From: Nitratireductor luteus
GTDB lineage: Bacteria; Pseudomonadota; Alphaproteobacteria; Rhizobiales; Rhizobiaceae
DNA length: 64,000 nt
Direction: 5' to 3'
NCBI RefSeq assembly: GCF_026162365.1
Contig: NZ_JAOANW010000008.1
Span: forward strand, 1 to 64,000
The number at the start of each line of letters is the position of its first letter. Position 1 is the stretch's first letter. The notes beneath the pieces are model-generated. The model saw nothing but the letters and a program-made list of their open reading frames with translations, was not told the DNA's origin and ran no database searches. Positions 1 through 64,000 of the stretch are shown in pieces. The position numbers and the translations under genes are program-made.

Positions 1-124
1 GGAGACATTGCCACCGATCACCACCGCCGCTCTCCCGCGGCGCAGGCCGCGCGCGGCTCCAAACGCACGCCCGTCTGATCGGCCGCCGAACGCGTCAGAA
101 TAAACGGGCGGTGAGAGAAGTGGG

Positions 125-1912
125 CTAATCCTTCGCGGCATCCGAAATGCGGAACTGCACCGAGCGGGTGCCGTTCCAGTAGTTGGCCGAAAGCGAACCG
201 GCCAAGTGGATGGAAGCGCCGCGATTGTCGAACAGGAACTTGCCGAGATCGCTTTCGGCCGCGCGAAAGGCGATGGCCTGGAGCCTGCCGCCCGACTGCG
301 AGCGGAGCTCGGCCCGCACGTGTCCGTTACCGACCACCCTGGCATCGGCCAGCCGGTGCCTGGGCAGCGCCAGCATGGGAGCCGGATGACCGGCGCCGAA
401 GGGCCCCGCCGCCTCCAGCCGGTCGAGCAGGTCGAAATTCGCGCCCTCGGCCGATAGCGCCGCATCGATCTGCAGGCTTTCCGCGTCCCTCAGACCGGCG
501 ATGGCCGTCGCGGCCTTTTCCTCGAAGAAGGCCCGCAACCGGCCGAGTTTTTCCCGCTCGACGGTGATGCCGGCCGCCATGGCGTGCCCGCCGCCCTTCA
601 CGAGCAGCCCCTCGTCCACCGCAGCGCGCACCAGCTTGCCGAGGTCGAAACCGGGTATCGACCGGCCGGAGCCTGCGCCCTTTCCGTTCAGATCGAAGGC
701 GATGGCGAACGTCGGCCTACGCGCATGATCCTTCAGCCGCGACGCGATCAGGCCGACGATCCCCGGATGCCAGTTGTCGGACGCCGTCACCAGTATGGCG
801 GGGCCTCCACCGGCAAGTTCGGCATCGGCTTCCGCGCGAGCCTCGGCCAGCATGGCGGTCTCCATTTCCTGACGCTCCCGGTTGAGCCGGTCGAGTGTCT
901 CGGCGATCGCTTCTGCCTCACTCGTCTCCGTGCAGGCGAGAAGATTGCTGCCGAGCGCCGCATTGCCGATGCGCCCGCCGGCATTGATACGCGGGCCGAT
1001 CAGGAAGCCGAGGTGATAAGGGTTGAGCGGCTCACCGATGCGCGAGATGCGCGCCAGCGCCGAAAGGCCGGGCGAGTTCATCTGCCGCGCCGCCAGCATG
1101 CCCTTGACCACGAAGGCGCGGTTGACGCCGATGAGCGGCACGACATCGCATACCGTGGCCAGCGCGACGAGGTCGAGCATGCCGAGAAGATCGAAAGGCG
1201 CGGTGGCCGGCATCTTCTCGCGCAGCAGCCGGCTCGCGCGCACCAGCGTCAGGAACACGACGCCGGCGGCGCACAGATGCCCCTGCCCGGAAAGGTCGTC
1301 CTCGCGGTTGGGATTGACCACGGCCACGCCTTCCGGCAGCGCGCCGCCCACCTGGTGATGGTCGAGAACGACCACGTCCGCGCCCGCCGCGCGGCCCGCC
1401 GCGATCGCTTCCGCGCTGTTCGTCCCGCAATCGACGGTGACGATCAGCGAGGCCCTGCCCGCCAGCTCCCGCATCGCATCCGGATTGGGTCCGTAGCCTT
1501 CGAAAATGCGGTCGGGAATATAGATTTCGCTGGCAACGCCGTAGTGGGTGAGGAAGCGCTTCATCATCGCCGAGGAGACCGCGCCGTCGACGTCGTAATC
1601 GCCGAAAATGGCGACGCGCTCGCCGCTCGCCGCCGCCGCGGCGATCCGTTCCGATGCCGGTCCCATGTCGGTCAGGGTCATCGGGTCGGGCAGGAGATCG
1701 CGAATGGCGGGCAGCAGGAAGCGCTGCGCATCGTCGGGCGCGACGCCGCGCCCGGCCAGAACGCGGCAGACGATGTCCGGCAGGCCGTGGCTCTGTGCCA
1801 TGGCAAGGGCCATGTTCTCGCCGCGCGCATCCAGCCGGTGCACCCAGCCAATGCCGCGTGCGGACTGCCGCACGTCGAGGAAGTACCGCTTGTCGCCCGT
1901 CACATCATGCAT
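125..1912 (-). CDS. recJ: Single-stranded-DNA-specific exonuclease RecJ
   Basis: RecJ degrades single-stranded DNA 5' to 3' and acts in the RecF recombination pathway, in mismatch repair and at stalled forks. The 595-aa protein has the usual RecJ length. It shows the DHH-family metal motifs: FGDYDVDGA near residues 102-111, LDHHQ near 183-187, and the DHHA1-type GGGHAMAAG near 439-447, followed by an OB-fold-like C-terminal domain. It lies 45 bp downstream of glpX on the same strand and is probably co-transcribed with it. The start is the first ATG of the frame; the stop is 124 bp from the window edge. Identification is firm. Confidence 0.96.
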   Translation of the reverse strand: MHDVTGDKRYFLDVRQSARGIGWVHRLDARGENMALAMAQSHGLPDIVCRVLAGRGVAPDDAQRFLLPAIRDLLPDPMTLTDMGPASERIAAAAASGERVAIFGDYDVDGAVSSAMMKRFLTHYGVASEIYIPDRIFEGYGPNPDAMRELAGRASLIVTVDCGTNSAEAIAAGRAAGADVVVLDHHQVGGALPEGVAVVNPNREDDLSGQGHLCAAGVVFLTLVRASRLLREKMPATAPFDLLGMLDLVALATVCDVVPLIGVNRAFVVKGMLAARQMNSPGLSALARISRIGEPLNPYHLGFLIGPRINAGGRIGNAALGSNLLACTETSEAEAIAETLDRLNRERQEMETAMLAEARAEADAELAGGGPAILVTASDNWHPGIVGLIASRLKDHARRPTFAIAFDLNGKGAGSGRSIPGFDLGKLVRAAVDEGLLVKGGGHAMAAGITVEREKLGRLRAFFEEKAATAIAGLRDAESLQIDAALSAEGANFDLLDRLEAAGPFGAGHPAPMLALPRHRLADARVVGNGHVRAELRSQSGGRLQAIAFRAAESDLGKFLFDNRGASIHLAGSLSANYWNGTRSVQFRISDAAKD

Positions 1913-1957
1913 GAAGGCGGGTTTGGTCGTTATTTGCAGTCAACGCAAGCCCGATGG

Positions 1958-2944
1958 TCAGAACTTGTCGAGATCCTGGTGCTCCGCCTTTATCTCACGC
2001 ACGGTGCGCGAGGAGGAGCGCATGACGATCGTATGAGTCTGGATCGAATCCCGTCCGAACTTCACGCCTGCGAGCAGGTTTCCATCCGTCACGCCGGTGG
2101 CGGCGAACAGCACGTCGCCCTTGGCCATCTCGTCCATGCGATAGACCTTGGCGGGATCGGAAATGCCCATTTTGGCCGCGCGCGCTATTTTTTCCTCGGT
2201 ATTGAGCTGCAGGCGGCCCTGCATCTGGCCGCCGATGCACCGCAGCGCCGCCGCCGCCAGAACACCCTCGGGCGCGCCGCCAATGCCGAGATAGATGTCA
2301 ATGCCGGTCTCGTCCGGATCGGTCGTGTGGATCACGCCCGCCACGTCGCCGTCGCCGATCAGCCGGATGGCGGCTCCCGTCGCACGCACCTCCTCGATCA
2401 GGCGCGCATGGCGCGGCCGGTCGAGGATGCAGGCGGTGATTTCGGAAACCGGAACGCCCTTGGCCTTGGCCAGGTTCTCGATATTCTCCACCGCCGGTGC
2501 GTCCAGGTCGACGATGCCTTCGGGATAGCCCGGCCCCACGGCGATCTTCTCCATGTAGACGTCCGGCGCGTAAAGCAGGCTGCCACGCTCGGCAATCGCG
2601 ATGACCGCCAGCGAATTGGGCAGGTTCTTGGCGCAGATCGTCGTGCCTTCCAGCGGGTCGAGCGCGATGTCCACCTCCGGCCCCTCACCCGCGCCCACTT
2701 CCTCGCCGATATAGAGCATCGGCGCCTCGTCGCGCTCGCCCTCGCCGATCACCACCGTGCCCTTGATGGGCAGCCGGTTGAGCTCGGAGCGCATGGCGTC
2801 CACGGCAACCTGGTCCGCCGCCTTCTCGTCGCCGCGGCCCCGGAGCCGCGCGGCCGCCACGGCGGCCCTCTCGGTCACGCGCACAAGCTCCAGCGTCAGA
2901 ATGCGGTCGAGACCGGCTTGCGGATTTTTCGGCATGAAGGTCAT
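1958..2944 (-). CDS. glpX: Class II fructose-1,6-bisphosphatase GlpX
   Basis: GlpX hydrolyses fructose-1,6-bisphosphate to fructose-6-phosphate in gluconeogenesis. The 328-aa protein is full length for the family. It carries the class II signatures GEGERDEAPM near residue 67 and DPLEGTTICAKN near 96, which hold the acidic residues that bind metal and phosphate, and a YMEKIAVGPGY segment further on. The gene sits directly upstream of recJ on the same strand, a pairing common in rhizobia. About 190 bp without a gene separate its start from the stop of the MocR regulator, which could hold its promoter. Identification is firm. Confidence 0.95.
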   Translation of the reverse strand: MTFMPKNPQAGLDRILTLELVRVTERAAVAAARLRGRGDEKAADQVAVDAMRSELNRLPIKGTVVIGEGERDEAPMLYIGEEVGAGEGPEVDIALDPLEGTTICAKNLPNSLAVIAIAERGSLLYAPDVYMEKIAVGPGYPEGIVDLDAPAVENIENLAKAKGVPVSEITACILDRPRHARLIEEVRATGAAIRLIGDGDVAGVIHTTDPDETGIDIYLGIGGAPEGVLAAAALRCIGGQMQGRLQLNTEEKIARAAKMGISDPAKVYRMDEMAKGDVLFAATGVTDGNLLAGVKFGRDSIQTHTIVMRSSSRTVREIKAEHQDLDKF

Positions 2945-3137
2945 CCCTGTTCTCCAGATTGGGCCGGTTTTCCAGACGGGCCCGCGTCCGCGGCGCGGAC
3001 GGAATTGAGCTCGGCCCTTGTGGCAAACGGAGGTTCGCGCCGCAAGAGCCCTGCGTGTTCACCTAGCAACATGAATCGATTGAATAAATATGACAGCGCG
3101 AGAGGAATGCCAGCTCTCGTGTCGTATCGTGGGGGGT

Positions 3138-4562
3138 TCAACCCCTCATCGCCTTCTCGAGCACCTCGAATATGCGTTGATCGCCGGACTGGGCGACGTT
3201 GAAGCGCAGGTAGCTGTTGGCTGTCCGGGAAAGGCTAAACGCATTGCCGGGTGCCAGCACGATATTGGCCGCAAGGGCATGGCGGGCGATTTCGGCCGCA
3301 TCGATGCCGTCGGGCAGCCTGCACCAGAGGAACATGCCGGCTTGCGGCTCGATCCACGGCGTGATCCCGATTGCCGCCAATCGGCCGGTCACGTCGATCA
3401 TGGCGCGCGAAAGGCGCAGCCGCAGCGCTTCCATGTGCTTGCGATAACTCCCGTCCCTGAGAAGCGTCAGCACCAGCTCCGCGGCAAACCGTCCACCGCC
3501 GAAAGAGGTGGCGATCTTGAGATCGGTGAGGCCCTCGATCCAGTCCGGGGGCGCGGCGATGAAGCCGCAACGCACCGATGCCGAAAGCGTCTTCGAGAAG
3601 CTGCCGATATGGACGACCCGGTCCAGACCGTCGAACGCGGCCAGGCGCGGTGCGGGCGTATGTTCGAAATCGGCAAAGATGTCGTCCTCGATGATCGTCA
3701 GCCCCGACTGGTCGGCGAGCTTCAGCAGGCGATGCGCGACAACGGGGGAAAGGGTCGCGCCGGTGGGATTATGTAGCGCCGAGTTGGTGATGTAGAGGCG
3801 CGGCCGGTGTTCGCTCAGCGCCCGCGCGAACAGATCGATGTCAGGCCCCGAGGGCGTATAGGGGACCCCCACGATGTTCGCCCGGTGCGCGCGCAGCAGC
3901 GCATGGAAATTGAAATAGCAGGGGTCGTCGACCAGAACCGTGTCTCCGGGCTCGAGCAGGAAGCGGCAGAGAAGGTCGATGGCCTGCGTACCCGATTCGG
4001 TCAGGACGATCTGGTCGGGCGAGGCCTCGATGCCATGCTCGCCCATACGCCGCGCCAGAAGCTGGCGCAGCGGGGCGAGCCCCAGTGGCGTGCCGTAGTC
4101 GGTCAGCGCCGCATCGTCGGCGCGCGCCAGCGTCCGCAGCGCGCGGCGCAGACCGCCCTCCGGCATCCACGAGGCCGGCAGCCAGCCGCAGCCGGGTTTC
4201 AGCACCTGCCCGCCCGCATCCAGAGACTGGCGCGACACCCAAAGCGGATCGATCTCCCGGTCGAGCCTGGGGCCGACATCGGCCAGCGACAACGGCGCCA
4301 GCGGGCTGGAAACATAAAAGCCGGAGCCCGGCCGCGACCGGATCGTGCCCTCCGCCACCAGTCTTTCATAGGCTTCGACGACGGTGGATGTGGAAACCTG
4401 CATGGTTCTAGCAAAGGAGCGGATGGACGGCAGCTTCGCGCCCGGCGTCAGGCTGCGCGCAGCAATGCGCTGGCGGATTCTCGCCATGACCGCGCCGACC
4501 AGCGTTGCCTCATTCCCGTCGATGCCGGTGCGATCGTCCATCTGTAATGCTTCAGTACCCAT
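3138..4562 (-). CDS. MocR/PdxR-type GntR regulator with aminotransferase-like domain
   Basis: This is a fusion of an N-terminal GntR winged helix-turn-helix (about residues 15-80, with LPSIRSFAR and STSTVVEAYERL) and a fold-type I aminotransferase domain (about 110-470). The PLP lysine is in GSFSKTLSA near residue 323. MocR proteins use bound PLP to sense amino acids or vitamin B6 and usually control a neighbouring gene. Here the divergent EamA transporter starts 88 bp away and is the obvious target. The 474-aa length is typical. The effector cannot be told from the sequence. Confidence 0.9.
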   Translation of the reverse strand: MGTEALQMDDRTGIDGNEATLVGAVMARIRQRIAARSLTPGAKLPSIRSFARTMQVSTSTVVEAYERLVAEGTIRSRPGSGFYVSSPLAPLSLADVGPRLDREIDPLWVSRQSLDAGGQVLKPGCGWLPASWMPEGGLRRALRTLARADDAALTDYGTPLGLAPLRQLLARRMGEHGIEASPDQIVLTESGTQAIDLLCRFLLEPGDTVLVDDPCYFNFHALLRAHRANIVGVPYTPSGPDIDLFARALSEHRPRLYITNSALHNPTGATLSPVVAHRLLKLADQSGLTIIEDDIFADFEHTPAPRLAAFDGLDRVVHIGSFSKTLSASVRCGFIAAPPDWIEGLTDLKIATSFGGGRFAAELVLTLLRDGSYRKHMEALRLRLSRAMIDVTGRLAAIGITPWIEPQAGMFLWCRLPDGIDAAEIARHALAANIVLAPGNAFSLSRTANSYLRFNVAQSGDQRIFEVLEKAMRG

Positions 4563-4575
4563 AACAGTTTTGACG

Positions 4576-4597
4576 AACTGTACTGGATTGTATCTGG
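4576..4597. promoter_or_regulatory. Probable MocR operator (direct repeat)
   Basis: The short intergenic region between the MocR regulator and the EamA transporter holds two near-identical half-sites in tandem, TGTACTGG at 4579-4586 and TGTATCTGG at 4589-4597. Direct repeats of this kind between divergent MocR and EamA genes are typical MocR binding sites. The repeat is seen directly; binding is inferred. Confidence 0.45.
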
Positions 4598-4650
4598 CAA
4601 CGCCATCCGCAGCCGCCGATAACAGCCGAAAACGACACGGGATTCATGAA

Positions 4651-5514
4651 TTGGACAAGACGGCGAGCGGCTGGATCAACGGGTTCCTGGGCATACTGAT
4701 ATTCAGCGGGTCGCTGCCGGCGACGCGAGTGGCGGTGATGGAGTTCGATCCCGTCTTCCTGACGGCCGCGCGCGCGGCCATCGCCGGACTGCTGGGTCTC
4801 GCGCTCCTGACGGCGTTTCGCGAGAAGCGCCCGGAGCGCGGCGACCTGCTGTCACTGGCCATCGTGGCGCTCGGCGTCGTGGTGGGCTTTCCGCTGCTCA
4901 CGGCGCTGGCGCTCGAATATATCACGTCCGCTCATTCCATCGTCTTCATCGGCCTGCTGCCGTTGGCGACGGCGATTTTCGGCGTGCTGCGCGGTGGCGA
5001 GCGTCCTCAGCCGGCCTTCTGGTTGTTCTCTTGCCTCGGCAGCGCGCTCGTTGCCGGCTTCGCGGCGACGCAGGGCCTTTCCGTCTCGCCCATCGGAGAC
5101 CTCCTGATGCTGGCAGCGATCGTCGTATGCGGGCTGGGCTATGCGGAAGGTGGGAAACTGTCGCGCAAGCTCGGCGGCTGGCAGGTAATTTCCTGGGCGC
5201 TCGTCCTGTCGCTGCCGATCATGCTGGCGCTGACCTTCGTCACCATGCCGCTATCGCTGAGGGGCATAGGCGACGCCGCCTGGGTGGGGTTCACCTATGT
5301 CTCGCTGTTCAGCATGCTCATCGGCTTTGTGTTCTGGTATCGCGGGCTGGCGCAGGGCGGCATCGCCGCCGTCGGGCAGCTGCAGCTCCTTCAGCCCTTC
5401 TTCGGCCTCGCGCTGGCCGCTGGCCTGCTGCGCGAGCAGGTGAGCGCGAGCATGCTCGTGGTGACGATTGCCGTCGTGCTGTGCGTGGCGGGGGCCAAGA
5501 AGTTCGCGAGATAG
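4651..5514 (+). CDS. EamA/DMT-superfamily transporter
   Basis: This is an inner-membrane protein of about 287 aa with ten predicted hydrophobic segments in two EamA repeats, the form typical of drug/metabolite exporters (amino acid or metabolite efflux). The reading frame is open far upstream, but that part overlaps the divergent regulator. The first start leading straight into the first membrane segment is TTG at 4651 (LDKTASGWINGF). An ATG at 4646 is in the wrong frame. Family members usually have 280-300 aa, which supports this start. The substrate is unknown; expression is probably controlled by the adjacent MocR protein. Confidence 0.85.
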   Translation: MDKTASGWINGFLGILIFSGSLPATRVAVMEFDPVFLTAARAAIAGLLGLALLTAFREKRPERGDLLSLAIVALGVVVGFPLLTALALEYITSAHSIVFIGLLPLATAIFGVLRGGERPQPAFWLFSCLGSALVAGFAATQGLSVSPIGDLLMLAAIVVCGLGYAEGGKLSRKLGGWQVISWALVLSLPIMLALTFVTMPLSLRGIGDAAWVGFTYVSLFSMLIGFVFWYRGLAQGGIAAVGQLQLLQPFFGLALAAGLLREQVSASMLVVTIAVVLCVAGAKKFAR

Positions 5515-5532
5515 CGGGGCACGCGGCCCCGC
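5514..5532. terminator. Hairpin between convergent EamA and hom genes
   Basis: A perfect 7-bp GC stem, GCGGGGC at 5514-5520 and GCCCCGC at 5526-5532, with a 5-nt loop sits between two convergent stop codons. No clear U-tract follows, so its terminator role is inferred from position and stem strength. Confidence 0.45.
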
Positions 5533-5535
5533 CCC

Positions 5536-6846
5536 TTACGCCGCCCGCTCGATGCGGATCACCTGTGCCTTGTCCACCAGATGCCCGTCCTTGACGATGC
5601 CGTCGACGGCCTTGCGAACGGCGGCCTCTGTCGTCTCGTGAGTGACGAGGATCACGGTCTTGTGGGCGTCTTCGGTAGCGTCGCCGTGTTGGACGATGGA
5701 CTCCAGCGAAATGTCGTTGTCGGCCATGCGCTTGGCGATTGCGGCGAAAACGCCGGCGCGGTCGTGCACCGTCAACCGGATGAAATAGCCGCCCTCGTGG
5801 GAGCGCATGCGCGCGCGCTTGTAGGGCACGAGCTCTCTGGCCGGCCGGCCGAAGACCGGTCCGTGCTGGAAGCCAGGGCGGCTCTTGGCGATGTCGGCCA
5901 CGTCGCCGATGACCGCCGATGCGGTCGCATCGCCGCCCGCGCCGGGACCTGTCAGAAGCAGCTCGCCCAGATAATCCGTCTCGACGGCCACGGCATTGGT
6001 GACACCGTGCACCTGCGCGATGACCGAGCTTACCGGAACCATGGTCGGATGCACCCGCTGCTCGATGCCGCTCTCCGTCTTCTGCGCCACGCCCAGGAGC
6101 TTGATGCGGTAGCCGAGCTCGGCGGCAGCACGAATATCGGCCTGGGTGATATTGGAGATACCTTCGAGATAGATGTCGTCCGCTGAAATCCTGCAGCCGA
6201 AAGCGAGGCTGGTGAGGATCGACAGCTTGTGCGCGGTATCCTGGCCTTCGATGTCGAAGGTCGGGTCTGCCTCCGCATAACCAAGACGCTGCGCATCCGC
6301 GAGGCAATCCTCGAAGCTGATGCCCTCGGCCTCCATGCGGGTGAGGATGTAGTTGCAGGTGCCATTCATGATGCCGAAGACGCGGGTGACGCTGTTGCCT
6401 GCCATGGCCTCGCGCATCGTCTTGATGATCGGGATGCCACCGGCCACCGCCGCCTCGTAATTGAGGAGCACGCCCTTTTTCTCGGCGATCGTCGCCAGTT
6501 GGACGCCATGCCTTGAAAGCAGCGCCTTGTTGGCCGTCACCACGTGACGGCCGGCCTCGAGCGCCGCCTTGACGGAGGAAAGTGCCGGGCCGTCCTCGCC
6601 GCCGATCAACTCGACGAAGACGTCGATGTCGCCGGCCCTGGCCAGGGCCACCGGATCGTCGAACCATTGCGCATTGCCCAGATCGATGCCGCGGTCGCGG
6701 TTGCGGTCGCGCGCCGAAACGCCGACGACCGTGATCTCGCGCCCGCATTGCCGCGTGAGCTCGGCAGCCTTGTCCTGCAACATCCGCACCATGCTGGCGC
6801 CCACTGTGCCCAATCCGGCAATTCCTATGCGCAAGGCTTCGGCCAT
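5536..6846 (-). CDS. hom: Homoserine dehydrogenase
   Basis: The enzyme reduces aspartate semialdehyde to homoserine with NAD(P)H, the branch point to threonine and methionine. The protein has an N-terminal Rossmann motif GLGTVGASM, the ANKALLSRHG segment and the catalytic-domain segment YEAAVAGGIPIIKTMREA. A C-terminal ACT domain (about residues 355-430) indicates allosteric feedback, usually by threonine. An in-frame ATG exists at 6912, but MAEALRIGIAGLG at 6846 begins directly at the nucleotide-binding strand and gives the usual 436 aa. The aminotransferase lies about 100 bp upstream on the same strand. Confidence 0.95.
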   Translation of the reverse strand: MAEALRIGIAGLGTVGASMVRMLQDKAAELTRQCGREITVVGVSARDRNRDRGIDLGNAQWFDDPVALARAGDIDVFVELIGGEDGPALSSVKAALEAGRHVVTANKALLSRHGVQLATIAEKKGVLLNYEAAVAGGIPIIKTMREAMAGNSVTRVFGIMNGTCNYILTRMEAEGISFEDCLADAQRLGYAEADPTFDIEGQDTAHKLSILTSLAFGCRISADDIYLEGISNITQADIRAAAELGYRIKLLGVAQKTESGIEQRVHPTMVPVSSVIAQVHGVTNAVAVETDYLGELLLTGPGAGGDATASAVIGDVADIAKSRPGFQHGPVFGRPARELVPYKRARMRSHEGGYFIRLTVHDRAGVFAAIAKRMADNDISLESIVQHGDATEDAHKTVILVTHETTEAAVRKAVDGIVKDGHLVDKAQVIRIERAA

Positions 6847-6947
6847 AACGGGATAACCCCTCCGATCATTCCTGGAAGTGACTGTTGAAATTCTAGCTTC
6901 GTCCTGATGCACGATGTCCGAAAAGTCCGCAACTTTCCGGCATCGCG

Positions 6948-8165
6948 CTATCTGCGCGCGCTCAGCGGCACGACGTTGTCGGCGTTCTGCGCGGCGGATG
7001 CAAGGAAGCGCTTGATGCTGCGGGCAGCCTGGCGGATGCGATGCTCGTTTTCCACAAGCGCGATGCGCACATAATCATCGCCGTGCTCGCCGAAGCCGAT
7101 GCCGGGCGCCACCGCCACGTCCGCCTGCTCGACCAGGAGCTTGGAGAATTCGAGCGACCCCATGGCCTTGAACGGCTCGGGGATCGGCGCCCAGGCGAAC
7201 ATGGTGGCCGGCGGCGGCGGGACGTGCCAGCCGGCCCTGCCGAAGGAATCCACCAGCACGTCGCGGCGGCGGCGATAGACCGAGCGCACCTCGTCGATCT
7301 CCGCCCCGTCCGAGTTGAGCCCCGCGGTCGCGGCAACCTGGATGGGCGTGAACGCGCCGTAGTCGAGATAGGACTTCACCCGCGAAAGCGCGGAGATCAG
7401 CCTTTCATTGCCGACAGCGAAGCCCATGCGCCAGCCGGGCATGGAAAAGGTCTTCGACATGGAGGTGAACTCGACCGTCACGTCCATCGCGCCCGGAACC
7501 TGGAGCACGGAAGGCGGCGGCGCGCCCTCGAAATAGATCTCCGCATAGGCAAGGTCGGAAAGGATGATGATGTCGTTCTTGCGGGCGAAGGCCACCACAT
7601 CCTTGTAGAAATCGAGCGTCGCCACACAGGCCGTCGGGTTCGACGGGTAGTTGAGGATCAGCGCCAGCGGCTTGGGAATGGAATGGCGTACGGCCCGCTC
7701 CAGCGCCGGGATGAAGCCTTCATCGGGCTCGGCCTGCATGGAGCGGATAACGCCGCCCGACATGATGAAGCCGAAGGCGTGGATCGGATAGGTCGGGTTG
7801 GGGCAAAGCACCACGTCGCCCGGCGCCGTGATCGCCTGCGCCATGTTGGCGAAACCTTCCTTCGAGCCCAGCGTGGCCACGATCTGGCTCTCGGGATCGA
7901 GCTTCACGCCAAAGCGCCGCGCGTAGTAGGCGGCCTGGGCGCGGCGCAGGCCGGGAATGCCCCTCGACGAGGAGTAGCGGTGCGTGCGCGGGTCGCGCAC
8001 GACCTCGCAAAGCTTGTCGACGATGGATTTCGGCGTCGGAAGGTCGGGATTGCCCATGCCGAGGTCGATGATGTCGGCGCCGCGCGAGCGAGCGCTGGCC
8101 TTGAGCCGGTTCACCTGCTCGAAGACATAGGGCGGCAGCCTGCGGACCTTGTGAAACTCTTCCAT
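6948..8165 (-). CDS. LL-diaminopimelate aminotransferase / AlaC-type class I aminotransferase
   Basis: This is a PLP-dependent fold-type I aminotransferase of 405 aa. It shows the opening DLGMGNPDLPTP, the NYPSNPT motif that contacts PLP and substrate, the Schiff-base lysine in SMSKTFSMPGW near residue 237, and the carboxylate-binding arginine region near VRIAL. Rhizobial members of this group are annotated either as LL-diaminopimelate aminotransferases or as alanine transaminases. Its position before homoserine dehydrogenase fits aspartate-family amino-acid metabolism. Exact substrate preference cannot be read from the sequence. Confidence 0.9.
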   Translation of the reverse strand: MEEFHKVRRLPPYVFEQVNRLKASARSRGADIIDLGMGNPDLPTPKSIVDKLCEVVRDPRTHRYSSSRGIPGLRRAQAAYYARRFGVKLDPESQIVATLGSKEGFANMAQAITAPGDVVLCPNPTYPIHAFGFIMSGGVIRSMQAEPDEGFIPALERAVRHSIPKPLALILNYPSNPTACVATLDFYKDVVAFARKNDIIILSDLAYAEIYFEGAPPPSVLQVPGAMDVTVEFTSMSKTFSMPGWRMGFAVGNERLISALSRVKSYLDYGAFTPIQVAATAGLNSDGAEIDEVRSVYRRRRDVLVDSFGRAGWHVPPPPATMFAWAPIPEPFKAMGSLEFSKLLVEQADVAVAPGIGFGEHGDDYVRIALVENEHRIRQAARSIKRFLASAAQNADNVVPLSARR

Positions 8166-8240
8166 AGCCCTGTTCCATATAGCATTTTGCAGTCAGGTGG
8201 ACCCACCTGACGTCCGCATAAATGCGGAAAACAAAGAGAT

Positions 8241-8280
8241 AGAGCGTCCTTTATGCGTCCGAATGGACGCATGGCGCTCT
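8241..8280. repeat. Intergenic palindromic repeat (rhizobial type)
   Basis: The sequence folds into a long stem: AGAGCG at 8241-8246 pairs with CGCTCT at 8275-8280, and inside it ATGCGTCC at 8253-8260 pairs with GGACGCAT at 8265-8272 around a GAAT loop. It lies in the gap upstream of the aminotransferase gene. I recall very similar elements scattered through Hyphomicrobiales intergenic regions, but cannot count copies beyond this window. Confidence 0.6.
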
Positions 8281-8351
8281 AGTGAGAGATCGCCGCTCTA
8301 TATACCCGTTCGCGATACCGGTCGATAGAAGAAGGCGGCGAACGATCTGCC

Positions 8352-8741
8352 CTATTCCGTCGCCTCGATCTCGCGCTGCGCTTCATCGCCATGCTGTAGG
8401 GCGAGCCGCCGCAGCCGCTCGCGCTCGGAGGCCGCCTGTCCGGCAGAAGCAGCGCTGCCCTGGCGAGCCCGCGCCGCCGCTAGATCGTCGGTGAGCGCGG
8501 CGCGGTCTTCGTCGCTGAGTTGCTCGAAAGCCGGCTCGGCACGTATATTGAGATTGGGGTAGCCGTCGGGCTGTGTCGGTTGGGCGGCGGCGGGCGGTGG
8601 CAGGACTGCCGCGGTAGGTTGCGGGGCGATCTCATCGAGCGCCATGGTCGAGCAGGAACCGGACGCGGCCAGAAAACCGGCGCCGAATGCGGCGCGGATT
8701 GCGATTATGCAATAATTCCGGCGCGGTCTCGCGATTTTCAT
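8352..8741 (-). CDS. Small hypothetical lipoprotein
   Basis: This 129-aa protein has a basic N-terminus, a hydrophobic segment and a lipobox-like ASGSC with the cysteine at residue 30, so it is probably lipidated and anchored in the envelope. The rest is a proline/alanine-rich linker followed by a charged, probably helical C-terminus that begins at QLSDEDRAALTDDLAAARA. No enzymatic motif is visible. It is divergent from phaC. I do not recognise a named family. Confidence 0.7.
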   Translation of the reverse strand: MKIARPRRNYCIIAIRAAFGAGFLAASGSCSTMALDEIAPQPTAAVLPPPAAAQPTQPDGYPNLNIRAEPAFEQLSDEDRAALTDDLAAARARQGSAASAGQAASERERLRRLALQHGDEAQREIEATE

Positions 8742-8838
8742 ATTGTTTTCCTGGTCAACGCTTTAGGTTTTCATAGGAAGGAAAGACTCTTTCCGCCGCA
8801 GTATGTCAATATAGCGCAACTGGGAGGCAGCGCGATCT

Positions 8839-10668
8839 ATGGTCGACACGAAGAGCGAAAATCGCCGCACGGACGGTCCGCCGGATGTCGAGTCCTACAT
8901 GGTGAAGAACCCGGAGCAATTCGCGCGCAACATGGCAAGGGCACTGGAAGAAGCCGGCAAGGCCGCCGCCCAGTGGACCCGCGCCCGCGAAAGCGGCGAG
9001 GCGGAGGATCCCGCCGCCGAACCGGCGACCGACATGGTGCGCACCTTCTCCAAGCTCACCGAATATTGGCTCTCGGACCCCTCCCGCGCGCTGGAAGCCC
9101 AGACCCGCCTTTTCGGCGCCTATATGGGCATCTGGGCCAATGCCATCCGCAAGCTGAGCGGCGAAGATGCCGTTTCGAGCGGCATCGAGCCTGAGCAGGG
9201 CGACAAGCGCTTTGAGGACCCGGATTGGGCGCGCCACGCCTTTTTCGATTTCCTGAAACAGACCTATCTGGTGACGACCCGCTGGGCCGCCGATCTGGTG
9301 GACGATGCGGAAGGGCTCGACGAGCAGTCGCGGCACAAGGCCCGCTTCTATGTGCGGCAGATCAGCGACGCCCTGTCGCCCAGCAACTTTATCATGACCA
9401 ATCCGCAGCTCCTGCGCGAGACCATGGAAACCGACGGCGAGAACCTGGTGCGCGGCATGCGTATGCTGGCCGAGGACATCGCCGCCGGCAAAGGCGAATT
9501 GCGCCTGCGGCAGGCCGACTATTCGAAATTCGAGGTGGGCAGGAACCTCGCCACCACTCCCGGCAAGGTAGTCGCCAGAAACGAGCTCGCCGAGATCATC
9601 CAATATGCGCCCGCCACGAAAGAGGTGCTGCGCCGCCCGCTGCTGATCGTGCCGCCCTGGATCAACAAGTTCTATATCCTCGACCTCAACGAGAAGCGCT
9701 CCTTCATCCGCTGGGCGGTCGAACAGGGGCACACGGTCTTCGTCATCTCCTGGGTCAACCCGGACGTAAGGCATGGCACCAAGGACTGGGACGACTATAT
9801 CAATGAAGGCATCGGCTTTGCCCTCGACACGATCGCCGAGCGCACCGACGAGCACCAGGCCAATGCTATCGGCTATTGCGTCGGCGGCACGCTGCTGGCA
9901 GCCGCCCTTGCCCTGATGGCACGGGAGGACGACGACCGCATCGCCACCGCCACCTTCTTCACGACGCAGGTGGATTTCACCCACGCCGGCGATCTCAAGG
10001 TTTTCGTCGACGAGGAGCAGGTCAAGGCGGTCGACGAGGCCATGAAGCAGAAGGGTTATCTCGAAGGCAGCCGCATGGCGACCGCCTTCAACATGCTCCG
10101 CGCCCGCGATCTCATCTGGCCCTATGTCGTCAACAACTACCTGCGCGGCCGCGACCCCCTGCCCTTCGACCTGCTCTACTGGAACGCCGATTCGACCCGC
10201 ATGGCCGCCGCCAACCATTCCTACTATCTGCGCAACTGCTATCTGGAGAACAATCTGGCGCGGGGCCGGGCCAAGCTGCGCGGAAAGCGCATCAGCCTCC
10301 AGGACATAAAGATACCCGTCTACAACCTTGCCACCATCGAGGACCATATCGCGCCGGCCAAGTCCGTCTTCACCGGCTCCAGCCTGTTCGGCGGACCGGT
10401 CGAATTCACGCTCGCCGGCTCCGGTCATATTGCCGGAGTGGTTAACCCGCCGGAACTGAACAAGTATCAGTATTGGACCGGGGATCTGAAAGCAGCATCG
10501 CTGGAGGAATGGCTGGAAAAGGCGGTCCCGACGCCCGGCTCCTGGTGGGTTCACTGGCAGGTGTGGATCGAAAAGCAGAACGACGAGCGCGTGTCTGCCC
10601 GCAGATTCGAGCGCGGGAAAAACTTTCTGGGCGAGGCCCCCGGCGACTATGTGCGCGTGCGAATCTAG
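8839..10668 (+). CDS. phaC: Class I poly(3-hydroxyalkanoate) synthase PhaC
   Basis: PhaC polymerises 3-hydroxyacyl-CoA into polyester storage granules at the granule surface. The 609-aa protein has the class I layout: a variable N-terminal helical domain, then an alpha/beta hydrolase domain. The lipase-like box is GYCVGG with the catalytic cysteine at about residue 347. The catalytic aspartate lies in TIEDHIAP and the histidine in GSGHIAGV. A ribosome-binding site (GGAGGC at 8823) precedes the ATG. No phaA, phaB, phasin or phaR gene lies nearby, so precursor supply is encoded elsewhere. Confidence 0.96.
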   Translation: MVDTKSENRRTDGPPDVESYMVKNPEQFARNMARALEEAGKAAAQWTRARESGEAEDPAAEPATDMVRTFSKLTEYWLSDPSRALEAQTRLFGAYMGIWANAIRKLSGEDAVSSGIEPEQGDKRFEDPDWARHAFFDFLKQTYLVTTRWAADLVDDAEGLDEQSRHKARFYVRQISDALSPSNFIMTNPQLLRETMETDGENLVRGMRMLAEDIAAGKGELRLRQADYSKFEVGRNLATTPGKVVARNELAEIIQYAPATKEVLRRPLLIVPPWINKFYILDLNEKRSFIRWAVEQGHTVFVISWVNPDVRHGTKDWDDYINEGIGFALDTIAERTDEHQANAIGYCVGGTLLAAALALMAREDDDRIATATFFTTQVDFTHAGDLKVFVDEEQVKAVDEAMKQKGYLEGSRMATAFNMLRARDLIWPYVVNNYLRGRDPLPFDLLYWNADSTRMAAANHSYYLRNCYLENNLARGRAKLRGKRISLQDIKIPVYNLATIEDHIAPAKSVFTGSSLFGGPVEFTLAGSGHIAGVVNPPELNKYQYWTGDLKAASLEEWLEKAVPTPGSWWVHWQVWIEKQNDERVSARRFERGKNFLGEAPGDYVRVRI

Positions 10669-10991
10669 CCCTTGATCGAGGCGGATATTTTTCGAGGGTA
10701 ACCGTTTTTCCCCATTGCGTGTTGCAGCCGGCGCACATTTTCGTTACCAGTCATACCAGTGTTCGCGTTGCTTCGGGGACTGCCAGCCGCTTTGCGACCT
10801 GTGGATATTGCGCAGGAACGCCGCAGGCAAATCGAGCAAGCGGGCATTGCCGAGGGGCGGACAGCCGCACCGCGGCGTAATCGCATTGCGACGATTGCGG
10901 AATTTTTCCCGCAGAACCGGCTGCCGAGAAGGGCTGCTTTTTGGCTTTTGACACCGTTGTTGGAACCCGAAAATCCGGGGCTGAAAGTGTG
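10669..10991. other. Intergenic region, no gene seen
   Basis: These 323 bp lie between phaC and the M15-like lipoprotein gene. Short reading frames on both strands look random. The region should contain the phaC 3' end signals and the promoter of the next gene, but I see no convincing terminator or promoter. Confidence 0.5.
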
Positions 10992-12098
10992 GTGAGGGGG
11001 CGCTCCTTGGGGGCGGTTCTGGCCATGATCATGCTCGCGTCCTGCTCGGCGTCTTCCGACCCGGTGGCGCAACTCGGCCTTGCGCCCGCCGAACAACAGA
11101 CGGCGGCAGCGGACGGCGAAGCAGATGGCGGCGTATCGCTCTTCCAATCGGCCTCTGGCGACCAGGAAATCGCTGCACTGCCTACGCCGCGTCCGGGATC
11201 ACAGACTGAACCCGAGGACGAGAACGAATCGCAGTCCGCCGAAGCTGCAGAAGAGCCCGCGCAGGTAGAGATCGCGCAGGCCGCAGCCGATCCCCGGCAG
11301 GCGGTCGCCGAAAAGCCGGCCCAGCCGGAAACCGCGCAGCCGGTGGAGCAAGCGGCAGCCGAAGACGCCCTCCCCCCGCAGGAAGCGACCGAGACAACCG
11401 CAGCCGATGCCGCGCTCGAAAAGAAGCGCGGCTTCCTCTCCGCCTTCTTCTCCCCGCGTCAGCCTGCCGAATCAGAGCAGCCGACGCCGGTGAGCGAAGA
11501 CAAGCCGATCGCGTCCGAGAAGAAGGAAGAAGCTGAGGAAACGAAGCCGCTCATCACGCTCGCATCGGCAAGCGCAACGTCTTCGCCCTTCCTCGCCAGC
11601 GCCGATCCCCTGCCGGGCGTGCGCCAGGGCGATAACCTTTTCGAGATCAAGCGCAAGTCCGACATAGACGACGACAGCGACCTGGACCTTTACGAGGAAG
11701 AAGGCTCTTACCAGGTCGCCTCCGCCGCCGGCCTCGCGCGGCTGGCGCCGAACGGCCTGCTGACCCAGCGCGAAAGCGTCGATGTTTCCTGCCTCAAGCC
11801 GGCACTGCTTCGCACGGTGCAGACAATCGAGCGGCATTACGGCAAGAAGGTCGTCGTCACCTCCGGCTACCGCAGCCCCAGCCACAACAGACGCGTGCGC
11901 GGTGCCCGCAATTCGCTGCACATGTACTGCGCGGCGGTCGATATCCAGATACCGGGCGTTTCCAAATGGGAACTGGCGAAATTCGCCCGCTCCATGCCCG
12001 GCCGCGGCGGCGTGGGCACCTATTGCCACACCAAATCCGTGCATGTCGACATCGGCCCCGAGCGCGACTGGAACTGGCGCTGCCGCCGCAAACGCTGA
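10992..12098 (+). CDS. Lipoprotein with C-terminal M15/DUF882-type peptidase domain
   Basis: This is a secreted lipoprotein with three parts: a signal sequence ending in the lipobox LASC, about 220 residues of low-complexity Ala/Glu/Pro linker, and a C-terminal domain related to D-Ala-D-Ala carboxypeptidase (M15/YcbK-like). The zinc-site pattern is visible: SGYRSPSHN, then SLHMYCAAVDIQ (His and Asp ligands) and HVDIGPERDW (third ligand region). It probably trims peptidoglycan in the periplasm. An ATG at 10941 is in frame, but GTG at 10992 starts right at the signal peptide and fits better. Confidence 0.8.
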   Translation: MRGRSLGAVLAMIMLASCSASSDPVAQLGLAPAEQQTAAADGEADGGVSLFQSASGDQEIAALPTPRPGSQTEPEDENESQSAEAAEEPAQVEIAQAAADPRQAVAEKPAQPETAQPVEQAAAEDALPPQEATETTAADAALEKKRGFLSAFFSPRQPAESEQPTPVSEDKPIASEKKEEAEETKPLITLASASATSSPFLASADPLPGVRQGDNLFEIKRKSDIDDDSDLDLYEEEGSYQVASAAGLARLAPNGLLTQRESVDVSCLKPALLRTVQTIERHYGKKVVVTSGYRSPSHNRRVRGARNSLHMYCAAVDIQIPGVSKWELAKFARSMPGRGGVGTYCHTKSVHVDIGPERDWNWRCRRKR

Positions 12099-12144
12099 TC
12101 CACGAAGGCCCCGGAAAAAACTGTCATGCGGCAAAGAAGACGGG

Positions 12145-12173
12145 TTGCCGGAATGATCGAAGCTCTCTATAAC
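12145..12173 (+). promoter_or_regulatory. Promoter of tRNA-Glu
   Basis: A sigma-70-type pair, TTGCCG at 12145-12150 and TATAAC at 12168-12173 with a 17-bp spacer, ends 16 bp before the tRNA gene. Confidence 0.6.
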
Positions 12174-12189
12174 CCGCCTCGTCTTGAGC

Positions 12190-12265
12190 GCGCCCATCGT
12201 CTAGCGGTCTAGGACGCCGCCCTTTCACGGCGGAAACACGGGTTCGAGTCCCGTTGGGCGTACCA
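12190..12265 (+). tRNA. tRNA-Glu (anticodon TTC)
   Basis: The full cloverleaf can be drawn. The acceptor stem is GCGCCCA paired with TGGGCGT (one G-U pair). The anticodon stem CCGCC/GGCGG carries the loop CTTTCAC with anticodon TTC at 12224-12226. The T-arm ACGGG/CCCGT has the loop TTCGAGT, and CCA is encoded at 12263-12265. Its 3' end is the attachment site of the adjacent mobile element. Confidence 0.97.
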
Positions 12266-13376
12266 TTTCGCTTATCTGCACAAATGTTTTCAATACATTA
12301 TCGGTACTTTTGCCTAACCGCTTATCTGGGTTAGGCAATTTGAGATCGAATGCACCGGCCATTTTTGCCATTGCGGTCTGTGACAAACGCTTTTGCTCCG
12401 CAGCCTTAGTATAGGTCAATATCTCCTCTATCTTCGTATGGCCGGTGACGGCCATGATCTCATGCGCGCTGGCGCCCGCGTCTGCAAGCCTGCGGCAGGC
12501 GGCCTTGCGCAGGCCGTGGGGTGAGGCCTGTGCTTCGATCCCGGCATCACGCGCCGCCTCGCTTATAAAGCCGGTGAATGCCTTCTCGGAACGCGGCTGG
12601 CCATAGGCAGTAATGATAAAGGTCGGGTCGGTAAGCGGCCTCTCCTTTAGGAAGCGCCATAGCTCATCATGGATCGGAATGCTCAAGTCCACGCCGGTCT
12701 TGCCGGCCACGATCTCGATTCGGTCATCGGCAATATGCCGCCAGCCGATCCGGACGGCATCCGATCGCCGCAGCCCCGTGTAAAGCAGGATTTCCATGGC
12801 CAGTCGCTGCGGTGTCCCGTCACCCCAGTGGGCACGGAAGGAGGCAATGTCAGCCTCGCTCCACGTGCGATAGCCGACCGTCTTTTTGCGGATGCGCATT
12901 GCCTCCTTAACTGGATTGCCGGTGACGAGGCCGACCGCTCTCGCGAACTCAAACAATTGGTGCAGACGTTTGCGGAGATGAACTGCCGATCCAGGCGACA
13001 TGCTGGCAAGAACGCGATTGACGTCTTGCGTCCGCATCCCGGCCAGCGGCAGGTGACCGTAGTCATTCCGGAACCGCTCCAGCGTATTCCGGTACGTCGA
13101 TTGTGTAATAGATGCCAGTGACTTGAATTCTGCACTTACATAGTAGGCAGCGATGGCCGCCGAAACCGATCGAGTCGGCGCCCCTGAAACCTTGGCAACC
13201 GCCTCGCCCTCCATCGCCTTGTGGTAGGCAATCCAGAACGGCTCAGAGTACAGCGGGCCAGGCAGGGGCACCTGCGGCCGACCAGGGCGGCGTAAATAAA
13301 TTCGCAGCTTGCCGTGTCGATCTTCGTAGGCATTCACGTATTTTGGTTTGCGGTGCCCGACCAATGCGCGTCCCAT
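12225..13376 (-). CDS. Tyrosine-type integrase
   Basis: This 383-aa site-specific recombinase would insert and excise the element. It has an N-terminal SAM-like core-binding domain (about residues 65-165) and a catalytic domain with Arg in TGLRRSDAV near residue 200, HGLRKAACR near 285, GHT near 310 and the nucleophilic Tyr in ILTYTKA near 320. Its last residues, VRPTGLEPVFPP, are encoded by the complement of the tRNA-Glu 3' half, and the stop codon is at the tRNA anticodon arm. This arrangement is frequent in alphaproteobacterial genomic islands. The start overlaps the end of the upstream AlpA-like gene. Confidence 0.93.
   Translation of the reverse strand: MGRALVGHRKPKYVNAYEDRHGKLRIYLRRPGRPQVPLPGPLYSEPFWIAYHKAMEGEAVAKVSGAPTRSVSAAIAAYYVSAEFKSLASITQSTYRNTLERFRNDYGHLPLAGMRTQDVNRVLASMSPGSAVHLRKRLHQLFEFARAVGLVTGNPVKEAMRIRKKTVGYRTWSEADIASFRAHWGDGTPQRLAMEILLYTGLRRSDAVRIGWRHIADDRIEIVAGKTGVDLSIPIHDELWRFLKERPLTDPTFIITAYGQPRSEKAFTGFISEAARDAGIEAQASPHGLRKAACRRLADAGASAHEIMAVTGHTKIEEILTYTKAAEQKRLSQTAMAKMAGAFDLKLPNPDKRLGKSTDNVLKTFVQISEMVRPTGLEPVFPP
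12251..12265. repeat. attL core
   Basis: The 15-bp sequence CCGTTGGGCGTACCA is the 3' end of tRNA-Glu and recurs exactly at 41516-41530. It is the left attachment core of the element and keeps the tRNA gene intact. Confidence 0.8.
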
Positions 13377-13594
13377 GCATTTAGCTCATTATCGTTACCG
13401 GCTTCGATCAACTTACCGTCAAAAATCGCGTCCAGGTCGTGCCGATCGTAAATTTGCACTCCAAACAAGTCCTTTGGCGCTGGAATCCGTCCCGCCGCCC
13501 GCTCCTTATCGAACTGCGAAGGCGAAATGCCGAGATAGGCTGCAGCGGAAGCCCGCCTCAACCCACGCGGCCAGCGCTCACACGTTTGCATCAC
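13334..13594 (-). CDS. AlpA-like excisionase/DNA-binding protein
   Basis: This small 86-aa protein has a MerR/AlpA-type helix-turn-helix, RRASAAAYLGISPSQFDKE near residues 13-31, then a wing-like GRIPAPKDLFGVQIYD. Proteins of this type act as recombination directionality factors or as activators of integrase genes. It overlaps the integrase start by 43 bp, so the two are probably translated together. Either of two adjacent ATG codons may be the start. Confidence 0.75.
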   Translation of the reverse strand: MMQTCERWPRGLRRASAAAYLGISPSQFDKERAAGRIPAPKDLFGVQIYDRHDLDAIFDGKLIEAGNDNELNAWDAHWSGTANQNT

Positions 13595-13701
13595 GCATTC
13601 TCCCTTCCAACTCCTGGTGCGCAGTGCAAGGCATCAACGTCATCAGGGCCGGCCGCCTCGTCCATAACTTCGATCGCCCGTCCAGCTCCCGATCCCCTTG
13701 C

Positions 13702-13887
13702 CTATCCGGCGAGGCTTCGAGCCGGGTGAAGCCCCAAGCCAGAAGCGGTAGTCCGCGCGACCTCAGGATCATGCTGGATCCAATCCTCGCGTGCCGCATG
13801 TTCCTCGCAAAGCCGGAACTGGTCCTCGATGGAAGCTTCCCGCTGGTTGTCCGATGAATAGCGGGCGTAGAACGCGGCGCGGTGCAT
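13702..13887 (-). pseudogene. Serine recombinase N-terminal remnant
   Basis: The first 40 residues, with AFYARYSSDNQREASIEDQF, match the start of the catalytic domain of large serine recombinases, including the nucleophilic serine region. The frame then ends after 61 residues, and no recombinase C-terminal domain follows. The remnant lies between the AlpA-like gene and a small conserved gene and looks like debris of an older recombinase. Confidence 0.65.
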
Positions 13888-13900
13888 TGGAGCTTTCTCC

Positions 13901-14173
13901 CTATCCTTCTTCCCTGCCCTTCGGACCGTGGCCCTCTGCCTCCTCCGCCGGGCACCTATTATCGTTTGCCGCCTGCAAGGCCTCGAAGTGCTCGCGGGCG
14001 ATCTGACGGCCGATCAGCCGGGCGATGCTTAGAACCACCCGGTCCGCCCGCTGCCAGGGTGCAATATCGGCGTCCTCGACATTGGCCTGTTTCGGCCCGC
14101 AATTGTCGTTGGCCGGCTGGCCAATGTCTTCCCGTTCGAACTTGGCTTCGTCTTCCATGCCGTTCTCCAACAC
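13901..14173 (-). CDS. Small conserved hypothetical protein
   Basis: This 90-aa protein has a probable amphipathic helix, LSIARLIGRQIAREHFEAL, flanked by two polar QPANDN/QAANDN segments. I recall small proteins of this type next to recombinases in alphaproteobacterial islands, but no function is known to me. It has no membrane segment or enzymatic motif. A promoter was not identified. Confidence 0.6.
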   Translation of the reverse strand: MLENGMEDEAKFEREDIGQPANDNCGPKQANVEDADIAPWQRADRVVLSIARLIGRQIAREHFEALQAANDNRCPAEEAEGHGPKGREEG

Positions 14174-14552
14174 GATGTGTGTTTAGGCAGGAAACACCGG
14201 CAACCGGCGGCTTCAAAGCAGAATCTTCATCGTGTCGTTCTGGCGGGTACATAAAGGTGCATAGGGCGTTGAATGTTCTGGGAAGCTCTCATCGCCAATG
14301 CCGCTTCCTCTCCTCTTAGCGGGCGAATCGGCCACCGCTCGCCCTCACGCGTGGAGCGCCAGCGCGCCCACCAATCCCTTGTCCGCTTCCCAAGCCCTTG
14401 CCGGGCCGGAACCAGCCGGTCCAGGCTGGTGCGATGTGCGCCACCGCGAAACGGCTGCGGCCTTGACGGGGCCGGTTCCCGTTCCGGCTTGCTCCTTGCA
14501 GGAAGACAAGGCCGTTTTCCCGAAACCCAGTGGGAACGAGGATGCATTGCGA
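14174..14552. other. Region without a supported gene
   Basis: About 380 bp on the element contain only compositionally odd frames rich in Arg, Pro and Ser on both strands. I see no motif, ribosome-binding site or repeat that would support a gene. Confidence 0.5.
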
Positions 14553-14786
14553 CTACGAGATCCGTCCATGACCGGCAGACAGCTTGACGAACACTTCAAA
14601 CCAGAAACGGAAGTCTGCCTCCCGTCCGGCATAGCGGGCGGTGAAGGCGGCCGATGCGGCAGCAGTGGCTGCGGCGGGACCATAAAGATCACGCGCCGCC
14701 GCGGCCGCCTCCTCAGGATCGGCAATATCCCAGAGCGTCAGTGCGGCATCGAGGGCGTCAGGCTTTTGGCGGGCCATGGCCTTCAA
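14553..14786 (-). CDS. Small alanine-rich hypothetical protein
   Basis: This 77-aa protein with an Ala-rich middle and aromatic C-terminal part (FRFWFEVFVKL) has no recognisable domain. Its start overlaps the stop of the Tat-signal gene by 4 bp, which supports translation as a coupled pair. Function unknown. Confidence 0.5.
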   Translation of the reverse strand: MKAMARQKPDALDAALTLWDIADPEEAAAAARDLYGPAAATAAASAAFTARYAGREADFRFWFEVFVKLSAGHGRIS

Positions 14787-15529
14787 CTCCCGTCCGGAGC
14801 CTTCCAGACCCGGAAGCAGCAGCCGTCCCTATGGCGACGCTGATACGGTCCCTTGCGGTCACCGCCCGGCATGAAAGTTCCCGGCTGCAGCGCCTGCCCG
14901 ATGCGCACGACATCAACCAATGCCGAGCGCACCTGCGGCCAGGGGAAGTCCGAGCAGTCCTCCCAGCTCTCGCCCTCACGCAGGATGGCATCGAGCTTGC
15001 CAGCCACGCCAGAAAGCGAGGTGGCCGGCGTGTGGGTCAGAGCATCGAACGTGTTCTGCTCGCGGTCGGATGCTTCCTGCTCTTCCCGCTTGGCGGCGGA
15101 ATAGCCGATCTGAGCATCGGCTTCGTCCCAGCGCGCCTGATGGGCGGCAAGATCGGCCTCGGCCTTGGAACGGATATCGGCCAGCGCGGGGTCGTCGCCA
15201 AACAGCTCCTCGATGTCCCCGAGCCAGGAGACGGTGACGGTCACGTCTTCGTCCGGCAGATGGACCTGCGCTTGAGGGAAGCCGACGCGGCCGACCAACT
15301 TTGTTTCCAAACGCTGTTGCTTGCGGCACAGGGCGGCCGTGTGGAGATAGGTGGTCTTCCATTCACGCCAGAGCGAAAGCGCCGGGTCGAAAGAAGGGTT
15401 GCCGGCCAGTGTGCCGGCAATCGCCGCCCCACCCTGCAACGGCCACACGGCCATTGTCGCTATCGTCCCCGTCAGCAAACGCCTGCGGGTGACGGAAGAC
15501 AAAGTCGTGGTATCGTCCGAATCATCCAT
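14783..15529 (-). CDS. Hypothetical protein with Tat-like signal peptide
   Basis: The 248-aa protein begins with a twin-arginine-like signal, SVTRRRLLTGTIATMAVW, which predicts export. The rest is largely helical and charged, with Trp-rich stretches and a Glu/Gln-rich segment near residues 135-165. There is no metal-binding or catalytic motif that I recognise. I recall relatives beside relaxase genes in alphaproteobacterial mobile elements. It is the first gene of a two-gene unit. Confidence 0.6.
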   Translation of the reverse strand: MDDSDDTTTLSSVTRRRLLTGTIATMAVWPLQGGAAIAGTLAGNPSFDPALSLWREWKTTYLHTAALCRKQQRLETKLVGRVGFPQAQVHLPDEDVTVTVSWLGDIEELFGDDPALADIRSKAEADLAAHQARWDEADAQIGYSAAKREEQEASDREQNTFDALTHTPATSLSGVAGKLDAILREGESWEDCSDFPWPQVRSALVDVVRIGQALQPGTFMPGGDRKGPYQRRHRDGCCFRVWKAPDGS

Positions 15530-15622
15530 GATCCGAGCTCCTTACAGCTTGGGATGTGGTCAGGTCGCACTGGGTGTTGTGAGCACCTTGTGCGGCCGCG
15601 CGTTTAAAGCATGAATGATTAT

Positions 15623-15637
15623 GTCACTTTTTGTGAC
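15623..15637. promoter_or_regulatory. Possible operator of the XRE regulator gene
   Basis: A perfect inverted repeat, GTCAC-TTTTT-GTGAC, lies 20 bp upstream of the regulator start codon. Its position fits an autoregulatory operator; no direct proof. Confidence 0.35.
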
Positions 15638-15656
15638 GTTAGCAAGAAGAAATGTC

Positions 15657-15908
15657 ATGAAAAAGGACATTTACCCAGAGCAGATACGAGCCGCTCGTGC
15701 ATTGATTAATTGGTCACGAGAGGACTTGGCTAACGCATCCGGGGTGACGGTTCGAACACTCGCGAGAATTGAAGGCGCCCAAACTGTACCGCGGCAGACA
15801 ACCCTTGGGGCGTTGTCTGCCGCGCTGGAAGCCGCTGGTGTCGAGTTTACACCGGAAAATGGCGGCGGCCCAGGTGTGAGACTTGCCAAAAGGCCCGATC
15901 GTGCGTGA
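15657..15908 (+). CDS. XRE-family helix-turn-helix regulator
   Basis: This 83-aa DNA-binding protein has a Cro/C1-type helix-turn-helix from IRAARALINWSREDLANAS through VTVRTLARIEG, followed by a short C-terminal segment (LEAAGVEFTPENGGG) that is common in small alphaproteobacterial regulators. ATG 15657 starts immediately before the domain; earlier in-frame codons add an unlikely extension. It is transcribed away from the Tat-signal gene and toward the DUF6119 gene, and may control the element or its cargo. Confidence 0.8.
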   Translation: MKKDIYPEQIRAARALINWSREDLANASGVTVRTLARIEGAQTVPRQTTLGALSAALEAAGVEFTPENGGGPGVRLAKRPDRA

Positions 15909-16276
15909 GCAGTCGCCCCACCTGTCCCTACGCCGACTCCTCACCAAACGAGGCGGCGAAGAATCTTGATAGCCACGAGGCGCTGGATCGTTTGATCTTG
16001 CAGCTCACGTGCAGCCGGGGGCTAGAAATCCTCCTGCAAGTCCCTGGTGCCGGATGTCTCGTGTGACGCTTCACCGGTCATCTACCATACGCGCGGGACT
16101 GTAGATGGAGAGCGTACCCGTCCGACGGGAGATCGTGGTCGCTTTTTTCGAGGCGATGCGCCTATAACTATCTTAACGGTCCCCGTCGTTCAGGATGGGG
16201 CTCACTGTTCCCAGAACCTGCCTTTAATTCATACGGCGGACCAGCGGACAAGAACGACTGGCTTGCGGAACTCGGA
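15909..16276. other. Intergenic region, no gene seen
   Basis: About 370 bp lie between the XRE regulator and the convergent DUF6119 gene. Only a random-looking 77-aa frame is present. I find no tRNA, clear repeat or terminator. Confidence 0.5.
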
Positions 16277-18040
16277 TTAGCCGCCAGCGCTTGCTTTCTG
16301 CTCCTTGGTTGGCTTGGCGTCACGCTCGAAATTGACGATCTCGACCGGGATGAAGCGGAGCACGACCGCTCCGAACTTGCAGTGGTTGCGCAAATGCTCC
16401 TGCATCAGCTTCAGCTCGTATTGCGCCATGAACGGCAGGCTCGCGCGGGTCGGTTGGGGCTTCTTGTTGTCGAACAGTAGCCAGACGCAGACCTGATAAT
16501 CGCTGCCGACCACTTCGCGGATGTCGGCTTTGATATGCGCTAGATAGTCGGCCTTAGTCGGGGTCGGTGCGCTCGCGACATAGTTCAGGATTTCCGACAG
16601 GAACACCGGATCGTGGAGGAAGCTGTCGCAGTAAAAGCGGGTCTGAGCGAACAGATAGCTGATCGATGACGACCCTTTGTACGGCTTGCAATTGATGATC
16701 CGCATCGTGCCATCGTCGGTCAGATCGAGAATGTCACAAAATTCCTTATTCTGCCGGCTCGACCCGATCCGCAGCTTAGCCTGGTCGAAACGGATGCTCT
16801 GCGGGCGCAACACGCATGCTTGAGTATTGAACACCGCTTCGCGATTCTTGCGCGCGGTCTGGTCGGCAATCGAGATGCCGGCATAAAGCGGCTCGCACAC
16901 TTCCTCGCGCACTTGGTTGGTGACGAAGTCGGTCACGGATTGATAGAAATTTCCCTCAACCTGGCGCCAGGTCCCGCCGCTCAGGATGAAATGGCTGTCG
17001 TCGAGCTTATGCTCGAAGAGCATGCAGTCGTAGAGCGACCACCATTTGTACGAGAGGACGCGGTCTTCCTGATGTGAATAAGCGTAGATGCGCCGGGTGC
17101 GGAGCGTCTTGATAGTGACCTTGTCAAGATTCAGTGCGCGCGCCAGCTGCCCGACATCAAGAAAGGCGTAGATGCGATTGTCGCGCTTAGGATTGTCGGA
17201 ATAGCTGAAGCTATAATCGTCGTCGGCGATAAGCTCGGGGATCCACAGCTGGACAGGCTCGAGCTCTTTTGAACGTAAAGTGTCGATCAGTGCCTGATCG
17301 AGCAACTTGATCTGATCGTCATCGGCGGGCTTGAAGTTGCGGTAATTGGGGAAGAGGCTGGCAAAATCCTCGCTGTCATAAGCCGCAGCGAAACCGCGAC
17401 ACTGCTCGATCAGCCGGTCCCAGCTAAGCTTTTCGGTGCCGATAATCTTGATCGTGAGATGATCGCGGCCCTGCAGCGTGACCAGCGGATTGCCTTTGAG
17501 GTGCGCGGCAATGGACTTGAGATCCTCGGATTCGCTGAGGCCGAACACGAAGCTTTGCGACGGGCGCGCGACCTGTCGATCGATATGCGTAGGGGTTAGC
17601 GAGTGGCTCTGCGTCCGCGTTTGGCGAATTTCCTCGTTGCCACATAGATTCATCGCTGTCCGGATGCCGAAATCGGTCTGGATCTCCTTCCGCTGGATTA
17701 GAGACCCAGCGCTGCGGCCAAAGGTAGCGATGAATAGCTGACCATCGAGCGCTATAGCGAGAATGCCATTGGCGCTGTGACTCCAGGCGGCGAAGCTTTT
17801 CTGGTCCGTCGCGGCAATCTGGACATTGATGAAGTCGAGCCAAGGCGGATTGGCTTTTTTGGCGGAGGTCTCGAAATAGATGAACCGGCAGACCGCATCG
17901 TTAACTTCGAATTGATGCTCGCTGCTCTGGTGCCGCTTCACCAGCGTGTCGAAATCGATCACACTTTCAAAGGGCTTCCCTTCCTTCGCCAGATAAAGCG
18001 AGATCTGGCCCAACTCCTTTTCGCCGTCCTCATCCGCCAT
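16277..18040 (-). CDS. DUF6119 / TIGR04141-type sporadically distributed protein
   Basis: The 587-aa protein resembles the DUF6119 (TIGR04141) family, known for patchy occurrence in bacterial accessory regions. The opening SLYLAKEGKPFESVIDF and the late segment NCKPYKGSSSISYLFAQTRF correspond to the family's start and its lysine/serine-rich motif before a helical C-terminus. It has no signal peptide or membrane segment and is probably cytoplasmic. The biochemical activity is not known to me; the family is often suspected of a defence role. It stands alone between a regulator and the mobilization genes. A G-rich ribosome-binding site precedes ATG 18040. Confidence 0.7.
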   Translation of the reverse strand: MADEDGEKELGQISLYLAKEGKPFESVIDFDTLVKRHQSSEHQFEVNDAVCRFIYFETSAKKANPPWLDFINVQIAATDQKSFAAWSHSANGILAIALDGQLFIATFGRSAGSLIQRKEIQTDFGIRTAMNLCGNEEIRQTRTQSHSLTPTHIDRQVARPSQSFVFGLSESEDLKSIAAHLKGNPLVTLQGRDHLTIKIIGTEKLSWDRLIEQCRGFAAAYDSEDFASLFPNYRNFKPADDDQIKLLDQALIDTLRSKELEPVQLWIPELIADDDYSFSYSDNPKRDNRIYAFLDVGQLARALNLDKVTIKTLRTRRIYAYSHQEDRVLSYKWWSLYDCMLFEHKLDDSHFILSGGTWRQVEGNFYQSVTDFVTNQVREEVCEPLYAGISIADQTARKNREAVFNTQACVLRPQSIRFDQAKLRIGSSRQNKEFCDILDLTDDGTMRIINCKPYKGSSSISYLFAQTRFYCDSFLHDPVFLSEILNYVASAPTPTKADYLAHIKADIREVVGSDYQVCVWLLFDNKKPQPTRASLPFMAQYELKLMQEHLRNHCKFGAVVLRFIPVEIVNFERDAKPTKEQKASAGG

Positions 18041-18366
18041 CTTGCCACCCCCCAGAAGAGGTTAGCCCCGATATACTCAAAGGCAAGCATGAATTAATTG
18101 AACTTCGTCGGCACAACTATTGCCTACACGCGCCCAGGCGAGACGACTCATTTGGCAGCTGTTCAGGAAGGTCAGCTATTTTTGCCTCGTTCGACTGAAA
18201 GCAGATGCCAGTCCGCTAACGGCCCCTCCTGAGACGGCATCGGTATAGCTACAGCCGAGTTGCGCGCCTGGGTGGATAAGTTTTGTGGAATGGGGTTTGG
18301 CCGCGTTGACGGCTGCGACCAGGAATGTTGCCATTGCATACGAGGCGCAACGGCAGTCGGCGATAG
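18041..18366. other. Divergent intergenic region, no gene seen
   Basis: About 325 bp separate the DUF6119 gene from a divergent small gene. The region should carry promoters for both. No strong -35/-10 pair or repeat stands out. Confidence 0.5.
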
Positions 18367-18807
18367 ATGATTGGCATCGAAGAACAGTTGCGCGAGAAGC
18401 TGCGCAAGGTGGAAGCGCTCTATCTCGGCGCAGGAACAACCGGTGAGCGGGAGGCGGCCGGGGCCGCGAGCGAACGGCTGAAGGCCAGGCTGGCGGAGAT
18501 CCACCGTCAGGATCCGCCGGTGGAGATGCAATTCTCGATGCCCGATCCATGGGCGATTCGGCTCTTTGTGGCCTTGTGCCGGCGCTATGGCATCCGGCCC
18601 TATCGCTATCCACGGCAGCGGCACACAACGATCATGGTGCGCGCGCCGCGGCGATTTTTCGACACGGTGATCTGGCGGCAGTTTTCCGAACTGCACTCGG
18701 ACCTGTGGCTTCACTTCGAGGCGACGACCGAGCGGCTGATCCGCGAGGCGGTACATACGGATACGAGCGACGCCGAGACGATGGTGACGCCGACCGGCAG
18801 CGGCTGA
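18367..18807 (+). CDS. Conserved hypothetical protein next to relaxase
   Basis: The 146-aa protein has an N-terminal helical segment (EEQLREKLRKVEALYLGAG) resembling DUF2786-type helices and a C-terminal basic/aromatic part (RYPRQRHTTIMVRAPRRFF). I recall similar proteins encoded beside relaxases in alphaproteobacteria, but their role is unknown. It is convergent with the relaxase gene. It may bind DNA given its charge; this is inference only. Confidence 0.6.
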   Translation: MIGIEEQLREKLRKVEALYLGAGTTGEREAAGAASERLKARLAEIHRQDPPVEMQFSMPDPWAIRLFVALCRRYGIRPYRYPRQRHTTIMVRAPRRFFDTVIWRQFSELHSDLWLHFEATTERLIREAVHTDTSDAETMVTPTGSG

Positions 18808-18899
18808 GGCTTAGGCGGCCTTCCCGAGGCTGTAGCCACAACCTTCCAGTTCGAGGCCAGTGGTTCCCCGATCCGGCGGCTATGATAAATGCGACGCCG

Positions 18900-20999
18900 C
18901 TACATTCCGATGCCGATTCCACGCTGCCGCCCAAAGGTCCATTCGATGCCGCCGGTGGTTCGAACGCGGGCGCTGATGGTCTGGCCGATGCGCTTTTCCA
19001 GCATCGGCTCCCAAGGCACGAGATGGAGCTGGTGCCCGTTGTCGAGCATGGCGTAGCGGCCACTGGCGAGATTGGCGGCACCGACGAGCTTGCCGCGTGC
19101 TTCGTCGCCGATTTCCATGGCTGTGAAGATGCGGTCCCTGGCGTTGGCCATTTCGCGGCCCACGCGCGCCACTTCCTGTCGTTCCAGCGTGCGGTGCATG
19201 CCGCGCGGGAAGGTGATGACGCCGCTTGTCGCATCCCGTGTGGCGATGTCTATCTCGACCAGTCTGAAGGCGCGTTTGTCGAGCGCTTGGGTAACCTCCC
19301 GGCCAAAGCCCCTGGGCGCAAGCGTGGTCCGGTCGGGTGAGACAAGCTCGCGGTCGAGCCAAGTGGCGCCGTCACTGCCGATCTGCGCTTCGAGGTCGAC
19401 AGCCGAAAGCGTGCGCAGGGTGAAGTCCTTGCCCCTGTTGCGGGTGTCATAGGCAATGCCACGTTCGGGCAGGTCGGACGGCACCTTCCAATGATCGGCA
19501 TCGATGCGTTCGACGTGCCCTGCCCGGCGCAGCGCTTCAAGGCGACGGACATGGGACCGGATGAAGGCGTCGGGATCGCCGCCGATGCGCTCGATCTTTG
19601 CGCGCGCCAGTTCCAGGTGACGGCCTGGCCGGTAGACGCCGGTGCCGTCTGTGGCATCGCGGATGTTGATGTCGGCGGGTCTGGGCTCGGTCTTGGCCTG
19701 GACCGGCTCCAGGGCGACGATGTGACCTATGCCGATGTCATTGAGCCTTGCCGCATCAGCCATCTCCACATAATGGACGCGGCCATCGACCCCGTCGATG
19801 ACGACATGCAGCCGGTCGCTCATCTCGTCACCGGCCAGCCCCTTGGCCAGCACGCGGCCGATGATCGGCTCCCGGATGCCTTTCCCGTGCATTTCAAAGC
19901 AGCCGGGCGAGCGCTCTTCGGCGAGGTCGTGTGCTGTCAGTGCCCGGTGCATGGTCTTGATGATGTCGTTGCGCATGCCGAGGTCCTTCAACGTCTCCTC
20001 GGCGTTGTCGGACAGCGACCATTGTCCGGTGTCGATTTCTTCGGCCAGTCCCATGCGCTCCAGCTTGCGCACCCGGTCGATCAGCAGATAGCGGTTGGCG
20101 CGGATGGTGAAGCTGTCGCTGGCATTGGGATTGAGATCGATCAGGTCGTGGTCCCGTTGCTCGGCGATCAGCATCCGGTCGAGCCGGGTCAGCCGGTCGG
20201 CGTCGACTTCCCTGGCCAGCTTTTGGGCAACCTCCAACTCGCTCTGCGGTCCGAGTTCCAGCGTCAGCCGTTCCGATGCCCGGTGGCGAATGCCATGGGC
20301 GATGTAGTCGCCGGCGATGTTGAGGATCTTGCCGTCATCGGTGACGCCGCGCACCAGGATATGGGTGTGCGGGTGGCCGGTGTTGTGGTGGTCGATCGCT
20401 ACCCAGTCGAGCCGGGTGTCGAGGTCGTCTTCCATTTGCCGCATCAGGTCACGGGTAAAGCCGCGCAGGTCATTGAGCTCGGCGGCGTCTTCCGGTGCGA
20501 CGATGAAGCGGAACTGATGTCGGTCCGCGCGCCCGCGTTCGATGAAGGCCTTGCCGTCGGCCTCGTCTAGATAGGCGGAATAGACGCGGCCCTTCTCGCC
20601 GTCCCGGGTTACGCCGTCGCGTTCGAGATAGCGCAGATGCGCATCGACCGCCTTGGCGCTGGTGACGAAGCTGCGGCCGCCACGCCCAACATTGAGCTTC
20701 ACCACACGGGCCTTCACAACTACCCTGCGCGAGCGAAAGCGCATCCCGCCTTCATAGCGCTTCCAGCCGGCGTTCTCCCTGGGAAACGATGCTGCCAATT
20801 TGGCGCCGCGGCCGCGGGCGTTGAAGCGGCCGCTCCCCCTTCCGGCGGACCTGCCGATGCGACGCGGATCGCCGCCGGCCTTGCGCACCGCCATTTCCAC
20901 CTGGCGGCGGAAGGAGTTTCCGCCCGACGTGCCGCCGCCGCCCCGGCTGCGCGGTGGTCCCGGCCGGACGCGGAAGATGTCATCGAACTCGTCTGCCAT
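18900..20999 (-). CDS. MOBP-type relaxase with DUF3363 (VirD2-like)
   Basis: This protein would nick the transfer origin and pilot single-stranded DNA during mobilization. Of 699 aa, the N-terminal part is basic and Gly-rich. The relaxase core follows, with HQFRFIVAPEDA and the histidine cluster DHHNTGHPHTHILVRG near residues 200-214, which forms the metal site. A long DUF3363 C-terminal region comes after. An in-frame ATG at 21161 exists, but MADEFDDIFRVRPG at 20999 is the familiar start of the family. No secretion genes accompany it, so transfer would need a helper. Confidence 0.9.
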   Translation of the reverse strand: MADEFDDIFRVRPGPPRSRGGGGTSGGNSFRRQVEMAVRKAGGDPRRIGRSAGRGSGRFNARGRGAKLAASFPRENAGWKRYEGGMRFRSRRVVVKARVVKLNVGRGGRSFVTSAKAVDAHLRYLERDGVTRDGEKGRVYSAYLDEADGKAFIERGRADRHQFRFIVAPEDAAELNDLRGFTRDLMRQMEDDLDTRLDWVAIDHHNTGHPHTHILVRGVTDDGKILNIAGDYIAHGIRHRASERLTLELGPQSELEVAQKLAREVDADRLTRLDRMLIAEQRDHDLIDLNPNASDSFTIRANRYLLIDRVRKLERMGLAEEIDTGQWSLSDNAEETLKDLGMRNDIIKTMHRALTAHDLAEERSPGCFEMHGKGIREPIIGRVLAKGLAGDEMSDRLHVVIDGVDGRVHYVEMADAARLNDIGIGHIVALEPVQAKTEPRPADINIRDATDGTGVYRPGRHLELARAKIERIGGDPDAFIRSHVRRLEALRRAGHVERIDADHWKVPSDLPERGIAYDTRNRGKDFTLRTLSAVDLEAQIGSDGATWLDRELVSPDRTTLAPRGFGREVTQALDKRAFRLVEIDIATRDATSGVITFPRGMHRTLERQEVARVGREMANARDRIFTAMEIGDEARGKLVGAANLASGRYAMLDNGHQLHLVPWEPMLEKRIGQTISARVRTTGGIEWTFGRQRGIGIGM

Positions 21000-21175
21000 G
21001 AGAGCTGACATGGACCGATGATTCCGGGCGTTCAAGGGCGAAAACCGCGCGATCGCATAGGGGCGGACATAAACGTAAGGAGGGCGTAGCTGCCTGATTG
21101 AACCTCTCAACGGCACCATGCCAGGCCATTGAAGCCACGATAAAATCCGACCCGCTGGCACCAGCCTGCTTCATG

Positions 21176-21285
21176 ATGGTGCCGCAATGGCACCATGTCA
21201 AAGTTAAAAAAACAATGTGCAGACAATGACTTAACGACCAACGGGAGGGCAAACGCGAGTTCGCTTTATCTTGCCCTCCGCCTTT
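21176..21285. other. Candidate origin of transfer (oriT)
   Basis: Upstream of the relaxase gene are two inverted repeats. ATGGTGCC/GGCACCAT lies at 21176-21196, with a further GGCACCATG copy at 21112. A 9-bp pair, GGAGGGCAA at 21244-21252 and TTGCCCTCC at 21271-21279, follows. The right arm overlaps TATCTTGC at 21267-21274, which resembles the nick core of MOBP origins (ATCCTGC/ATCTTG). The repeats are seen directly; nicking is inferred. Confidence 0.45.
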
Positions 21286-21382
21286 TCCGTCCTTTCCGCA
21301 CCTCCTGCCGGTAATCCAGCCAGGCGCGAACCTGCCTGACTGCACACCGAAACGGTCACCGCCGCGCGCGGGAACGCCGTCC

Positions 21383-21766
21383 TCATGGCGTTCCTCCGTC
21401 GTTCGCGCGGGCCACGAAAATACTGCCGCCCTGCGCCTCCATATCGGCGGAATCGCGCACCGGAACTGCAACACGGGCGTCGCCGGATTGCGCCTCGAAC
21501 CGCAGCGCGGCGGCAGCCCGCATGGCGGTCGAGCGCATGACGGACAGCGGTGCCTCGCGCCGGTCGGGCGGCGGTGGCGGTGCCGATGATGGCGGTCTGG
21601 ATGCAGCCACGCCGCCGAGAATCGGCGCGAGCGCGGCGACATAGACGCGCGTCTCGGCGTCGGATTTCTTCGCAGGGATTAGCACCACTTCGGCGTCGAC
21701 GACGAGCGTGCGGATGCGGCCGGAATATCCGGTCTTGGTCTTCTGGAATGCGCCGATACTAGCCAT
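21383..21766 (-). CDS. DUF736-like protein with divergent C-terminus
   Basis: The first 45 residues (MASIGAFQKTKTGYSGRIRT and a following VVLIPAKKSDAE segment) match the start of DUF736 proteins, small proteins common on rhizobial plasmids and conjugative elements. Instead of the usual DUF736 end, the sequence turns into a Pro/Ser/Ala-rich tail, so the gene appears rearranged or fused. An upstream in-frame start at 21886 is less likely. It is divergent from the SeqA-like gene. Confidence 0.6.
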   Translation of the reverse strand: MASIGAFQKTKTGYSGRIRTLVVDAEVVLIPAKKSDAETRVYVAALAPILGGVAASRPPSSAPPPPPDRREAPLSVMRSTAMRAAAALRFEAQSGDARVAVPVRDSADMEAQGGSIFVARANDGGTP

Positions 21767-21876
21767 GAGAATCTCCCTCGGTTGCGGGGTGGTGAAAAGT
21801 GTCAGTGCGTCGGCGCGGGCCTGCCCGGCCAGGGAGGGAGGGCGGAGCCCGCACGGCCCCTGCTCCAATTTGCTTG

Positions 21877-21906
21877 TTGACAGCAAATAGCACTATTTGC
21901 TATTTA
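21877..21906 (+). promoter_or_regulatory. Promoter with embedded palindromic operator
   Basis: A -35 box TTGACA (21877-21882) and a -10-like TATTTA (21901-21906) flank a perfect 8-bp inverted repeat, GCAAATAG at 21883-21890 and CTATTTGC at 21893-21900. The palindrome fills the spacer exactly, a classic layout for repression of the downstream gene at 21934. The regulator is not identified. Confidence 0.55.
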
Positions 21907-21933
21907 AAAGCATAATCAAGCCAGGAGACACCC

Positions 21934-22341
21934 ATGTCCAGAACCATCGCCATCTCGACCGACGTTTTTGCCGCCATTTGGGCGCAACGCCAGGAAGGAG
22001 AGGAAGCAGAAGATACGATCCTGCGTCGCGTGCTGGGATGTGGCACAGCAGAGAAGCACGGTGCAGCCGAGTCGACCCCTGCGGACGGGGGTGTTCACGA
22101 CACGCGAAACGGCGTGCATTTCCCGGAAGGTTTTCGCGCCATTCGCACCTACAAGCGCAAGGAATATGCGGCGGTGGCGACCGCTGGCGTCTGGGTGCGC
22201 GAGGATACGGGGGCGCGCTATCCGACGCTCAATCAACTGAACGATACGATTGCCGCCGGGCCGGAAAATATCTGGAACGGCAACTGGAAGTATCGCGGTA
22301 GTGACGGAAGCTTGTGCTCCATCAATGATTTGCGGCGCTAG
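21934..22341 (+). CDS. Small protein with SeqA-like N-terminus
   Basis: The 135-aa protein starts with a segment (TIAISTDVFAAIWAQRQEG and EDTILRRVLG) like the N-terminal oligomerisation/ribbon-helix domain of SeqA-type proteins. A conserved C-terminal segment has WVREDTGARYPTLNQLNDTI and NIWNGNWKYR, resembling domains found with restriction-modification or DNA-binding proteins. AGGAGA precedes the ATG. It has its own strong promoter with a palindromic operator and sits at the border between mobilization genes and the restriction-modification cargo. Function is unknown; DNA binding is inferred. Confidence 0.6.
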   Translation: MSRTIAISTDVFAAIWAQRQEGEEAEDTILRRVLGCGTAEKHGAAESTPADGGVHDTRNGVHFPEGFRAIRTYKRKEYAAVATAGVWVREDTGARYPTLNQLNDTIAAGPENIWNGNWKYRGSDGSLCSINDLRR

Positions 22342-22362
22342 GGCCGTGCCGAAATCAGTGGG

Positions 22363-22387
22363 CGGCTCCGCTTTGGTAACGGAGCCG
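22363..22387. terminator. Hairpin between convergent genes
   Basis: CGGCTCCG at 22363-22370 pairs with CGGAGCCG at 22380-22387 around a 9-nt loop, between the SeqA-like gene and the convergent DUF3883 gene. The U-tract is weak. Confidence 0.45.
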
Positions 22388-22405
22388 TTATAGCACGATG
22401 CTTAC

Positions 22406-23235
22406 TCAGGGTTCGAGATCTTCAGCGGCGGCAAGCCATCCTGCGCGGCCTGCGCTGAACTGAAATGCCTGGGACTCGGTAAACACAAGGGATGCAGCCG
22501 GGTTCTGAATGACGCGGATTATGGGCCGATATGTGGCGGCATCTTCGACAACGACGAGCAGGAAATTGCCCCCGTGATGGTTCGCCGCCTCGAATTCTAG
22601 CGCCGTGAGGGTAACACTGGCCCCCCGGCCGGCGAAGCTCTTGACCTCAACCACAAACGCCTGTCCGTCCTTCCGCACCCATAGGTCGAACCCGTAACCG
22701 CGCCTCTGATTGTAGTAAACGACTTCCCAGCCCGCCGCCGCGAAGACCTTGCCGATAAGCAGCTCGGAATCGGCTCCGCTATTGGCCTGCGGTGCAGCCG
22801 GAGGGGAAAGAAGTTCTTCGGGTGCTTCGGCGTCGGGGATTCGCAGAACAGTCGGTGCGCGCTGCGCTGGCGCCGGTCTGGTCCGTGCGGGCCGTTGCCG
22901 TGGACGACCGGTGACGTCTTCTTCCGCCTCGGCTTCCTCGGTCACAGTGCTGGCCAAAGCGCGGGTCAGGAGAAGTTCGTTTTCAACCCGAACAGCGCGC
23001 TCGCCTAGGGAGAACAGGGAGAAGGTGTGGCGGGCCACGTCCCGCCAATTGTTGTAAGGCTTACGCGGATTGTTGCCTGCGCCGTCCGGTATCCTGTCTT
23101 CTACCAGCTGCCGCAAGGCCTGCTTCTGCGGCCCGGCAAGAAGCCTGAACGCAGCAATGCGCGCAACGGCGGGATCAACCTCGACTTCCGTTCGGATGCG
23201 TGAGACGAACAGATCGAACTCGTCAACATCTACAT
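22406..23235 (-). pseudogene. DUF3883 (NOV-type) C-terminal part of a frameshifted gene
   Basis: The C-terminal 110 residues form a DUF3883-type domain with GYGFDLWVRKDG and FVVEVKSFAG (the D...E-x-K core of PD-(D/E)XK-like folds), followed by FLLVVVED. Upstream of the first possible start (TTG at 23116) the frame stays open back past 23230 and encodes DEFDLFVSRIRTEVEV, a typical continuation of the preceding gene's end. There is no good start codon there. The most likely reading is one protein of about 440 aa broken by a one-base frameshift near 23230. A nuclease-like or DNA-sensing role is inferred from the domain. Confidence 0.65.
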
Positions 23236-23733
23236 ACCGGCGGAGCGGGCCAATACGTCGAGGATGGCCTGATAGGGTCTTATGTTGAAGGCGGCATACT
23301 CATCCGCCCGTCCCCGCGAATACCAGGGAACACGGCAGAACCGGATGCCAGCAAGTTGATTCTCCAGAACCTCGACTGTGTCCGTCGCGGTCGCGAGCGC
23401 TATTCCTGCCGGTGTCAGGCGGATGTCCTGCCAGCGGCGGGCATCGATCCGCTCGATCAGCCGCAGCGGTGTATCCATCGCCAGAAAGTAGTGCCTGTTG
23501 ATAACGACGGCGGGGACCGGCGTGTCGATTTCAAGGTTGCGGGCAAGGTTTCGATAGTGGCCCGGCGTGAGCGTGAGGGCATGAGCGGCACCGGCATCAT
23601 GCAGGTAGGAGGCGATCTGCTGTAGCCGGACGGCGCTCAGATGGACGCGGGTCAGGAGCCACCATCCCCTGTCGCCACGATCTCCCTCATCCAGCCGTGC
23701 CGTCAGCGCGTCTCTTAACTCTCCAAACGTCAT
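23230..23733 (-). pseudogene. N-terminal part of the frameshifted DUF3883 gene
   Basis: The 167-aa frame starts at ATG 23733 and ends at TAG in AAFNIRPYQAILDVLARSAGM. Such a segment is normally followed by a helix like DEFDLFVSRI, found here in the next frame just after the stop. The N-terminal part resembles a winged-helix or specificity region (LTPAGIALATA, TVEVLENQLAGIRF). It is divergent from the HNH nuclease gene, about 95 bp away. It could be a natural pseudogene, a programmed shift or an assembly error. Confidence 0.6.
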
Positions 23734-23828
23734 AATCCCCCAAAGGGCCGAAAAGGACCCTACCCGATTCTTTTTCTTGAATTTTCCAGCCGAGTCTGCC
23801 CCCTTGGAGGGGGAAATGAAGAGGTATT

Positions 23829-24863
23829 ATGGCCCGTCGGCAAAGCTATACTAGAGTCGTTCGCTCGAATTTTCAGAGTCCTGACCATGTCAAGGGCATG
23901 GGAGATAGGGTTTTTCGGGGATTCCAGTGTCTAAATAAGGATTGTATAAACTTTATATTCGTGCGCGAAGACAGCCTGGACGCTGACTTCTCCGTCAATT
24001 GCGAAGCGTGCGGCTTCGTACATGCCGCTGGCGAAACGGTCAGCCTTTATGACTATGAACTGCTGCGTGACGATGAAAAAATTGAAGATGGCGCGTTTCA
24101 AATATTGCACGACGATCACCTCAAAGACGCGCAACGCTACAAATATTGTATCGTCTGCGGCACTCTAAAGCCCCTCGAACAATTCGATCGCCACAGCGCC
24201 CGCGCCAGCGGGCGTCAGGGGGAGTGCACGCTGTGCAAACAGGTTTACAACAGCATCAAAAACCAGACGCGCCTGGTCGAACAACACCGGGAAGCCAGCC
24301 AAAAGCGCCGTCTCTATACCCAGTTCGAGCAACCGTCGAAGCTGGATATCAGAGCGATCTATGACCGTTTTGGTTGCCGATGCTTCAAGTGCGGCGTCGA
24401 TCTCGCTAGCGATCTGGAGGCCGGAGCGTTGCAGAAGCTAGGCAATCTCGACCACACGCTCCCAGTGTTTTATCTCTGGCCGCTGACCACCAATAACGCC
24501 ACCCTGCTCTGCCGCAATCACAACGGTGAGAAAGCCGAGAAGTGGCCAGGAGCTTATTATGAGGATGCGGAACTAAGACGCCTGTCGGCGCTCACCGGCA
24601 TCGAGTACCGGCTGATGGCAGGCACGCCGAATTTCAACCCGGAGGCTCTGGAATGGCTGGGGAAGCCGGAATTTGTGGAAAGCCTGTTCGAGAAGTTTGC
24701 GCGCTACCCGCATGAACTGCTTCGGTTGCGTAACCGCATCCTGGCCGCAACAGGTTTCGATTTTCTCGACAGCTCCGCCCGGATTTCCCCCGATTGGCGC
24801 AAGAACGCCGATGCCCTGAGAGGCGCTACCGCCGCCGGAACAGAAGATACTGATGGTGCGTAA
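23829..24863 (+). CDS. HNH-family endonuclease, probable type II restriction enzyme
   Basis: The 344-aa protein has three cysteine-rich sites: CLNKDC with CEAC, CIVC with CTLC, and CFKC. The last opens an HNH nuclease core that continues with LDHTLPVFYLWPLTTNN and LLCRNHNGEKAEKWPG (about residues 185-245). This resembles zinc-bound HNH restriction endonucleases. The gene is convergent with the large methyltransferase and overlaps its 3' end by 38 bp, so the two form a restriction-modification pair. The recognition site cannot be deduced. A purine-rich ribosome-binding site (AAGAGG) precedes the start. Confidence 0.8.
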   Translation: MARRQSYTRVVRSNFQSPDHVKGMGDRVFRGFQCLNKDCINFIFVREDSLDADFSVNCEACGFVHAAGETVSLYDYELLRDDEKIEDGAFQILHDDHLKDAQRYKYCIVCGTLKPLEQFDRHSARASGRQGECTLCKQVYNSIKNQTRLVEQHREASQKRRLYTQFEQPSKLDIRAIYDRFGCRCFKCGVDLASDLEAGALQKLGNLDHTLPVFYLWPLTTNNATLLCRNHNGEKAEKWPGAYYEDAELRRLSALTGIEYRLMAGTPNFNPEALEWLGKPEFVESLFEKFARYPHELLRLRNRILAATGFDFLDSSARISPDWRKNADALRGATAAGTEDTDGA

Positions 24864-27528
24864 CGGTGCCCTTATCGCGTATACCGTGACTTTCACAGTG
24901 CTCAACGCTCTCGGCGAATGAATCGACAAGGTCAAGATGCCTGCCGCCAACTGCGGCAAGGGCGCCTGCCATATCGCATTTCGCACTCTTTCCCAGATGG
25001 ACTGCAAAGTATCCACGCGGCTTCAATCGCTCTGCACCTTGGGAAAATATGGCATCGTAGATGGCGAAGCTCCGCTTCTGTCTCTCATCGACGAACGTTG
25101 CTGGCTTTTCAGAAAAATCATCGGCCTCCCAACCGGCAAACCATAGACGCATCCAATTGGCGGTATGAAACCGGGTGCTGTCAAAGAAGGGTGGCGACGT
25201 AATGATGGCGTCAAGGTCGGCGACTTCGTCCGGCCATGTGCCCGTGGCGTCCTGAAAGTATGACTTGCCCTTCGGCAGGTTTTCTCCCGCTGCTTCGCGG
25301 AGTGCGCGATCCACCTTGTTCTGTACCCGATCGATGACGCCGCGATACTCAAATTCCCCCGTCGGTGCGAAGGGCGTGATCGGGTGAGAGCGGCGGCTCA
25401 GGGCATAAGGGCGATTGCCATGAAGCACATGCAGGAGGGCAGAGAAAACAAGCGCCTCCGAGCCGGTCAAGGGCGGGTTCTTGATGAAGAACTCCCGCGC
25501 TGCGACGATCTCCTTAAGTGTTTCGGGATGAAAATAGGCCGGCAAAGGACCGTTGAAGCGAATACGGTTCAGGGAATCGAGATCAACAGACTTGGTCCGC
25601 CGCTTGCCGATATAGAGCTGGAGCGCCTCTATGACATTCTCGACAGCGCTGCAATTAACAGGTTCGAGTTTCGCACGGGATATAGCGATGGCAGCCGGGC
25701 TAATGTCAAAGCCGAAAGCGGTGTGTCCTTGCAGACGAGCCTCGAACGGGATCGATCCCACACCTGAGAACGGGTCGAGGGTGCGCCCACCTTCATTGGG
25801 CAACAGCGCGCGCGTCAATGTGTGCGCTATCGATGCTTTCAGTTTGCCTTGGTAGGAACATAGAGAATGCCAGGGATGCCCCCAATTCCTTTTCGCCATG
25901 ACGCCGCGTTGATGGGGAAGCGTCTCTCGAAACAGGTTCCACCTTTCGATACGGTGATCGGCTCGCATGCTGCTGGCTGCGCTGGCTCCGCCGACCGTCT
26001 TAACTGTCTTGGTCGTCCCGACCTGTAGCGGGCGAAACACTTGAAGGGTCTGCGAAAGCTTGCTGCCGCCCCGCGACTGACGTTCCCGCAACACGACCAG
26101 TTCGGAACGGTTGAATCCGTTTTCAGCCATAAGATCGCAGATAATGTCGTGCGTAGGCACCCCGATATCACCGTAGCATGAGTCACCCAGATCGATGGCA
26201 ACCACTGTGTCCTTGTGTGATACCGCTTTGAAGTTCTGGAGGACGACGGCCATTTCCCGGAAATAGGCTTCGACCATCATGGGGATACGCTGATCGTAGG
26301 CATCTTCCTCCAGCGCTTCGATCGTTTCGATCAGCGAAGAGGGCAACGCTCCCATTCCGTTGCCGCGTGACTTTCCAACCGTTACGTCGTTGATTCCAGA
26401 TGTAATTGCGGCGTCGCGGTAGGTTCGCAGCTGATTTTTGACGCTGAGCTGTCGCAAGAACCATAGCTCCAGCTTTGTATTCCGAAAGTAGTTCGTGCCG
26501 TTCAGATAGGGCGGACTCGTGATGATAGCGTCCACGGGAGCCGATAGATTTGCCGAAAGCTGACGCGCATCGGCCCCGATAAATTGAACCGTCCCGCTAG
26601 CGGCCTCAGCATCGATAAGATCACTGGCGATAATGCGCAAACTCTCCTGGAGCGCGGATACGAAGCATGGCCTCTCTCGGGAGAGCTCCCGCGTTGTCCT
26701 GAACCGGAGGTCACCTCTTCGAATCATCAACGAGCCGGGCACGAGGCTGCGCAGAACCGCGACCGTGAACAGTACGCCGAGCGCCGGATTGTCGACAGAG
26801 AGCTTGTCGGCTACCGTACGCGCGCGGAGGATTTGATTGAAGGATGTGTCGTCGAACGACGGTCGACCTGAGAAGGCGGCTTCGTAGGCGTTCCGTAACG
26901 TGACATCTGGAAGCTCGCTCTTGAGCGTGCGCAGTAGATCGTCGTGAATCTCAAGCAGCCGTTTGGACAGGTCTTGGCGTTTGCGTGAGGACATTGCCAG
27001 GGCTGACGCTTTCGCGCTGATAACAAACTGGCAAACCGGATTGACCTCCGCGTAGAGCCCCTTACGGCCACGCAAGGCCGACACGAGGGCGGTCGTCCCT
27101 GATCCACAGAAAGGATCGAGGATTGTCTTTGCGGTCACGGCAAACTCTGAGATGATCGATCCGACAAAGTCAGGAGAGTATCCTTCGAGATAGGGGAACC
27201 AGTCATGCAGCGGACTGCCCTTGCCGCCGCGAAAAGTCGCCTGCAAGGCTGTCCGCCTGTCAGCACCTTTTTCGTGAACGTAGCCGTTGGCGCTCTTGGC
27301 GATCAAAGCACGGACATAGGTCGCCACCGGACTTTGCGCGTGCGTGGCCGCCTGTTCGAGCTCGGCGAAAAGCTCATAACCGATGATTCGTCGGACAGTG
27401 TAGCTGCTCAAGCGCTCGACATACCCGTAGAGAGCCGCGTCGCTTTCTGGAAATGAGATAGTTAGACCCGACTTCCGCTCTCCGGACGAAGGATAATCTC
27501 TAAAATATACAGTCTTTGTAAGCTGCAT
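24826..27528 (-). CDS. Two-domain DNA methyltransferase (type II R-M)
   Basis: The 900-aa protein holds two complete methyltransferase modules. Module 1 has the AdoMet motif LDPFCGSGTT near residue 136 and the catalytic TSPPY near 334; module 2 has LDPFSGVGS near 582 and TSPPF near 774. (S/T)PP(Y/F) motifs mark N4-cytosine or N6-adenine amino methylation. Two modules in one chain are usual where an asymmetric site needs a separate modification on each strand. The HNH endonuclease gene lies convergently at its 3' end, and an unknown gene lies 116 bp upstream. Target and methylated base are unknown. Confidence 0.88.
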   Translation of the reverse strand: MQLTKTVYFRDYPSSGERKSGLTISFPESDAALYGYVERLSSYTVRRIIGYELFAELEQAATHAQSPVATYVRALIAKSANGYVHEKGADRRTALQATFRGGKGSPLHDWFPYLEGYSPDFVGSIISEFAVTAKTILDPFCGSGTTALVSALRGRKGLYAEVNPVCQFVISAKASALAMSSRKRQDLSKRLLEIHDDLLRTLKSELPDVTLRNAYEAAFSGRPSFDDTSFNQILRARTVADKLSVDNPALGVLFTVAVLRSLVPGSLMIRRGDLRFRTTRELSRERPCFVSALQESLRIIASDLIDAEAASGTVQFIGADARQLSANLSAPVDAIITSPPYLNGTNYFRNTKLELWFLRQLSVKNQLRTYRDAAITSGINDVTVGKSRGNGMGALPSSLIETIEALEEDAYDQRIPMMVEAYFREMAVVLQNFKAVSHKDTVVAIDLGDSCYGDIGVPTHDIICDLMAENGFNRSELVVLRERQSRGGSKLSQTLQVFRPLQVGTTKTVKTVGGASAASSMRADHRIERWNLFRETLPHQRGVMAKRNWGHPWHSLCSYQGKLKASIAHTLTRALLPNEGGRTLDPFSGVGSIPFEARLQGHTAFGFDISPAAIAISRAKLEPVNCSAVENVIEALQLYIGKRRTKSVDLDSLNRIRFNGPLPAYFHPETLKEIVAAREFFIKNPPLTGSEALVFSALLHVLHGNRPYALSRRSHPITPFAPTGEFEYRGVIDRVQNKVDRALREAAGENLPKGKSYFQDATGTWPDEVADLDAIITSPPFFDSTRFHTANWMRLWFAGWEADDFSEKPATFVDERQKRSFAIYDAIFSQGAERLKPRGYFAVHLGKSAKCDMAGALAAVGGRHLDLVDSFAESVEHCESHGIRDKGTVTHHQYLLFRRR

Positions 27529-27644
27529 TCTTCACCTATACTTGAAGAGTGTAACTACCATATTTGGAGAGTCGCGGCAATCGGGATTGTTCTGGCAGGC
27601 GAAAAATTTCTGCCGCCGGCTGCAAGGCAGCTATCCGGGAGGGG

Positions 27645-28373
27645 TTATCTCTTGGCGGCGGCTAGCTTCACCCCATAGTCGCGCTCGATCATGTCTACGA
27701 TTTTCACGAGCGCCCGGAAAATGCTCAACTCGTTGCTGCCAAACTGATACCAGCCGGTGACCAGCACTTCCGAGGCGAGGTCGGCAGGAACCATCTTGTA
27801 CTTACGGGTATCTTCCCCGTCGAGGAACTTGACCGGGTATCGAAAGGCGCGCCCTTCGCCCTCCCATGTCCCGCCCGGCCCGTAATTCTGGATATTGCCG
27901 TTGTAGCATTCCCCGCCGATAATCCGCTCCATCTTGATCAGAAGATCGCTGACCGGACCGATCTTCGCGCGCATCTCCTGAACGTAGAGATACCCTTTCA
28001 CCCCGTTGACGACATGGTCGCGCTGACTGCCATAATCGCCCTCGTGTTTCTGCGCCGCCTCGTCCTTCAGCATCAGGATCAGGGCATCCGGCACGCTCTC
28101 AAACTGACCCGCGCGCAATTCACCGAACGCGGCCACCTCATCCTCAACCATCGACAACCGTTCTTCCCAGCTATCCGCCAGCTCTGCGGCGCTATCCATG
28201 ATCTCCTGCCTGACAGCGGCGGCAGCGCCGAAATCCAGCGCCTGCAATTTTCTGTAAGCCTCGATCTCGGAATCGACGGCTTCCTTGACCATATCCTTGT
28301 CATCATCCCAATATTCTTTGGCAGCCGCGCGAATAGCGGCCATGATCTCTTTGGGAATGTCTAATTTCTTCAT
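27645..28373 (-). CDS. Hypothetical protein upstream of the methyltransferase
   Basis: The 242-aa acidic, mainly helical protein has a probable coiled region near residues 30-90 and a mixed C-terminal domain with GGTWEGEGRAFRYPVKFLDG. I recognise no family. It is on the same strand as the methyltransferase and 116 bp ahead of it, so it may be co-expressed and belong to the restriction locus, for example as a control or accessory factor. That role is a guess from position. Confidence 0.55.
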   Translation of the reverse strand: MKKLDIPKEIMAAIRAAAKEYWDDDKDMVKEAVDSEIEAYRKLQALDFGAAAAVRQEIMDSAAELADSWEERLSMVEDEVAAFGELRAGQFESVPDALILMLKDEAAQKHEGDYGSQRDHVVNGVKGYLYVQEMRAKIGPVSDLLIKMERIIGGECYNGNIQNYGPGGTWEGEGRAFRYPVKFLDGEDTRKYKMVPADLASEVLVTGWYQFGSNELSIFRALVKIVDMIERDYGVKLAAAKR

Positions 28374-28829
28374 GCTTGGCCCCTCATCTATGACGCTACC
28401 TCACCACGCTCGCGGCCTGCTGGCCATAGGTCATCGCGCGATGGATCGTCACCCGCATGGGGCGAAGCGCCCGGCGGTTCGGCGCGCTGCGTAGAGCCTG
28501 GCCTAAAGGAGCGCACCGAGGCGGCGAAAAAGGGATGATTGTTTGCACAACTCGCCCCTGTCTGCAGTGCCCGTGCAGGGGTGACCAACAGATGAATTGA
28601 GATACGGCTTGCGTGGTGCGCGCCTCAGGGGCACCAAGATGCGATCAAACGCTCCACATCCGCCGGTGAAAGTGGAAGGCGGTATTATGGTGAAGGCCTG
28701 CACCTCTGGCTATTTTGGAGGCTGTTGAGGGCTATAGCGTAGACGTAGTTCTCATTTTCATCGTCTGCGGCCGCCGGAACCTAGTATCCCTCGCCGCGGG
28801 CCGTGCGGGAAGGCCATGGAAAGGGAAGC
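28374..28829. other. Intergenic region before IS element, no gene seen
   Basis: About 455 bp between the hypothetical gene and the IS5-family element contain only short unsupported frames. I see no motif, clear promoter or repeat apart from the CTAG target duplication at its right end. Confidence 0.5.
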
Positions 28830-28833
28830 CTAG

Positions 28834-29676
28834 GCCGTGTGGACTCTTGGGGATTCCCAAGGGTGAGCAAATCAGATTCAAGGCTGTCTTTTGGAGGCAG
28901 CCATGGGGCTTCTGGATCGCCTGATCCTTCGCGACGAGCAGTGGGAGCGGATGTCGGCTCATATCATCGGCGATGAGCGCACGCGCGGGTCGTCGGGCCG
29001 CGACAACCGCATGTTCGTGGAAGCGGTGTTGTGGATCGTGCGTACGGGTTCGCCCTGGCGCGATCTTCCCGATGCGTTCGGCGAATGGAACAGCGTCTTT
29101 CGCCGCTTCAGCCGCTGGAGCCATAAGGGCATCTGGTGGCGCCTCTTCGAGGCGTTGTCGGACGATCCCGACTTCGAGTATCTGATCGTGGATTCCACGA
29201 TCATCCGCGCCCACCAACACGCCGCCGGCGCAAAAAAGGGGCTCAAGATCAGGCCCTTGGCCGTTCCCGCGGGGGCCTGAGCACCAAGATCCACATGGCC
29301 GTGCGCGGGCTGGGTTGTCCTGTTCGCTTCGCCCTCACGGCAGGCCAAAAAGGCGATGCGCCGCAAGCCGACACCCTGATCGCGGGCCAGCCCGCCGACT
29401 TCGTCATGGCCGATACCGCCTATGACAGTGATCGCCTGCGCAACGCCATTGCCGACAAAGGCGCCGTCGCCGTAATCCCCAACAACCCGTCCCGCGCCAA
29501 AAAGCACCCCTTGGACAAACACCTCTACGCACAACGGCATCTGATCGAATGCTGCTTCTCCAAGCTCAAGCAGTTCCGGCGCGTCGCTACACGCTTCGAG
29601 AAAACGGCCCGAAACTATCTCGCCGTTGTCACAATCGCCGCTACAATCTTATGGATCAGATAACTGTCCACACGTC
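28834..29676 (+). mobile_element. IS5-family (IS427 group) insertion sequence
   Basis: The 843-bp element has terminal repeats GCCGTGTGGAC and GTCCACACGTC (10 of 11 paired) and is flanked by CTAG on both sides (28830-28833, 29677-29680) as target duplication. It encodes a two-frame transposase. The intact ends and reading frames suggest recent activity. Confidence 0.85.
28903..29663 (+). CDS. IS5/IS427 transposase (orfA-orfB, frameshift)
   Basis: The DDE transposase is split over two frames. OrfA (28903-29280) has the N-terminal DUF4096-like domain and the first Asp in LIVDSTIIRAHQHA. OrfB continues in the next frame with GRSRGGLSTKIH, the second Asp region MADTAYDSD and the Glu region LIECCFSKLKQFRR, ending at 29663. 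An A6G4 run at 29232-29241 is the expected slippage site, where AAGAKKG changes into the QDQALGRSR frame, as is standard for this group. An ATG slightly upstream (28891) is also possible. Confidence 0.85.
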
Positions 29677-29718
29677 CTAGCAGACGACGCCATATAACGA
29701 ACCATGAGGGCACACGAT

Positions 29719-30162
29719 ATGAAGTTCTCGCATGTCAGTATGGTCGCGCGCGATGCTGATGGGCTTGCCGAGTTCTATAAGAGGATATTCGGTTGTGAAG
29801 ACCGTAGACCGCGCAAGACCATGTCGGGCGAGAAAGCCTCACGGGGCAACGGTTTGCCGAACGCCGAAATTTACTCAGCTTGGCTAACACTACCAGGCGT
29901 AGATGGCCCCTTCCTGGAGATCCTTGAGTATAACAATACCCATGATCGCCCAACTCCGTTAGTCAATGAACCAGGTTACGGGCACATATCTTTCGAGGTG
30001 GAGAACATTCAAACCACGTTCGCTGCAGTGGTTCGGGCGGGAGGAAAGCCGCTGGGCGAGATCACTGATTTTGGAACCGCCGACACCCCAAGCCTTGTGG
30101 TCTATATGCGCGATCCTGAAGGTAACGTGGTGGAACTCGAGCAGCGCTCGGGCGAGATCTAG
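29719..30162 (+). CDS. VOC/glyoxalase-family protein
   Basis: The 147-aa protein has the vicinal-oxygen-chelate fold: an opening FSHVSMVARDADGLAEFY, a metal-ligand histidine in YGHISFEV and the closing YMRDPEGNVVELEQ. Such proteins act as glyoxalases, dioxygenases or antibiotic-binding proteins. Two nearby ATGs allow a slightly longer form, but MKFSHV is the family-like start. It lies just right of the IS5 element and left of a broken glutathione transferase gene. The substrate is unknown. Confidence 0.8.
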   Translation: MKFSHVSMVARDADGLAEFYKRIFGCEDRRPRKTMSGEKASRGNGLPNAEIYSAWLTLPGVDGPFLEILEYNNTHDRPTPLVNEPGYGHISFEVENIQTTFAAVVRAGGKPLGEITDFGTADTPSLVVYMRDPEGNVVELEQRSGEI

Positions 30163-30287
30163 TCAAATAGATTGCGGTCGCCTGCCCCGGAGTATGGCAA
30201 ACCGCCTGCTCGGACGGAATGCGGTCCCGTCATTGATGCCAATTTTCGGTAGGGTGCCAATTAAAGCCCTGGCGGCAGGAACTACGA

Positions 30288-30904
30288 ATGATACTCTTTT
30301 ATACACGGAACTCCCCCTATGCACGGACCGCCCGGATTGCGCTCCGCGAGTGGGGCCTTTTGGAGGCTGTAGAGGAGCGCGCCGCCGCCAACCGTGAACC
30401 CGATAATCCGGTACTGCAATTCAGCCCGGTTGGTCGGGTTCCAACCTTGGTTCATGCCGACCTCGTCATTACCGAAGCACGAAGCGTGTTCGCTTACATC
30501 AAAGCGTTCGCCGGAGCAGGATACGCCGAGCGCCCTACCCCGTTCGACTGGGCAACCGTTGCAGAGGAAGGGCAAATTGTCGGCTTTCTCGAAGGAATCG
30601 CGTCTTGGGTACGTGAAAACCGTCGCGCAATGGAGGGGCAGTCCGACTTCCTTCTGAACGTTGAACGGGATCGCATGCTCCGCTGCCTTAATTACCTCGA
30701 CGCCCTCGCGACCAACCGGCCGTCAGTGAATTCAGGGGTGCAGCACTGGCGTCCGCCCTGGATCTGATGGACGAGCATCACTTCTGCCCCGGCTGGAAGT
30801 CGAAGAACAAGGCGCCGGCCGCTTGGTTTGGACACCAACTCGACAGCCACTCTATGCGAGAGACGGCACCTGGCGTGTGGAGGGCCGCGAAACCCAGCGA
30901 GTAA
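30288..30904 (+). pseudogene. Frameshifted glutathione S-transferase-like gene
   Basis: The N-terminal thioredoxin-fold part (FYTRNSPYARTARIALREWG and VGRVPTLVHAD) and the start of the helical domain are in one frame. Near 30726-30732 the frame shifts, and the rest (FRGAALASALDLMDE through HFCPGWKSKNKAPAAWF) continues in another frame to the stop at 30904. The combined length, about 205 aa, fits a GST. The break probably inactivates it. Neighbouring genes are also damaged, indicating relaxed selection in this stretch. Confidence 0.75.
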
Positions 30905-31024
30905 GCGCTCGGCATCCACCCGCAAGCTTCCGCTCACCAGCCTGACCTAAGGGAAAACTAAAGAACGACCCTGAACGGCCGTAAGCAATGAGCGTGACAA
31001 AAGGCTTGATTGAGCCCGATCCGG

Positions 31025-31330
31025 TCATTGCCGCCGCTCCTGCCTCGGCGGGTCGAGTTCCTCATGCAATCTATCGACGTCGCTCGACAATTCGTCGCGC
31101 TCGTTGCGCAGATCGAGAAGTTCCTCGAGCAACTCGTCGCGCGACCATCCGTCATACTCCTGCCGCAACTCATCGAGTTGCTCCGCACGATGAGCCTCGC
31201 GCGGCTTCAAGGGATTCCTTATCATCTCGTCGATCCGATCTGCGGTCGTATCCGCCGAAGCCGGCACAACGGCGATGTAGCCGACGACACACAGCGGTGC
31301 CACGATCAGGCCAGCAAACCAGCTTTTCAT
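31025..31330 (-). CDS. Small exported coiled-coil protein
   Basis: The 101-aa protein has a clear signal peptide (hydrophobic FAGLIVAPLCVVGYIAVV, cleavage after ASA) and then a charged coiled coil rich in Glu, Arg and Leu. It is probably periplasmic. The start codon shares one base with the stop of the upstream gene (TAATG), so the two are coupled. Function unknown. Confidence 0.6.
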   Translation of the reverse strand: MKSWFAGLIVAPLCVVGYIAVVPASADTTADRIDEMIRNPLKPREAHRAEQLDELRQEYDGWSRDELLEELLDLRNERDELSSDVDRLHEELDPPRQERRQ

Positions 31331-31941
31331 TAGGGGATTGTCCCGATCCGAGATTTTGACGGTCTATAGAAGAGTCCGCGCGATCTAGCAAAGGACTCCA
31401 CGGAGTCGAGTTTTGCGAACACTGGCGGGATGGCATGGTTGATCGTCCATTCTACCAGTTTTTCATCGGACATGGACAGGTCGAACCATTCCTTCTCTTC
31501 GGGCTTCCACACGACGTTTCTTGGCAAGAGTCCTTTCAGCCGCGGCGCTTCTTCAGCGATGGTGCACCAAATCTTCGCGCCAGTGCCAGTGATTGCCGGA
31601 TTGTTGCGCGCCAACTTTTCGAGGCGTCCCAGCAAAGACGCGAAGAGGAACCAGGCCCAGCGACGGGAACCAATTTCGTCGCCGTGAGCGGCGTCCAAAC
31701 GCTCGGCGACGAGCGGTATGAACTGTTCAACGGCTACTTCCTCGCCCCGACTTTTGCCTGCCGACCACATCGCAGAGAGAAGCGGAACAAGATTCTCATA
31801 GGCTACCAAGACGTGTGCCCGAGTGGCTGGGTCCATTGTCTCGAACAGTTCGGCAACGACTCGAGCATATGTCGAATCATCGAATGCGAGCATTGCCACG
31901 AACTGATTTTCCGGTTTCTTCTTTTTGAACAGTCCGAACAT
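31330..31941 (-). CDS. Hypothetical helical protein
   Basis: The 203-aa protein starts with a short basic patch (FGLFKKKKPE) and then is largely helical with many Trp residues. There is no signal peptide, membrane segment or recognisable catalytic motif. It is followed directly by the small exported coiled-coil gene through a TAATG junction. I do not recognise the family. Confidence 0.6.
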   Translation of the reverse strand: MFGLFKKKKPENQFVAMLAFDDSTYARVVAELFETMDPATRAHVLVAYENLVPLLSAMWSAGKSRGEEVAVEQFIPLVAERLDAAHGDEIGSRRWAWFLFASLLGRLEKLARNNPAITGTGAKIWCTIAEEAPRLKGLLPRNVVWKPEEKEWFDLSMSDEKLVEWTINHAIPPVFAKLDSVESFARSRGLFYRPSKSRIGTIP

Positions 31942-32146
31942 TTCTTGCCCCTCAACGATTCAGCCAAGCAGACCTTACCACGGACGGTGTTTTTCTGAGT
32001 ATGGCCGCGCTGGCGACTTCTTCCTCCCGTTCCGGAATTTCGGATACGATTGAACTATGGGGCGGCTAGGTTCCATTGTCGATTTTCCCTCCCAAAACCT
32101 GACAGTTCGCAGGCCAGGAAATTGAAGGAAGGTCAGGGCCATTGAG

Positions 32147-33144
32147 CTAGCCTGCCAGATCAAGATCAATGCTGATCGGGCAATGGTCGCTCAGACCGCG
32201 ACCATTCTGGGCGGCATCAATATCGTCTCGAGTGTATCGGCGTTCCCAGTAGGAGCCTTCGGCAAAGCCGCCCGCGAGCGCGGTATCAAGGACGATCCAG
32301 TCGATTGGCTGGGTACCCCGGCCCTTCCTGGTGGGACATAGCCGCGTCACCGTTTGGGGATGTGGGACGACCCAAGGCTCATCAATCGGGTCATCTGGGC
32401 CGACGCCGTTCATGACCTCCCACAAAGTCCCTTCGAAATTCAACTGGCGAAAGCGACGGTTGAAATCGCCTGCAATGATGAACGGGATACCGCTGTCACG
32501 TTTGACGTTGATCCAGTCCGCGAGGAGCGGAGCCTGTTTCCAAAGAGTTTGGCAATCATCATCAGAAGACGTGTGGATGTCTTTGTTCGTCGGGCAGGAC
32601 GATTTCAGATGGACGGACAGGAACCAAAACTGCTGACCATCCACTTCCAGCAATGCGCCGGTGCCTGCCCGTGCAGGACGGCCGTCGCTGTGTAGTGTAG
32701 TACCGAAAGCTCCGGAAACGGGTCGTGCTGCACAATGGTAACGCCACTGTCTTTGCGAATCGCGATCGCGGTGTAGACGTCTCCATCCCCTTCCGGGGCA
32801 TCATCGTTCTGCCAGCGGGCGGACATAACGACATCATAAGTGTCCGCCGGAAAAAGCCGCTCAAGCGCTGCCCAAGTGCCGATTTCCTGCAGCGCGATAA
32901 CGTCGGCCGGGGTTCCGTCGCGGCTGAACTGGTCACGATACTTTTCGAGCAAGGCGAAGTCCTGTGAGGTGCGCTTCGCGCTTGGAATACCGTCGAAGCT
33001 TCGCAGGTTGAAGCCTTCCTGATGGTGCAGGTCTTGAATGTTCCAGGAGCCGATCCTGAGCGTATCTGCAGCCGCGGAAGCGGACATGCTGATCGCCGCA
33101 GAGAGTGCAAGAAGCGTTATGAGGCGCATCGACTTACCCCCCAA
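32147..33144 (-). pseudogene. Frameshifted endonuclease/exonuclease/phosphatase-family protein
   Basis: The two halves of one exported EEP-family hydrolase are in different frames. The first (from 33144 or 33129) has a signal peptide and the motifs RIGSWNIQDL and VIALQEIG. The second (to 32147) has IIAGDFNRRF and LSDHCPISIDL, the usual Asp/Asn and His catalytic residues. The join is near 32650-32700, where SDGRPARAGTGALLEVDG reads on in the second frame. One indel would restore a protein of about 330 aa. It is probably inactive. Confidence 0.75.
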
Positions 33145-33992
33145 GCGATGGTCGCGGTGTAGAAAAAGCCCGTTTCTCCCAGGTCTTGGCTAAGAATACC
33201 CAGATGGACGAATTCTCCGCAAGACGCAGGAAATAGTAGCTCTAGCACCTTCGAAAGGTCCGCTACTACCGCACCCTGCTCGTTCCGTTGAGCGAGACGA
33301 ATGACTTTCTTCCACCCTCTGCGGTCGTACGACATGCATTGTCCGCACCTCTGCATCATAGTTCTTCGGGACCCGGCCACCCATATCGTCACGTGGTGCC
33401 GGGTGATCCGGCCGTCTTCGACGGTGAGGCGCAATGCGAACGGACCCTCGAAGGTTTTTCCTGTCGCGCGCACGGTCCCCGACACGCGCCCCATCAGGAT
33501 GGCGTCGGTGCCGTCGACGAGGAAGGTGTCAACGGAGGCGCGCGCATCCTCGGGCACGGTGTGCTCCATCAATTCCGTGAACTGGCCAGCGCATTCGGCG
33601 GCGGTGGACCGCGGACGGATCCAGGCGGCGGCGGGGTTCTCAACAAGCAACCAATCGACCTCGTCGGCGAAGAGCGCGACGAGCCGCCCTGTGTCCCCGT
33701 CTAGTCGAGCGGCAAGGAATTCCTGCACGACAGCCCGGGTGGCCTCGGCGACAGAACTCACATTGGTGGCGGTGGACTTGTGGCTGCGATGTGTTTGATC
33801 TTGCCAGAGAAGGGGAAAGCGATCGATTACTTCAGGGGTAATGAGTGACCAGCGATGACAGGTCACCCCCCTTCTTCGGCGGAGGTCCCGGTGGAACGAC
33901 GAAGGATTGACGTGTAACACGCACCGACTTGACGGCAACGCTGGTGACTGGTTTCCACCAGGGCCGGCCTTTCGCCGAACCATTATGCGCAT
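33117..33992 (-). CDS. SnoaL/NTF2-like domain protein with aberrant ends
   Basis: The middle of this 291-aa frame (about residues 78-210) is a SnoaL-type NTF2 fold: ATRAVVQEFLAARLDGDTG, LFADEVDWLLVENP and GPFALRLTVEDGRITRHHV. The regions before and after are basic and compositionally odd. The native gene probably covers only about 33330-33770, with the flanks read through non-coding or shifted sequence. It overlaps the start of the broken EEP gene and ends near an IS630 insertion, so it is likely degraded. Function, if any, is unknown. Confidence 0.5.
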   Translation of the reverse strand: MRIMVRRKAGPGGNQSPALPSSRCVLHVNPSSFHRDLRRRRGVTCHRWSLITPEVIDRFPLLWQDQTHRSHKSTATNVSSVAEATRAVVQEFLAARLDGDTGRLVALFADEVDWLLVENPAAAWIRPRSTAAECAGQFTELMEHTVPEDARASVDTFLVDGTDAILMGRVSGTVRATGKTFEGPFALRLTVEDGRITRHHVTIWVAGSRRTMMQRCGQCMSYDRRGWKKVIRLAQRNEQGAVVADLSKVLELLFPASCGEFVHLGILSQDLGETGFFYTATIAWGVSRCAS

Positions 33993-34103
33993 CCACGTAC
34001 CGACGTTTCCAGAGCGGGTATATTTTCGGCCTGACCGGGGCCGGAAGCTGACCGTCCGGTCGGCACATCACCACCCGGAGAGCTGCGGGCTTCTGGACGA
34101 ACG

Positions 34104-35186
34104 CTAGTGGATTGATTCCAACGTTTGGAACCCTCGGTTTCGTGCAGCGATGATGTCATCGGGATCGGCCTTCCAGATGAATGGTTGCGGGTTCTCGGCA
34201 TTGTATTCACGGACGAAGCGGTTGATGGCGGCCTGAAGATCGACAACGGAATGGAAGACGCCGTGCTTGAGCCTGCGTCGGGTAAGTTTGGCGAAGAAGC
34301 CCTCGACGGCATTGAGCCACGAGCACGAGGTCGGCGTGAAGTGGAAGGTCCAGCGCGGGTGACGGGCGAGCCAGGCGCGGACTTTGTCCTTCTTGTGTGC
34401 CGCGTAGTTGTCGAGGATGACGTGGATGGCCTTGTCCGCCGGCACTTCGCGCTCGATGCGGTTGAGGAAGCGGATGAACTCCTGATGGCGGTGGCGCTGC
34501 ATGTTCTGTCCGATGACCGTACCGTCGAGCACGTTGAGGGCGGCAAACAGCGTTGTCGTGCCGTGCCGTTTGTAATCGTGCGTCATCGTGCCGGCGCGGC
34601 CCTTCTTCATCGGCAGGCCGGGCTGGGTGCGGTCGAGTGCCTGGATCTGCGACTTCTCATCGACCGACAGCACCACTGCATGAGCCGGCGGATCAACATA
34701 CAAGCCGACGATATCTATGAGCTTGTCGGCGAAGGCCGGGTCGTTCGAGAGCTTGAACTGACGCCAGCGATGCGGGCTGAGGCCGTGGGCCTTCCAGATA
34801 CCCTGCACCGTCGACGCCGCGACGCCGGCAACCTTGGCCATCGCGCGCAGCGTCCAGTGGGTCGCCTCATGCGGCGGCGGAGCCTGCGTCAGGCGGAGGA
34901 TCTCGGCGACGCGCGCTGGCGGGACCGGCGCTTTGCCGGGCGGACGGGACCTGTCGCGAAGCAGGCCATCGACGCCTTCGTGCATGAACCGCTCCTGCCA
35001 GCGCCAGACACAGGTCTTGGACTTGCCGGTCTCGGCCATGATTGTCGAGGTGCCCAGACCGCCGCCGCTCAGAAGGACAATGCGAGCCCGCCAGACGTGT
35101 TTTTGCGGACTCCCAGGGGCCGCGACGATCGCTTGCAAGCGCCGACGGTCGCTGGCCGAAATGGTAAAGGAGATGCCATTGCGCAT
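34104..35186 (-). CDS. IS630-family transposase
   Basis: The 360-aa protein has an N-terminal helix-turn-helix (Homeodomain-like, GLGTSTIMAETGKSKTCVWRW), a linker, and the DDE catalytic domain with VLSVDEKSQIQALD, VILDNYAAHKK and the Glu region WLNAVEGFFAKLTRR. All three acidic residues are present and the frame is intact. Its stop codon is formed by the element's terminal CTAG. Confidence 0.92.
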   Translation of the reverse strand: MRNGISFTISASDRRRLQAIVAAPGSPQKHVWRARIVLLSGGGLGTSTIMAETGKSKTCVWRWQERFMHEGVDGLLRDRSRPPGKAPVPPARVAEILRLTQAPPPHEATHWTLRAMAKVAGVAASTVQGIWKAHGLSPHRWRQFKLSNDPAFADKLIDIVGLYVDPPAHAVVLSVDEKSQIQALDRTQPGLPMKKGRAGTMTHDYKRHGTTTLFAALNVLDGTVIGQNMQRHRHQEFIRFLNRIEREVPADKAIHVILDNYAAHKKDKVRAWLARHPRWTFHFTPTSCSWLNAVEGFFAKLTRRRLKHGVFHSVVDLQAAINRFVREYNAENPQPFIWKADPDDIIAARNRGFQTLESIH

Positions 35187-35257
35187 CCATCAGTCTCGCA
35201 CGCCACACCACAAAACGGAATCCCAAAACGGACTCTTTTGATCCGATCAATCCACTA
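34105..35257 (-). mobile_element. IS630-family insertion sequence
   Basis: Terminal inverted repeats GTGGATTGAT (from 34107) and ATCAATCCAC (to 35255) flank one transposase gene. TA dinucleotides at both ends (34105-34106, 35256-35257) form the target duplication typical of IS630. It lies directly upstream of the metallophosphoesterase operon. Confidence 0.85.
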
Positions 35258-35420
35258 GATTCCACACGTGACGGGCCGCAGACTCGAAGCAGCGTTCGAT
35301 TTGTGATTCGTTCTTCGACCCATCCTCGACGTAGGAGTCAGCGGATTAACCCCGCCACACTGGAGGTGCTTTTCCGATCACGATGATGGTATAGGTGGGC
35401 GGGGGGATCTTCTAGGCCAG

Positions 35421-36692
35421 ATGCTATCCAGGATTAGGTTGTTACAGATCGGCGACGTGCATTTGCCGACCGCCGCGACCGCTAAGCGCAATATCGATCA
35501 GAAGGACAGCACCTTCTCGGTCGAGCTGCGCAACGTCATCTCTTCGATGCCAACCAAAGTGGTCTTCAAGCAGATACACAAGCTTCTCGAAGAAGGCGGG
35601 GTGGACGCACTGCTGTTTATGGGCGACTTCACCGATCGCGGCGGCCTCGACAACTATGATCGGACGGTGGCCTTCCTGGCGAACTCGCTCCAGATAGGCG
35701 GGGGGCGAAATCATGCCGACGTCCAAGTTGGCATTGTCCCCGGCAACCACGACATCAATCGCGATCTTGCCAAACAGCCAGGCGTCGTAACGAAGTTCGC
35801 TCCGCTGAACGAATATCTGCTCAAATATCGCATGCCGGTATTGCCGGTCGAGCGGACCATCTCGATGACCGTCGGGGGCAGCCACGGTCGTCTCGACATC
35901 AATCTCATGAACAGCTGCTGGGGTTGCGGCTCGTCTGAATACATTCCGAGCGAGTTTCGCGACAATATCAGAAAGGCAATTGAGGCGTCGATCTCGAAGG
36001 GTGGCACGGCGGCGCTACAAGCCTATTATAATCGCCAGTTCGATACACCCGCCTTCTCGAACGAAAGCATCGAGGATATCGTTCAGCGAACGGTGAGGGT
36101 TGATCGTAACGCGCTAATGCTGATCGCCGCCCACCACAATCTGTTACCCCAGCGGCTTACACGCCTTGCGCCTTATACCGAGCTAGTTAATTCGGGTGCG
36201 CTTCGGGCATCGTTGCTCCAGGCGCGACGGCCGATCGTCTACTTGCATGGCCATATCCATGAGGATCCGATTGAAATCGTGTCAGCACCTGCCGGTGAGC
36301 TAGTAATCTGCATTTCGGCGCCTGCTATCCACGATGGCTTTAACCTTCTTGAGTTCAACTTCACTCGCGGTGGTTTGCCGCTTTCGTGCCATGTCAACCC
36401 GTGGCGCTTCAATGGCGCTGGCATCCTTCATCGTAGCTCGGCAAGCTCGATCCCGCTGCTGGGAAGGCGCCGCCGCTCGCATGACGCGAGCCTCGCGAAA
36501 CTTTACGCCCATCTTCTTGCCACTGGTGAAAGCTATTGGAGCGATCTGGTCAGCTTCGCCAAGAGTTTCTTTCCAACCGAGGTCGACGACAACCTGCGCG
36601 AGGCGCTCGAGCTTCTTGTCGCTGACGATTCCGTTGTCGTCGAAAATTACGAGCTGAATCCAACGAACTGGATTGTCCGAGCGAAAATATGA
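35421..36692 (+). CDS. Calcineurin-like metallophosphoesterase (first gene of a three-gene operon)
   Basis: The 423-aa protein has every metal-binding motif of the calcineurin-like family: GDVH (Asp12, His14), GDFTDRGG near residue 68, GNHD near 108, a lone-histidine AHHN near 237 and GHIH near 277. The C-terminal 130 residues form a separate, mostly helical domain. Possible substrates include nucleic acids, cyclic nucleotides and phosphoproteins; the sequence does not decide. Its stop overlaps the start of the ATPase gene by 4 bp. A G-rich segment upstream may serve as ribosome-binding site. It is probably the enzymatic effector of the operon. Confidence 0.85.
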   Translation: MLSRIRLLQIGDVHLPTAATAKRNIDQKDSTFSVELRNVISSMPTKVVFKQIHKLLEEGGVDALLFMGDFTDRGGLDNYDRTVAFLANSLQIGGGRNHADVQVGIVPGNHDINRDLAKQPGVVTKFAPLNEYLLKYRMPVLPVERTISMTVGGSHGRLDINLMNSCWGCGSSEYIPSEFRDNIRKAIEASISKGGTAALQAYYNRQFDTPAFSNESIEDIVQRTVRVDRNALMLIAAHHNLLPQRLTRLAPYTELVNSGALRASLLQARRPIVYLHGHIHEDPIEIVSAPAGELVICISAPAIHDGFNLLEFNFTRGGLPLSCHVNPWRFNGAGILHRSSASSIPLLGRRRRSHDASLAKLYAHLLATGESYWSDLVSFAKSFFPTEVDDNLREALELLVADDSVVVENYELNPTNWIVRAKI

Positions 36693-38809
36693 CGAATTCT
36701 GATCTTAACCCCTTTCGCCCGACAAGATGGGAGCATCATCGTGTGGGGCGCCCGCTCATCTGGTTCACGACAACGCACGACGATCTGACCGGCGACAAGT
36801 CGGTATATGTTTATGGCGGCCGCGGTGTCGGCAAGACCTCGTTGCTCCGCGGGATCTGCTGGGAAGATCTGTGTCACAATGAGTCGCTGCGAATTCAGCG
36901 CAAGCTGTCCGACTTCCAGCATATTGGGGTCTACATCCGGTTCCCGGATCATATTTCCGCGTCGATGTCCCATAGAGCATGGGAGGCGATGTTCCCGCAG
37001 TCGCCCGACCCCATCCTGCTTTTTCACCGTTTCTTCTCGCTGGCCATCGAACTCACCTGTATCGAGCGCACGCTTGATGCCTGCCACGCTCTCCGAATGG
37101 CGGGCGCGGTCACATATCAGCCGAGCCAGGAACTGCGCATAGTCGAGGATCTGGTCCGCGAGTATCCAGAACACGCGACCTTTGCCGGGGAAGCTCCGCG
37201 GACCTTTGCCGAACTGGCCAGAACGGCACGGACAATCGTGCGGCGCATGAATGCCGCATGCGGTGAAGGTGCGGTAGCGGGTTTCCTGAGCCAGCTCCCG
37301 TCGCGCGAGCCATACCAACTGCTGTCTTTCCTGGTCGAACGGCTGGGAGAGACAGTCCAGATGGTGACACAGTTCGAGCCGCGCCAAGTTAGCTTCAAAT
37401 TTTGTCTCGACGATTGCGAGGCGCTGAGCCCCGTTCAGCGTAAGAGCCTCAATACGCTGGTACGCTTGAGCCGGGCGCCGGTGTCCTGGGTGATAAGTTC
37501 GGTTGGCGCGGTGCTCGACGATAGCGATACGTTTATCGAAGCGCAGCCGCTCACAGATGCGGATCGCAAGGTCCTGCTTCTGGACAATCGCGACACGGCT
37601 GACTTCCGCTCGCTTTGCCAGTCGGTAGTGAGCCTGCGCCTGCTATTTTCGCTTCCCGACGATCTGCGCCAAGTGCACACGCCCGATGATGTTTCGGGCT
37701 TCTTCGATCTGAACCAGCGCCTGGGCACGCGTGACGTGAACGATATGATGTGGCAGCTCGTGCGCCGGTCGCATCGTCCCCTTGCGGGACAAGTGCGATT
37801 GGCGGCCGAGCGGCTGTATCACGCGATCCGCAAGACCGACCCCAAGTCGGCGCGAAAATTCGACGTCAAGGCCGGTCGGCTGCCATACTACGAAGCATAC
37901 TTGCTGCTTCACTGGCGCGGGCGGGAGGACGCCTTTACGCCGACGTTCAACGAAAGCGACATCGGGCGCCTCGATGGCTACGGCACGATCTATGCCGATC
38001 AAGCGTTTAATGCATGGCTGCGGCGCAAGCAGCAGAATGCGCTGCTCCACCTCGCAGCTAGCTTACGCAGTCGCCGGATTCCGCTTGGGGGGTCGAACGT
38101 GATCGTCGCGCTCGCTGACAGCTCGATCCGCGACTTCCTCGAGATCATGGGGGAAATCTACGAGCAGTATGTCACCAATCATAAGTTCAATCGCTCTGAT
38201 CCGGTGAGTCTAGTTCGATTTGCGACCTCGCGCACGCCCATTTCCTGGCAGATCCAGAATGACGGTATCTATGCGGCAAGCGAAAGTTACTATTTAGGAA
38301 TGGCTGCACGCCCTGACATCGATTCCGACGTCGTCGCGCGATTGGTAAGCGGGCTCGGCAGCTTTACCGCATTTCTACAGAGCAACCCCGGCGACCCGCG
38401 TGTTTTTGGCGCCGCGGAACGGGGCATATTCCTCATCGACTATCCGTCGGCAACCTCGCCACAGGTCAATGAAGAAGGCATGTATGTCAGCGCCGCGATT
38501 CGCCAAGCGGTCCTTGCCGGCTATCTGCGGATGGTCGAGACGCCAAGGGCGCTTCGCGCGGTGCAAGCGGACCAGGTCTCGAAGCCCATCGCTTTTCGGC
38601 TACATCGGCGTTTTGCCCCCCACTTCCGCTTCTCGTATCGCGGCGCCTATGAGGCGGTTCGCGTCTCGCCAAGAGATTTGTATAGCCTCTGCCTCCGATC
38701 CGAGGACATGAGTCCGTTCAGTTGGGCCAAGACGATGGCAGGGATCAGTGGGCGGTTCGGCGATCAGATCTCCCTCCCCTTTGCGGAGGCAGCCGATGAC
38801 GATAACTGA
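36689..38809 (+). CDS. ORC/CDC6-like P-loop ATPase (second gene of the operon)
   Basis: The 706-aa protein opens with NPFRPTRWEHH, a feature I associate with ORC/CDC6-type accessory ATPases. It then has a Walker A motif, GGRGVGKTS, at about residues 43-51 and a Walker B-like FCLDDCEAL near 238. A long C-terminal region (about residues 340-700) is helical and may be a sensor or DNA-binding part. It is translated from an ATGA overlap with the metallophosphoesterase gene and overlaps the next start by 14 bp, so the three proteins are probably made in fixed ratio. A sensor or switch role is inferred. Confidence 0.75.
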   Translation: MTNSDLNPFRPTRWEHHRVGRPLIWFTTTHDDLTGDKSVYVYGGRGVGKTSLLRGICWEDLCHNESLRIQRKLSDFQHIGVYIRFPDHISASMSHRAWEAMFPQSPDPILLFHRFFSLAIELTCIERTLDACHALRMAGAVTYQPSQELRIVEDLVREYPEHATFAGEAPRTFAELARTARTIVRRMNAACGEGAVAGFLSQLPSREPYQLLSFLVERLGETVQMVTQFEPRQVSFKFCLDDCEALSPVQRKSLNTLVRLSRAPVSWVISSVGAVLDDSDTFIEAQPLTDADRKVLLLDNRDTADFRSLCQSVVSLRLLFSLPDDLRQVHTPDDVSGFFDLNQRLGTRDVNDMMWQLVRRSHRPLAGQVRLAAERLYHAIRKTDPKSARKFDVKAGRLPYYEAYLLLHWRGREDAFTPTFNESDIGRLDGYGTIYADQAFNAWLRRKQQNALLHLAASLRSRRIPLGGSNVIVALADSSIRDFLEIMGEIYEQYVTNHKFNRSDPVSLVRFATSRTPISWQIQNDGIYAASESYYLGMAARPDIDSDVVARLVSGLGSFTAFLQSNPGDPRVFGAAERGIFLIDYPSATSPQVNEEGMYVSAAIRQAVLAGYLRMVETPRALRAVQADQVSKPIAFRLHRRFAPHFRFSYRGAYEAVRVSPRDLYSLCLRSEDMSPFSWAKTMAGISGRFGDQISLPFAEAADDDN

Positions 38810-39851
38810 GGCCGCGATCGGGGGTTTAACGCTCCGACAGCAGGAACTGACAGATGGATGGAAGGCGCCACGCAAATATGATCTTCGGATCGCGGCGCTT
38901 AGCTGGGAGAGCCGGGCGACAGCGACATCGACGCGGTTGGCTGGAGACTTGCCCGCCTTCGATCTAATCAAGTTCAAGTCGGCTTCGACCGAAATCGAAA
39001 CAATGAAAGCTGAATCTCGCGCAACATTCGAGATGCTAGCGCCTATTCGGTCAGTTCTGGATCTCGATCAATCGACAATGATTCAGGAGAACTTCGTAGC
39101 TCTCGAAGCCTGGTTTCGCGAGAGATATATGGATTTGGGCAGGCCGCTCAAGATCTTGATCGACATAAGCTGCATTCCGAAAAGCTATCTGCTGTTTCTT
39201 GTCGGGCTCGGCTTCACGCGAGATTATTTCGCCTGCCTGGACTGTGTTTACGCGGCTGGCCAGTATGATCTTATAAGGGATCATGTCGTGAACGGTGCTC
39301 CTGCCATCGTTGGACCGCGTGCGCTAGTGTCGCTTGGCGACTGGCGCTCGACGCTCATTCCTTATCTGACGGCCGCCGAATACCTCCCGGGCAGTTCCGA
39401 CCTGATCGTCGCAATGGGCGGGGAGTTCGGGCTATCGCTGCCGTTCATTGAGAGGGTCGAGCCGGGCCGGCTCGATCTCATATTCATCGAGGAGACGGCG
39501 CCAAGCGACGATCGGCCGATGTTGGAGAGCGAGCGCTTGGCGCTCAAGGGCCTAACTTCTGCGCCAAACGCAACGCGCGGCGACTATAGCCTTTTGGATG
39601 TGATCAGCGTGGCGAATCGCGCAGTAAACTTTTCACGCGCTGGCCCGAGCGCGGGCACGACCGCCATGGCGCTTGGCTCGAAGCCGCACGCACTGGCACT
39701 CGCGGTCGCATCGCTGTCCGAAGCAAAGATGAACGTCATCACGCGCGTGCCGGGCTCCTACACTGCGATCGACGTTAAGCCGACCGGCCGCATGCTGTTC
39801 GCTCAGATCGAGGATCGATTCGATCCGTGCAATTATATCGATCTCCCATAA
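38796..39851 (+). CDS. Unknown two-lobed protein (third gene of the operon)
   Basis: The 351-aa protein has no family I can name. Two alternating strand/helix halves are visible: YDLRIAALSWESRATAT with ILIDISCIPKSYLLFLVG, then SDLIVAMGGEFGLSLPFI with GTTAMALGSKPHALALAVAS. The layout suggests two Rossmann-like lobes, and the last segment loosely recalls ligand-binding CARF-type motifs, which is speculative. ATG 38796 lies inside the end of the ATPase gene; the frame is open further upstream, but that part is inside the ATPase coding region. It could be a sensor, adaptor or enzyme. Confidence 0.65.
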   Translation: MTITEAAIGGLTLRQQELTDGWKAPRKYDLRIAALSWESRATATSTRLAGDLPAFDLIKFKSASTEIETMKAESRATFEMLAPIRSVLDLDQSTMIQENFVALEAWFRERYMDLGRPLKILIDISCIPKSYLLFLVGLGFTRDYFACLDCVYAAGQYDLIRDHVVNGAPAIVGPRALVSLGDWRSTLIPYLTAAEYLPGSSDLIVAMGGEFGLSLPFIERVEPGRLDLIFIEETAPSDDRPMLESERLALKGLTSAPNATRGDYSLLDVISVANRAVNFSRAGPSAGTTAMALGSKPHALALAVASLSEAKMNVITRVPGSYTAIDVKPTGRMLFAQIEDRFDPCNYIDLP

Positions 39852-40165
39852 AAGCGGCTAACTCTCACTACGCTCTGTCCGACCTTTGACACTCTGACTG
39901 TGGGTCGCGTGTGATCCATGTCGTTTCAAGGCTGAGAAAGGGGAACAGCGGGCCGCACGCACCAACATGTCTTTGTTCCCTTCGGGGATCGTGTCATGGC
40001 TTAGGGCCATCTGAAAGGGTACGAGGTTCGTTGTCCCAATTCGACGCCCCAGCACGCTAAACCGCTGTGCAGCCAAGGCGGCACAGTGAAGATGCACGAC
40101 AGTCCTACCTAATCGGATGGCCGCTTTTGGGATCCCCGCGATTGCCGCTCAATGGCAGGGATAGG
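39852..40165. other. Intergenic region, no gene seen
   Basis: About 315 bp separate the three-gene operon from the IS1182 remnant. No supported gene, tRNA or hairpin with U-tract was found. Confidence 0.5.
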
Positions 40166-41142
40166 CGGATTGTGTTGAAAAACGCGCTTGAAACAGGTGT
40201 TTGGCGCTGATTCAGTTTTCCTGGTGATTTGGGAGATTGATGCCGATGATGGGACCACGCCAGGAAGCGCAAGCGGCACTGTTTTGCGCGTTCTCGCTTG
40301 AGGAGCACGTGCCCGCCGATCATCTGCTGCGGGTGATCGATCGCTTTGTCGATCTGTCCGGCATTCGTGCCCACCTTCGCCCATTCTACAGCTCCACGGG
40401 GCGGCCTTCGATCGACCCGGAACTGATGATCCGCATGCTGATTGTCGGCTACTGCATGGGCATCCGTTCGGAGCGGCGTTTGTGCGAAGAGGTGCATCTG
40501 AACCTGGCCTATCGCTGGTTCTGCCGCCTTGATTTGACGGATGCGGTTCCAGACCATTCGAGCTTCTCGAAGAACCGGCACGGCCGGTTCCGCGAGAGCG
40601 ATCTGTTCCGACAGCTGTTCGAGAGCGTCGTCGAGCGCTGCATCGCCGAAGGTCTGGTCGGGGGTGAACGCTTTGCCGTCGATGCCAGTCTGATCCGCGC
40701 CGACGCCAACAAACAACCCGGACCGGCATCTGCAAGGACGGCTTCATCCGCTACTACGCCAGCAAGAAGGACTGCTCGCGTTGCGCCTTGAAGGCCCAAT
40801 GCACGCCCAACCAGCCGGCGCGGAAGATCGCCCGCCACATCCACGAAGGCGCCCGTAATCTCGCCCGTGAGATCACGAGCAGCGATGCCTATGTCGCCTC
40901 AAGCCGAGCAAGAAAGAAGGTCGAGATGATCTTCGCGCATCTCAAGCGCATCTTGAAGCTCGATCGGCTCCGATTACAGGGACCCAACGGCGCCCGCGAC
41001 GAATTCCACTTGGCAGCTACCGCTCAAAACCTCCGCAAGCTGGCCAAACTGGTCCCAACTCCGGCCTAAAGGGACACGGCAAGAAATATCGAGCCGATGC
41101 CACGCCGATTGACAAGGCAGCCGACTTTTTCAACAAAATCGG
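40166..41142 (+). mobile_element. Internally deleted IS1182-family element
   Basis: Imperfect terminal repeats with GTTGAAAAA cores (CGGATTGTGTTGAAAAACG at 40166-40184 and its counterpart at 41124-41142) define 977 bp. Complete members are about 1.6 kb, so roughly 0.6 kb is missing. The ends remain recognisable; movement would need a transposase in trans. Confidence 0.75.
40237..41069 (+). pseudogene. IS1182 transposase, internally deleted
   Basis: The N-terminal half, with the DUF772-type domain (SLEEHVPADHLLRVIDRF, GRPSIDPELMIRMLI) and the first catalytic Asp in FAVDASLIRADANK, runs from 40237. Near 40720 it jumps to the zinc-ribbon-like part SKKDCSRCALKAQC and the C-terminal KKVEMIFAHLKRIL with the catalytic Glu, in another frame, ending at 41069. 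The segment with the second Asp is gone, so it is inactive. Confidence 0.8.
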
Positions 41143-41515
41143 CGCGAAGCAGCCATTCTATAACGAGGACGGGAGGTGTTAGGGGCTCGGCGCGTGTGAA
41201 GCCAGCGCGACCCTCCGCTGGCGTGCGGCCGATGCTTCGCGATGGGCGGAAAGCTGGCCTAAGTTTTCATCATATCTGGATATGTAGTGAGTTATGATGA
41301 AAGTGGTTCAGGGGGCGTGATTTGATCCTGGCACGGTTGCTCGACATAAAGACCTGTATCAGCAAAACGAACTCGGTTGTGGCACCGTATCGGCGGAAGA
41401 CCTTCCGCTTACTTGGAACGGTTAGGCGATTCCCTAATTTTGCTATGTGAATCAATGGCATGTTGGTTAGACGACTTTTCGCCTAAGCCATTGTTTTTCT
41501 TTGCTCCACCTGCTT
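41143..41515. other. Right end of the element, no gene seen
   Basis: About 370 bp between the IS1182 remnant and attR have no credible gene. Short repeats related to GGTTAGGC occur (41420-41427, and GTTGGTTAG with GCCTAAGCC near 41463-41492). Similar GGTTAGGC/GCCTAACC sequence lies near the left end at 12312-12337. These may be integrase arm-type sites. Confidence 0.4.
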
Positions 41516-41530
41516 CCGTTGGGCGTACCA
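41516..41530. repeat. attR core
   Basis: The 15-bp sequence CCGTTGGGCGTACCA is identical to the tRNA-Glu 3' end at 12251-12265 and marks the right end of the mobile element. Confidence 0.8.
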
Positions 41531-41594
41531 CCTTGTTTGTCTCACCAATATCTTCATTAGTCGGTCGGCATTTTTGCCCAACCGCTCACCTGGC
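41516..41594 (-). pseudogene. Remnant of a second integrase C-terminus beyond attR
   Basis: Read on the minus strand, these bases encode a peptide with PGERLGKNADRLMK and, after one base shift, VVRPTG. The resident integrase ends PDKRLGKSTDNVLK and MVRPTG at the same distance from its att core. The DNA is also alike (TTTTTGCCCAACCGC against CTTTTGCCTAACCGC). It probably remains from an older element at the same tRNA, and it overlaps the last codons of the TRAP permease gene. Confidence 0.45.
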
Positions 41595-43661
41595 TGTCAC
41601 CTTCCTGCCGATCAGCGGGAGTTGCCGCAGCAAGGCTGGCGCGACGAGGACAATGCCCACAAGCGTGGCATAAAGGTCGGGCGCCACAAGCAGGATCGCC
41701 GCAATCACCATGAGCACACGCTCATAGGCGCGAAGCGGGGCGAAAAGCCAATTGGCAAACGCCGCGGAAAGCATCCATATGCCCGCCATCGCACCGAGCG
41801 AGGCCAGAAAGAACTCACTCCAGCTGAAGCCGTCCACCACCAGTAGCAGCGACGGCGAGAAAGCGAAGACGAAGGGAACCAGCGCCTTGCCCATGCCCAG
41901 CCGGAAAGCCGTATTGCCGGCCTTGAACGCGTTGGCGCCGGCAATGCCTGCGGCGGCGTAAGCCGCGAGGGCGACGGGGGGCGTGATATCGGCCAGCACC
42001 CCATAATAGAAGACGAAGAAGTGGGCGACCAGCGGCTGCACGCCGAGCAGCCCGAGGATCGGCGCGGCCACGGCGATCATGATCAGATAGTTGGCCGTCG
42101 TGGGAATGCCGCACCCCATCAGGACGCAAACGACGGCCGTCATGATCAATGTGAACAGCAGCGTCAGCGCGCTGACGCTCATGAATTCGAAGGGCAGGAA
42201 CGAAAGAGCGGCCGACACGTCCTGCGCCCACCCGGCAGCGATGGACGTTACCATATAGGCGATCTTGAAGCCGACGCCGGTGAGCGTCACTATGCCGATG
42301 ATGACCCCCACGAGCGCGGCGGCCGCCGTGACGGAGAGCGAGTATTTCGCGCCCACCACGAAGCCGTCCCATGTCTCGCGCACACACTCGCGGACAGCCG
42401 TGCGTACGTCATGGCGGATGAAGTTCTGGATGACCAGAACGAGAAGACAGCTGGTAATGCCCCAGAAGGCGGCGAGATAGGGCGTCTTGCCCGACAGGAG
42501 CACTGCCACAAGCACAAACAGCGGTAGCGTCGTCAGCCAGCCCGCTTTGAAGACGGTCCAGGCGACGGGGAGCTCCTCTTTCGTCAAGCCGCGCAGGCCA
42601 CGCCGTTTCGCCTCGAGGTGCACCTGAACCAGAACGCCGAAGAAGTGCATGAAGGCCGGCACCAGCGCGGCGGTGAGGATCGTGGTAAGCGGCACGCCGA
42701 GATATTCGATCATCAGAAAGGCGACCGCCCCCATGACCGGCGGCGTGATCTGCCCGCCGGTGGAACTCGCCGCCTCCACCGCTGCCGCGAAGTGGCGCGG
42801 ATAGCCGATGCGGATCATCGCAGGGATGGTGAGCGAGCCGGTGGTGACGGTATTGGCGATCGACGAGCCCGAGATTGAACCCAGCATCGCCGAGGACAGC
42901 ACCGACACCTTGGCGGGGCCGCCGGCATAACGTCCGGCAAGCGATGAGGCGAGGTCGATGAAAAGCTGCCCGAGCCCGATACGCGTGGCGAGCACGCCGA
43001 ACAGGACGAAGTGGAAGACATAGGTGGATATGACGCCGAGCGCCGTGCCGTAGACGCCCTGACTGGTCAGATAGAGGTGATTGACGATGTTGTCCCAGCT
43101 TGCGCCGGGATGCGTCAGGACCCCCGGCATGGACTGGCCGAAATAGGCGTACGCGATGAAGAGCACCGCGATGACCGGTAGCGGCCAGCCCATCGCCCTC
43201 CGGGTCGCCTCGATAAGCACGACGATCAGCACCGTGCCCATGAAGACATCGATGGGCATTGGGGCGCCGACGCGGAAGGCCAGATCGTTGAATATCCAGG
43301 GAACGTAAAGCGCCGCCACAGCGCCGGCGATGGCGAAGGCCCAGTCGTAGAGCGGCATCCCGAACGGCCTCAACAGGCCGGATCGCGGCGTGCGGGAATG
43401 TCCCCAGGGAGCGAAGAAGACGAAGGCGAGCGCCAGCGTGAAGGCCAGGTGCAGGCCGCGATGGGTCGTGGCCTGCGGAATACCGAAACCGGCCGTGTAG
43501 TAGTGATAGCACGAAAGGACGAACAGCGCACCGGCGGCGGCCCAGCCGAGGAACGGCGGCAGGGGGCGGAACCGCACTTCCGGATCGAAGTGCTGCTCCA
43601 GTTCCTTCATCTGCTGCTCGGTAAGCGCCTCGGTGCGCTCGGTTTCGGATGAATCCACCAT
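41586..43661 (-). CDS. TRAP transporter fused permease (4TM/12TM), TAXI type
   Basis: This is a large inner-membrane protein of 691 aa in which the small and large TRAP permease subunits are fused. It has about 18 hydrophobic segments and a conserved DctM-like region with ASSTGGQITPPVMGAVAFLMIEYL and MGCGIPTTANYLIMI. It would import an organic acid or related solute with sodium, using the binding protein encoded just upstream. The gene ends at the att junction of the mobile element, and the final codons (GRKVTAR) coincide with the integrase remnant. The substrate is unknown. Confidence 0.93.
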   Translation of the reverse strand: MVDSSETERTEALTEQQMKELEQHFDPEVRFRPLPPFLGWAAAGALFVLSCYHYYTAGFGIPQATTHRGLHLAFTLALAFVFFAPWGHSRTPRSGLLRPFGMPLYDWAFAIAGAVAALYVPWIFNDLAFRVGAPMPIDVFMGTVLIVVLIEATRRAMGWPLPVIAVLFIAYAYFGQSMPGVLTHPGASWDNIVNHLYLTSQGVYGTALGVISTYVFHFVLFGVLATRIGLGQLFIDLASSLAGRYAGGPAKVSVLSSAMLGSISGSSIANTVTTGSLTIPAMIRIGYPRHFAAAVEAASSTGGQITPPVMGAVAFLMIEYLGVPLTTILTAALVPAFMHFFGVLVQVHLEAKRRGLRGLTKEELPVAWTVFKAGWLTTLPLFVLVAVLLSGKTPYLAAFWGITSCLLVLVIQNFIRHDVRTAVRECVRETWDGFVVGAKYSLSVTAAAALVGVIIGIVTLTGVGFKIAYMVTSIAAGWAQDVSAALSFLPFEFMSVSALTLLFTLIMTAVVCVLMGCGIPTTANYLIMIAVAAPILGLLGVQPLVAHFFVFYYGVLADITPPVALAAYAAAGIAGANAFKAGNTAFRLGMGKALVPFVFAFSPSLLLVVDGFSWSEFFLASLGAMAGIWMLSAAFANWLFAPLRAYERVLMVIAAILLVAPDLYATLVGIVLVAPALLRQLPLIGRKVTAR

Positions 43662-43709
43662 CTTCAGAGCCTTTCAGGAGCCAGCATGCTCCGCCCCTGA
43701 TACGAGACA

Positions 43710-43736
43710 CGACCCGGCTCCTGTGGAACCGGGTCG
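43710..43736 (-). terminator. Hairpin between binding-protein and permease genes
   Basis: CGACCCGG at 43710-43717 pairs with CCGGGTCG at 43729-43736 around an 11-nt loop, just after the binding-protein stop codon. Such hairpins usually reduce read-through or protect the upstream mRNA, so that more binding protein than permease is made. Confidence 0.55.
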
Positions 43737-43762
43737 CGAAAATACGTCAGCCAGCCAATCGA

Positions 43763-44773
43763 TCAGTTGTTCAGAACGCCGGCTTCCCGATAGAATTTCT
43801 CCGCCCCAGGATGCAACGGGATGCCGATGCCGTCCAGAGCGGTGTCGAGCGTGATTTGGCGACCCTTCTGATGGCCGGAATCGAGGAGCTTGCGCGTGTT
43901 GTCGTTCCATAGCGCCTTGGTGATCTCATATATGAGGTCTTCGGGCTGGTCGGCGCTGGTGATCCACTGCGCGCCAACGGAGAGCGTCGTGACATCCTCA
44001 TCCACGCCCTCATAAGTGCCGCCCGGAACGACATTCTCGGCAAAGAAGGTATAATCGCCCTTCACAGCATCGGCCTCTTCACCCGAGATCGGCACCAGTG
44101 TGATGTCATGCTGACTGGCGAGTTCGGCAATCGCGCCGGCCGGGAACCCGCCGACGAAGAAAAAGGCATCCATCGCGCCGTCGCGCATGCGCTCGGCCGC
44201 CTGATCGGGCTTGAGATAATGAGCTTCGATATCTTCCTCGCTCAGACCGTAGGCGCCCAGAATGATGCGCGCATCCACCAGCGTTCCCGAACCGGGCTCG
44301 TCGAGCGAAACCTGTTTGCCGGCAAGGTCGTCGACGCTGTCGATGCCGCTTTCGGCACTGGCGACCAGGTGGATTGTCTCAGGATAGAGATTGGCGATGG
44401 CACGCAGCTTCTCGACCGGATCCCGATCCTCCCAGATGCCGGTGCCCGAATGGGCCCAGGTTGCGACATCGGACTGCGAAAAGCCCGATTCCAACGAGCC
44501 GCCGGCAATGGCGTTGACATTGGCGACCGAGCCGTTGGCCGAAACAGCGGTGGCGATCAGGCCCGGCACGCCGCAGGAGCCGCCTTCCTCGCAGGGACGT
44601 GAGCCGGGCGGATTGGATATGGCGTTGGCGATCAGCCCGCCGATCGGATAATAGGTGCCAGCGGTGCCGCCGGTGCCGATGCGGAAAAACTGCGGCTGCT
44701 GCGCCAGCGTCAAGCCGGTGGCCGTAACGCTGAACAGCACCGCTCCCAGAATCGTGAAAAGGCGCCTGTTCAT
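43763..44773 (-). CDS. TAXI-family TRAP transporter solute-binding protein
   Basis: This periplasmic binding protein of 336 aa has a signal peptide (LFTILGAVLFSVTATGLTLA, cleavage after LAQ region). Its TAXI signature follows: FRIGTGGTAGTYYPIGGLIAN, then NVNAIAGGSLESGFSQSDV and YLKPDQAAERMRDGAMDAFF. The frame is open further upstream, but ATG 44773 has GAGGAA 7 nt before it and leads straight into the signal peptide. It is transcribed ahead of the fused permease, and together they form a two-component importer. Confidence 0.93.
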   Translation of the reverse strand: MNRRLFTILGAVLFSVTATGLTLAQQPQFFRIGTGGTAGTYYPIGGLIANAISNPPGSRPCEEGGSCGVPGLIATAVSANGSVANVNAIAGGSLESGFSQSDVATWAHSGTGIWEDRDPVEKLRAIANLYPETIHLVASAESGIDSVDDLAGKQVSLDEPGSGTLVDARIILGAYGLSEEDIEAHYLKPDQAAERMRDGAMDAFFFVGGFPAGAIAELASQHDITLVPISGEEADAVKGDYTFFAENVVPGGTYEGVDEDVTTLSVGAQWITSADQPEDLIYEITKALWNDNTRKLLDSGHQKGRQITLDTALDGIGIPLHPGAEKFYREAGVLNN

Positions 44774-45236
44774 TGGGTTCCTCATGAAATGTTTAAGCAG
44801 GAACCTGGTAGCATTCACTGCAATGGCCATCAACGCAACCATTTCATGTTCATCCAGCTGTTTCACCAGAACACTTATGGACGTCTATTGCGCTTCGCGA
44901 AGCGGACGCTTGTAATCCTTTGATCGCACCTCATGGCGAAGTCCGGACTGCGGGGTTCCGGTCCATGTCTCTGACCAGGGTCTTGCCCTCCCCGGCACGC
45001 AGGCGTGCATCGATCCGCAAATTCTCGGCGTCCCCGACAAGCCATGTTTCGGCGATCGACTCGATGTGCGCAGGGCCCTCATGGTGGCGGGTTTCAACCG
45101 ATCGTTGAACCGGCGCACAGCCGTCTGAAAAGGAAGGTGGGCCCGCCGGGCCATTCGAGGTTGCCGGACCCTGCCGGGGAACCATCGGGCCGGCTCAGCG
45201 TTCCACCCGTGGATGGATGCTTGCGAAAGGTCGATA
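44774..45236. other. Divergent promoter region, no gene seen
   Basis: About 460 bp lie between the TRAP binding-protein gene and glgE, transcribed in opposite directions. It should hold both promoters, including that of the seven-gene glucan/trehalose operon. No clear -35/-10 pair or operator palindrome could be singled out. Confidence 0.5.
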
Positions 45237-47225
45237 ATGGAGGCGTTCGACCCAGGAGTCCTGCGCACGCTCGCGGCCAGCCGTGTTGCGATCGAGGCTG
45301 TCGAGCCCACCGTTGGAGGGGGAAGATTTGCTGCAAAATGCGTCGTCGGCATGCCCTTCGAGGTCGAGGCCGACATTTTCTGTGATGGGCATGATGTGAT
45401 CTCCGCAGCGGTGCTTTTCCGCCGCCGCGGTGTCGGTGAGTGGAACAATGCACCGATGTATCACACAGTGAACGACCGCTGGCGCGCATCGGTAACCGTT
45501 ACGGAAGCGGGGCACCATGAATTCAAGATTGCCGCCTGGCGCGATCTCTTCGCAAGTTGGCTTGTGGAAGTGGGGAAGAAGCGTACGGCGGGGCAGAAAA
45601 TCTCGCTCGAGCTGGAGGAAGGCAGGCGCCTCGTCGAGCAGACACTGGCAACGCGCGGAAGCGACGACGCCGACCGTCGAGCGCTCGCGGCGCTTCTTTC
45701 CGAAGCCGGACCGCAGGTGCCGGAGGGCGACGTTCTCGCCGTTCTGACGAGCGACGAAATGGCGGTGCTGATGCGGCGCTGCGCCGTGAAGGTGAACCTG
45801 ACCGAGACCGAAGCTGCCTTCCCCATCTTCGCAGACCGCGAGAAGGCTGCTTTCAGCGCCTGGTATGAGCTCATGCCGCGTTCGCAATCCGGCGATCCAA
45901 ATCGGCACGGTACGTTCAACGATGTCATCGACCGCCTTCCCTATGTGCGCGGCCTCGGCTTCGATGTACTTTACTTTCCGCCGATCCATCCGATCGGCAG
46001 GACCAATCGCAAAGGGCCCAACAACAGTCTTGTCGCCGGACCAGAAGATCCCGGCAGCCCCTACGCCATCGGTTCGGAAGAAGGCGGACATGATGCCATC
46101 CACCCCCAGCTCGGCACGTTCAAGGATTTCTCGCGGCTCGTGAAGGCCGCGCGTAAGCACGGGCTGGAAATCGCGCTCGACTTCGCCATCCAATGCTCCC
46201 CCGACCATCCGTGGGTCAGTGAGCATCCGGAGTGGTTCGATTGGCGGCCGGACGGAACGATCAGATTCGCTGAAAATCCGCCGAAGAAATACGAAGACAT
46301 TGTCAACGTCCATTTCTATCGCGACGCCATTCCCGGCCTCTGGTACGCCCTGCGCGATGTCGTACTGTTCTGGCTCGACAAAGGCGTACGCATCTTCCGT
46401 GTCGACAATCCCCACACCAAACCGCTGCCCTTCTGGGAGTGGATGATCGAGGAGGTGCGCCAGGCGGACCCGGGCGTCATTTTCCTGGCGGAAGCCTTTA
46501 CGCGGCCGAAGATGATGAAAAGGCTCGCCAAGGTCGGTTTCAACCAATCCTATTCCTACTTTACCTGGCGCAACACCAAGCAGGAACTTACCGAGTATCT
46601 GGCTGAACTGACACGCGAGGAATGCCGGCATTACATGCGGCCGAACTTCTTCGTGAACACGCCCGACATCAATCCCCGCTACTTGCAGATGAGCGGCCGG
46701 CCGGGCTTCCAGGTGCGGCTCGTTCTGGCGGCGACGCTCGGCGGCAATTACGGCGTCTATAACGGATTCGAGATATGCGAGGCAGCCGCCCTGCCGGGCA
46801 AGGAAGAATATCTCAATTCCGAAAAGTATGAGATCCGGGCCTGGGACTTCGACCAGCAGGGCAACATCAAGGCCGACATCATCTTCGTCAACCATCTGCG
46901 CCGAGAACATCCTGCGCTGCGCCACTTCACGAATCTGAAGTTCTACAATGCGTGGAACGACGCCATTCTCTACTACTCCAAGTTCACGGACGACCTATCG
47001 AACTTCCTGCTCTTTGCGGTCAATCTCGACCCGCACAACGTGCAGTCGGCAGATTTCGAAGTCCCGTTGTGGGAGTTCGGACTGCCCGACGAAGCGACCA
47101 TCCAGGCAGAAGATCTGGTCACGGGACAGCCCTTCGCCTGGACGGGCAAAATTCAGCACATGTCGCTTGATCCGGCTACGCGCCCCTACATGGCGTGGAG
47201 ACTTAAAGCACCTGGGAGGAATTGA
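45237..47225 (+). CDS. glgE: Alpha-1,4-glucan:maltose-1-phosphate maltosyltransferase GlgE
   Basis: GlgE extends alpha-1,4-glucans with maltose-1-phosphate and releases phosphate. The 662-aa protein has the GH13_3 layout: an N-terminal beta-sandwich domain (about 1-110), a helical insert and the barrel. Catalytic residues are the Asp in FRVDNPHTKPLPFWEW and the Glu in FLAEAFTRPKMM; the ready-made substrate binding segment KGPNNSLVAGPEDPGSPYAI is also present. ATG 45237 is preferred over an in-frame ATG 24 bp upstream. Its stop overlaps the treS start (TGATG). The donor is supplied by the next gene's maltokinase domain. Confidence 0.94.
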   Translation: MEAFDPGVLRTLAASRVAIEAVEPTVGGGRFAAKCVVGMPFEVEADIFCDGHDVISAAVLFRRRGVGEWNNAPMYHTVNDRWRASVTVTEAGHHEFKIAAWRDLFASWLVEVGKKRTAGQKISLELEEGRRLVEQTLATRGSDDADRRALAALLSEAGPQVPEGDVLAVLTSDEMAVLMRRCAVKVNLTETEAAFPIFADREKAAFSAWYELMPRSQSGDPNRHGTFNDVIDRLPYVRGLGFDVLYFPPIHPIGRTNRKGPNNSLVAGPEDPGSPYAIGSEEGGHDAIHPQLGTFKDFSRLVKAARKHGLEIALDFAIQCSPDHPWVSEHPEWFDWRPDGTIRFAENPPKKYEDIVNVHFYRDAIPGLWYALRDVVLFWLDKGVRIFRVDNPHTKPLPFWEWMIEEVRQADPGVIFLAEAFTRPKMMKRLAKVGFNQSYSYFTWRNTKQELTEYLAELTREECRHYMRPNFFVNTPDINPRYLQMSGRPGFQVRLVLAATLGGNYGVYNGFEICEAAALPGKEEYLNSEKYEIRAWDFDQQGNIKADIIFVNHLRREHPALRHFTNLKFYNAWNDAILYYSKFTDDLSNFLLFAVNLDPHNVQSADFEVPLWEFGLPDEATIQAEDLVTGQPFAWTGKIQHMSLDPATRPYMAWRLKAPGRN

Positions 47226-50200
47226 TGGACTTGACGGCAACGCGCGAAAGACCGCGCGCAACGGCGCCTGTTGATACCTACCGGGACGAACAGTTCTTGC
47301 GCCAGCCCGACTGGTACAAGGACGCCATCATTTATCAATTGCATATCAAGGCATTCCAGGACTCGAACGGCGACGGCATCGGTGATTTCATCGGTCTTCT
47401 AAAAAGGTTGGACTACATAAAGCGACTTGGCGTCAACGCCATCTGGGTCCTGCCGTTCTATCCTTCGCCGCTGCGCGATGACGGCTATGACATTTCCGAT
47501 TATCGCGCGATCAATCCTTCCTACGGCACGATGCGCGACTTCCGCCGTTTCGTGACCGAGGCGCACAAGTGCGGCATCCGCGTCATCACCGAGCTCGTCA
47601 TCAACCATACCTCCGACCAGCACCCCTGGTTCCAGAAGGCTCGAAAGGCCAAGAAGGGTTCTGCGGCGCGCAATTTCTATGTCTGGAACGACGACGACGA
47701 GCGTTATCCGGAGACCCGCATAATCTTCCTCGATACGGAGAAATCCAATTGGACCTGGGATCCGGAAGCCGGCCAGTTCTTTTGGCATCGCTTCTATTCG
47801 CACCAGCCCGATCTCAACTTCGACAATCCAAGGGTGCTCGACGAGGTCGTGAAGGTAATGCACCACTGGCTGGAGACCGGGGTCGACGGCTTGAGACTCG
47901 ATGCGATTCCCTACCTGGTGGAACGCGACGGAACCAACAACGAAAACCTGCCGGAAACGCATGAAGTCCTGAAGAAGATCAGGACAGCGCTCGATGAGCG
48001 CTACCCCGACAGGATGCTGTTGGCCGAAGCCAACCAATGGCCGGAGGACACGCGACCCTATTTCGGCGAAGGCGATGAGTGTCACATGGCCTTCCACTTC
48101 CCGTTGATGCCGCGCATCTACATGGCTCTGGCACAGGAAGACCGGCATCCCATCAGCGATATCATGCGGCAAACGCCGGAGATTCCCGAGCCTTGCCAAT
48201 GGGCGATCTTCCTGCGCAATCACGACGAACTGACGCTGGAAATGGTGACGGACAGCGAGCGTGATTATCTCTGGCGCACCTACGCCGAAGACGCCCGAGC
48301 GCGCATCAATCTCGGCATCCGCCGTCGGCTAGCGCCGCTCATGCAAAACGACCGGCGCAAGATCGAGTTGATGAACGCGCTCCTGCTTTCCATGCCAGGC
48401 ACGCCCGTCATCTATTACGGCGACGAGCTCGGCATGGGCGACAATATCTATCTCGGCGACCGCGATGGGGTGCGCACCCCGATGCAGTGGTCGCCGGACC
48501 GCAACGGCGGTTTCTCACGAGCCAACCCCCAGGCCCTCTATCTGCCGCCCATCATGGATCCGGTGTACGGCTACCAGACGATCAATGTTGAGGCGCAGGA
48601 GGCCGACACCTCGTCCCTGCTCAACTGGGTCAGGCGCATGGTAACGGTGCGCAGGCAGCACAAGGCTTTCGGGCGTGGCGACTTCGCCATGCTCTATCCG
48701 CGCAATCGCCGTATTCTGGCATATACGCGCAGCCACGATGAGGAGACCATCCTGTGCGTGGCAAACTTGTCGCGCTCCGCTCAGGCTGTGGAACTCAACC
48801 TGTCGCAGTTTAGTGGCCGCGTGCCCGTGGAAATCATCAGTCAATCACCATTCCCGCCGATCGGCGACCTGCCCTACATGCTCACCCTGTCGGGCTATGG
48901 TGCGTTCTGGTTCGTGCTCGCCGACGAGGCGCAGGCGCCCCACTGGCATATCGATGTCCCAGACCCCCTGCCCGAATTCATCACGCTGACCCTGAGAAGC
49001 GGCAGGATCGAAAAGGTGCTGGAAGGGCGCGAGCGGCAGCAACTGGAGCGGGATGTTCTGCCGCAATTTCTGCCGCTCCAGCGCTGGTTCGGCGGCAAGG
49101 GCGAAGAAATCCACTCCGTGCAAACCCATGAATTGGCAGGTCTCGACGAAGGGCTTCTCTCTATTGTCGATGTCGAGTTCGCACATGGACCCGCACAGAG
49201 CTATTTTCTGCCGCTCAGCGTGTTGTGGGGCGAGGAAAATGTGCAGTTCGGCGCCCCGACCCTCTCCGCCACGTTGGCACGAACACGAAAAGGGCCGCAG
49301 CTTGGCGCCCTGATCGACGCGTCCCATGATGCGCGATTCGCGGCGGGTCTGATGCGCATGATGCAAAGCGGCGAGACGTTGCCGGCCATCGACGGAACTC
49401 TTCGCTTCTACGGCAACGACCAACTGGCGGCCATGACGTTCGATGAACCTCCGGCCACGCTCAAGGGCGAACAAAGCAACGTTTCCGTAGCTTTTGGAAA
49501 ACAGGCATTCGTGAAAATATTTCGCCGTCTGCGTTCGGGCGAACAGCCGGAAGTGGAAATGGCGCGCTTCCTGACAGAGGAAGCTGGCTTCAAGAATACA
49601 CCGGCGTTCCTCGGCATGGTTGAATACGAAACCGGCGCCGGCGACCGGTGCATCCTGGCCAGCGTTTCCGCCTTTGTCGAAAACCAGGGGGATGCCTGGA
49701 GCGCCTTTGTCCACGCGCTCGAGAGACAGATCGAAGACGAGGTTATAGGGCAACAAGCCTCGGGTCCATTGCCCGGCGCCGCGGGAGACGGCGAAAGTGC
49801 CTTCACCTATCCGCTCAACCTCTTGCGCAAGCTCGGTGAACGAACGGGCGAAATGCATGCAGCCCTCGCCATCGACACTGGTAATGAGGCGTTCCGATGT
49901 GCGCCAGTCGCAAAGGAGGATATTGCCGCCTGGATCGAGGACACGCACAGGCAGCTGGGTGCTGCACGAGAAGGTCTTCGCAACGCCCGGACGCGGCTTT
50001 CGCCCGCTGCACAACACGCTGCCGAGCAATTCGAGGCCTGTGCGCGTGATATCAAGAAGCGGCTGGACAGGCTGGGCAAAATGACACCGTCGGGCCGGAA
50101 GTCGCGCATTCACGGCGACTATCACCTGGGCCAGGTGCTGGTCTGCGAGCAGGATCTCTTCATCATCGATTTCGAAGGCGAGCCGGGGCGCGGCCTTTCC

Positions 50201-50563
50201 GAACGCCGTGAAAAGACTTCGCCGCTTCGCGACGTAGCCGGCATGCTGCGATCCTTCGACTATGCTGCCTGGACGGCCGTCCGGCAATTGGGTGCCCGGC
50301 TCCCCGACCAATCGCACGCTGGCGCGCCGCTGGCGCATGCATGGCGCGCGCGCATGACGAACGAGTTTCTTGACGGCTACTTCGCCACAGAAAAGGGCGC
50401 AGCGAACCAGTTCCAAGACAAAAGGGCACGGGAGAGGTGCCTGGAATTGTTCTTGCTGCAGAAGGCGCTTTACGAAATCAACTACGAGCTCTCCAATCGC
50501 CCCGACTGGGTGGCCGTCCCGCTCCAGGGCGTTCTCGCACTGATCCAAGGGGACCAGTCATGA
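47225..50563 (+). CDS. treS: Trehalose synthase-maltokinase fusion (TreS-Mak)
   Basis: This is a bifunctional 1112-aa protein. The N-terminal GH13 part (about 1-550) is trehalose synthase/isomerase, interconverting trehalose and maltose: [16 protein letters not shown] (Asp nucleophile), [11 protein letters not shown] (Glu) and [11 protein letters not shown]. The C-terminal part (about 640-1110) is maltokinase, which makes maltose-1-phosphate for Glg[13 protein letters not shown], the kinase-like [10 protein letters not shown] and [13 protein letters not shown] 47225 follows the glgE stop directly. Such fusions are typical of the GlgE pathway. Confidence 0.95.
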
Positions 50564-52776
50564 ATCCTGACACAGACACGATGGAACCGTGGCGGCTTGA
50601 CGATCCGCATGCCATTGCCGCCCTCGTTGCTGGTCGGCACGGCAACCCGTTCGCTGTTTTGGGCCCGCACATGCAGGCCGGCGGCATCACTCTGCGCGTG
50701 CTGCGTCCGGAGGCTGAGACGGCTGAGGCGTTCGATCCCAAGAACGGAAAGGTGCTGGTCAGGCTGCTCAGGCGCCATGCGCGCGGCTTCTTCGAAGGAT
50801 TTATCGCCCGCCGCAAGAAGGTCCCGCGCTACCGGCTGCGCTTCACACGCGGTGACGATACGTGGGAGGAGGAAGATCCCTATCGTTTTCCCAGCACGTT
50901 TGGCGAACTTGATCTTCACCTGCTTGGCGAAGGACGCCACCTTCGCCTCTATGAAGTGCTCGGCGCCCATCCCATGGCCTGCGACGGTGTGGCGGGCACA
51001 CGTTTTGCCGTGTGGGCGCCGAATGCCAGCCGCGTCAGCGTAATCGGCAGTTTCAATGGCTGGGACGGGCGGCGACACCAGATGCGCCTGCACCCGGGCA
51101 ATGGCGTTTGGGAAATATTCGTTCCCGAAATCGGCCCCGGCGAGCTCTACAAATTCGAGATCGTCGGCTCGCACGGCGAGTTGCTGCCCGGCAAAGCCGA
51201 TCCATTGGCATTTCAATGCGAGGTTCCGCCGGCCACAGGGTCAATCATACACGGTTGCGCACCCCGCCAATGGGCAGACGAGGCGTGGATGGAGAAACGC
51301 GCCGCCCGCAACAGCCGGGACGCTCCGATCTCGATCTACGAGGTGCATTTGGGCTCGTGGCGGCGCCATGAGGACGGCAGCTATCTGACGTATGAGGAGC
51401 TTTCCGACGAGCTCATTCCCCATGTGAAGGATCTCGGCTTCACCCACATCGAGTGCCTCCCCGTCAGCGAACATCCCTTCTCCGGATCGTGGGGCTACCA
51501 GCCGATCGGGCTTTACGCGCCTACCAGCCGCTACGGCCGGCCCGAAGACTTCGCCCGCTTTGTCGAGCGCTGCCACAGCGAGGGCCTGGGGGTCATCGTC
51601 GACTGGGTACCGGCACATTTTCCCTCCGATGCCCACGGTCTGGCCAGCTTCGACGGCGAAGCCCTCTACGAGTATGCAGACCCGCGCAAAGGATTTCATC
51701 GCGACTGGAAAACCCTGATCTACAATTTCGGCCGCCGCGAGGTGGCCAATTTCCTCACCGCCAACGCCCTCTTCTGGCTTGATCGCTATCACATCGATGC
51801 ACTGCGCGTGGATGCGGTGGCCTCGATGCTCTATCTCGACTACAGCCGCCAGCCCGGCGAGTGGGAACCGAACGTCCACGGTGGAAACGAGAACCTGGAG
51901 GCCATTACCTTCCTGCGCGATACAAATGTGGCGCTTTTCGGCAATCATCCCGGCGCCACCTCGGTCGCAGAGGAGTCAACGGCCTTTTCCGGTGTATCGC
52001 GACCCGTTCACACCGGCGGACTGGGCTTCGGCTACAAATGGAACATGGGCTGGATGCACGACACGCTGGATTATATGGGACGAGATCCCATCCACCGACG
52101 GCATCATCACAACCAAATGACCTTCGGCCTGCACTATGCCTTCTCCGAGAACTTCATCCTGCCGCTGAGCCACGACGAAGTGGTTCACGGCAAGGGCTCG
52201 CTGCTGGGGCGCATGCCGGGCGACCGCTGGCAGAAATTCGCCAATCTGCGCGCCTACTTCACCTTCATGTGGACCCACCCCGGCAAGAAGCTCCTGTTCA
52301 TGGGCGGCGAGTTCGCACAGGAGCGGGAGTGGAACCACGATTGGCAGCTGGACTGGTATCACCTGGACGATCCGATGCATCGCGGCGTGCGCGATCTCAT
52401 CCGCGACCTCAACACGGTCTACCGCAACCAGAAGGCCCTTCATCAGCTCGACTGCGAACCGGAGGGATTCGAGTGGATCGACGCTTCCGATCCGAGCTTG
52501 AGCGCCTTCTTCTACCTGCGCAAGGGCAGCGAAGGATCGAATCCGGTCGTTGTTGCCTGCAACTTCACGCCGGTAGTGCGAGAGGTGCATCGTATCGGGC
52601 TGCCCTGCCCCGGCAAATGGCATGAGATCCTTAACAGCGACGATGTCCGCTATGGGGGTTCAGGCGTGACAAACGGAACCGTGGAAGCCACGGAGGAGCC
52701 TTGGCACGGACGATTTGCTTCGGCAGCCTTGCGGCTCCCTCCCCTTGGGGCGATCATCCTTACCAGCGAGTCATAA
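50560..52776 (+). CDS. glgB: 1,4-alpha-glucan branching enzyme GlgB
   Basis: GlgB introduces alpha-1,6 branches into glucan. The 738-aa protein has an N-terminal N1 domain, a CBM48 domain ([21 protein letters not shown]) and the GH13_9 barrel with [16 protein letters not shown] (Asp), [10 protein letters not shown] (Glu) and [13 protein letters not shown]. The start ATG at 50560 overlaps the treS stop by 4 bp; the frame is open upstream, but that part lies inside treS. It acts on the linear chains made by GlgE. Confidence 0.96.
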
Positions 52777-52791
52777 GCAAGGAAACGCGCC

Positions 52792-54867
52792 GTGCGTGTG
52801 AATGTCGGCATTCCTTATCCTCTTGGCGCGACATGGGACGGATCCGGCGTCAACATCGCCGTTTTTTCGGCGCATGCGGAAAGAATCGAGGTTTGCCTGT
52901 TCGACAAGAGAGGCAGACGCGAGATCAGCCGCGTCGCCCTGCCGGAATACACGCACGAGGTCTGGCACGGCTACTTTCCTGACATGCGACCCGGCCAGGT
53001 CTACGGCCTTCGCGCCTATGGCCCGTACGACCCGCCGAACGGGCATCGCTTCAATCCCAACAAGCTTCTGATTGATCCCTATGCGAAACTGTTGGTGGGC
53101 GATCTGCGCTGGCACGACGCCTGCTTCGGCTATCGGGTGGGTTCGCCCCGCCAGGACCTTTCCTTCGACCGGCGCGACTCCGCCTTTGTCATGCCCAAAT
53201 GCGTGGTGACGGACACCGCCGTCACTTGGGGCAATGATGTGCGACCGCAGCATTCCTGGTCGGATACGATCATCTACGAAGCGCATGTGAAGGGTATCAC
53301 CGCGCTTCATCCAAGGGTCCCCGAGGAACTGCGCGGCACTTTCGGCGGCCTAGCCGACACGCGCGTGGTCGATTACCTCGTCAAGCTCGGCATCACCGCC
53401 ATCGAGCTCATGCCGGTGCAAGCCTTCTTCGATGACCGCTATCTGATGGAGAAAAGGCTGACGAACTACTGGGGCTATAACACGATTGGCTTCTTCGCGG
53501 CAGCACCGCGCTATATTTCGCCCTCGGGGGGCGTGCACGAGTTCAAGCGCATGGTGCGCAAGCTGCACGAAGCGGGAATCGAGATCATTCTCGACGTGGT
53601 CTACAACCACACGGCGGAAGGCAACGAGCTCGGCCCGACGCTCTCCTTCCGTGGGCTCGACAACGCCAGCTACTACATCCTCGGCGATGAGCCGCGCTAT
53701 TATTTCGACACAACAGGCTGCGGCAATACACTCAACCTCAAGCACCCCCGTGTGCTGCAGATGGTGATGGATTCGCTGCGGTATTGGATCGAGGAATGCC
53801 ACGTCGACGGGTTCCGCTTCGACCTTGCCACCGCACTTGGCCGAGAAAGAGAAACTTTCGAGCCTTCCTCCGTCTTCTTCGACACCCTGCGCCAAGATCC
53901 GGTGATTTCACGCGTCAAGCTGATCGCCGAGCCGTGGGATGTGGGCCCTGACGGATACCAACTCGGCAATTTTCCACCGGGCTGGGCGGAATGGAACGGC
54001 GCTCATCGCGACTGGGTGCGTTCCTTCTGGCGCGGCGACGAGAATGTGACGCCTGACCTGGCCGGTGGCTTGCTCGGCACGGCCTCCGTATTCGAGCGGC
54101 GCGGGCGCAAGCCCTGGGCCAGCATCAATTTCATTACGGCCCATGACGGCTTCACCCTCAAGGATCTCTATTCCTACGACGAACGGCATAACGAGGCTAA
54201 CAGGGAAGAAAACCAGGACGGCCACAGCGACAACAGAAGCTGGAACTGCGGCGTGGAAGGTCCGACCGACGATCCCGGCATCCGCCGTCTAAGGGCGCGT
54301 ATGCGGCGGAGCGCGCTTGCCACAATCATGCTTTCGCAGGGCACGCCCATGCTCCTGATGGGCGACGAGGTCGGCCGCACCCAGCATGGAAACAACAACG
54401 CCTATTGCCAGGACCATCCAATGAATTGGCTTCCGTGGGAAGGAATCGATGACGATGACGAAGCCTTCCTGAAATTTGTACGCCGGCTTCTGGATTTCAG
54501 ACAAACACGGCCGATCCTGCGCCAGAAGCGCTTTCTGCACGGCGAGCCGGTCAAAGGGGCGATGCACGACGTCACCTGGCTGCGGCCATCGGGCGAGCCC
54601 ATGACGGAGGAGGACTGGTCCAACAACCGATTGAGGACCTTTGGGCTCATGCTCTGCGACGAGCAGGGCTCGGGCCTTCTGATCCTCTTCAACGGCGCGC
54701 CTGAAGCTGTGTCATTTACCCTTTCCCGTGAGATGGGCGCCGCCGGATGGAAGCTGGTCATGCGCACCGACACCGGCGAATGGCCTCTCTGGGACCTCAT
54801 GCGCACGCCCCATACGCTGGAAGTGCCCGACCGCACGATCTTCGTGCTCGAAGGGCGGATAAAATGA
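52792..54867 (+). CDS. glgX: Glycogen debranching enzyme GlgX (TreX-like)
   Basis: GlgX hydrolyses alpha-1,6 bonds, releasing linear maltodextrins. The 691-aa isoamylase-type protein has a CBM48 domain, then a barrel with VDGFRFDLATALGRE (Asp), KLIAEPWDVGPDGYQLG (Glu) and FITAHDGFTLKDL. The start is GTG at 52792 after AAGGAAA. It follows glgB by 15 bp. In operons with treY and treZ this enzyme is also called TreX because it prepares substrates for them. Confidence 0.95.
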   Translation: MRVNVGIPYPLGATWDGSGVNIAVFSAHAERIEVCLFDKRGRREISRVALPEYTHEVWHGYFPDMRPGQVYGLRAYGPYDPPNGHRFNPNKLLIDPYAKLLVGDLRWHDACFGYRVGSPRQDLSFDRRDSAFVMPKCVVTDTAVTWGNDVRPQHSWSDTIIYEAHVKGITALHPRVPEELRGTFGGLADTRVVDYLVKLGITAIELMPVQAFFDDRYLMEKRLTNYWGYNTIGFFAAAPRYISPSGGVHEFKRMVRKLHEAGIEIILDVVYNHTAEGNELGPTLSFRGLDNASYYILGDEPRYYFDTTGCGNTLNLKHPRVLQMVMDSLRYWIEECHVDGFRFDLATALGRERETFEPSSVFFDTLRQDPVISRVKLIAEPWDVGPDGYQLGNFPPGWAEWNGAHRDWVRSFWRGDENVTPDLAGGLLGTASVFERRGRKPWASINFITAHDGFTLKDLYSYDERHNEANREENQDGHSDNRSWNCGVEGPTDDPGIRRLRARMRRSALATIMLSQGTPMLLMGDEVGRTQHGNNNAYCQDHPMNWLPWEGIDDDDEAFLKFVRRLLDFRQTRPILRQKRFLHGEPVKGAMHDVTWLRPSGEPMTEEDWSNNRLRTFGLMLCDEQGSGLLILFNGAPEAVSFTLSREMGAAGWKLVMRTDTGEWPLWDLMRTPHTLEVPDRTIFVLEGRIK

Positions 54868-56705
54868 ACGAAAACGGCCTCGAGACGCGATGGGGAGCCC
54901 ATCTGTGCGGTGACGGTTCCGCCGTCTTCGGGCTATGGGCGCCGGCGGTTGAGGACCTACGGCTTCGCTGGGGAGAGCGGAGCGAATCCGGGATGAACCG
55001 CCGCGACGATGGCTGGTTCGAGATAAAAACCGACAAGCTTGCTGCCGGAATGCCCTACCAGTTCGTTCTGCCCGATGGCATGGCGGTACCCGATCCCGCC
55101 TCTCGCGCCCAGCTCGGCGACGTACACGGGCCAAGTCTGCTCACGGATTCGGCCTTTGAATGGAAGACACCCCTTTGGAAGGGACGGCCGTGGGAGGGAG
55201 CCGTGATCTACGAGCTCCACCCCGGGACCTTCTCCCCGGAAGGCGATTTCGACGGGGTTCGCCGCAGGCTCGACCACCTGGCCGATTGCGGCTTTACGGC
55301 AATCGAGTTGATGCCGGTAGCGCAATTTTCGGGCGATCGGGGCTGGGGCTATGACGGCGTCCTGCCCTATTGCCCCCACCGGACCTATGGAGGAGCTGCC
55401 GCGCTCAAGCGGCTGGTCGATGCGGCGCACGAACGCGGGCTCATGATGATGCTCGATGTCGTCTATAATCACTTCGGTCCGGACGGGAATTATCTTCATC
55501 TTTATGCGCCGCGGTTCTTCGACGAGCAGCGACGGACACCGTGGGGGCCGGCGATACGGTTCGACGAGCCCGCCGTGCGCGCTTTCTTTCTCGACAACGC
55601 GATCTATTGGCTGGAGGAATTCCGCTTCGACGGACTGCGGCTCGACGCCATCGACCGGATCGAAGACGGCGACGGCGTGTCGATCCTCGAAGAGATGGCG
55701 GAACGCGTGCGCGCCTATTTTCTCGACCGCCACATCCACCTGACGACCGAGGACGAGCGCAACATCGTGGCGTTGCACCGGCGAGACGGAGAAGGACGAC
55801 CGTCGCTTTTCACCGCCGAGTGGAACGACGACATCCATCATGCGGCCCACTGCATCGCCACCGCCGAGGATACCGGCTATTACGAGGCGTTCGCGGACGA
55901 CCCCGTCGGCCATCTGGCAAGGGGGCTGGCGGAGGGCTTCTGCTTCCAGGGCGAGTCCTATGCGCCCTGGGACGGCAAGCCGCGCGGTGTGCCGAGCGCC
56001 GGCCAGCCACCGAGCGCCTTCATCGACTTCCTGCAGAATCACGACCAGATCGGCAACCGCGCTTTCGGCGAACGCCTGACCGTGCTGGCCGATGCGCGGT
56101 CGGTGGAACTGCTGACGGCGGTACTCGCCCTCAACCCGCAGGTCCCGCTCTTCTTTATGGGAGAGGAGTTCGGCGAGACACGCCCGTTCCTCTTCTTCAC
56201 CGACTTTCACGGAGTTCTGGCGAAGGCGGTGGCGGAGGGAAGGCGCTGCGAGTTCGGGGCGTTCAGCCAGTTCGCCGGTGAGGCGGCCGGGCGCATACCC
56301 GATCCCAACGCATTGTCGACCTTCGAGAATTCCTGCCTCGACTGGGAGAGGATGGAAACCGAGGCCGGGCATCGTCGGCTACGCCTTTTCCGCCGGCTTC
56401 TCGCCATCCGCCGCGAACAAATCGCGCCGCACCTGGCCGGCATGCCCTCGATGCGGGGAAAAGCCGCCCGTGCCGGCGAGAGTGCCTTCGCCGTCGCCTG
56501 GGAGATGACCGGCGCGCGGCTGCTGATGGCCGCGAATTTCGGCAGCCACGAGGCGGAAACCGCAGAGCGCCCCGATGGCGACGAGGCCATATACGAGAGT
56601 GGCGCGGGAGTTGCCGACGCTGTCGAAGCGGGACGCATACCGGCGCAAAGCGTTGCCGTGTTCCTCGCGGAAGGAAGCGGAAAGCAAGATGATGAACGAT
56701 CTTGA
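54864..56705 (+). CDS. treZ: Malto-oligosyltrehalose trehalohydrolase TreZ
   Basis: TreZ releases trehalose from maltooligosyltrehalose, the second step of the TreY/TreZ route. The 613-aa protein has an N-terminal CBM48-like domain and a GH13_10 barrel with [14 protein letters not shown] (Asp), FTAEWNDDIHHAAHCIA (Glu) and FLQNHDQIGNRAFGERL. ATG 54864 overlaps the glgX stop by 4 bp. Its end overlaps the malQ start by about 14 bp. Confidence 0.95.
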   Translation: MNENGLETRWGAHLCGDGSAVFGLWAPAVEDLRLRWGERSESGMNRRDDGWFEIKTDKLAAGMPYQFVLPDGMAVPDPASRAQLGDVHGPSLLTDSAFEWKTPLWKGRPWEGAVIYELHPGTFSPEGDFDGVRRRLDHLADCGFTAIELMPVAQFSGDRGWGYDGVLPYCPHRTYGGAAALKRLVDAAHERGLMMMLDVVYNHFGPDGNYLHLYAPRFFDEQRRTPWGPAIRFDEPAVRAFFLDNAIYWLEEFRFDGLRLDAIDRIEDGDGVSILEEMAERVRAYFLDRHIHLTTEDERNIVALHRRDGEGRPSLFTAEWNDDIHHAAHCIATAEDTGYYEAFADDPVGHLARGLAEGFCFQGESYAPWDGKPRGVPSAGQPPSAFIDFLQNHDQIGNRAFGERLTVLADARSVELLTAVLALNPQVPLFFMGEEFGETRPFLFFTDFHGVLAKAVAEGRRCEFGAFSQFAGEAAGRIPDPNALSTFENSCLDWERMETEAGHRRLRLFRRLLAIRREQIAPHLAGMPSMRGKAARAGESAFAVAWEMTGARLLMAANFGSHEAETAERPDGDEAIYESGAGVADAVEAGRIPAQSVAVFLAEGSGKQDDERS

Positions 56706-58512
56706 CCGGATTGCCGCCCATCGCGACATCGTGCGTTCCCACCGTACGCTGGACGGCACGATCACGCGCGCGTCCGACGGGGCAGTACTGGCGCTGCTAA
56801 AGGTGCTGGGCGCCGACACGGAAAGCGGGGGTGATCTGCCCGAGCCGCCCGAGCGCTGGCCGCCAGCCCCCGAGGCACCGGATGGCGTTGCCTGCTTCCT
56901 TCCCGATTTTCTTGAGCGCGGGCGCGCCTGGGGCGTCACATGCCAGCTTTACGGCCTGCGCTCGCACCGCAACTGGGGCGTCGGCGATTTCGACGATCTG
57001 GCCAGGCTTGGCGAAACGCTGGCGCGGTTCGGTGCCGATTTTGTCGGCGTGAATCCGCTCCACGCGTTGTTTCTTGCCGAGCCGCACAAGGCAAGCCCCT
57101 TCTCCCCCAGCGACCGGAATTTCGTCAATCCGCTTTATATCGCGGTGGATCGGGTGGAAGGCTTCGACCCCGGGGAGGATGCGGACGAGGCGATCCTTTC
57201 CGCGCTGCGGCAGGCGCAACTTGTCGATTACGCGGCAGTCGCGCGACAGAAGCTGGCGGCACTGCGCAACATCCATCGCCGAACGCGCGATGCGCTTCCC
57301 GATGCGTTTCGCGGCTTCGTCGAGCGGGGTGGAGAACATTTGCAACACTATGCGCTGTTCGAGGCGCTCAGCCTGCACATGGTGAATAGTGGTTTTCACG
57401 CCGGATGGATGTCCTGGCCCAGTCAGTACCGGGATCCGGCCAACAGCGCCGTTGCCGCCTTTGCGCATGACCACGCCGAGAAGATTCACTTTCAGCTCTG
57501 GTTGCAATGGCTGGCCGACACGCAATTGCGCTCGGCATCCGACAGGCTGAAGGCGGCGGGCATGCGCATCGGACTGTATCTCGATCTGGCGGTGGGCACG
57601 GCACCGGACGGAGCGGCCACCTGGAGCGACCGCACGCTCACCAGGGTCGGCGCGCAGATCGGGGCGCCGCCCGACATGTTCAACCCCGAAGGCCAGAGCT
57701 GGGGGCTGGCGCCGGTCTCTCCCTCGGAGATGGCCGCACGCGACTTCCGGCCGGTTCGCCGCGCCTATGAAAGCATCCTGCGTCACGCCGGCGCGCTACG
57801 CATCGACCACGCGATGAGCCTTTACCGTCTGTTCTGGATTCCGGAGGGTTTCCGCGCCGCCGACGGCGCCTATGTGCTCTATTCCATGCCTGAGATATTG
57901 CGTGTCCTGGCCGATGTCTCACAGAAAGCCCGCGCACTGATCATCGGCGAGGACCTCGGTGTTGTGCCGGAAGGCTTCCGGGCGCAGATGGAGCGCGCCG
58001 ATCTGCTCGGCTACCGCATCTTCTACTTCGAGCGCGACGAGACGGGGTTCGTTCCGCCCGCGCAATGGCCTTGCTCGGTCCTTGCCTGCGTCGGCAGCCA
58101 TGACACGCCTACGCTGGCAGGCTGGTGGAGCGGAAAGGAAATCGATGTGCGCCTTGAGATCGGCCTTTACGATGAAGCGGCCGCCCGGAGCGAGCGCGAC
58201 AGGCGACGCCGGGAAAGGCACGAGGCGATTGAATTGCTCCACTCCCATGGGCACCGCCAGGTGGGCGAAGCCTTCGACGAAGAGGTCGCTGCCGGCATCC
58301 ATCGCCTCGTGGCAAGCGCGCCATCGCGCCTCATGGCTGCGCAGATGGAGGACCTTCTGGGGCTTGTCGAGCAGCCTAACATCCCCGGCACCATGGACGA
58401 ACACCCCAATTGGCGACGCAAGCTGCCGGTGCCGCTGGAGGAATTGGAGGCGGTGCCGATGCTGCGCCGGGTGCTGGACGTGATCGCCCGGCAGAGGCCG
58501 CGCCGCGCATGA
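56692..58512 (+). CDS. malQ: 4-alpha-glucanotransferase (amylomaltase) MalQ
   Basis: MalQ moves glucan segments between maltooligosaccharides, which would rebuild short chains left by GlgX and TreY/TreZ. The 606-aa GH77 protein shows LRSHRNWGVGDFDDL, RIDHAMSLYRLFWIPEG (Asp), LIIGEDLGVVPEGFR (Glu) and VGSHDTPTLAGWW. Two adjacent ATGs (56689, 56692) lie inside the end of treZ; translation is clearly coupled. Its stop overlaps the treY start (ATGA). Confidence 0.94.
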   Translation: MNDLDRIAAHRDIVRSHRTLDGTITRASDGAVLALLKVLGADTESGGDLPEPPERWPPAPEAPDGVACFLPDFLERGRAWGVTCQLYGLRSHRNWGVGDFDDLARLGETLARFGADFVGVNPLHALFLAEPHKASPFSPSDRNFVNPLYIAVDRVEGFDPGEDADEAILSALRQAQLVDYAAVARQKLAALRNIHRRTRDALPDAFRGFVERGGEHLQHYALFEALSLHMVNSGFHAGWMSWPSQYRDPANSAVAAFAHDHAEKIHFQLWLQWLADTQLRSASDRLKAAGMRIGLYLDLAVGTAPDGAATWSDRTLTRVGAQIGAPPDMFNPEGQSWGLAPVSPSEMAARDFRPVRRAYESILRHAGALRIDHAMSLYRLFWIPEGFRAADGAYVLYSMPEILRVLADVSQKARALIIGEDLGVVPEGFRAQMERADLLGYRIFYFERDETGFVPPAQWPCSVLACVGSHDTPTLAGWWSGKEIDVRLEIGLYDEAAARSERDRRRRERHEAIELLHSHGHRQVGEAFDEEVAAGIHRLVASAPSRLMAAQMEDLLGLVEQPNIPGTMDEHPNWRRKLPVPLEELEAVPMLRRVLDVIARQRPRRA

Positions 58513-61076
58513 ACAGCCCGCGCGCCACATATCGCCTGCAGTTTCGCGAAGGCATGACGTTCATGCGCGCCTCCCAGATCGTGCCCTATCTGGCCGATCT
58601 CGGCATCAGCCATCTCTACGCCTCGCCGATCTTCGCCGCTGCGCCCGGTTCCACCCACGGCTATGACGTCACCGACCATCAGGCACTCGATCCCTCGCTT
58701 GGCGGCGAGGCGGGTTTCGCAGCGCTCACCGAGTCCCTCAGAAAGCACGGGCTCGGACTGATCCTCGACATTGTGCCCAATCACATGGCCGCCTCCACGG
58801 CTAACCCGTGGTGGCGCGACGTGCTGAAATACGGGCGCGAGAGCCGCTACGCGCGCCATTTCGACATCAACTGGCGGGCGCTCAAGCTGCTGCTGCCGGT
58901 GCTAGGCGAACCCTATGGCCAGGCCCTGGCCGGGGGCCGGCTTCAACTCGGCCTCGACGATGAATCCGGCGAGCCGGTCCTGCGCTATTACGAACTCGCC
59001 CTGCCGCTCTGCCCCGCTTCCGTCGACATTCTGTTGAACGGAAGCAGCGGGGAAGCCCTCGGCGCCGATACGCTGAAGCAAGCGGTTGAAAAAGCGAATG
59101 CGGACAGCAACATTCTGCACAGGATCCACGAGGCGCAGGTCTGGCGCCTTGCCTACTGGCGGCTGGCCAGGGAGGCACTGACCTATCGCCGCTTCTTCGA
59201 GATCGCCGATCTCGTCGGCGTGCGGGTGGAGGACCGTGCGGTATTCGCCGACGTGCATAAGCTGCCGCTGCGGCTGGTGCGGGAGGGCCTTGTCGACGGC
59301 TTGCGCATCGATCATGTGGACGGGCTCGCCGACCCGGCCGCCTATCTGGACGCGCTGAAGCGCGCCTCCGGACTCGACTATGTGCTGGTCGAAAAGATCC
59401 TCGACGCACAGGAAGAGCTTCGTGCCGATTGGCGCTGCGCTGGCACCACGGGATATGAGGTCGCGCGGCTGATCACCGCGCTGCAGGTCGACCCGGCAGA
59501 GCGCCAAGCCATGACGGAGGCATGGATCGGTTTCACCGGCGGCGAAGCCGATTTCAGTCGGCAGGTGCGCGCCGCCAAGCGCCGCATCCTCACCGTCAAT
59601 CTGGCGGGCGAGCTCGCCGCGCTGGTGAGGCTGGCCCATGCGATAGCGCAGGGTGATACCGCCACGCGCGATTTCGGCCCGGAGGCGCTGCGCCAGGCGA
59701 TCGTCGAACTGGCCGTGGCCCTGCCCGTCTATCGCACCTATATCGGCCGCAACGGCCCTACCGCGGAGGACCGGGATTTGATCGCGCGGGCAACCGATCA
59801 GGTCGTGCGCGACCGTGTGGTCGAGGATGATCTGGTGATCGGCTTCGTCGCCTCGCTGCTGCGCGAACCGTCGAAGGGCTTACGCGGGCGCGCCGCCTTT
59901 GTCACCCGCTTCCAGCAGACCACCGGACCGCTTATGGCAAAGGCGGTGGAGGATACTGTCTTCTACCGCTACAACCGGCTGATCGCGCTCAACGAGGTGG
60001 GCGCAGAGCCAGACGAATACGGCCTCGAACCCGACGCCTTCCATGCCGCAGTCAGCCTGCGCGCTGCCGCCTGGCCGCACGCGCTTTCGGCGACCGTAAC
60101 GCATGACACCAAGCGCGGCGAGGATGGCCGGGCACGCCTCGCCGTCCTGAGCGAGATGCCGGAAACATGGAAGGCGGCTGTCTCGAGATGGCACGAGGCG
60201 GCGGCGGAGCTGCGCGAGGAATTGCCCCTCGGTCCGGCGCCGAGTGCCGGCGCCGAATGGCTCTTCTACCAGGCGCTGGCCGGCGCCTGGCCCTCTGATC
60301 TCGTGCTGGAGGACGAGACGGGCCTGCAGGACCTTTGCGAGCGCCTCGTCTCCTTCATGACGAAGGCGCTACGCGAGGCCAAGCGCCGGACGAGCTGGAC
60401 AGACCAGAACGAACGCTACGAAACGGCTGTCGAAAACTATGTCCGCACGTTGTTTTCGCCCGAGCACCGGCCGCTGCTCGCCAACATCCACGCGACGATT
60501 GAAGCGATCCAACCCGCCGGCACCGTCAACAGCCTCGCCCAGTTGACTTTGAAGCTCACACTGCCGGGCGTGCCCGATGTCTATCAGGGTTGCGAGCTCA
60601 TGGATTTCAGCATGGTCGATCCCGACAATCGCAGACCGGTCGATTTCGCGCTGCGGCAGAAGCTGTTGCGGGACGTGCGCGGAATGTTTGCTGCCGAGGC
60701 CATGGGACACTGGCGCGAGGGACTTCCCAAGTTCTGGCTGCTGGAGCGGCTGCTACGGCTGAGACGGGAACATGCACCGCTGTTCGAAAACGGCAGCTAC
60801 AGCCCGGTTGCCGTGACGGGAGACAGGGCTGGTCACGTTCTGGCCTTTTCCAGGACGCTCGGCACGCACAGTGTCGTCGTCGCGGTGCCGCGCCTCGTCC
60901 TGGGCATCGTCCGACAAGATGCCTCGATGAGCGATGTCTTCTCCTCAACCCGCCTGCGGCTGCCCGAAAGCAAGGAATGGAAGGATATCTTTTCAGGTCT
61001 CTTGCTGCTGAAGGACGAGCCACTTCTCTCGGAGTGTTGGAGCACTGTCCCGGTCGCTGTTCTTGACGGCAGGTGA
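58509..61076 (+). CDS. treY: Malto-oligosyltrehalose synthase TreY
   Basis: TreY converts the reducing-end alpha-1,4 bond of maltodextrins to the alpha,alpha-1,1 bond of trehalose. The 855-aa GH13_26 protein has an N-terminal barrel start (ATYRLQFREGMTF, ISHLYASPIFAA), GLRIDHVDGLADPAAYL (Asp), VLVEKILDAQEELR (Glu) and TVTHDTKRGED. ATG 58509 overlaps the malQ stop by 4 bp. It is the last gene of the operon and is followed by a strong hairpin. With treZ it completes glucan to trehalose conversion. Confidence 0.95.
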   Translation: MNSPRATYRLQFREGMTFMRASQIVPYLADLGISHLYASPIFAAAPGSTHGYDVTDHQALDPSLGGEAGFAALTESLRKHGLGLILDIVPNHMAASTANPWWRDVLKYGRESRYARHFDINWRALKLLLPVLGEPYGQALAGGRLQLGLDDESGEPVLRYYELALPLCPASVDILLNGSSGEALGADTLKQAVEKANADSNILHRIHEAQVWRLAYWRLAREALTYRRFFEIADLVGVRVEDRAVFADVHKLPLRLVREGLVDGLRIDHVDGLADPAAYLDALKRASGLDYVLVEKILDAQEELRADWRCAGTTGYEVARLITALQVDPAERQAMTEAWIGFTGGEADFSRQVRAAKRRILTVNLAGELAALVRLAHAIAQGDTATRDFGPEALRQAIVELAVALPVYRTYIGRNGPTAEDRDLIARATDQVVRDRVVEDDLVIGFVASLLREPSKGLRGRAAFVTRFQQTTGPLMAKAVEDTVFYRYNRLIALNEVGAEPDEYGLEPDAFHAAVSLRAAAWPHALSATVTHDTKRGEDGRARLAVLSEMPETWKAAVSRWHEAAAELREELPLGPAPSAGAEWLFYQALAGAWPSDLVLEDETGLQDLCERLVSFMTKALREAKRRTSWTDQNERYETAVENYVRTLFSPEHRPLLANIHATIEAIQPAGTVNSLAQLTLKLTLPGVPDVYQGCELMDFSMVDPDNRRPVDFALRQKLLRDVRGMFAAEAMGHWREGLPKFWLLERLLRLRREHAPLFENGSYSPVAVTGDRAGHVLAFSRTLGTHSVVVAVPRLVLGIVRQDASMSDVFSSTRLRLPESKEWKDIFSGLLLLKDEPLLSECWSTVPVAVLDGR

Positions 61077-61093
61077 AGCATGCAGCGATCCAG

Positions 61094-61136
61094 GCAATTC
61101 CGAAGAAAAGTCCGTTTCCACTTTTCCTGGAATTGC
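61094..61136. terminator. Bidirectional terminator between treY and GMC oxidoreductase
   Basis: GCAATTCC at 61094-61101 pairs with GGAATTGC at 61129-61136, and the stem continues inward with AGAAAAGT against ACTTTTCCT. It lies between two convergent genes and would stop transcription from both. Confidence 0.6.
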
Positions 61137-61208
61137 TCTTGGCGCACCATGTTTCTCCACGTCAGTTTCCTTGACTGATCGACGTCGCAACGTGGTCTGC
61201 AGGTTCGC

Positions 61209-62837
61209 TTACCTGTCGCCGCTTCCATCGGCCAGGATCATGTCCGCCGCCTTTTCCGCGATCATGATGACCGGGGAATTCGTGTTGCCGGAGACGATGG
61301 TGGGCATGATGGAGGCGTCGGCCACACGCAGGCCGGTGAGGCCGTGGACGCGCAGGCGGGCATCCACCACGGCCTCCGGCCCCTGCCCCATCCTGGCCGT
61401 TCCGACCGGGTGGAAGATGGTCGTGGCGATGTCGCCAGTCTTTCGCAACAGATCCTCATCGCTGTCGAATTCGGGACCCGGCAGGAGTTCCTTCGGCTGG
61501 AACCGTTCCAGCGCCTGCGCGGCCATCAGCTTGCGCGTCAGGCGCAGGGAATTCACCGCGATGTGCTGGTCGGCCGGAGCGGAAAGATAGTTGGGTCTGA
61601 TCGCCGGATGGACATCGGGCTTCGGAGAATTGAGGTGAACGCTGCCCCGGCTCTCGGGACGCAGATTGCAGACGGAGGCGGTGACCGCCGGATAAGGATG
61701 CAGCGGCTCGCCCAGCCGGTCGGTGCTGAGCGGCTGGACGTGATATTCGAGATCAGGCGTCGCAAGACGCGGATCGCTGCGCGCGAATATGCCAAGCTGG
61801 CTCGGCGCCATCGACAGCGGCCCCGACCGTTTCAGCGCATATTCGAGCCCCAGCATCGCCTTGCCGAACAGGTTGCCGGCGCGCTGGTTGAGAGTCATCG
61901 CATTGGAAACGCCATAGACGGTGCGGATTTGCAGGTGATCCTGGAGGTTTTCGCCGACGCCCGGCAGTTCGTGCAAGACATCGATACCATGCTCGGCCAG
62001 TACGTCGCCGCGCCCGATGCCTGACAGCTCCATCAGCTTGGGCGTGTTGATCGCGCCGGCCGCCAAGATGATTTCGCCCCGCGCCTCCGCGCGGCGCGGC
62101 ACCCCGCCTTCCCTGTAAAGAATGGCGCGCGCCCGTCCTTCGGCGATCTCGATGCGTTCAGCCACCGCGCCGATGACGATCCGCAGATTGGGCCGGCCGC
62201 GCACCGGGTCGAGAAACGCCTTAGCCGTGTGCCAGCGCACGCCGCGCTTCTGGTTCACTTCGAAATAGCCGGAGCCCTCATTGGTTCCGGTGTTGAAATC
62301 CTCGGTGCGCGGCACGCCCATTTCCTCTGCCGCATCGCGAAAGGCGTCGAGGATCGGCCAGGAAATGCGCTGCTTTTCCACCCGCCATTCGCCGCCCGCT
62401 CCGTGCATGGGGCCAGAGCCGCCATGGTAATCCTCCGATTTCAGGAAATAGGGCAGAACGTCGTCCCACCCCCAGTCGGTGTTTCCCTGCTGGCGCCAGC
62501 CGTCATAATCGGCAGCCTGGCCGCGCATATAGATCATGCCGTTGATGGACGAGCATCCGCCCAGCACCCTGCCTCGTGGATAATTGAGCGCGCGGCCATT
62601 CAGCCCCGCATCAGGCTCCGTCTTCATCATCCAGTCGGTGCGGGGGTTTCCCATGCAGAACAGGTAACCGATGGGGATGTCGATCCAGTGGTACCGCGCG
62701 CTGCCACCGGCTTCCAGCAGCAGAACGCTATTTGTCGGGTCCCGCGAGAGCCGGTTTGCCAGAACGCACCCGGCCGACCCCGCCCCCACGACGATATAAT
62801 CGTAGCACCCTTCCTCGCGGCGCTCATCCTGCCCCAT
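61209..62837 (-). CDS. GMC-family FAD oxidoreductase (choline dehydrogenase-like)
   Basis: The 542-aa flavoprotein begins with the FAD-binding YIVVGAGSAGCVLANRL (about residues 14-30). It has the GMC signatures GRVLGGCSSINGMIYMRG and GAINTPKLMELSGIG, and the catalytic histidine region TTIFHPVGTARMG. Such enzymes oxidise alcohols, including choline, to aldehydes. The frame is open 144 bp further upstream, but ATG 62837 gives the standard length. No betaine pathway gene lies beside it, so the true alcohol substrate is open. Confidence 0.88.
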   Translation of the reverse strand: MGQDERREEGCYDYIVVGAGSAGCVLANRLSRDPTNSVLLLEAGGSARYHWIDIPIGYLFCMGNPRTDWMMKTEPDAGLNGRALNYPRGRVLGGCSSINGMIYMRGQAADYDGWRQQGNTDWGWDDVLPYFLKSEDYHGGSGPMHGAGGEWRVEKQRISWPILDAFRDAAEEMGVPRTEDFNTGTNEGSGYFEVNQKRGVRWHTAKAFLDPVRGRPNLRIVIGAVAERIEIAEGRARAILYREGGVPRRAEARGEIILAAGAINTPKLMELSGIGRGDVLAEHGIDVLHELPGVGENLQDHLQIRTVYGVSNAMTLNQRAGNLFGKAMLGLEYALKRSGPLSMAPSQLGIFARSDPRLATPDLEYHVQPLSTDRLGEPLHPYPAVTASVCNLRPESRGSVHLNSPKPDVHPAIRPNYLSAPADQHIAVNSLRLTRKLMAAQALERFQPKELLPGPEFDSDEDLLRKTGDIATTIFHPVGTARMGQGPEAVVDARLRVHGLTGLRVADASIMPTIVSGNTNSPVIMIAEKAADMILADGSGDR

Positions 62838-63028
62838 ACGACCTCCTCCCCTCGATTCCGGCAACAATAGAGCACGGCCTAGCGCTATGGGAAGCTGCTT
62901 GAGCCGCGCGTTTGTGCAAGATCGATTAGGCCGATGCTCCACCGGCACGGCGAGTCCGGGCAGTGCCCGTTTGACGCCCAAGGCGCGGGGGCGGTAAGAA
63001 CCGGGTCCAACTTGTTCGGGGAATATTC

Positions 63029-64000
63029 ATGGCCGGCCTGGCGGCAGCACCCATTTCCATGCTTGGCCGCGCGGCGCGGCACGCTCCGTGGCTGCTGATC
63101 GGCGGGCTGGTCCTCGGGATCGCCTCGCCGGAGCTCGCCCGGCTGCTCAAGCCGTGGATCGCCGAGATGATCGCGGCGATGCTGTTTCTGGCGGCGTTCC
63201 GCGTCGGGCCCCGCCAATTGGTGGGCGCGGCGCGCGACCTGCGGCATTCGCTGAGCGCCGTGTTGACGCTTCAACTGGCCCTGCCCGTCATCGTCGCGGT
63301 CGCTCTCAACGCGATGGGCATCGACGGGGGGCTCGCCATGGCGTTGCTGCTGATGACGGCGGCGGCACCCATTTCCGGCAGCCCCAATCTCGCGATCATC
63401 ATGGGCGGCGACCCGGCGCCATCGCTCAGGCTTTTGAGCGTGGCGACGGCGATCCTGCCGCTGACGGTCATTCCCGTCTTCTGGCTGAGCCCGGCGCTGG
63501 GTTCGCCCAACGAGATATTCGCCGCCGCGGGAAAGCTGCTCGCCGTCATAGCCGCATCCGTCGCCGCCGCGATTGTCCTGCGCCGCTTCACAATGCCCAA
63601 TCCGCGCATTGAACACATCAAGGCGATCGACGGACTGTCCGCAATCGTCATGGCGGCGGTAGTCATCGGGCTCATGTCGGCGGTGGGCGATGCCCTCTTC
63701 GAAAGGCCGGCGCTGCTGGTGTTCAACCTGGCGGTGGCCTTTGCCGCCAATCTGGCGCTGCAGGTCGCCACGCTGCTGACAAGCGGGCGCTTCCTGAGCG
63801 CCGAGGACAGCGTTTCCGTGGCGATTGCCGCCGGCAACCGGAATATCGCACTTTTCCTCACGGCGCTGCCGGCCGCGATAACGGATCCGCTGCTCCTGTT
63901 CATCGGCTGCTATCAGATTCCGATGTATCTGACGCCGATGATGCTGGGACGGCTCTACCGCCGGCGCATCGCCCACGGCCGGCAGACCGCCGAAGCGGGA
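63029..64000 (+). CDS. Bile acid:sodium symporter-family (BASS) transporter, 3' truncated by window
   Basis: The frame opens at ATG 63029 and stays open to the window edge (324 codons). The product is a hydrophobic protein with eight or more membrane segments; TAAAPISGSPNLAIIMGGDP and AIAAGNRNIALFLTALPA resemble the crossover motifs of BASS-fold transporters. It would be a sodium-coupled importer or an exporter of an organic anion. The start codon region lacks a strong ribosome-binding site. A 363-aa frame on the opposite strand is only its shadow. The stop is outside the window. Confidence 0.75.
   Translation, partial: MAGLAAAPISMLGRAARHAPWLLIGGLVLGIASPELARLLKPWIAEMIAAMLFLAAFRVGPRQLVGAARDLRHSLSAVLTLQLALPVIVAVALNAMGIDGGLAMALLLMTAAAPISGSPNLAIIMGGDPAPSLRLLSVATAILPLTVIPVFWLSPALGSPNEIFAAAGKLLAVIAASVAAAIVLRRFTMPNPRIEHIKAIDGLSAIVMAAVVIGLMSAVGDALFERPALLVFNLAVAFAANLALQVATLLTSGRFLSAEDSVSVAIAAGNRNIALFLTALPAAITDPLLLFIGCYQIPMYLTPMMLGRLYRRRIAHGRQTAEAG

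Follow-up and report, generated by a model that had tools for sequence, protein, structure and literature searches.

Profile searches indicate that a three-gene operon of Nitratireductor luteus is one type of a modular effector-ATPase-CARF6 family, in which a sensor and an ATPase are fixed and the enzyme is exchangeable. The operon lies on the forward strand of the window (the whole stretch of 64,000 nucleotides that was analysed) and encodes a 423-aa calcineurin-like metallophosphoesterase (MPE; 35421-36692), the presumed effector, a 706-aa ORC/Cdc6-like ATPase (36689-38809), the presumed relay, and a 351-aa CARF6-type two-lobed sensor (38796-39851). The MPE, ATPase and CARF6 genes form one conserved unit that is often found on mobile DNA.

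The operon and its three proteins

The MPE and ATPase genes share four bases, ATGA (36689-36692, +), in which the start of the ATPase gene and the stop of the MPE gene coincide, and the ATPase and CARF6 genes overlap by 14 bases (38796-38809, +), from the CARF6 ATG (38796-38798) to the TGA stop of the ATPase (38807-38809). The initial annotation had described three same-strand genes joined by these two overlaps, and the coordinates match to the base. The sequence GCGGAGG stands seven bases upstream of the CARF6 ATG; a longer open frame starting at GTG 38748 gives 367 aa, compared with 351 aa from the ATG. Across 23 junction sets (the window and 22 loci with distinct third proteins, with starts picked by a script), the MPE and ATPase genes overlapped by up to 4 bases or stood at most 2 bases apart, and the ATPase and CARF6 genes overlapped by up to 14 bases or stood at most 26 bases apart. 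The arrangement is more than chance, since relatives with proteins 20-55% identical to those of the window have the genes in the same order.

The operon is flanked on one side by an intact DDE_3 transposase gene (34104-35186, -), of which a partial, 75%-identical relative lies at G000:C10 (G000 being the genome of the window), and on the other by a DUF772 transposase gene (40237-41069, +) that reads in two frames. In 1-kb windows, G+C was 0.56-0.61 over the operon and 0.56-0.65 in the examined flanks, and no sharp break in base composition was found between them. Further along the window (45213-52776, +), genes for GlgE, a trehalose synthase-maltokinase-like protein and GlgB follow in series and resemble an ordinary glycogen/trehalose operon.

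The first protein scored over the Pfam cut-off for PF00149 (46.5 bits versus 21.5) and has all of its metal-binding motifs (GDVH, GDFTDR, GNHD, HH and GHIH). Its catalytic residues D12, H14, G68, D69, G108-N109-H110-D111, H238-H239, H276-G277-H278 and H280 were invariant in 20/20 aligned MPEs, bearing out the earlier description of a complete metallophosphoesterase. A sequence search of the PDB matched it to LMO2642 (2xmo, 4.7e-6). Membership in the DS9_1 family of anti-phage phosphoesterases (NCBIfam NF053862) was ruled out: the match covered a short stretch and reached 35.9 bits, far under the curated cut-off of 420 bits.

The second protein scored 248.7 bits with PF24389 (ORC-CDC6-like), for which the Pfam cut-off is 27. 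Walker A residues G43, R45, G46, G48, K49 and T50 and Walker B residues D241-D242-C243-E244 were invariant in 23/23 aligned ATPases, and the annotated length of 706 aa for an ATPase with both motifs was exact. Matches in NCBIfam and PHROGs were weak and partial, a sequence search of the PDB gave nothing useful, and no match was found in phage records. The AlphaFold2 model (pLDDT 86.0) had no fold match at E<=0.001; its top rows were ORC subunits, clamp loaders and RdrA (E 0.023), all weak.

The third protein, previously described as having no nameable family, is a CARF6-type sensor according to its profile match and its predicted CARF-like fold. It matched the PADLOC model CARF6 (PDLC01919) at 1.2e-13 over essentially its full length (residues 7-338 on model positions 7-334 of 348), and the same model was matched by 23/23 members of the third-protein alignment (best 3.3e-220). 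Pfam, NCBIfam and PHROGs gave nothing up to E=1, and a sequence search of the PDB gave nothing useful. As a single query against 289 genomes of the class, the protein recovered the window's own copy only, so single-sequence searches are too weak to find its relatives. The AlphaFold2 model had a mean pLDDT of 88.3 and a pTM of 0.89, with residues 160-177 unsure. Foldseek aligned it with Csm6, Cam1, Can2 and Csa3 at probabilities of 0.95-1.00 and with Cap4 and Cap5 at 0.63-0.69; it should be noted that these CARF rows had E values of 0.005 or worse and that the good alignments span about one lobe (Cam1: 137 columns, rmsd 4.3). The two Foldseek rows at E<=0.001 were transporter chains and were discounted (TM-score 0.23-0.24, rmsd 18), as was a universal stress protein in the third row.

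In the third protein, residues R40, D123 and K296 were invariant in a mixed set (n=7), and R, D and K at the corresponding motifs were invariant in 14 third proteins with the window excluded; D123 is replaced by E in some close relatives. We infer that these three residues line a putative ligand pocket. The genome of the window has a second, N-terminally shortened CARF6 gene (G000:C40:126117-126878; L137 7543-8418, -) with no ATPase of at least 200 aa adjoining it, apparently what remains of another system of this type.

Distribution of the unit and its enzyme slot

The ATPase alignment was used for a pattern-based search of the genome collection, which yielded 39 loci, many of them near-identical Mesorhizobium copies; between them they encode 22 third proteins that are intact and distinct. 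Directly upstream of the ATPase, all 39 loci had a phosphoesterase of one family (clipped where the contig ends in L018, L022 and L030), and the CARF6 gene lay directly downstream, giving the order MPE-ATPase-CARF6, in 37. The two exceptions were a locus at a contig end (L013) and one in which the ATPase frame was broken off and CARF6 was not found (L025). ATPase matches were also present in 34 plasmid records, nine of which were examined, many of the remaining 25 being near-identical Agrobacterium isolates. Eight of these nine carried the full triplet; in the other, on a Sphingobium fuliginis plasmid (L006), the ATPase was broken and CARF6 was not found. Both viral contigs with relatives (2/2) carried the triplet. 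Homologs lacking conserved adjacency had been named as evidence against the initial reading; instead, the triplet stays together in genomes (37/39) and on plasmids (8/9). Some copies are broken: L006 and L025 have a truncated ATPase, L033 and L034 a phosphoesterase split between two frames, and in L034 the CARF6 gene is likewise in two frames.

The ATPase family was then used as the anchor. PF24389 matched over the cut-off in 14 of 398 genomes of the phylum and at E<=1e-8 in 15 of 397 genomes of the order. Once matches limited to a short P-loop stretch had been removed, 16 genomes had a substantial match (15 scored above 60 bits; G308 reached 39.8 bits across 347 positions of the profile), representing 15 independent loci because the DNA of G395 and G540 is 99.98% identical. 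CARF6 adjoined the ATPase downstream, or was fused behind it, in 16/16 of these genomes: a CARF6-family gene directly followed the ATPase in 15, and in G552 (L086) a 1239-aa protein matched the PADLOC model CARF6--CARF_STK_AAA over residues 12-1228, a single chain comprising kinase, ATPase and CARF6. The enzyme slot before the ATPase held a phosphoesterase in four genomes (G000, G395, G540, G959), PRTase-CE in seven (G308, G322, G455, G641, G725, G802, G882), HD-CE in three (G328, G624, G892) and, in the other two (G552, G693), a kinase in fusion with the ATPase. G490, G620 and PF24389 matches below the cut-off were left out of this neighbour check, and CARF6 was not found among the neighbours of the short-match loci in G593 (L088), G334 (L089), G861 (L115) and the second place in G802 (L116). 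The initial annotation had viewed the operon as a set of enzyme, P-loop protein and ligand binder of the kind found on mobile elements. That view holds for a conserved, often mobile unit with a sensor-like CARF6 protein, with the amendment that the phosphoesterase slot is filled by other enzymes elsewhere.

The CARF6 profile was checked on seven PF24389 loci and two viral contigs outside its building set and matched 9/9, one of which (L091) is close kin of a building-set member (L028). Three proteins for which the best stretch was short (L110, L112 and L113) matched PADLOC CARF6 at 2.9e-40, 3.6e-61 and 1.9e-17, and distant third proteins scanned singly against the CARF6 models matched in 8/8 cases, as did L081; the matches of L082-L085 and L091 are known as pooled counts and not per protein. 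In the reverse direction, the CARF6 profile found 14 loci in 13 of the 397 order genomes while missing the fused CARF6 of G552. Twelve of the 14 lie next to a PF24389 ATPase, one (G956, L138) is beside an apparent diverged ATPase behind a PRTase-like gene (by eye), and the last is the shortened copy at G000:C40, with no ATPase beside it.

Further genes accompany some members of the family. PRTase-CE types (L084, L085, L087, L114 and L138, the last at 2510-9571) often have an extra long SIS + HAD-like protein, and L085 and L138 additionally have a PfkB-like kinase (both by eye). A Druantia DruA-family gene (PF14236, 8.9e-77; L113 8723-10156, -) lies directly before a kinase-ATPase-CARF6 pair. 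A DNA-methyltransferase was ruled out as a fixed part of the MPE type: a crude motif search, which overlooked methyltransferase-like genes visible by eye in L081 and L083, was positive in just 2/48 close loci (L019 and L029 among L003-L050) and in 6/17 distant or viral loci (L082, L090, L109-L112).

Phylogenetic trees of the ATPase and CARF6 were built for 27 chosen rows, not every locus, and carried long-branch warnings. Both trees recovered a clade of 14 phosphoesterase rows, an HD clade, a clade of four PRTase rows and the kinase pair, the last with lower support on the CARF6 tree (88/76). Effector labels required four changes on each tree, against a shuffled mean of 11.0. Path distances of ATPase and CARF6 were correlated over the 27 rows (r=0.85) and within 14 phosphoesterase rows (r=0.95), with 0/2000 permutations as high in either case, although shared ancestry of the loci can by itself push such values up. 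The agreement of the trees, the few label changes and the correlated distances indicate that sensor and ATPase travel together and that the enzyme has been exchanged rarely and long ago. For the divergent phosphoesterase system L110, an independent recruitment of the enzyme was not supported (p-AU 0.31 on the CARF6 tree).

Genomic setting, proposed mechanism and alternatives

Defence or toxin-antitoxin genes were named within 8 kb on each side in 6/8 complete plasmid neighbourhoods (L004, L005, L007, L009, L010, L011), the broken copy L006 being excluded; L003 and L008 had no listed names. The kinds counted were toxin-antitoxin, restriction, Abi, TrlF, ThiF/Mov34, anti-phage dGTPase and 7-cyano-7-deazaguanine synthase. 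Control stretches of equal length, half a plasmid away, named listed defence genes in 0/8 cases, with the word list made after viewing the first set and one control (L124) containing SIR2 and FRG-domain genes, which would score under a wider list. The enrichment of defence genes near the plasmid copies is therefore suggestive.

An inferred role in defence is well supported. We give an even chance to the reading that the operon is a three-protein system against mobile elements, probably phages, in which the phosphoesterase attacks nucleotides or nucleic acid. The fixed gene order and the existence of a single-chain version suggest that a signal passes from sensor to ATPase to enzyme. Infection would make or alter a nucleotide-type ligand, which would bind the two-lobed CARF6 protein; ligand-bound CARF6 would then act on the ATP-bound ORC/Cdc6-like ATPase, which would probably oligomerise and license the phosphoesterase. 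Hydrolysis of nucleotides (or nucleic acid) by the phosphoesterase would halt phage replication, likely at the price of growth arrest or cell death. An immune effector role through NTP depletion has been proposed for phosphoesterases (PMC12839542), and an effector role in other NTP-dependent conflict systems for calcineurin-superfamily phosphoesterases (PMC7159879). Given these precedents, attack on nucleotides is the best-fitting reading of the MPE, with a nuclease as its main rival.

That rival keeps the defence module and makes the phosphoesterase a nuclease with Mre11/SbcD-like chemistry, put on foreign DNA by the ATPase, with CARF6 as a regulatory subunit. The ATPase fold weakly resembles DNA-binding ORC and clamp loaders, which is consistent with it, as is the suggestion in PMC10853773 that ORC/Cdc6 ATPases of other conflict systems ring DNA. 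The MPE also bears a weak, partial likeness to SbcD models (NCBIfam, PHROGs), but these matches fall far under the cut-offs, and the same slot is taken by the non-nucleases PRTase-CE, HD-CE and kinase. We consider this alternative unlikely, though it is the one that survives best. It is much less probable that the phosphoesterase switches the system off by degrading the CARF6 ligand in the manner of a ring nuclease, with harm coming from the ATPase or another protein: calcineurin-like enzymes can cleave cyclic nucleotides and the MPE weakly resembles the cAMP phosphodiesterase model PRK11148 (NCBIfam), but a PRTase or kinase in the same slot would presumably not destroy a cyclic nucleotide. 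A role outside defence, in plasmid maintenance, replication or stress with the ORC-like ATPase handling DNA, is equally improbable; the ORC/Cdc6-like character of the ATPase and the 34 matching plasmid records agree with it, whereas the rarity of PF24389 (15/397 order genomes at E<=1e-8), its varied sites on plasmids and chromosomes, the defence or toxin-antitoxin genes in 6/8 plasmid neighbourhoods and the CARF-type sensor argue against it.

Points against the defence reading with nucleotide attack are that the operon itself has no ligand-making enzyme and that the CARF6 fold matches are modest. The genome of the window had no match to the Cas10-palm model PF22335 or the SMODS model PF18144 (one Cas10 model and one cyclase model), which speaks against Cas10 or a CD-NTase as the supplier there. 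Elsewhere such a supply is possible, as PF22335 was over the cut-off in 5/26 genomes searched and PF18144 in 2/26. The CARF6 ligand may come from the phage or from another enzyme, or it may be non-cyclic.

Relation to known systems

The operon fits a known, predicted kind of system. Like the PRTase-CE (PF24390) and HD-CE (PF24391) systems, it has a PF24389 ATPase and the order enzyme-ATPase-CARF6, and PF24389, PF24390 and PF24391 are consecutive Pfam entries; it differs from both in its enzyme, a calcineurin-like phosphoesterase. The CE nucleotide-targeting effectors, Calcineurin-CE included, reportedly go back to Nicastro et al. 2023, and those authors have likely already noticed the phosphoesterase type. 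The initial annotation did not recognise the combination as a named defence system. This stands insofar as no description of the MPE-ATPase-CARF6 combination, or of phage protection by it, was found in the literature searched, the coverage of which is incomplete for the likeliest sources; however, its parts are named, as PF24389, as CARF6 and by a slot shared with the Pfam CE effectors.

The PADLOC fusion CARF6--CARF_STK_AAA has kinase, ATPase and CARF6 in the order of the operon and shares its sensor family, whereas the operon has three separate genes and a phosphoesterase in place of the kinase. A single-chain kinase-AAA+-CARF protein family is described in Makarova et al. 2014 (PMC4012209). 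With the type III CRISPR ancillary proteins Csm6, Cam1, Can2 and Csa3, the third protein shares a predicted CARF-type sensor fold, but the operon has no CRISPR genes, its effector is a separate gene reached via the ATPase, and Cas10-palm was not found in the genome of the window. The CBASS SAVED sensors Cap4 and Cap5 have a similar two-lobed CARF-like fold (probability 0.63-0.69); in contrast to CBASS, SMODS was not found in that genome and the sensor has no fused endonuclease. Furthermore, RADAR also places a large ATPase beside a presumed nucleotide-acting enzyme, with a weak RdrA fold match (E 0.023), but the partner in the operon is a phosphoesterase rather than a deaminase, and a CARF6 gene is added.

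The present analysis adds an identity for the third protein and a counted sensor-ATPase core with an exchangeable enzyme slot, which joins three library labels (PF24389, CARF6 and the CE effectors) into one testable module. It also makes testable the question of what a CARF sensor reads where the genome shows no Cas10-palm or SMODS match. More tentatively, we speculate that CARF6 and the ORC/Cdc6-like ATPase could be a self-contained immune core without a dedicated cyclase, in which CARF6 would read a phage-made or distorted nucleotide and the ATPase would signal whichever enzyme lies upstream, be it a phosphoesterase, phosphohydrolase, PRTase or kinase. If true, this core would be a plug-in chassis set apart from type III CRISPR and CBASS.
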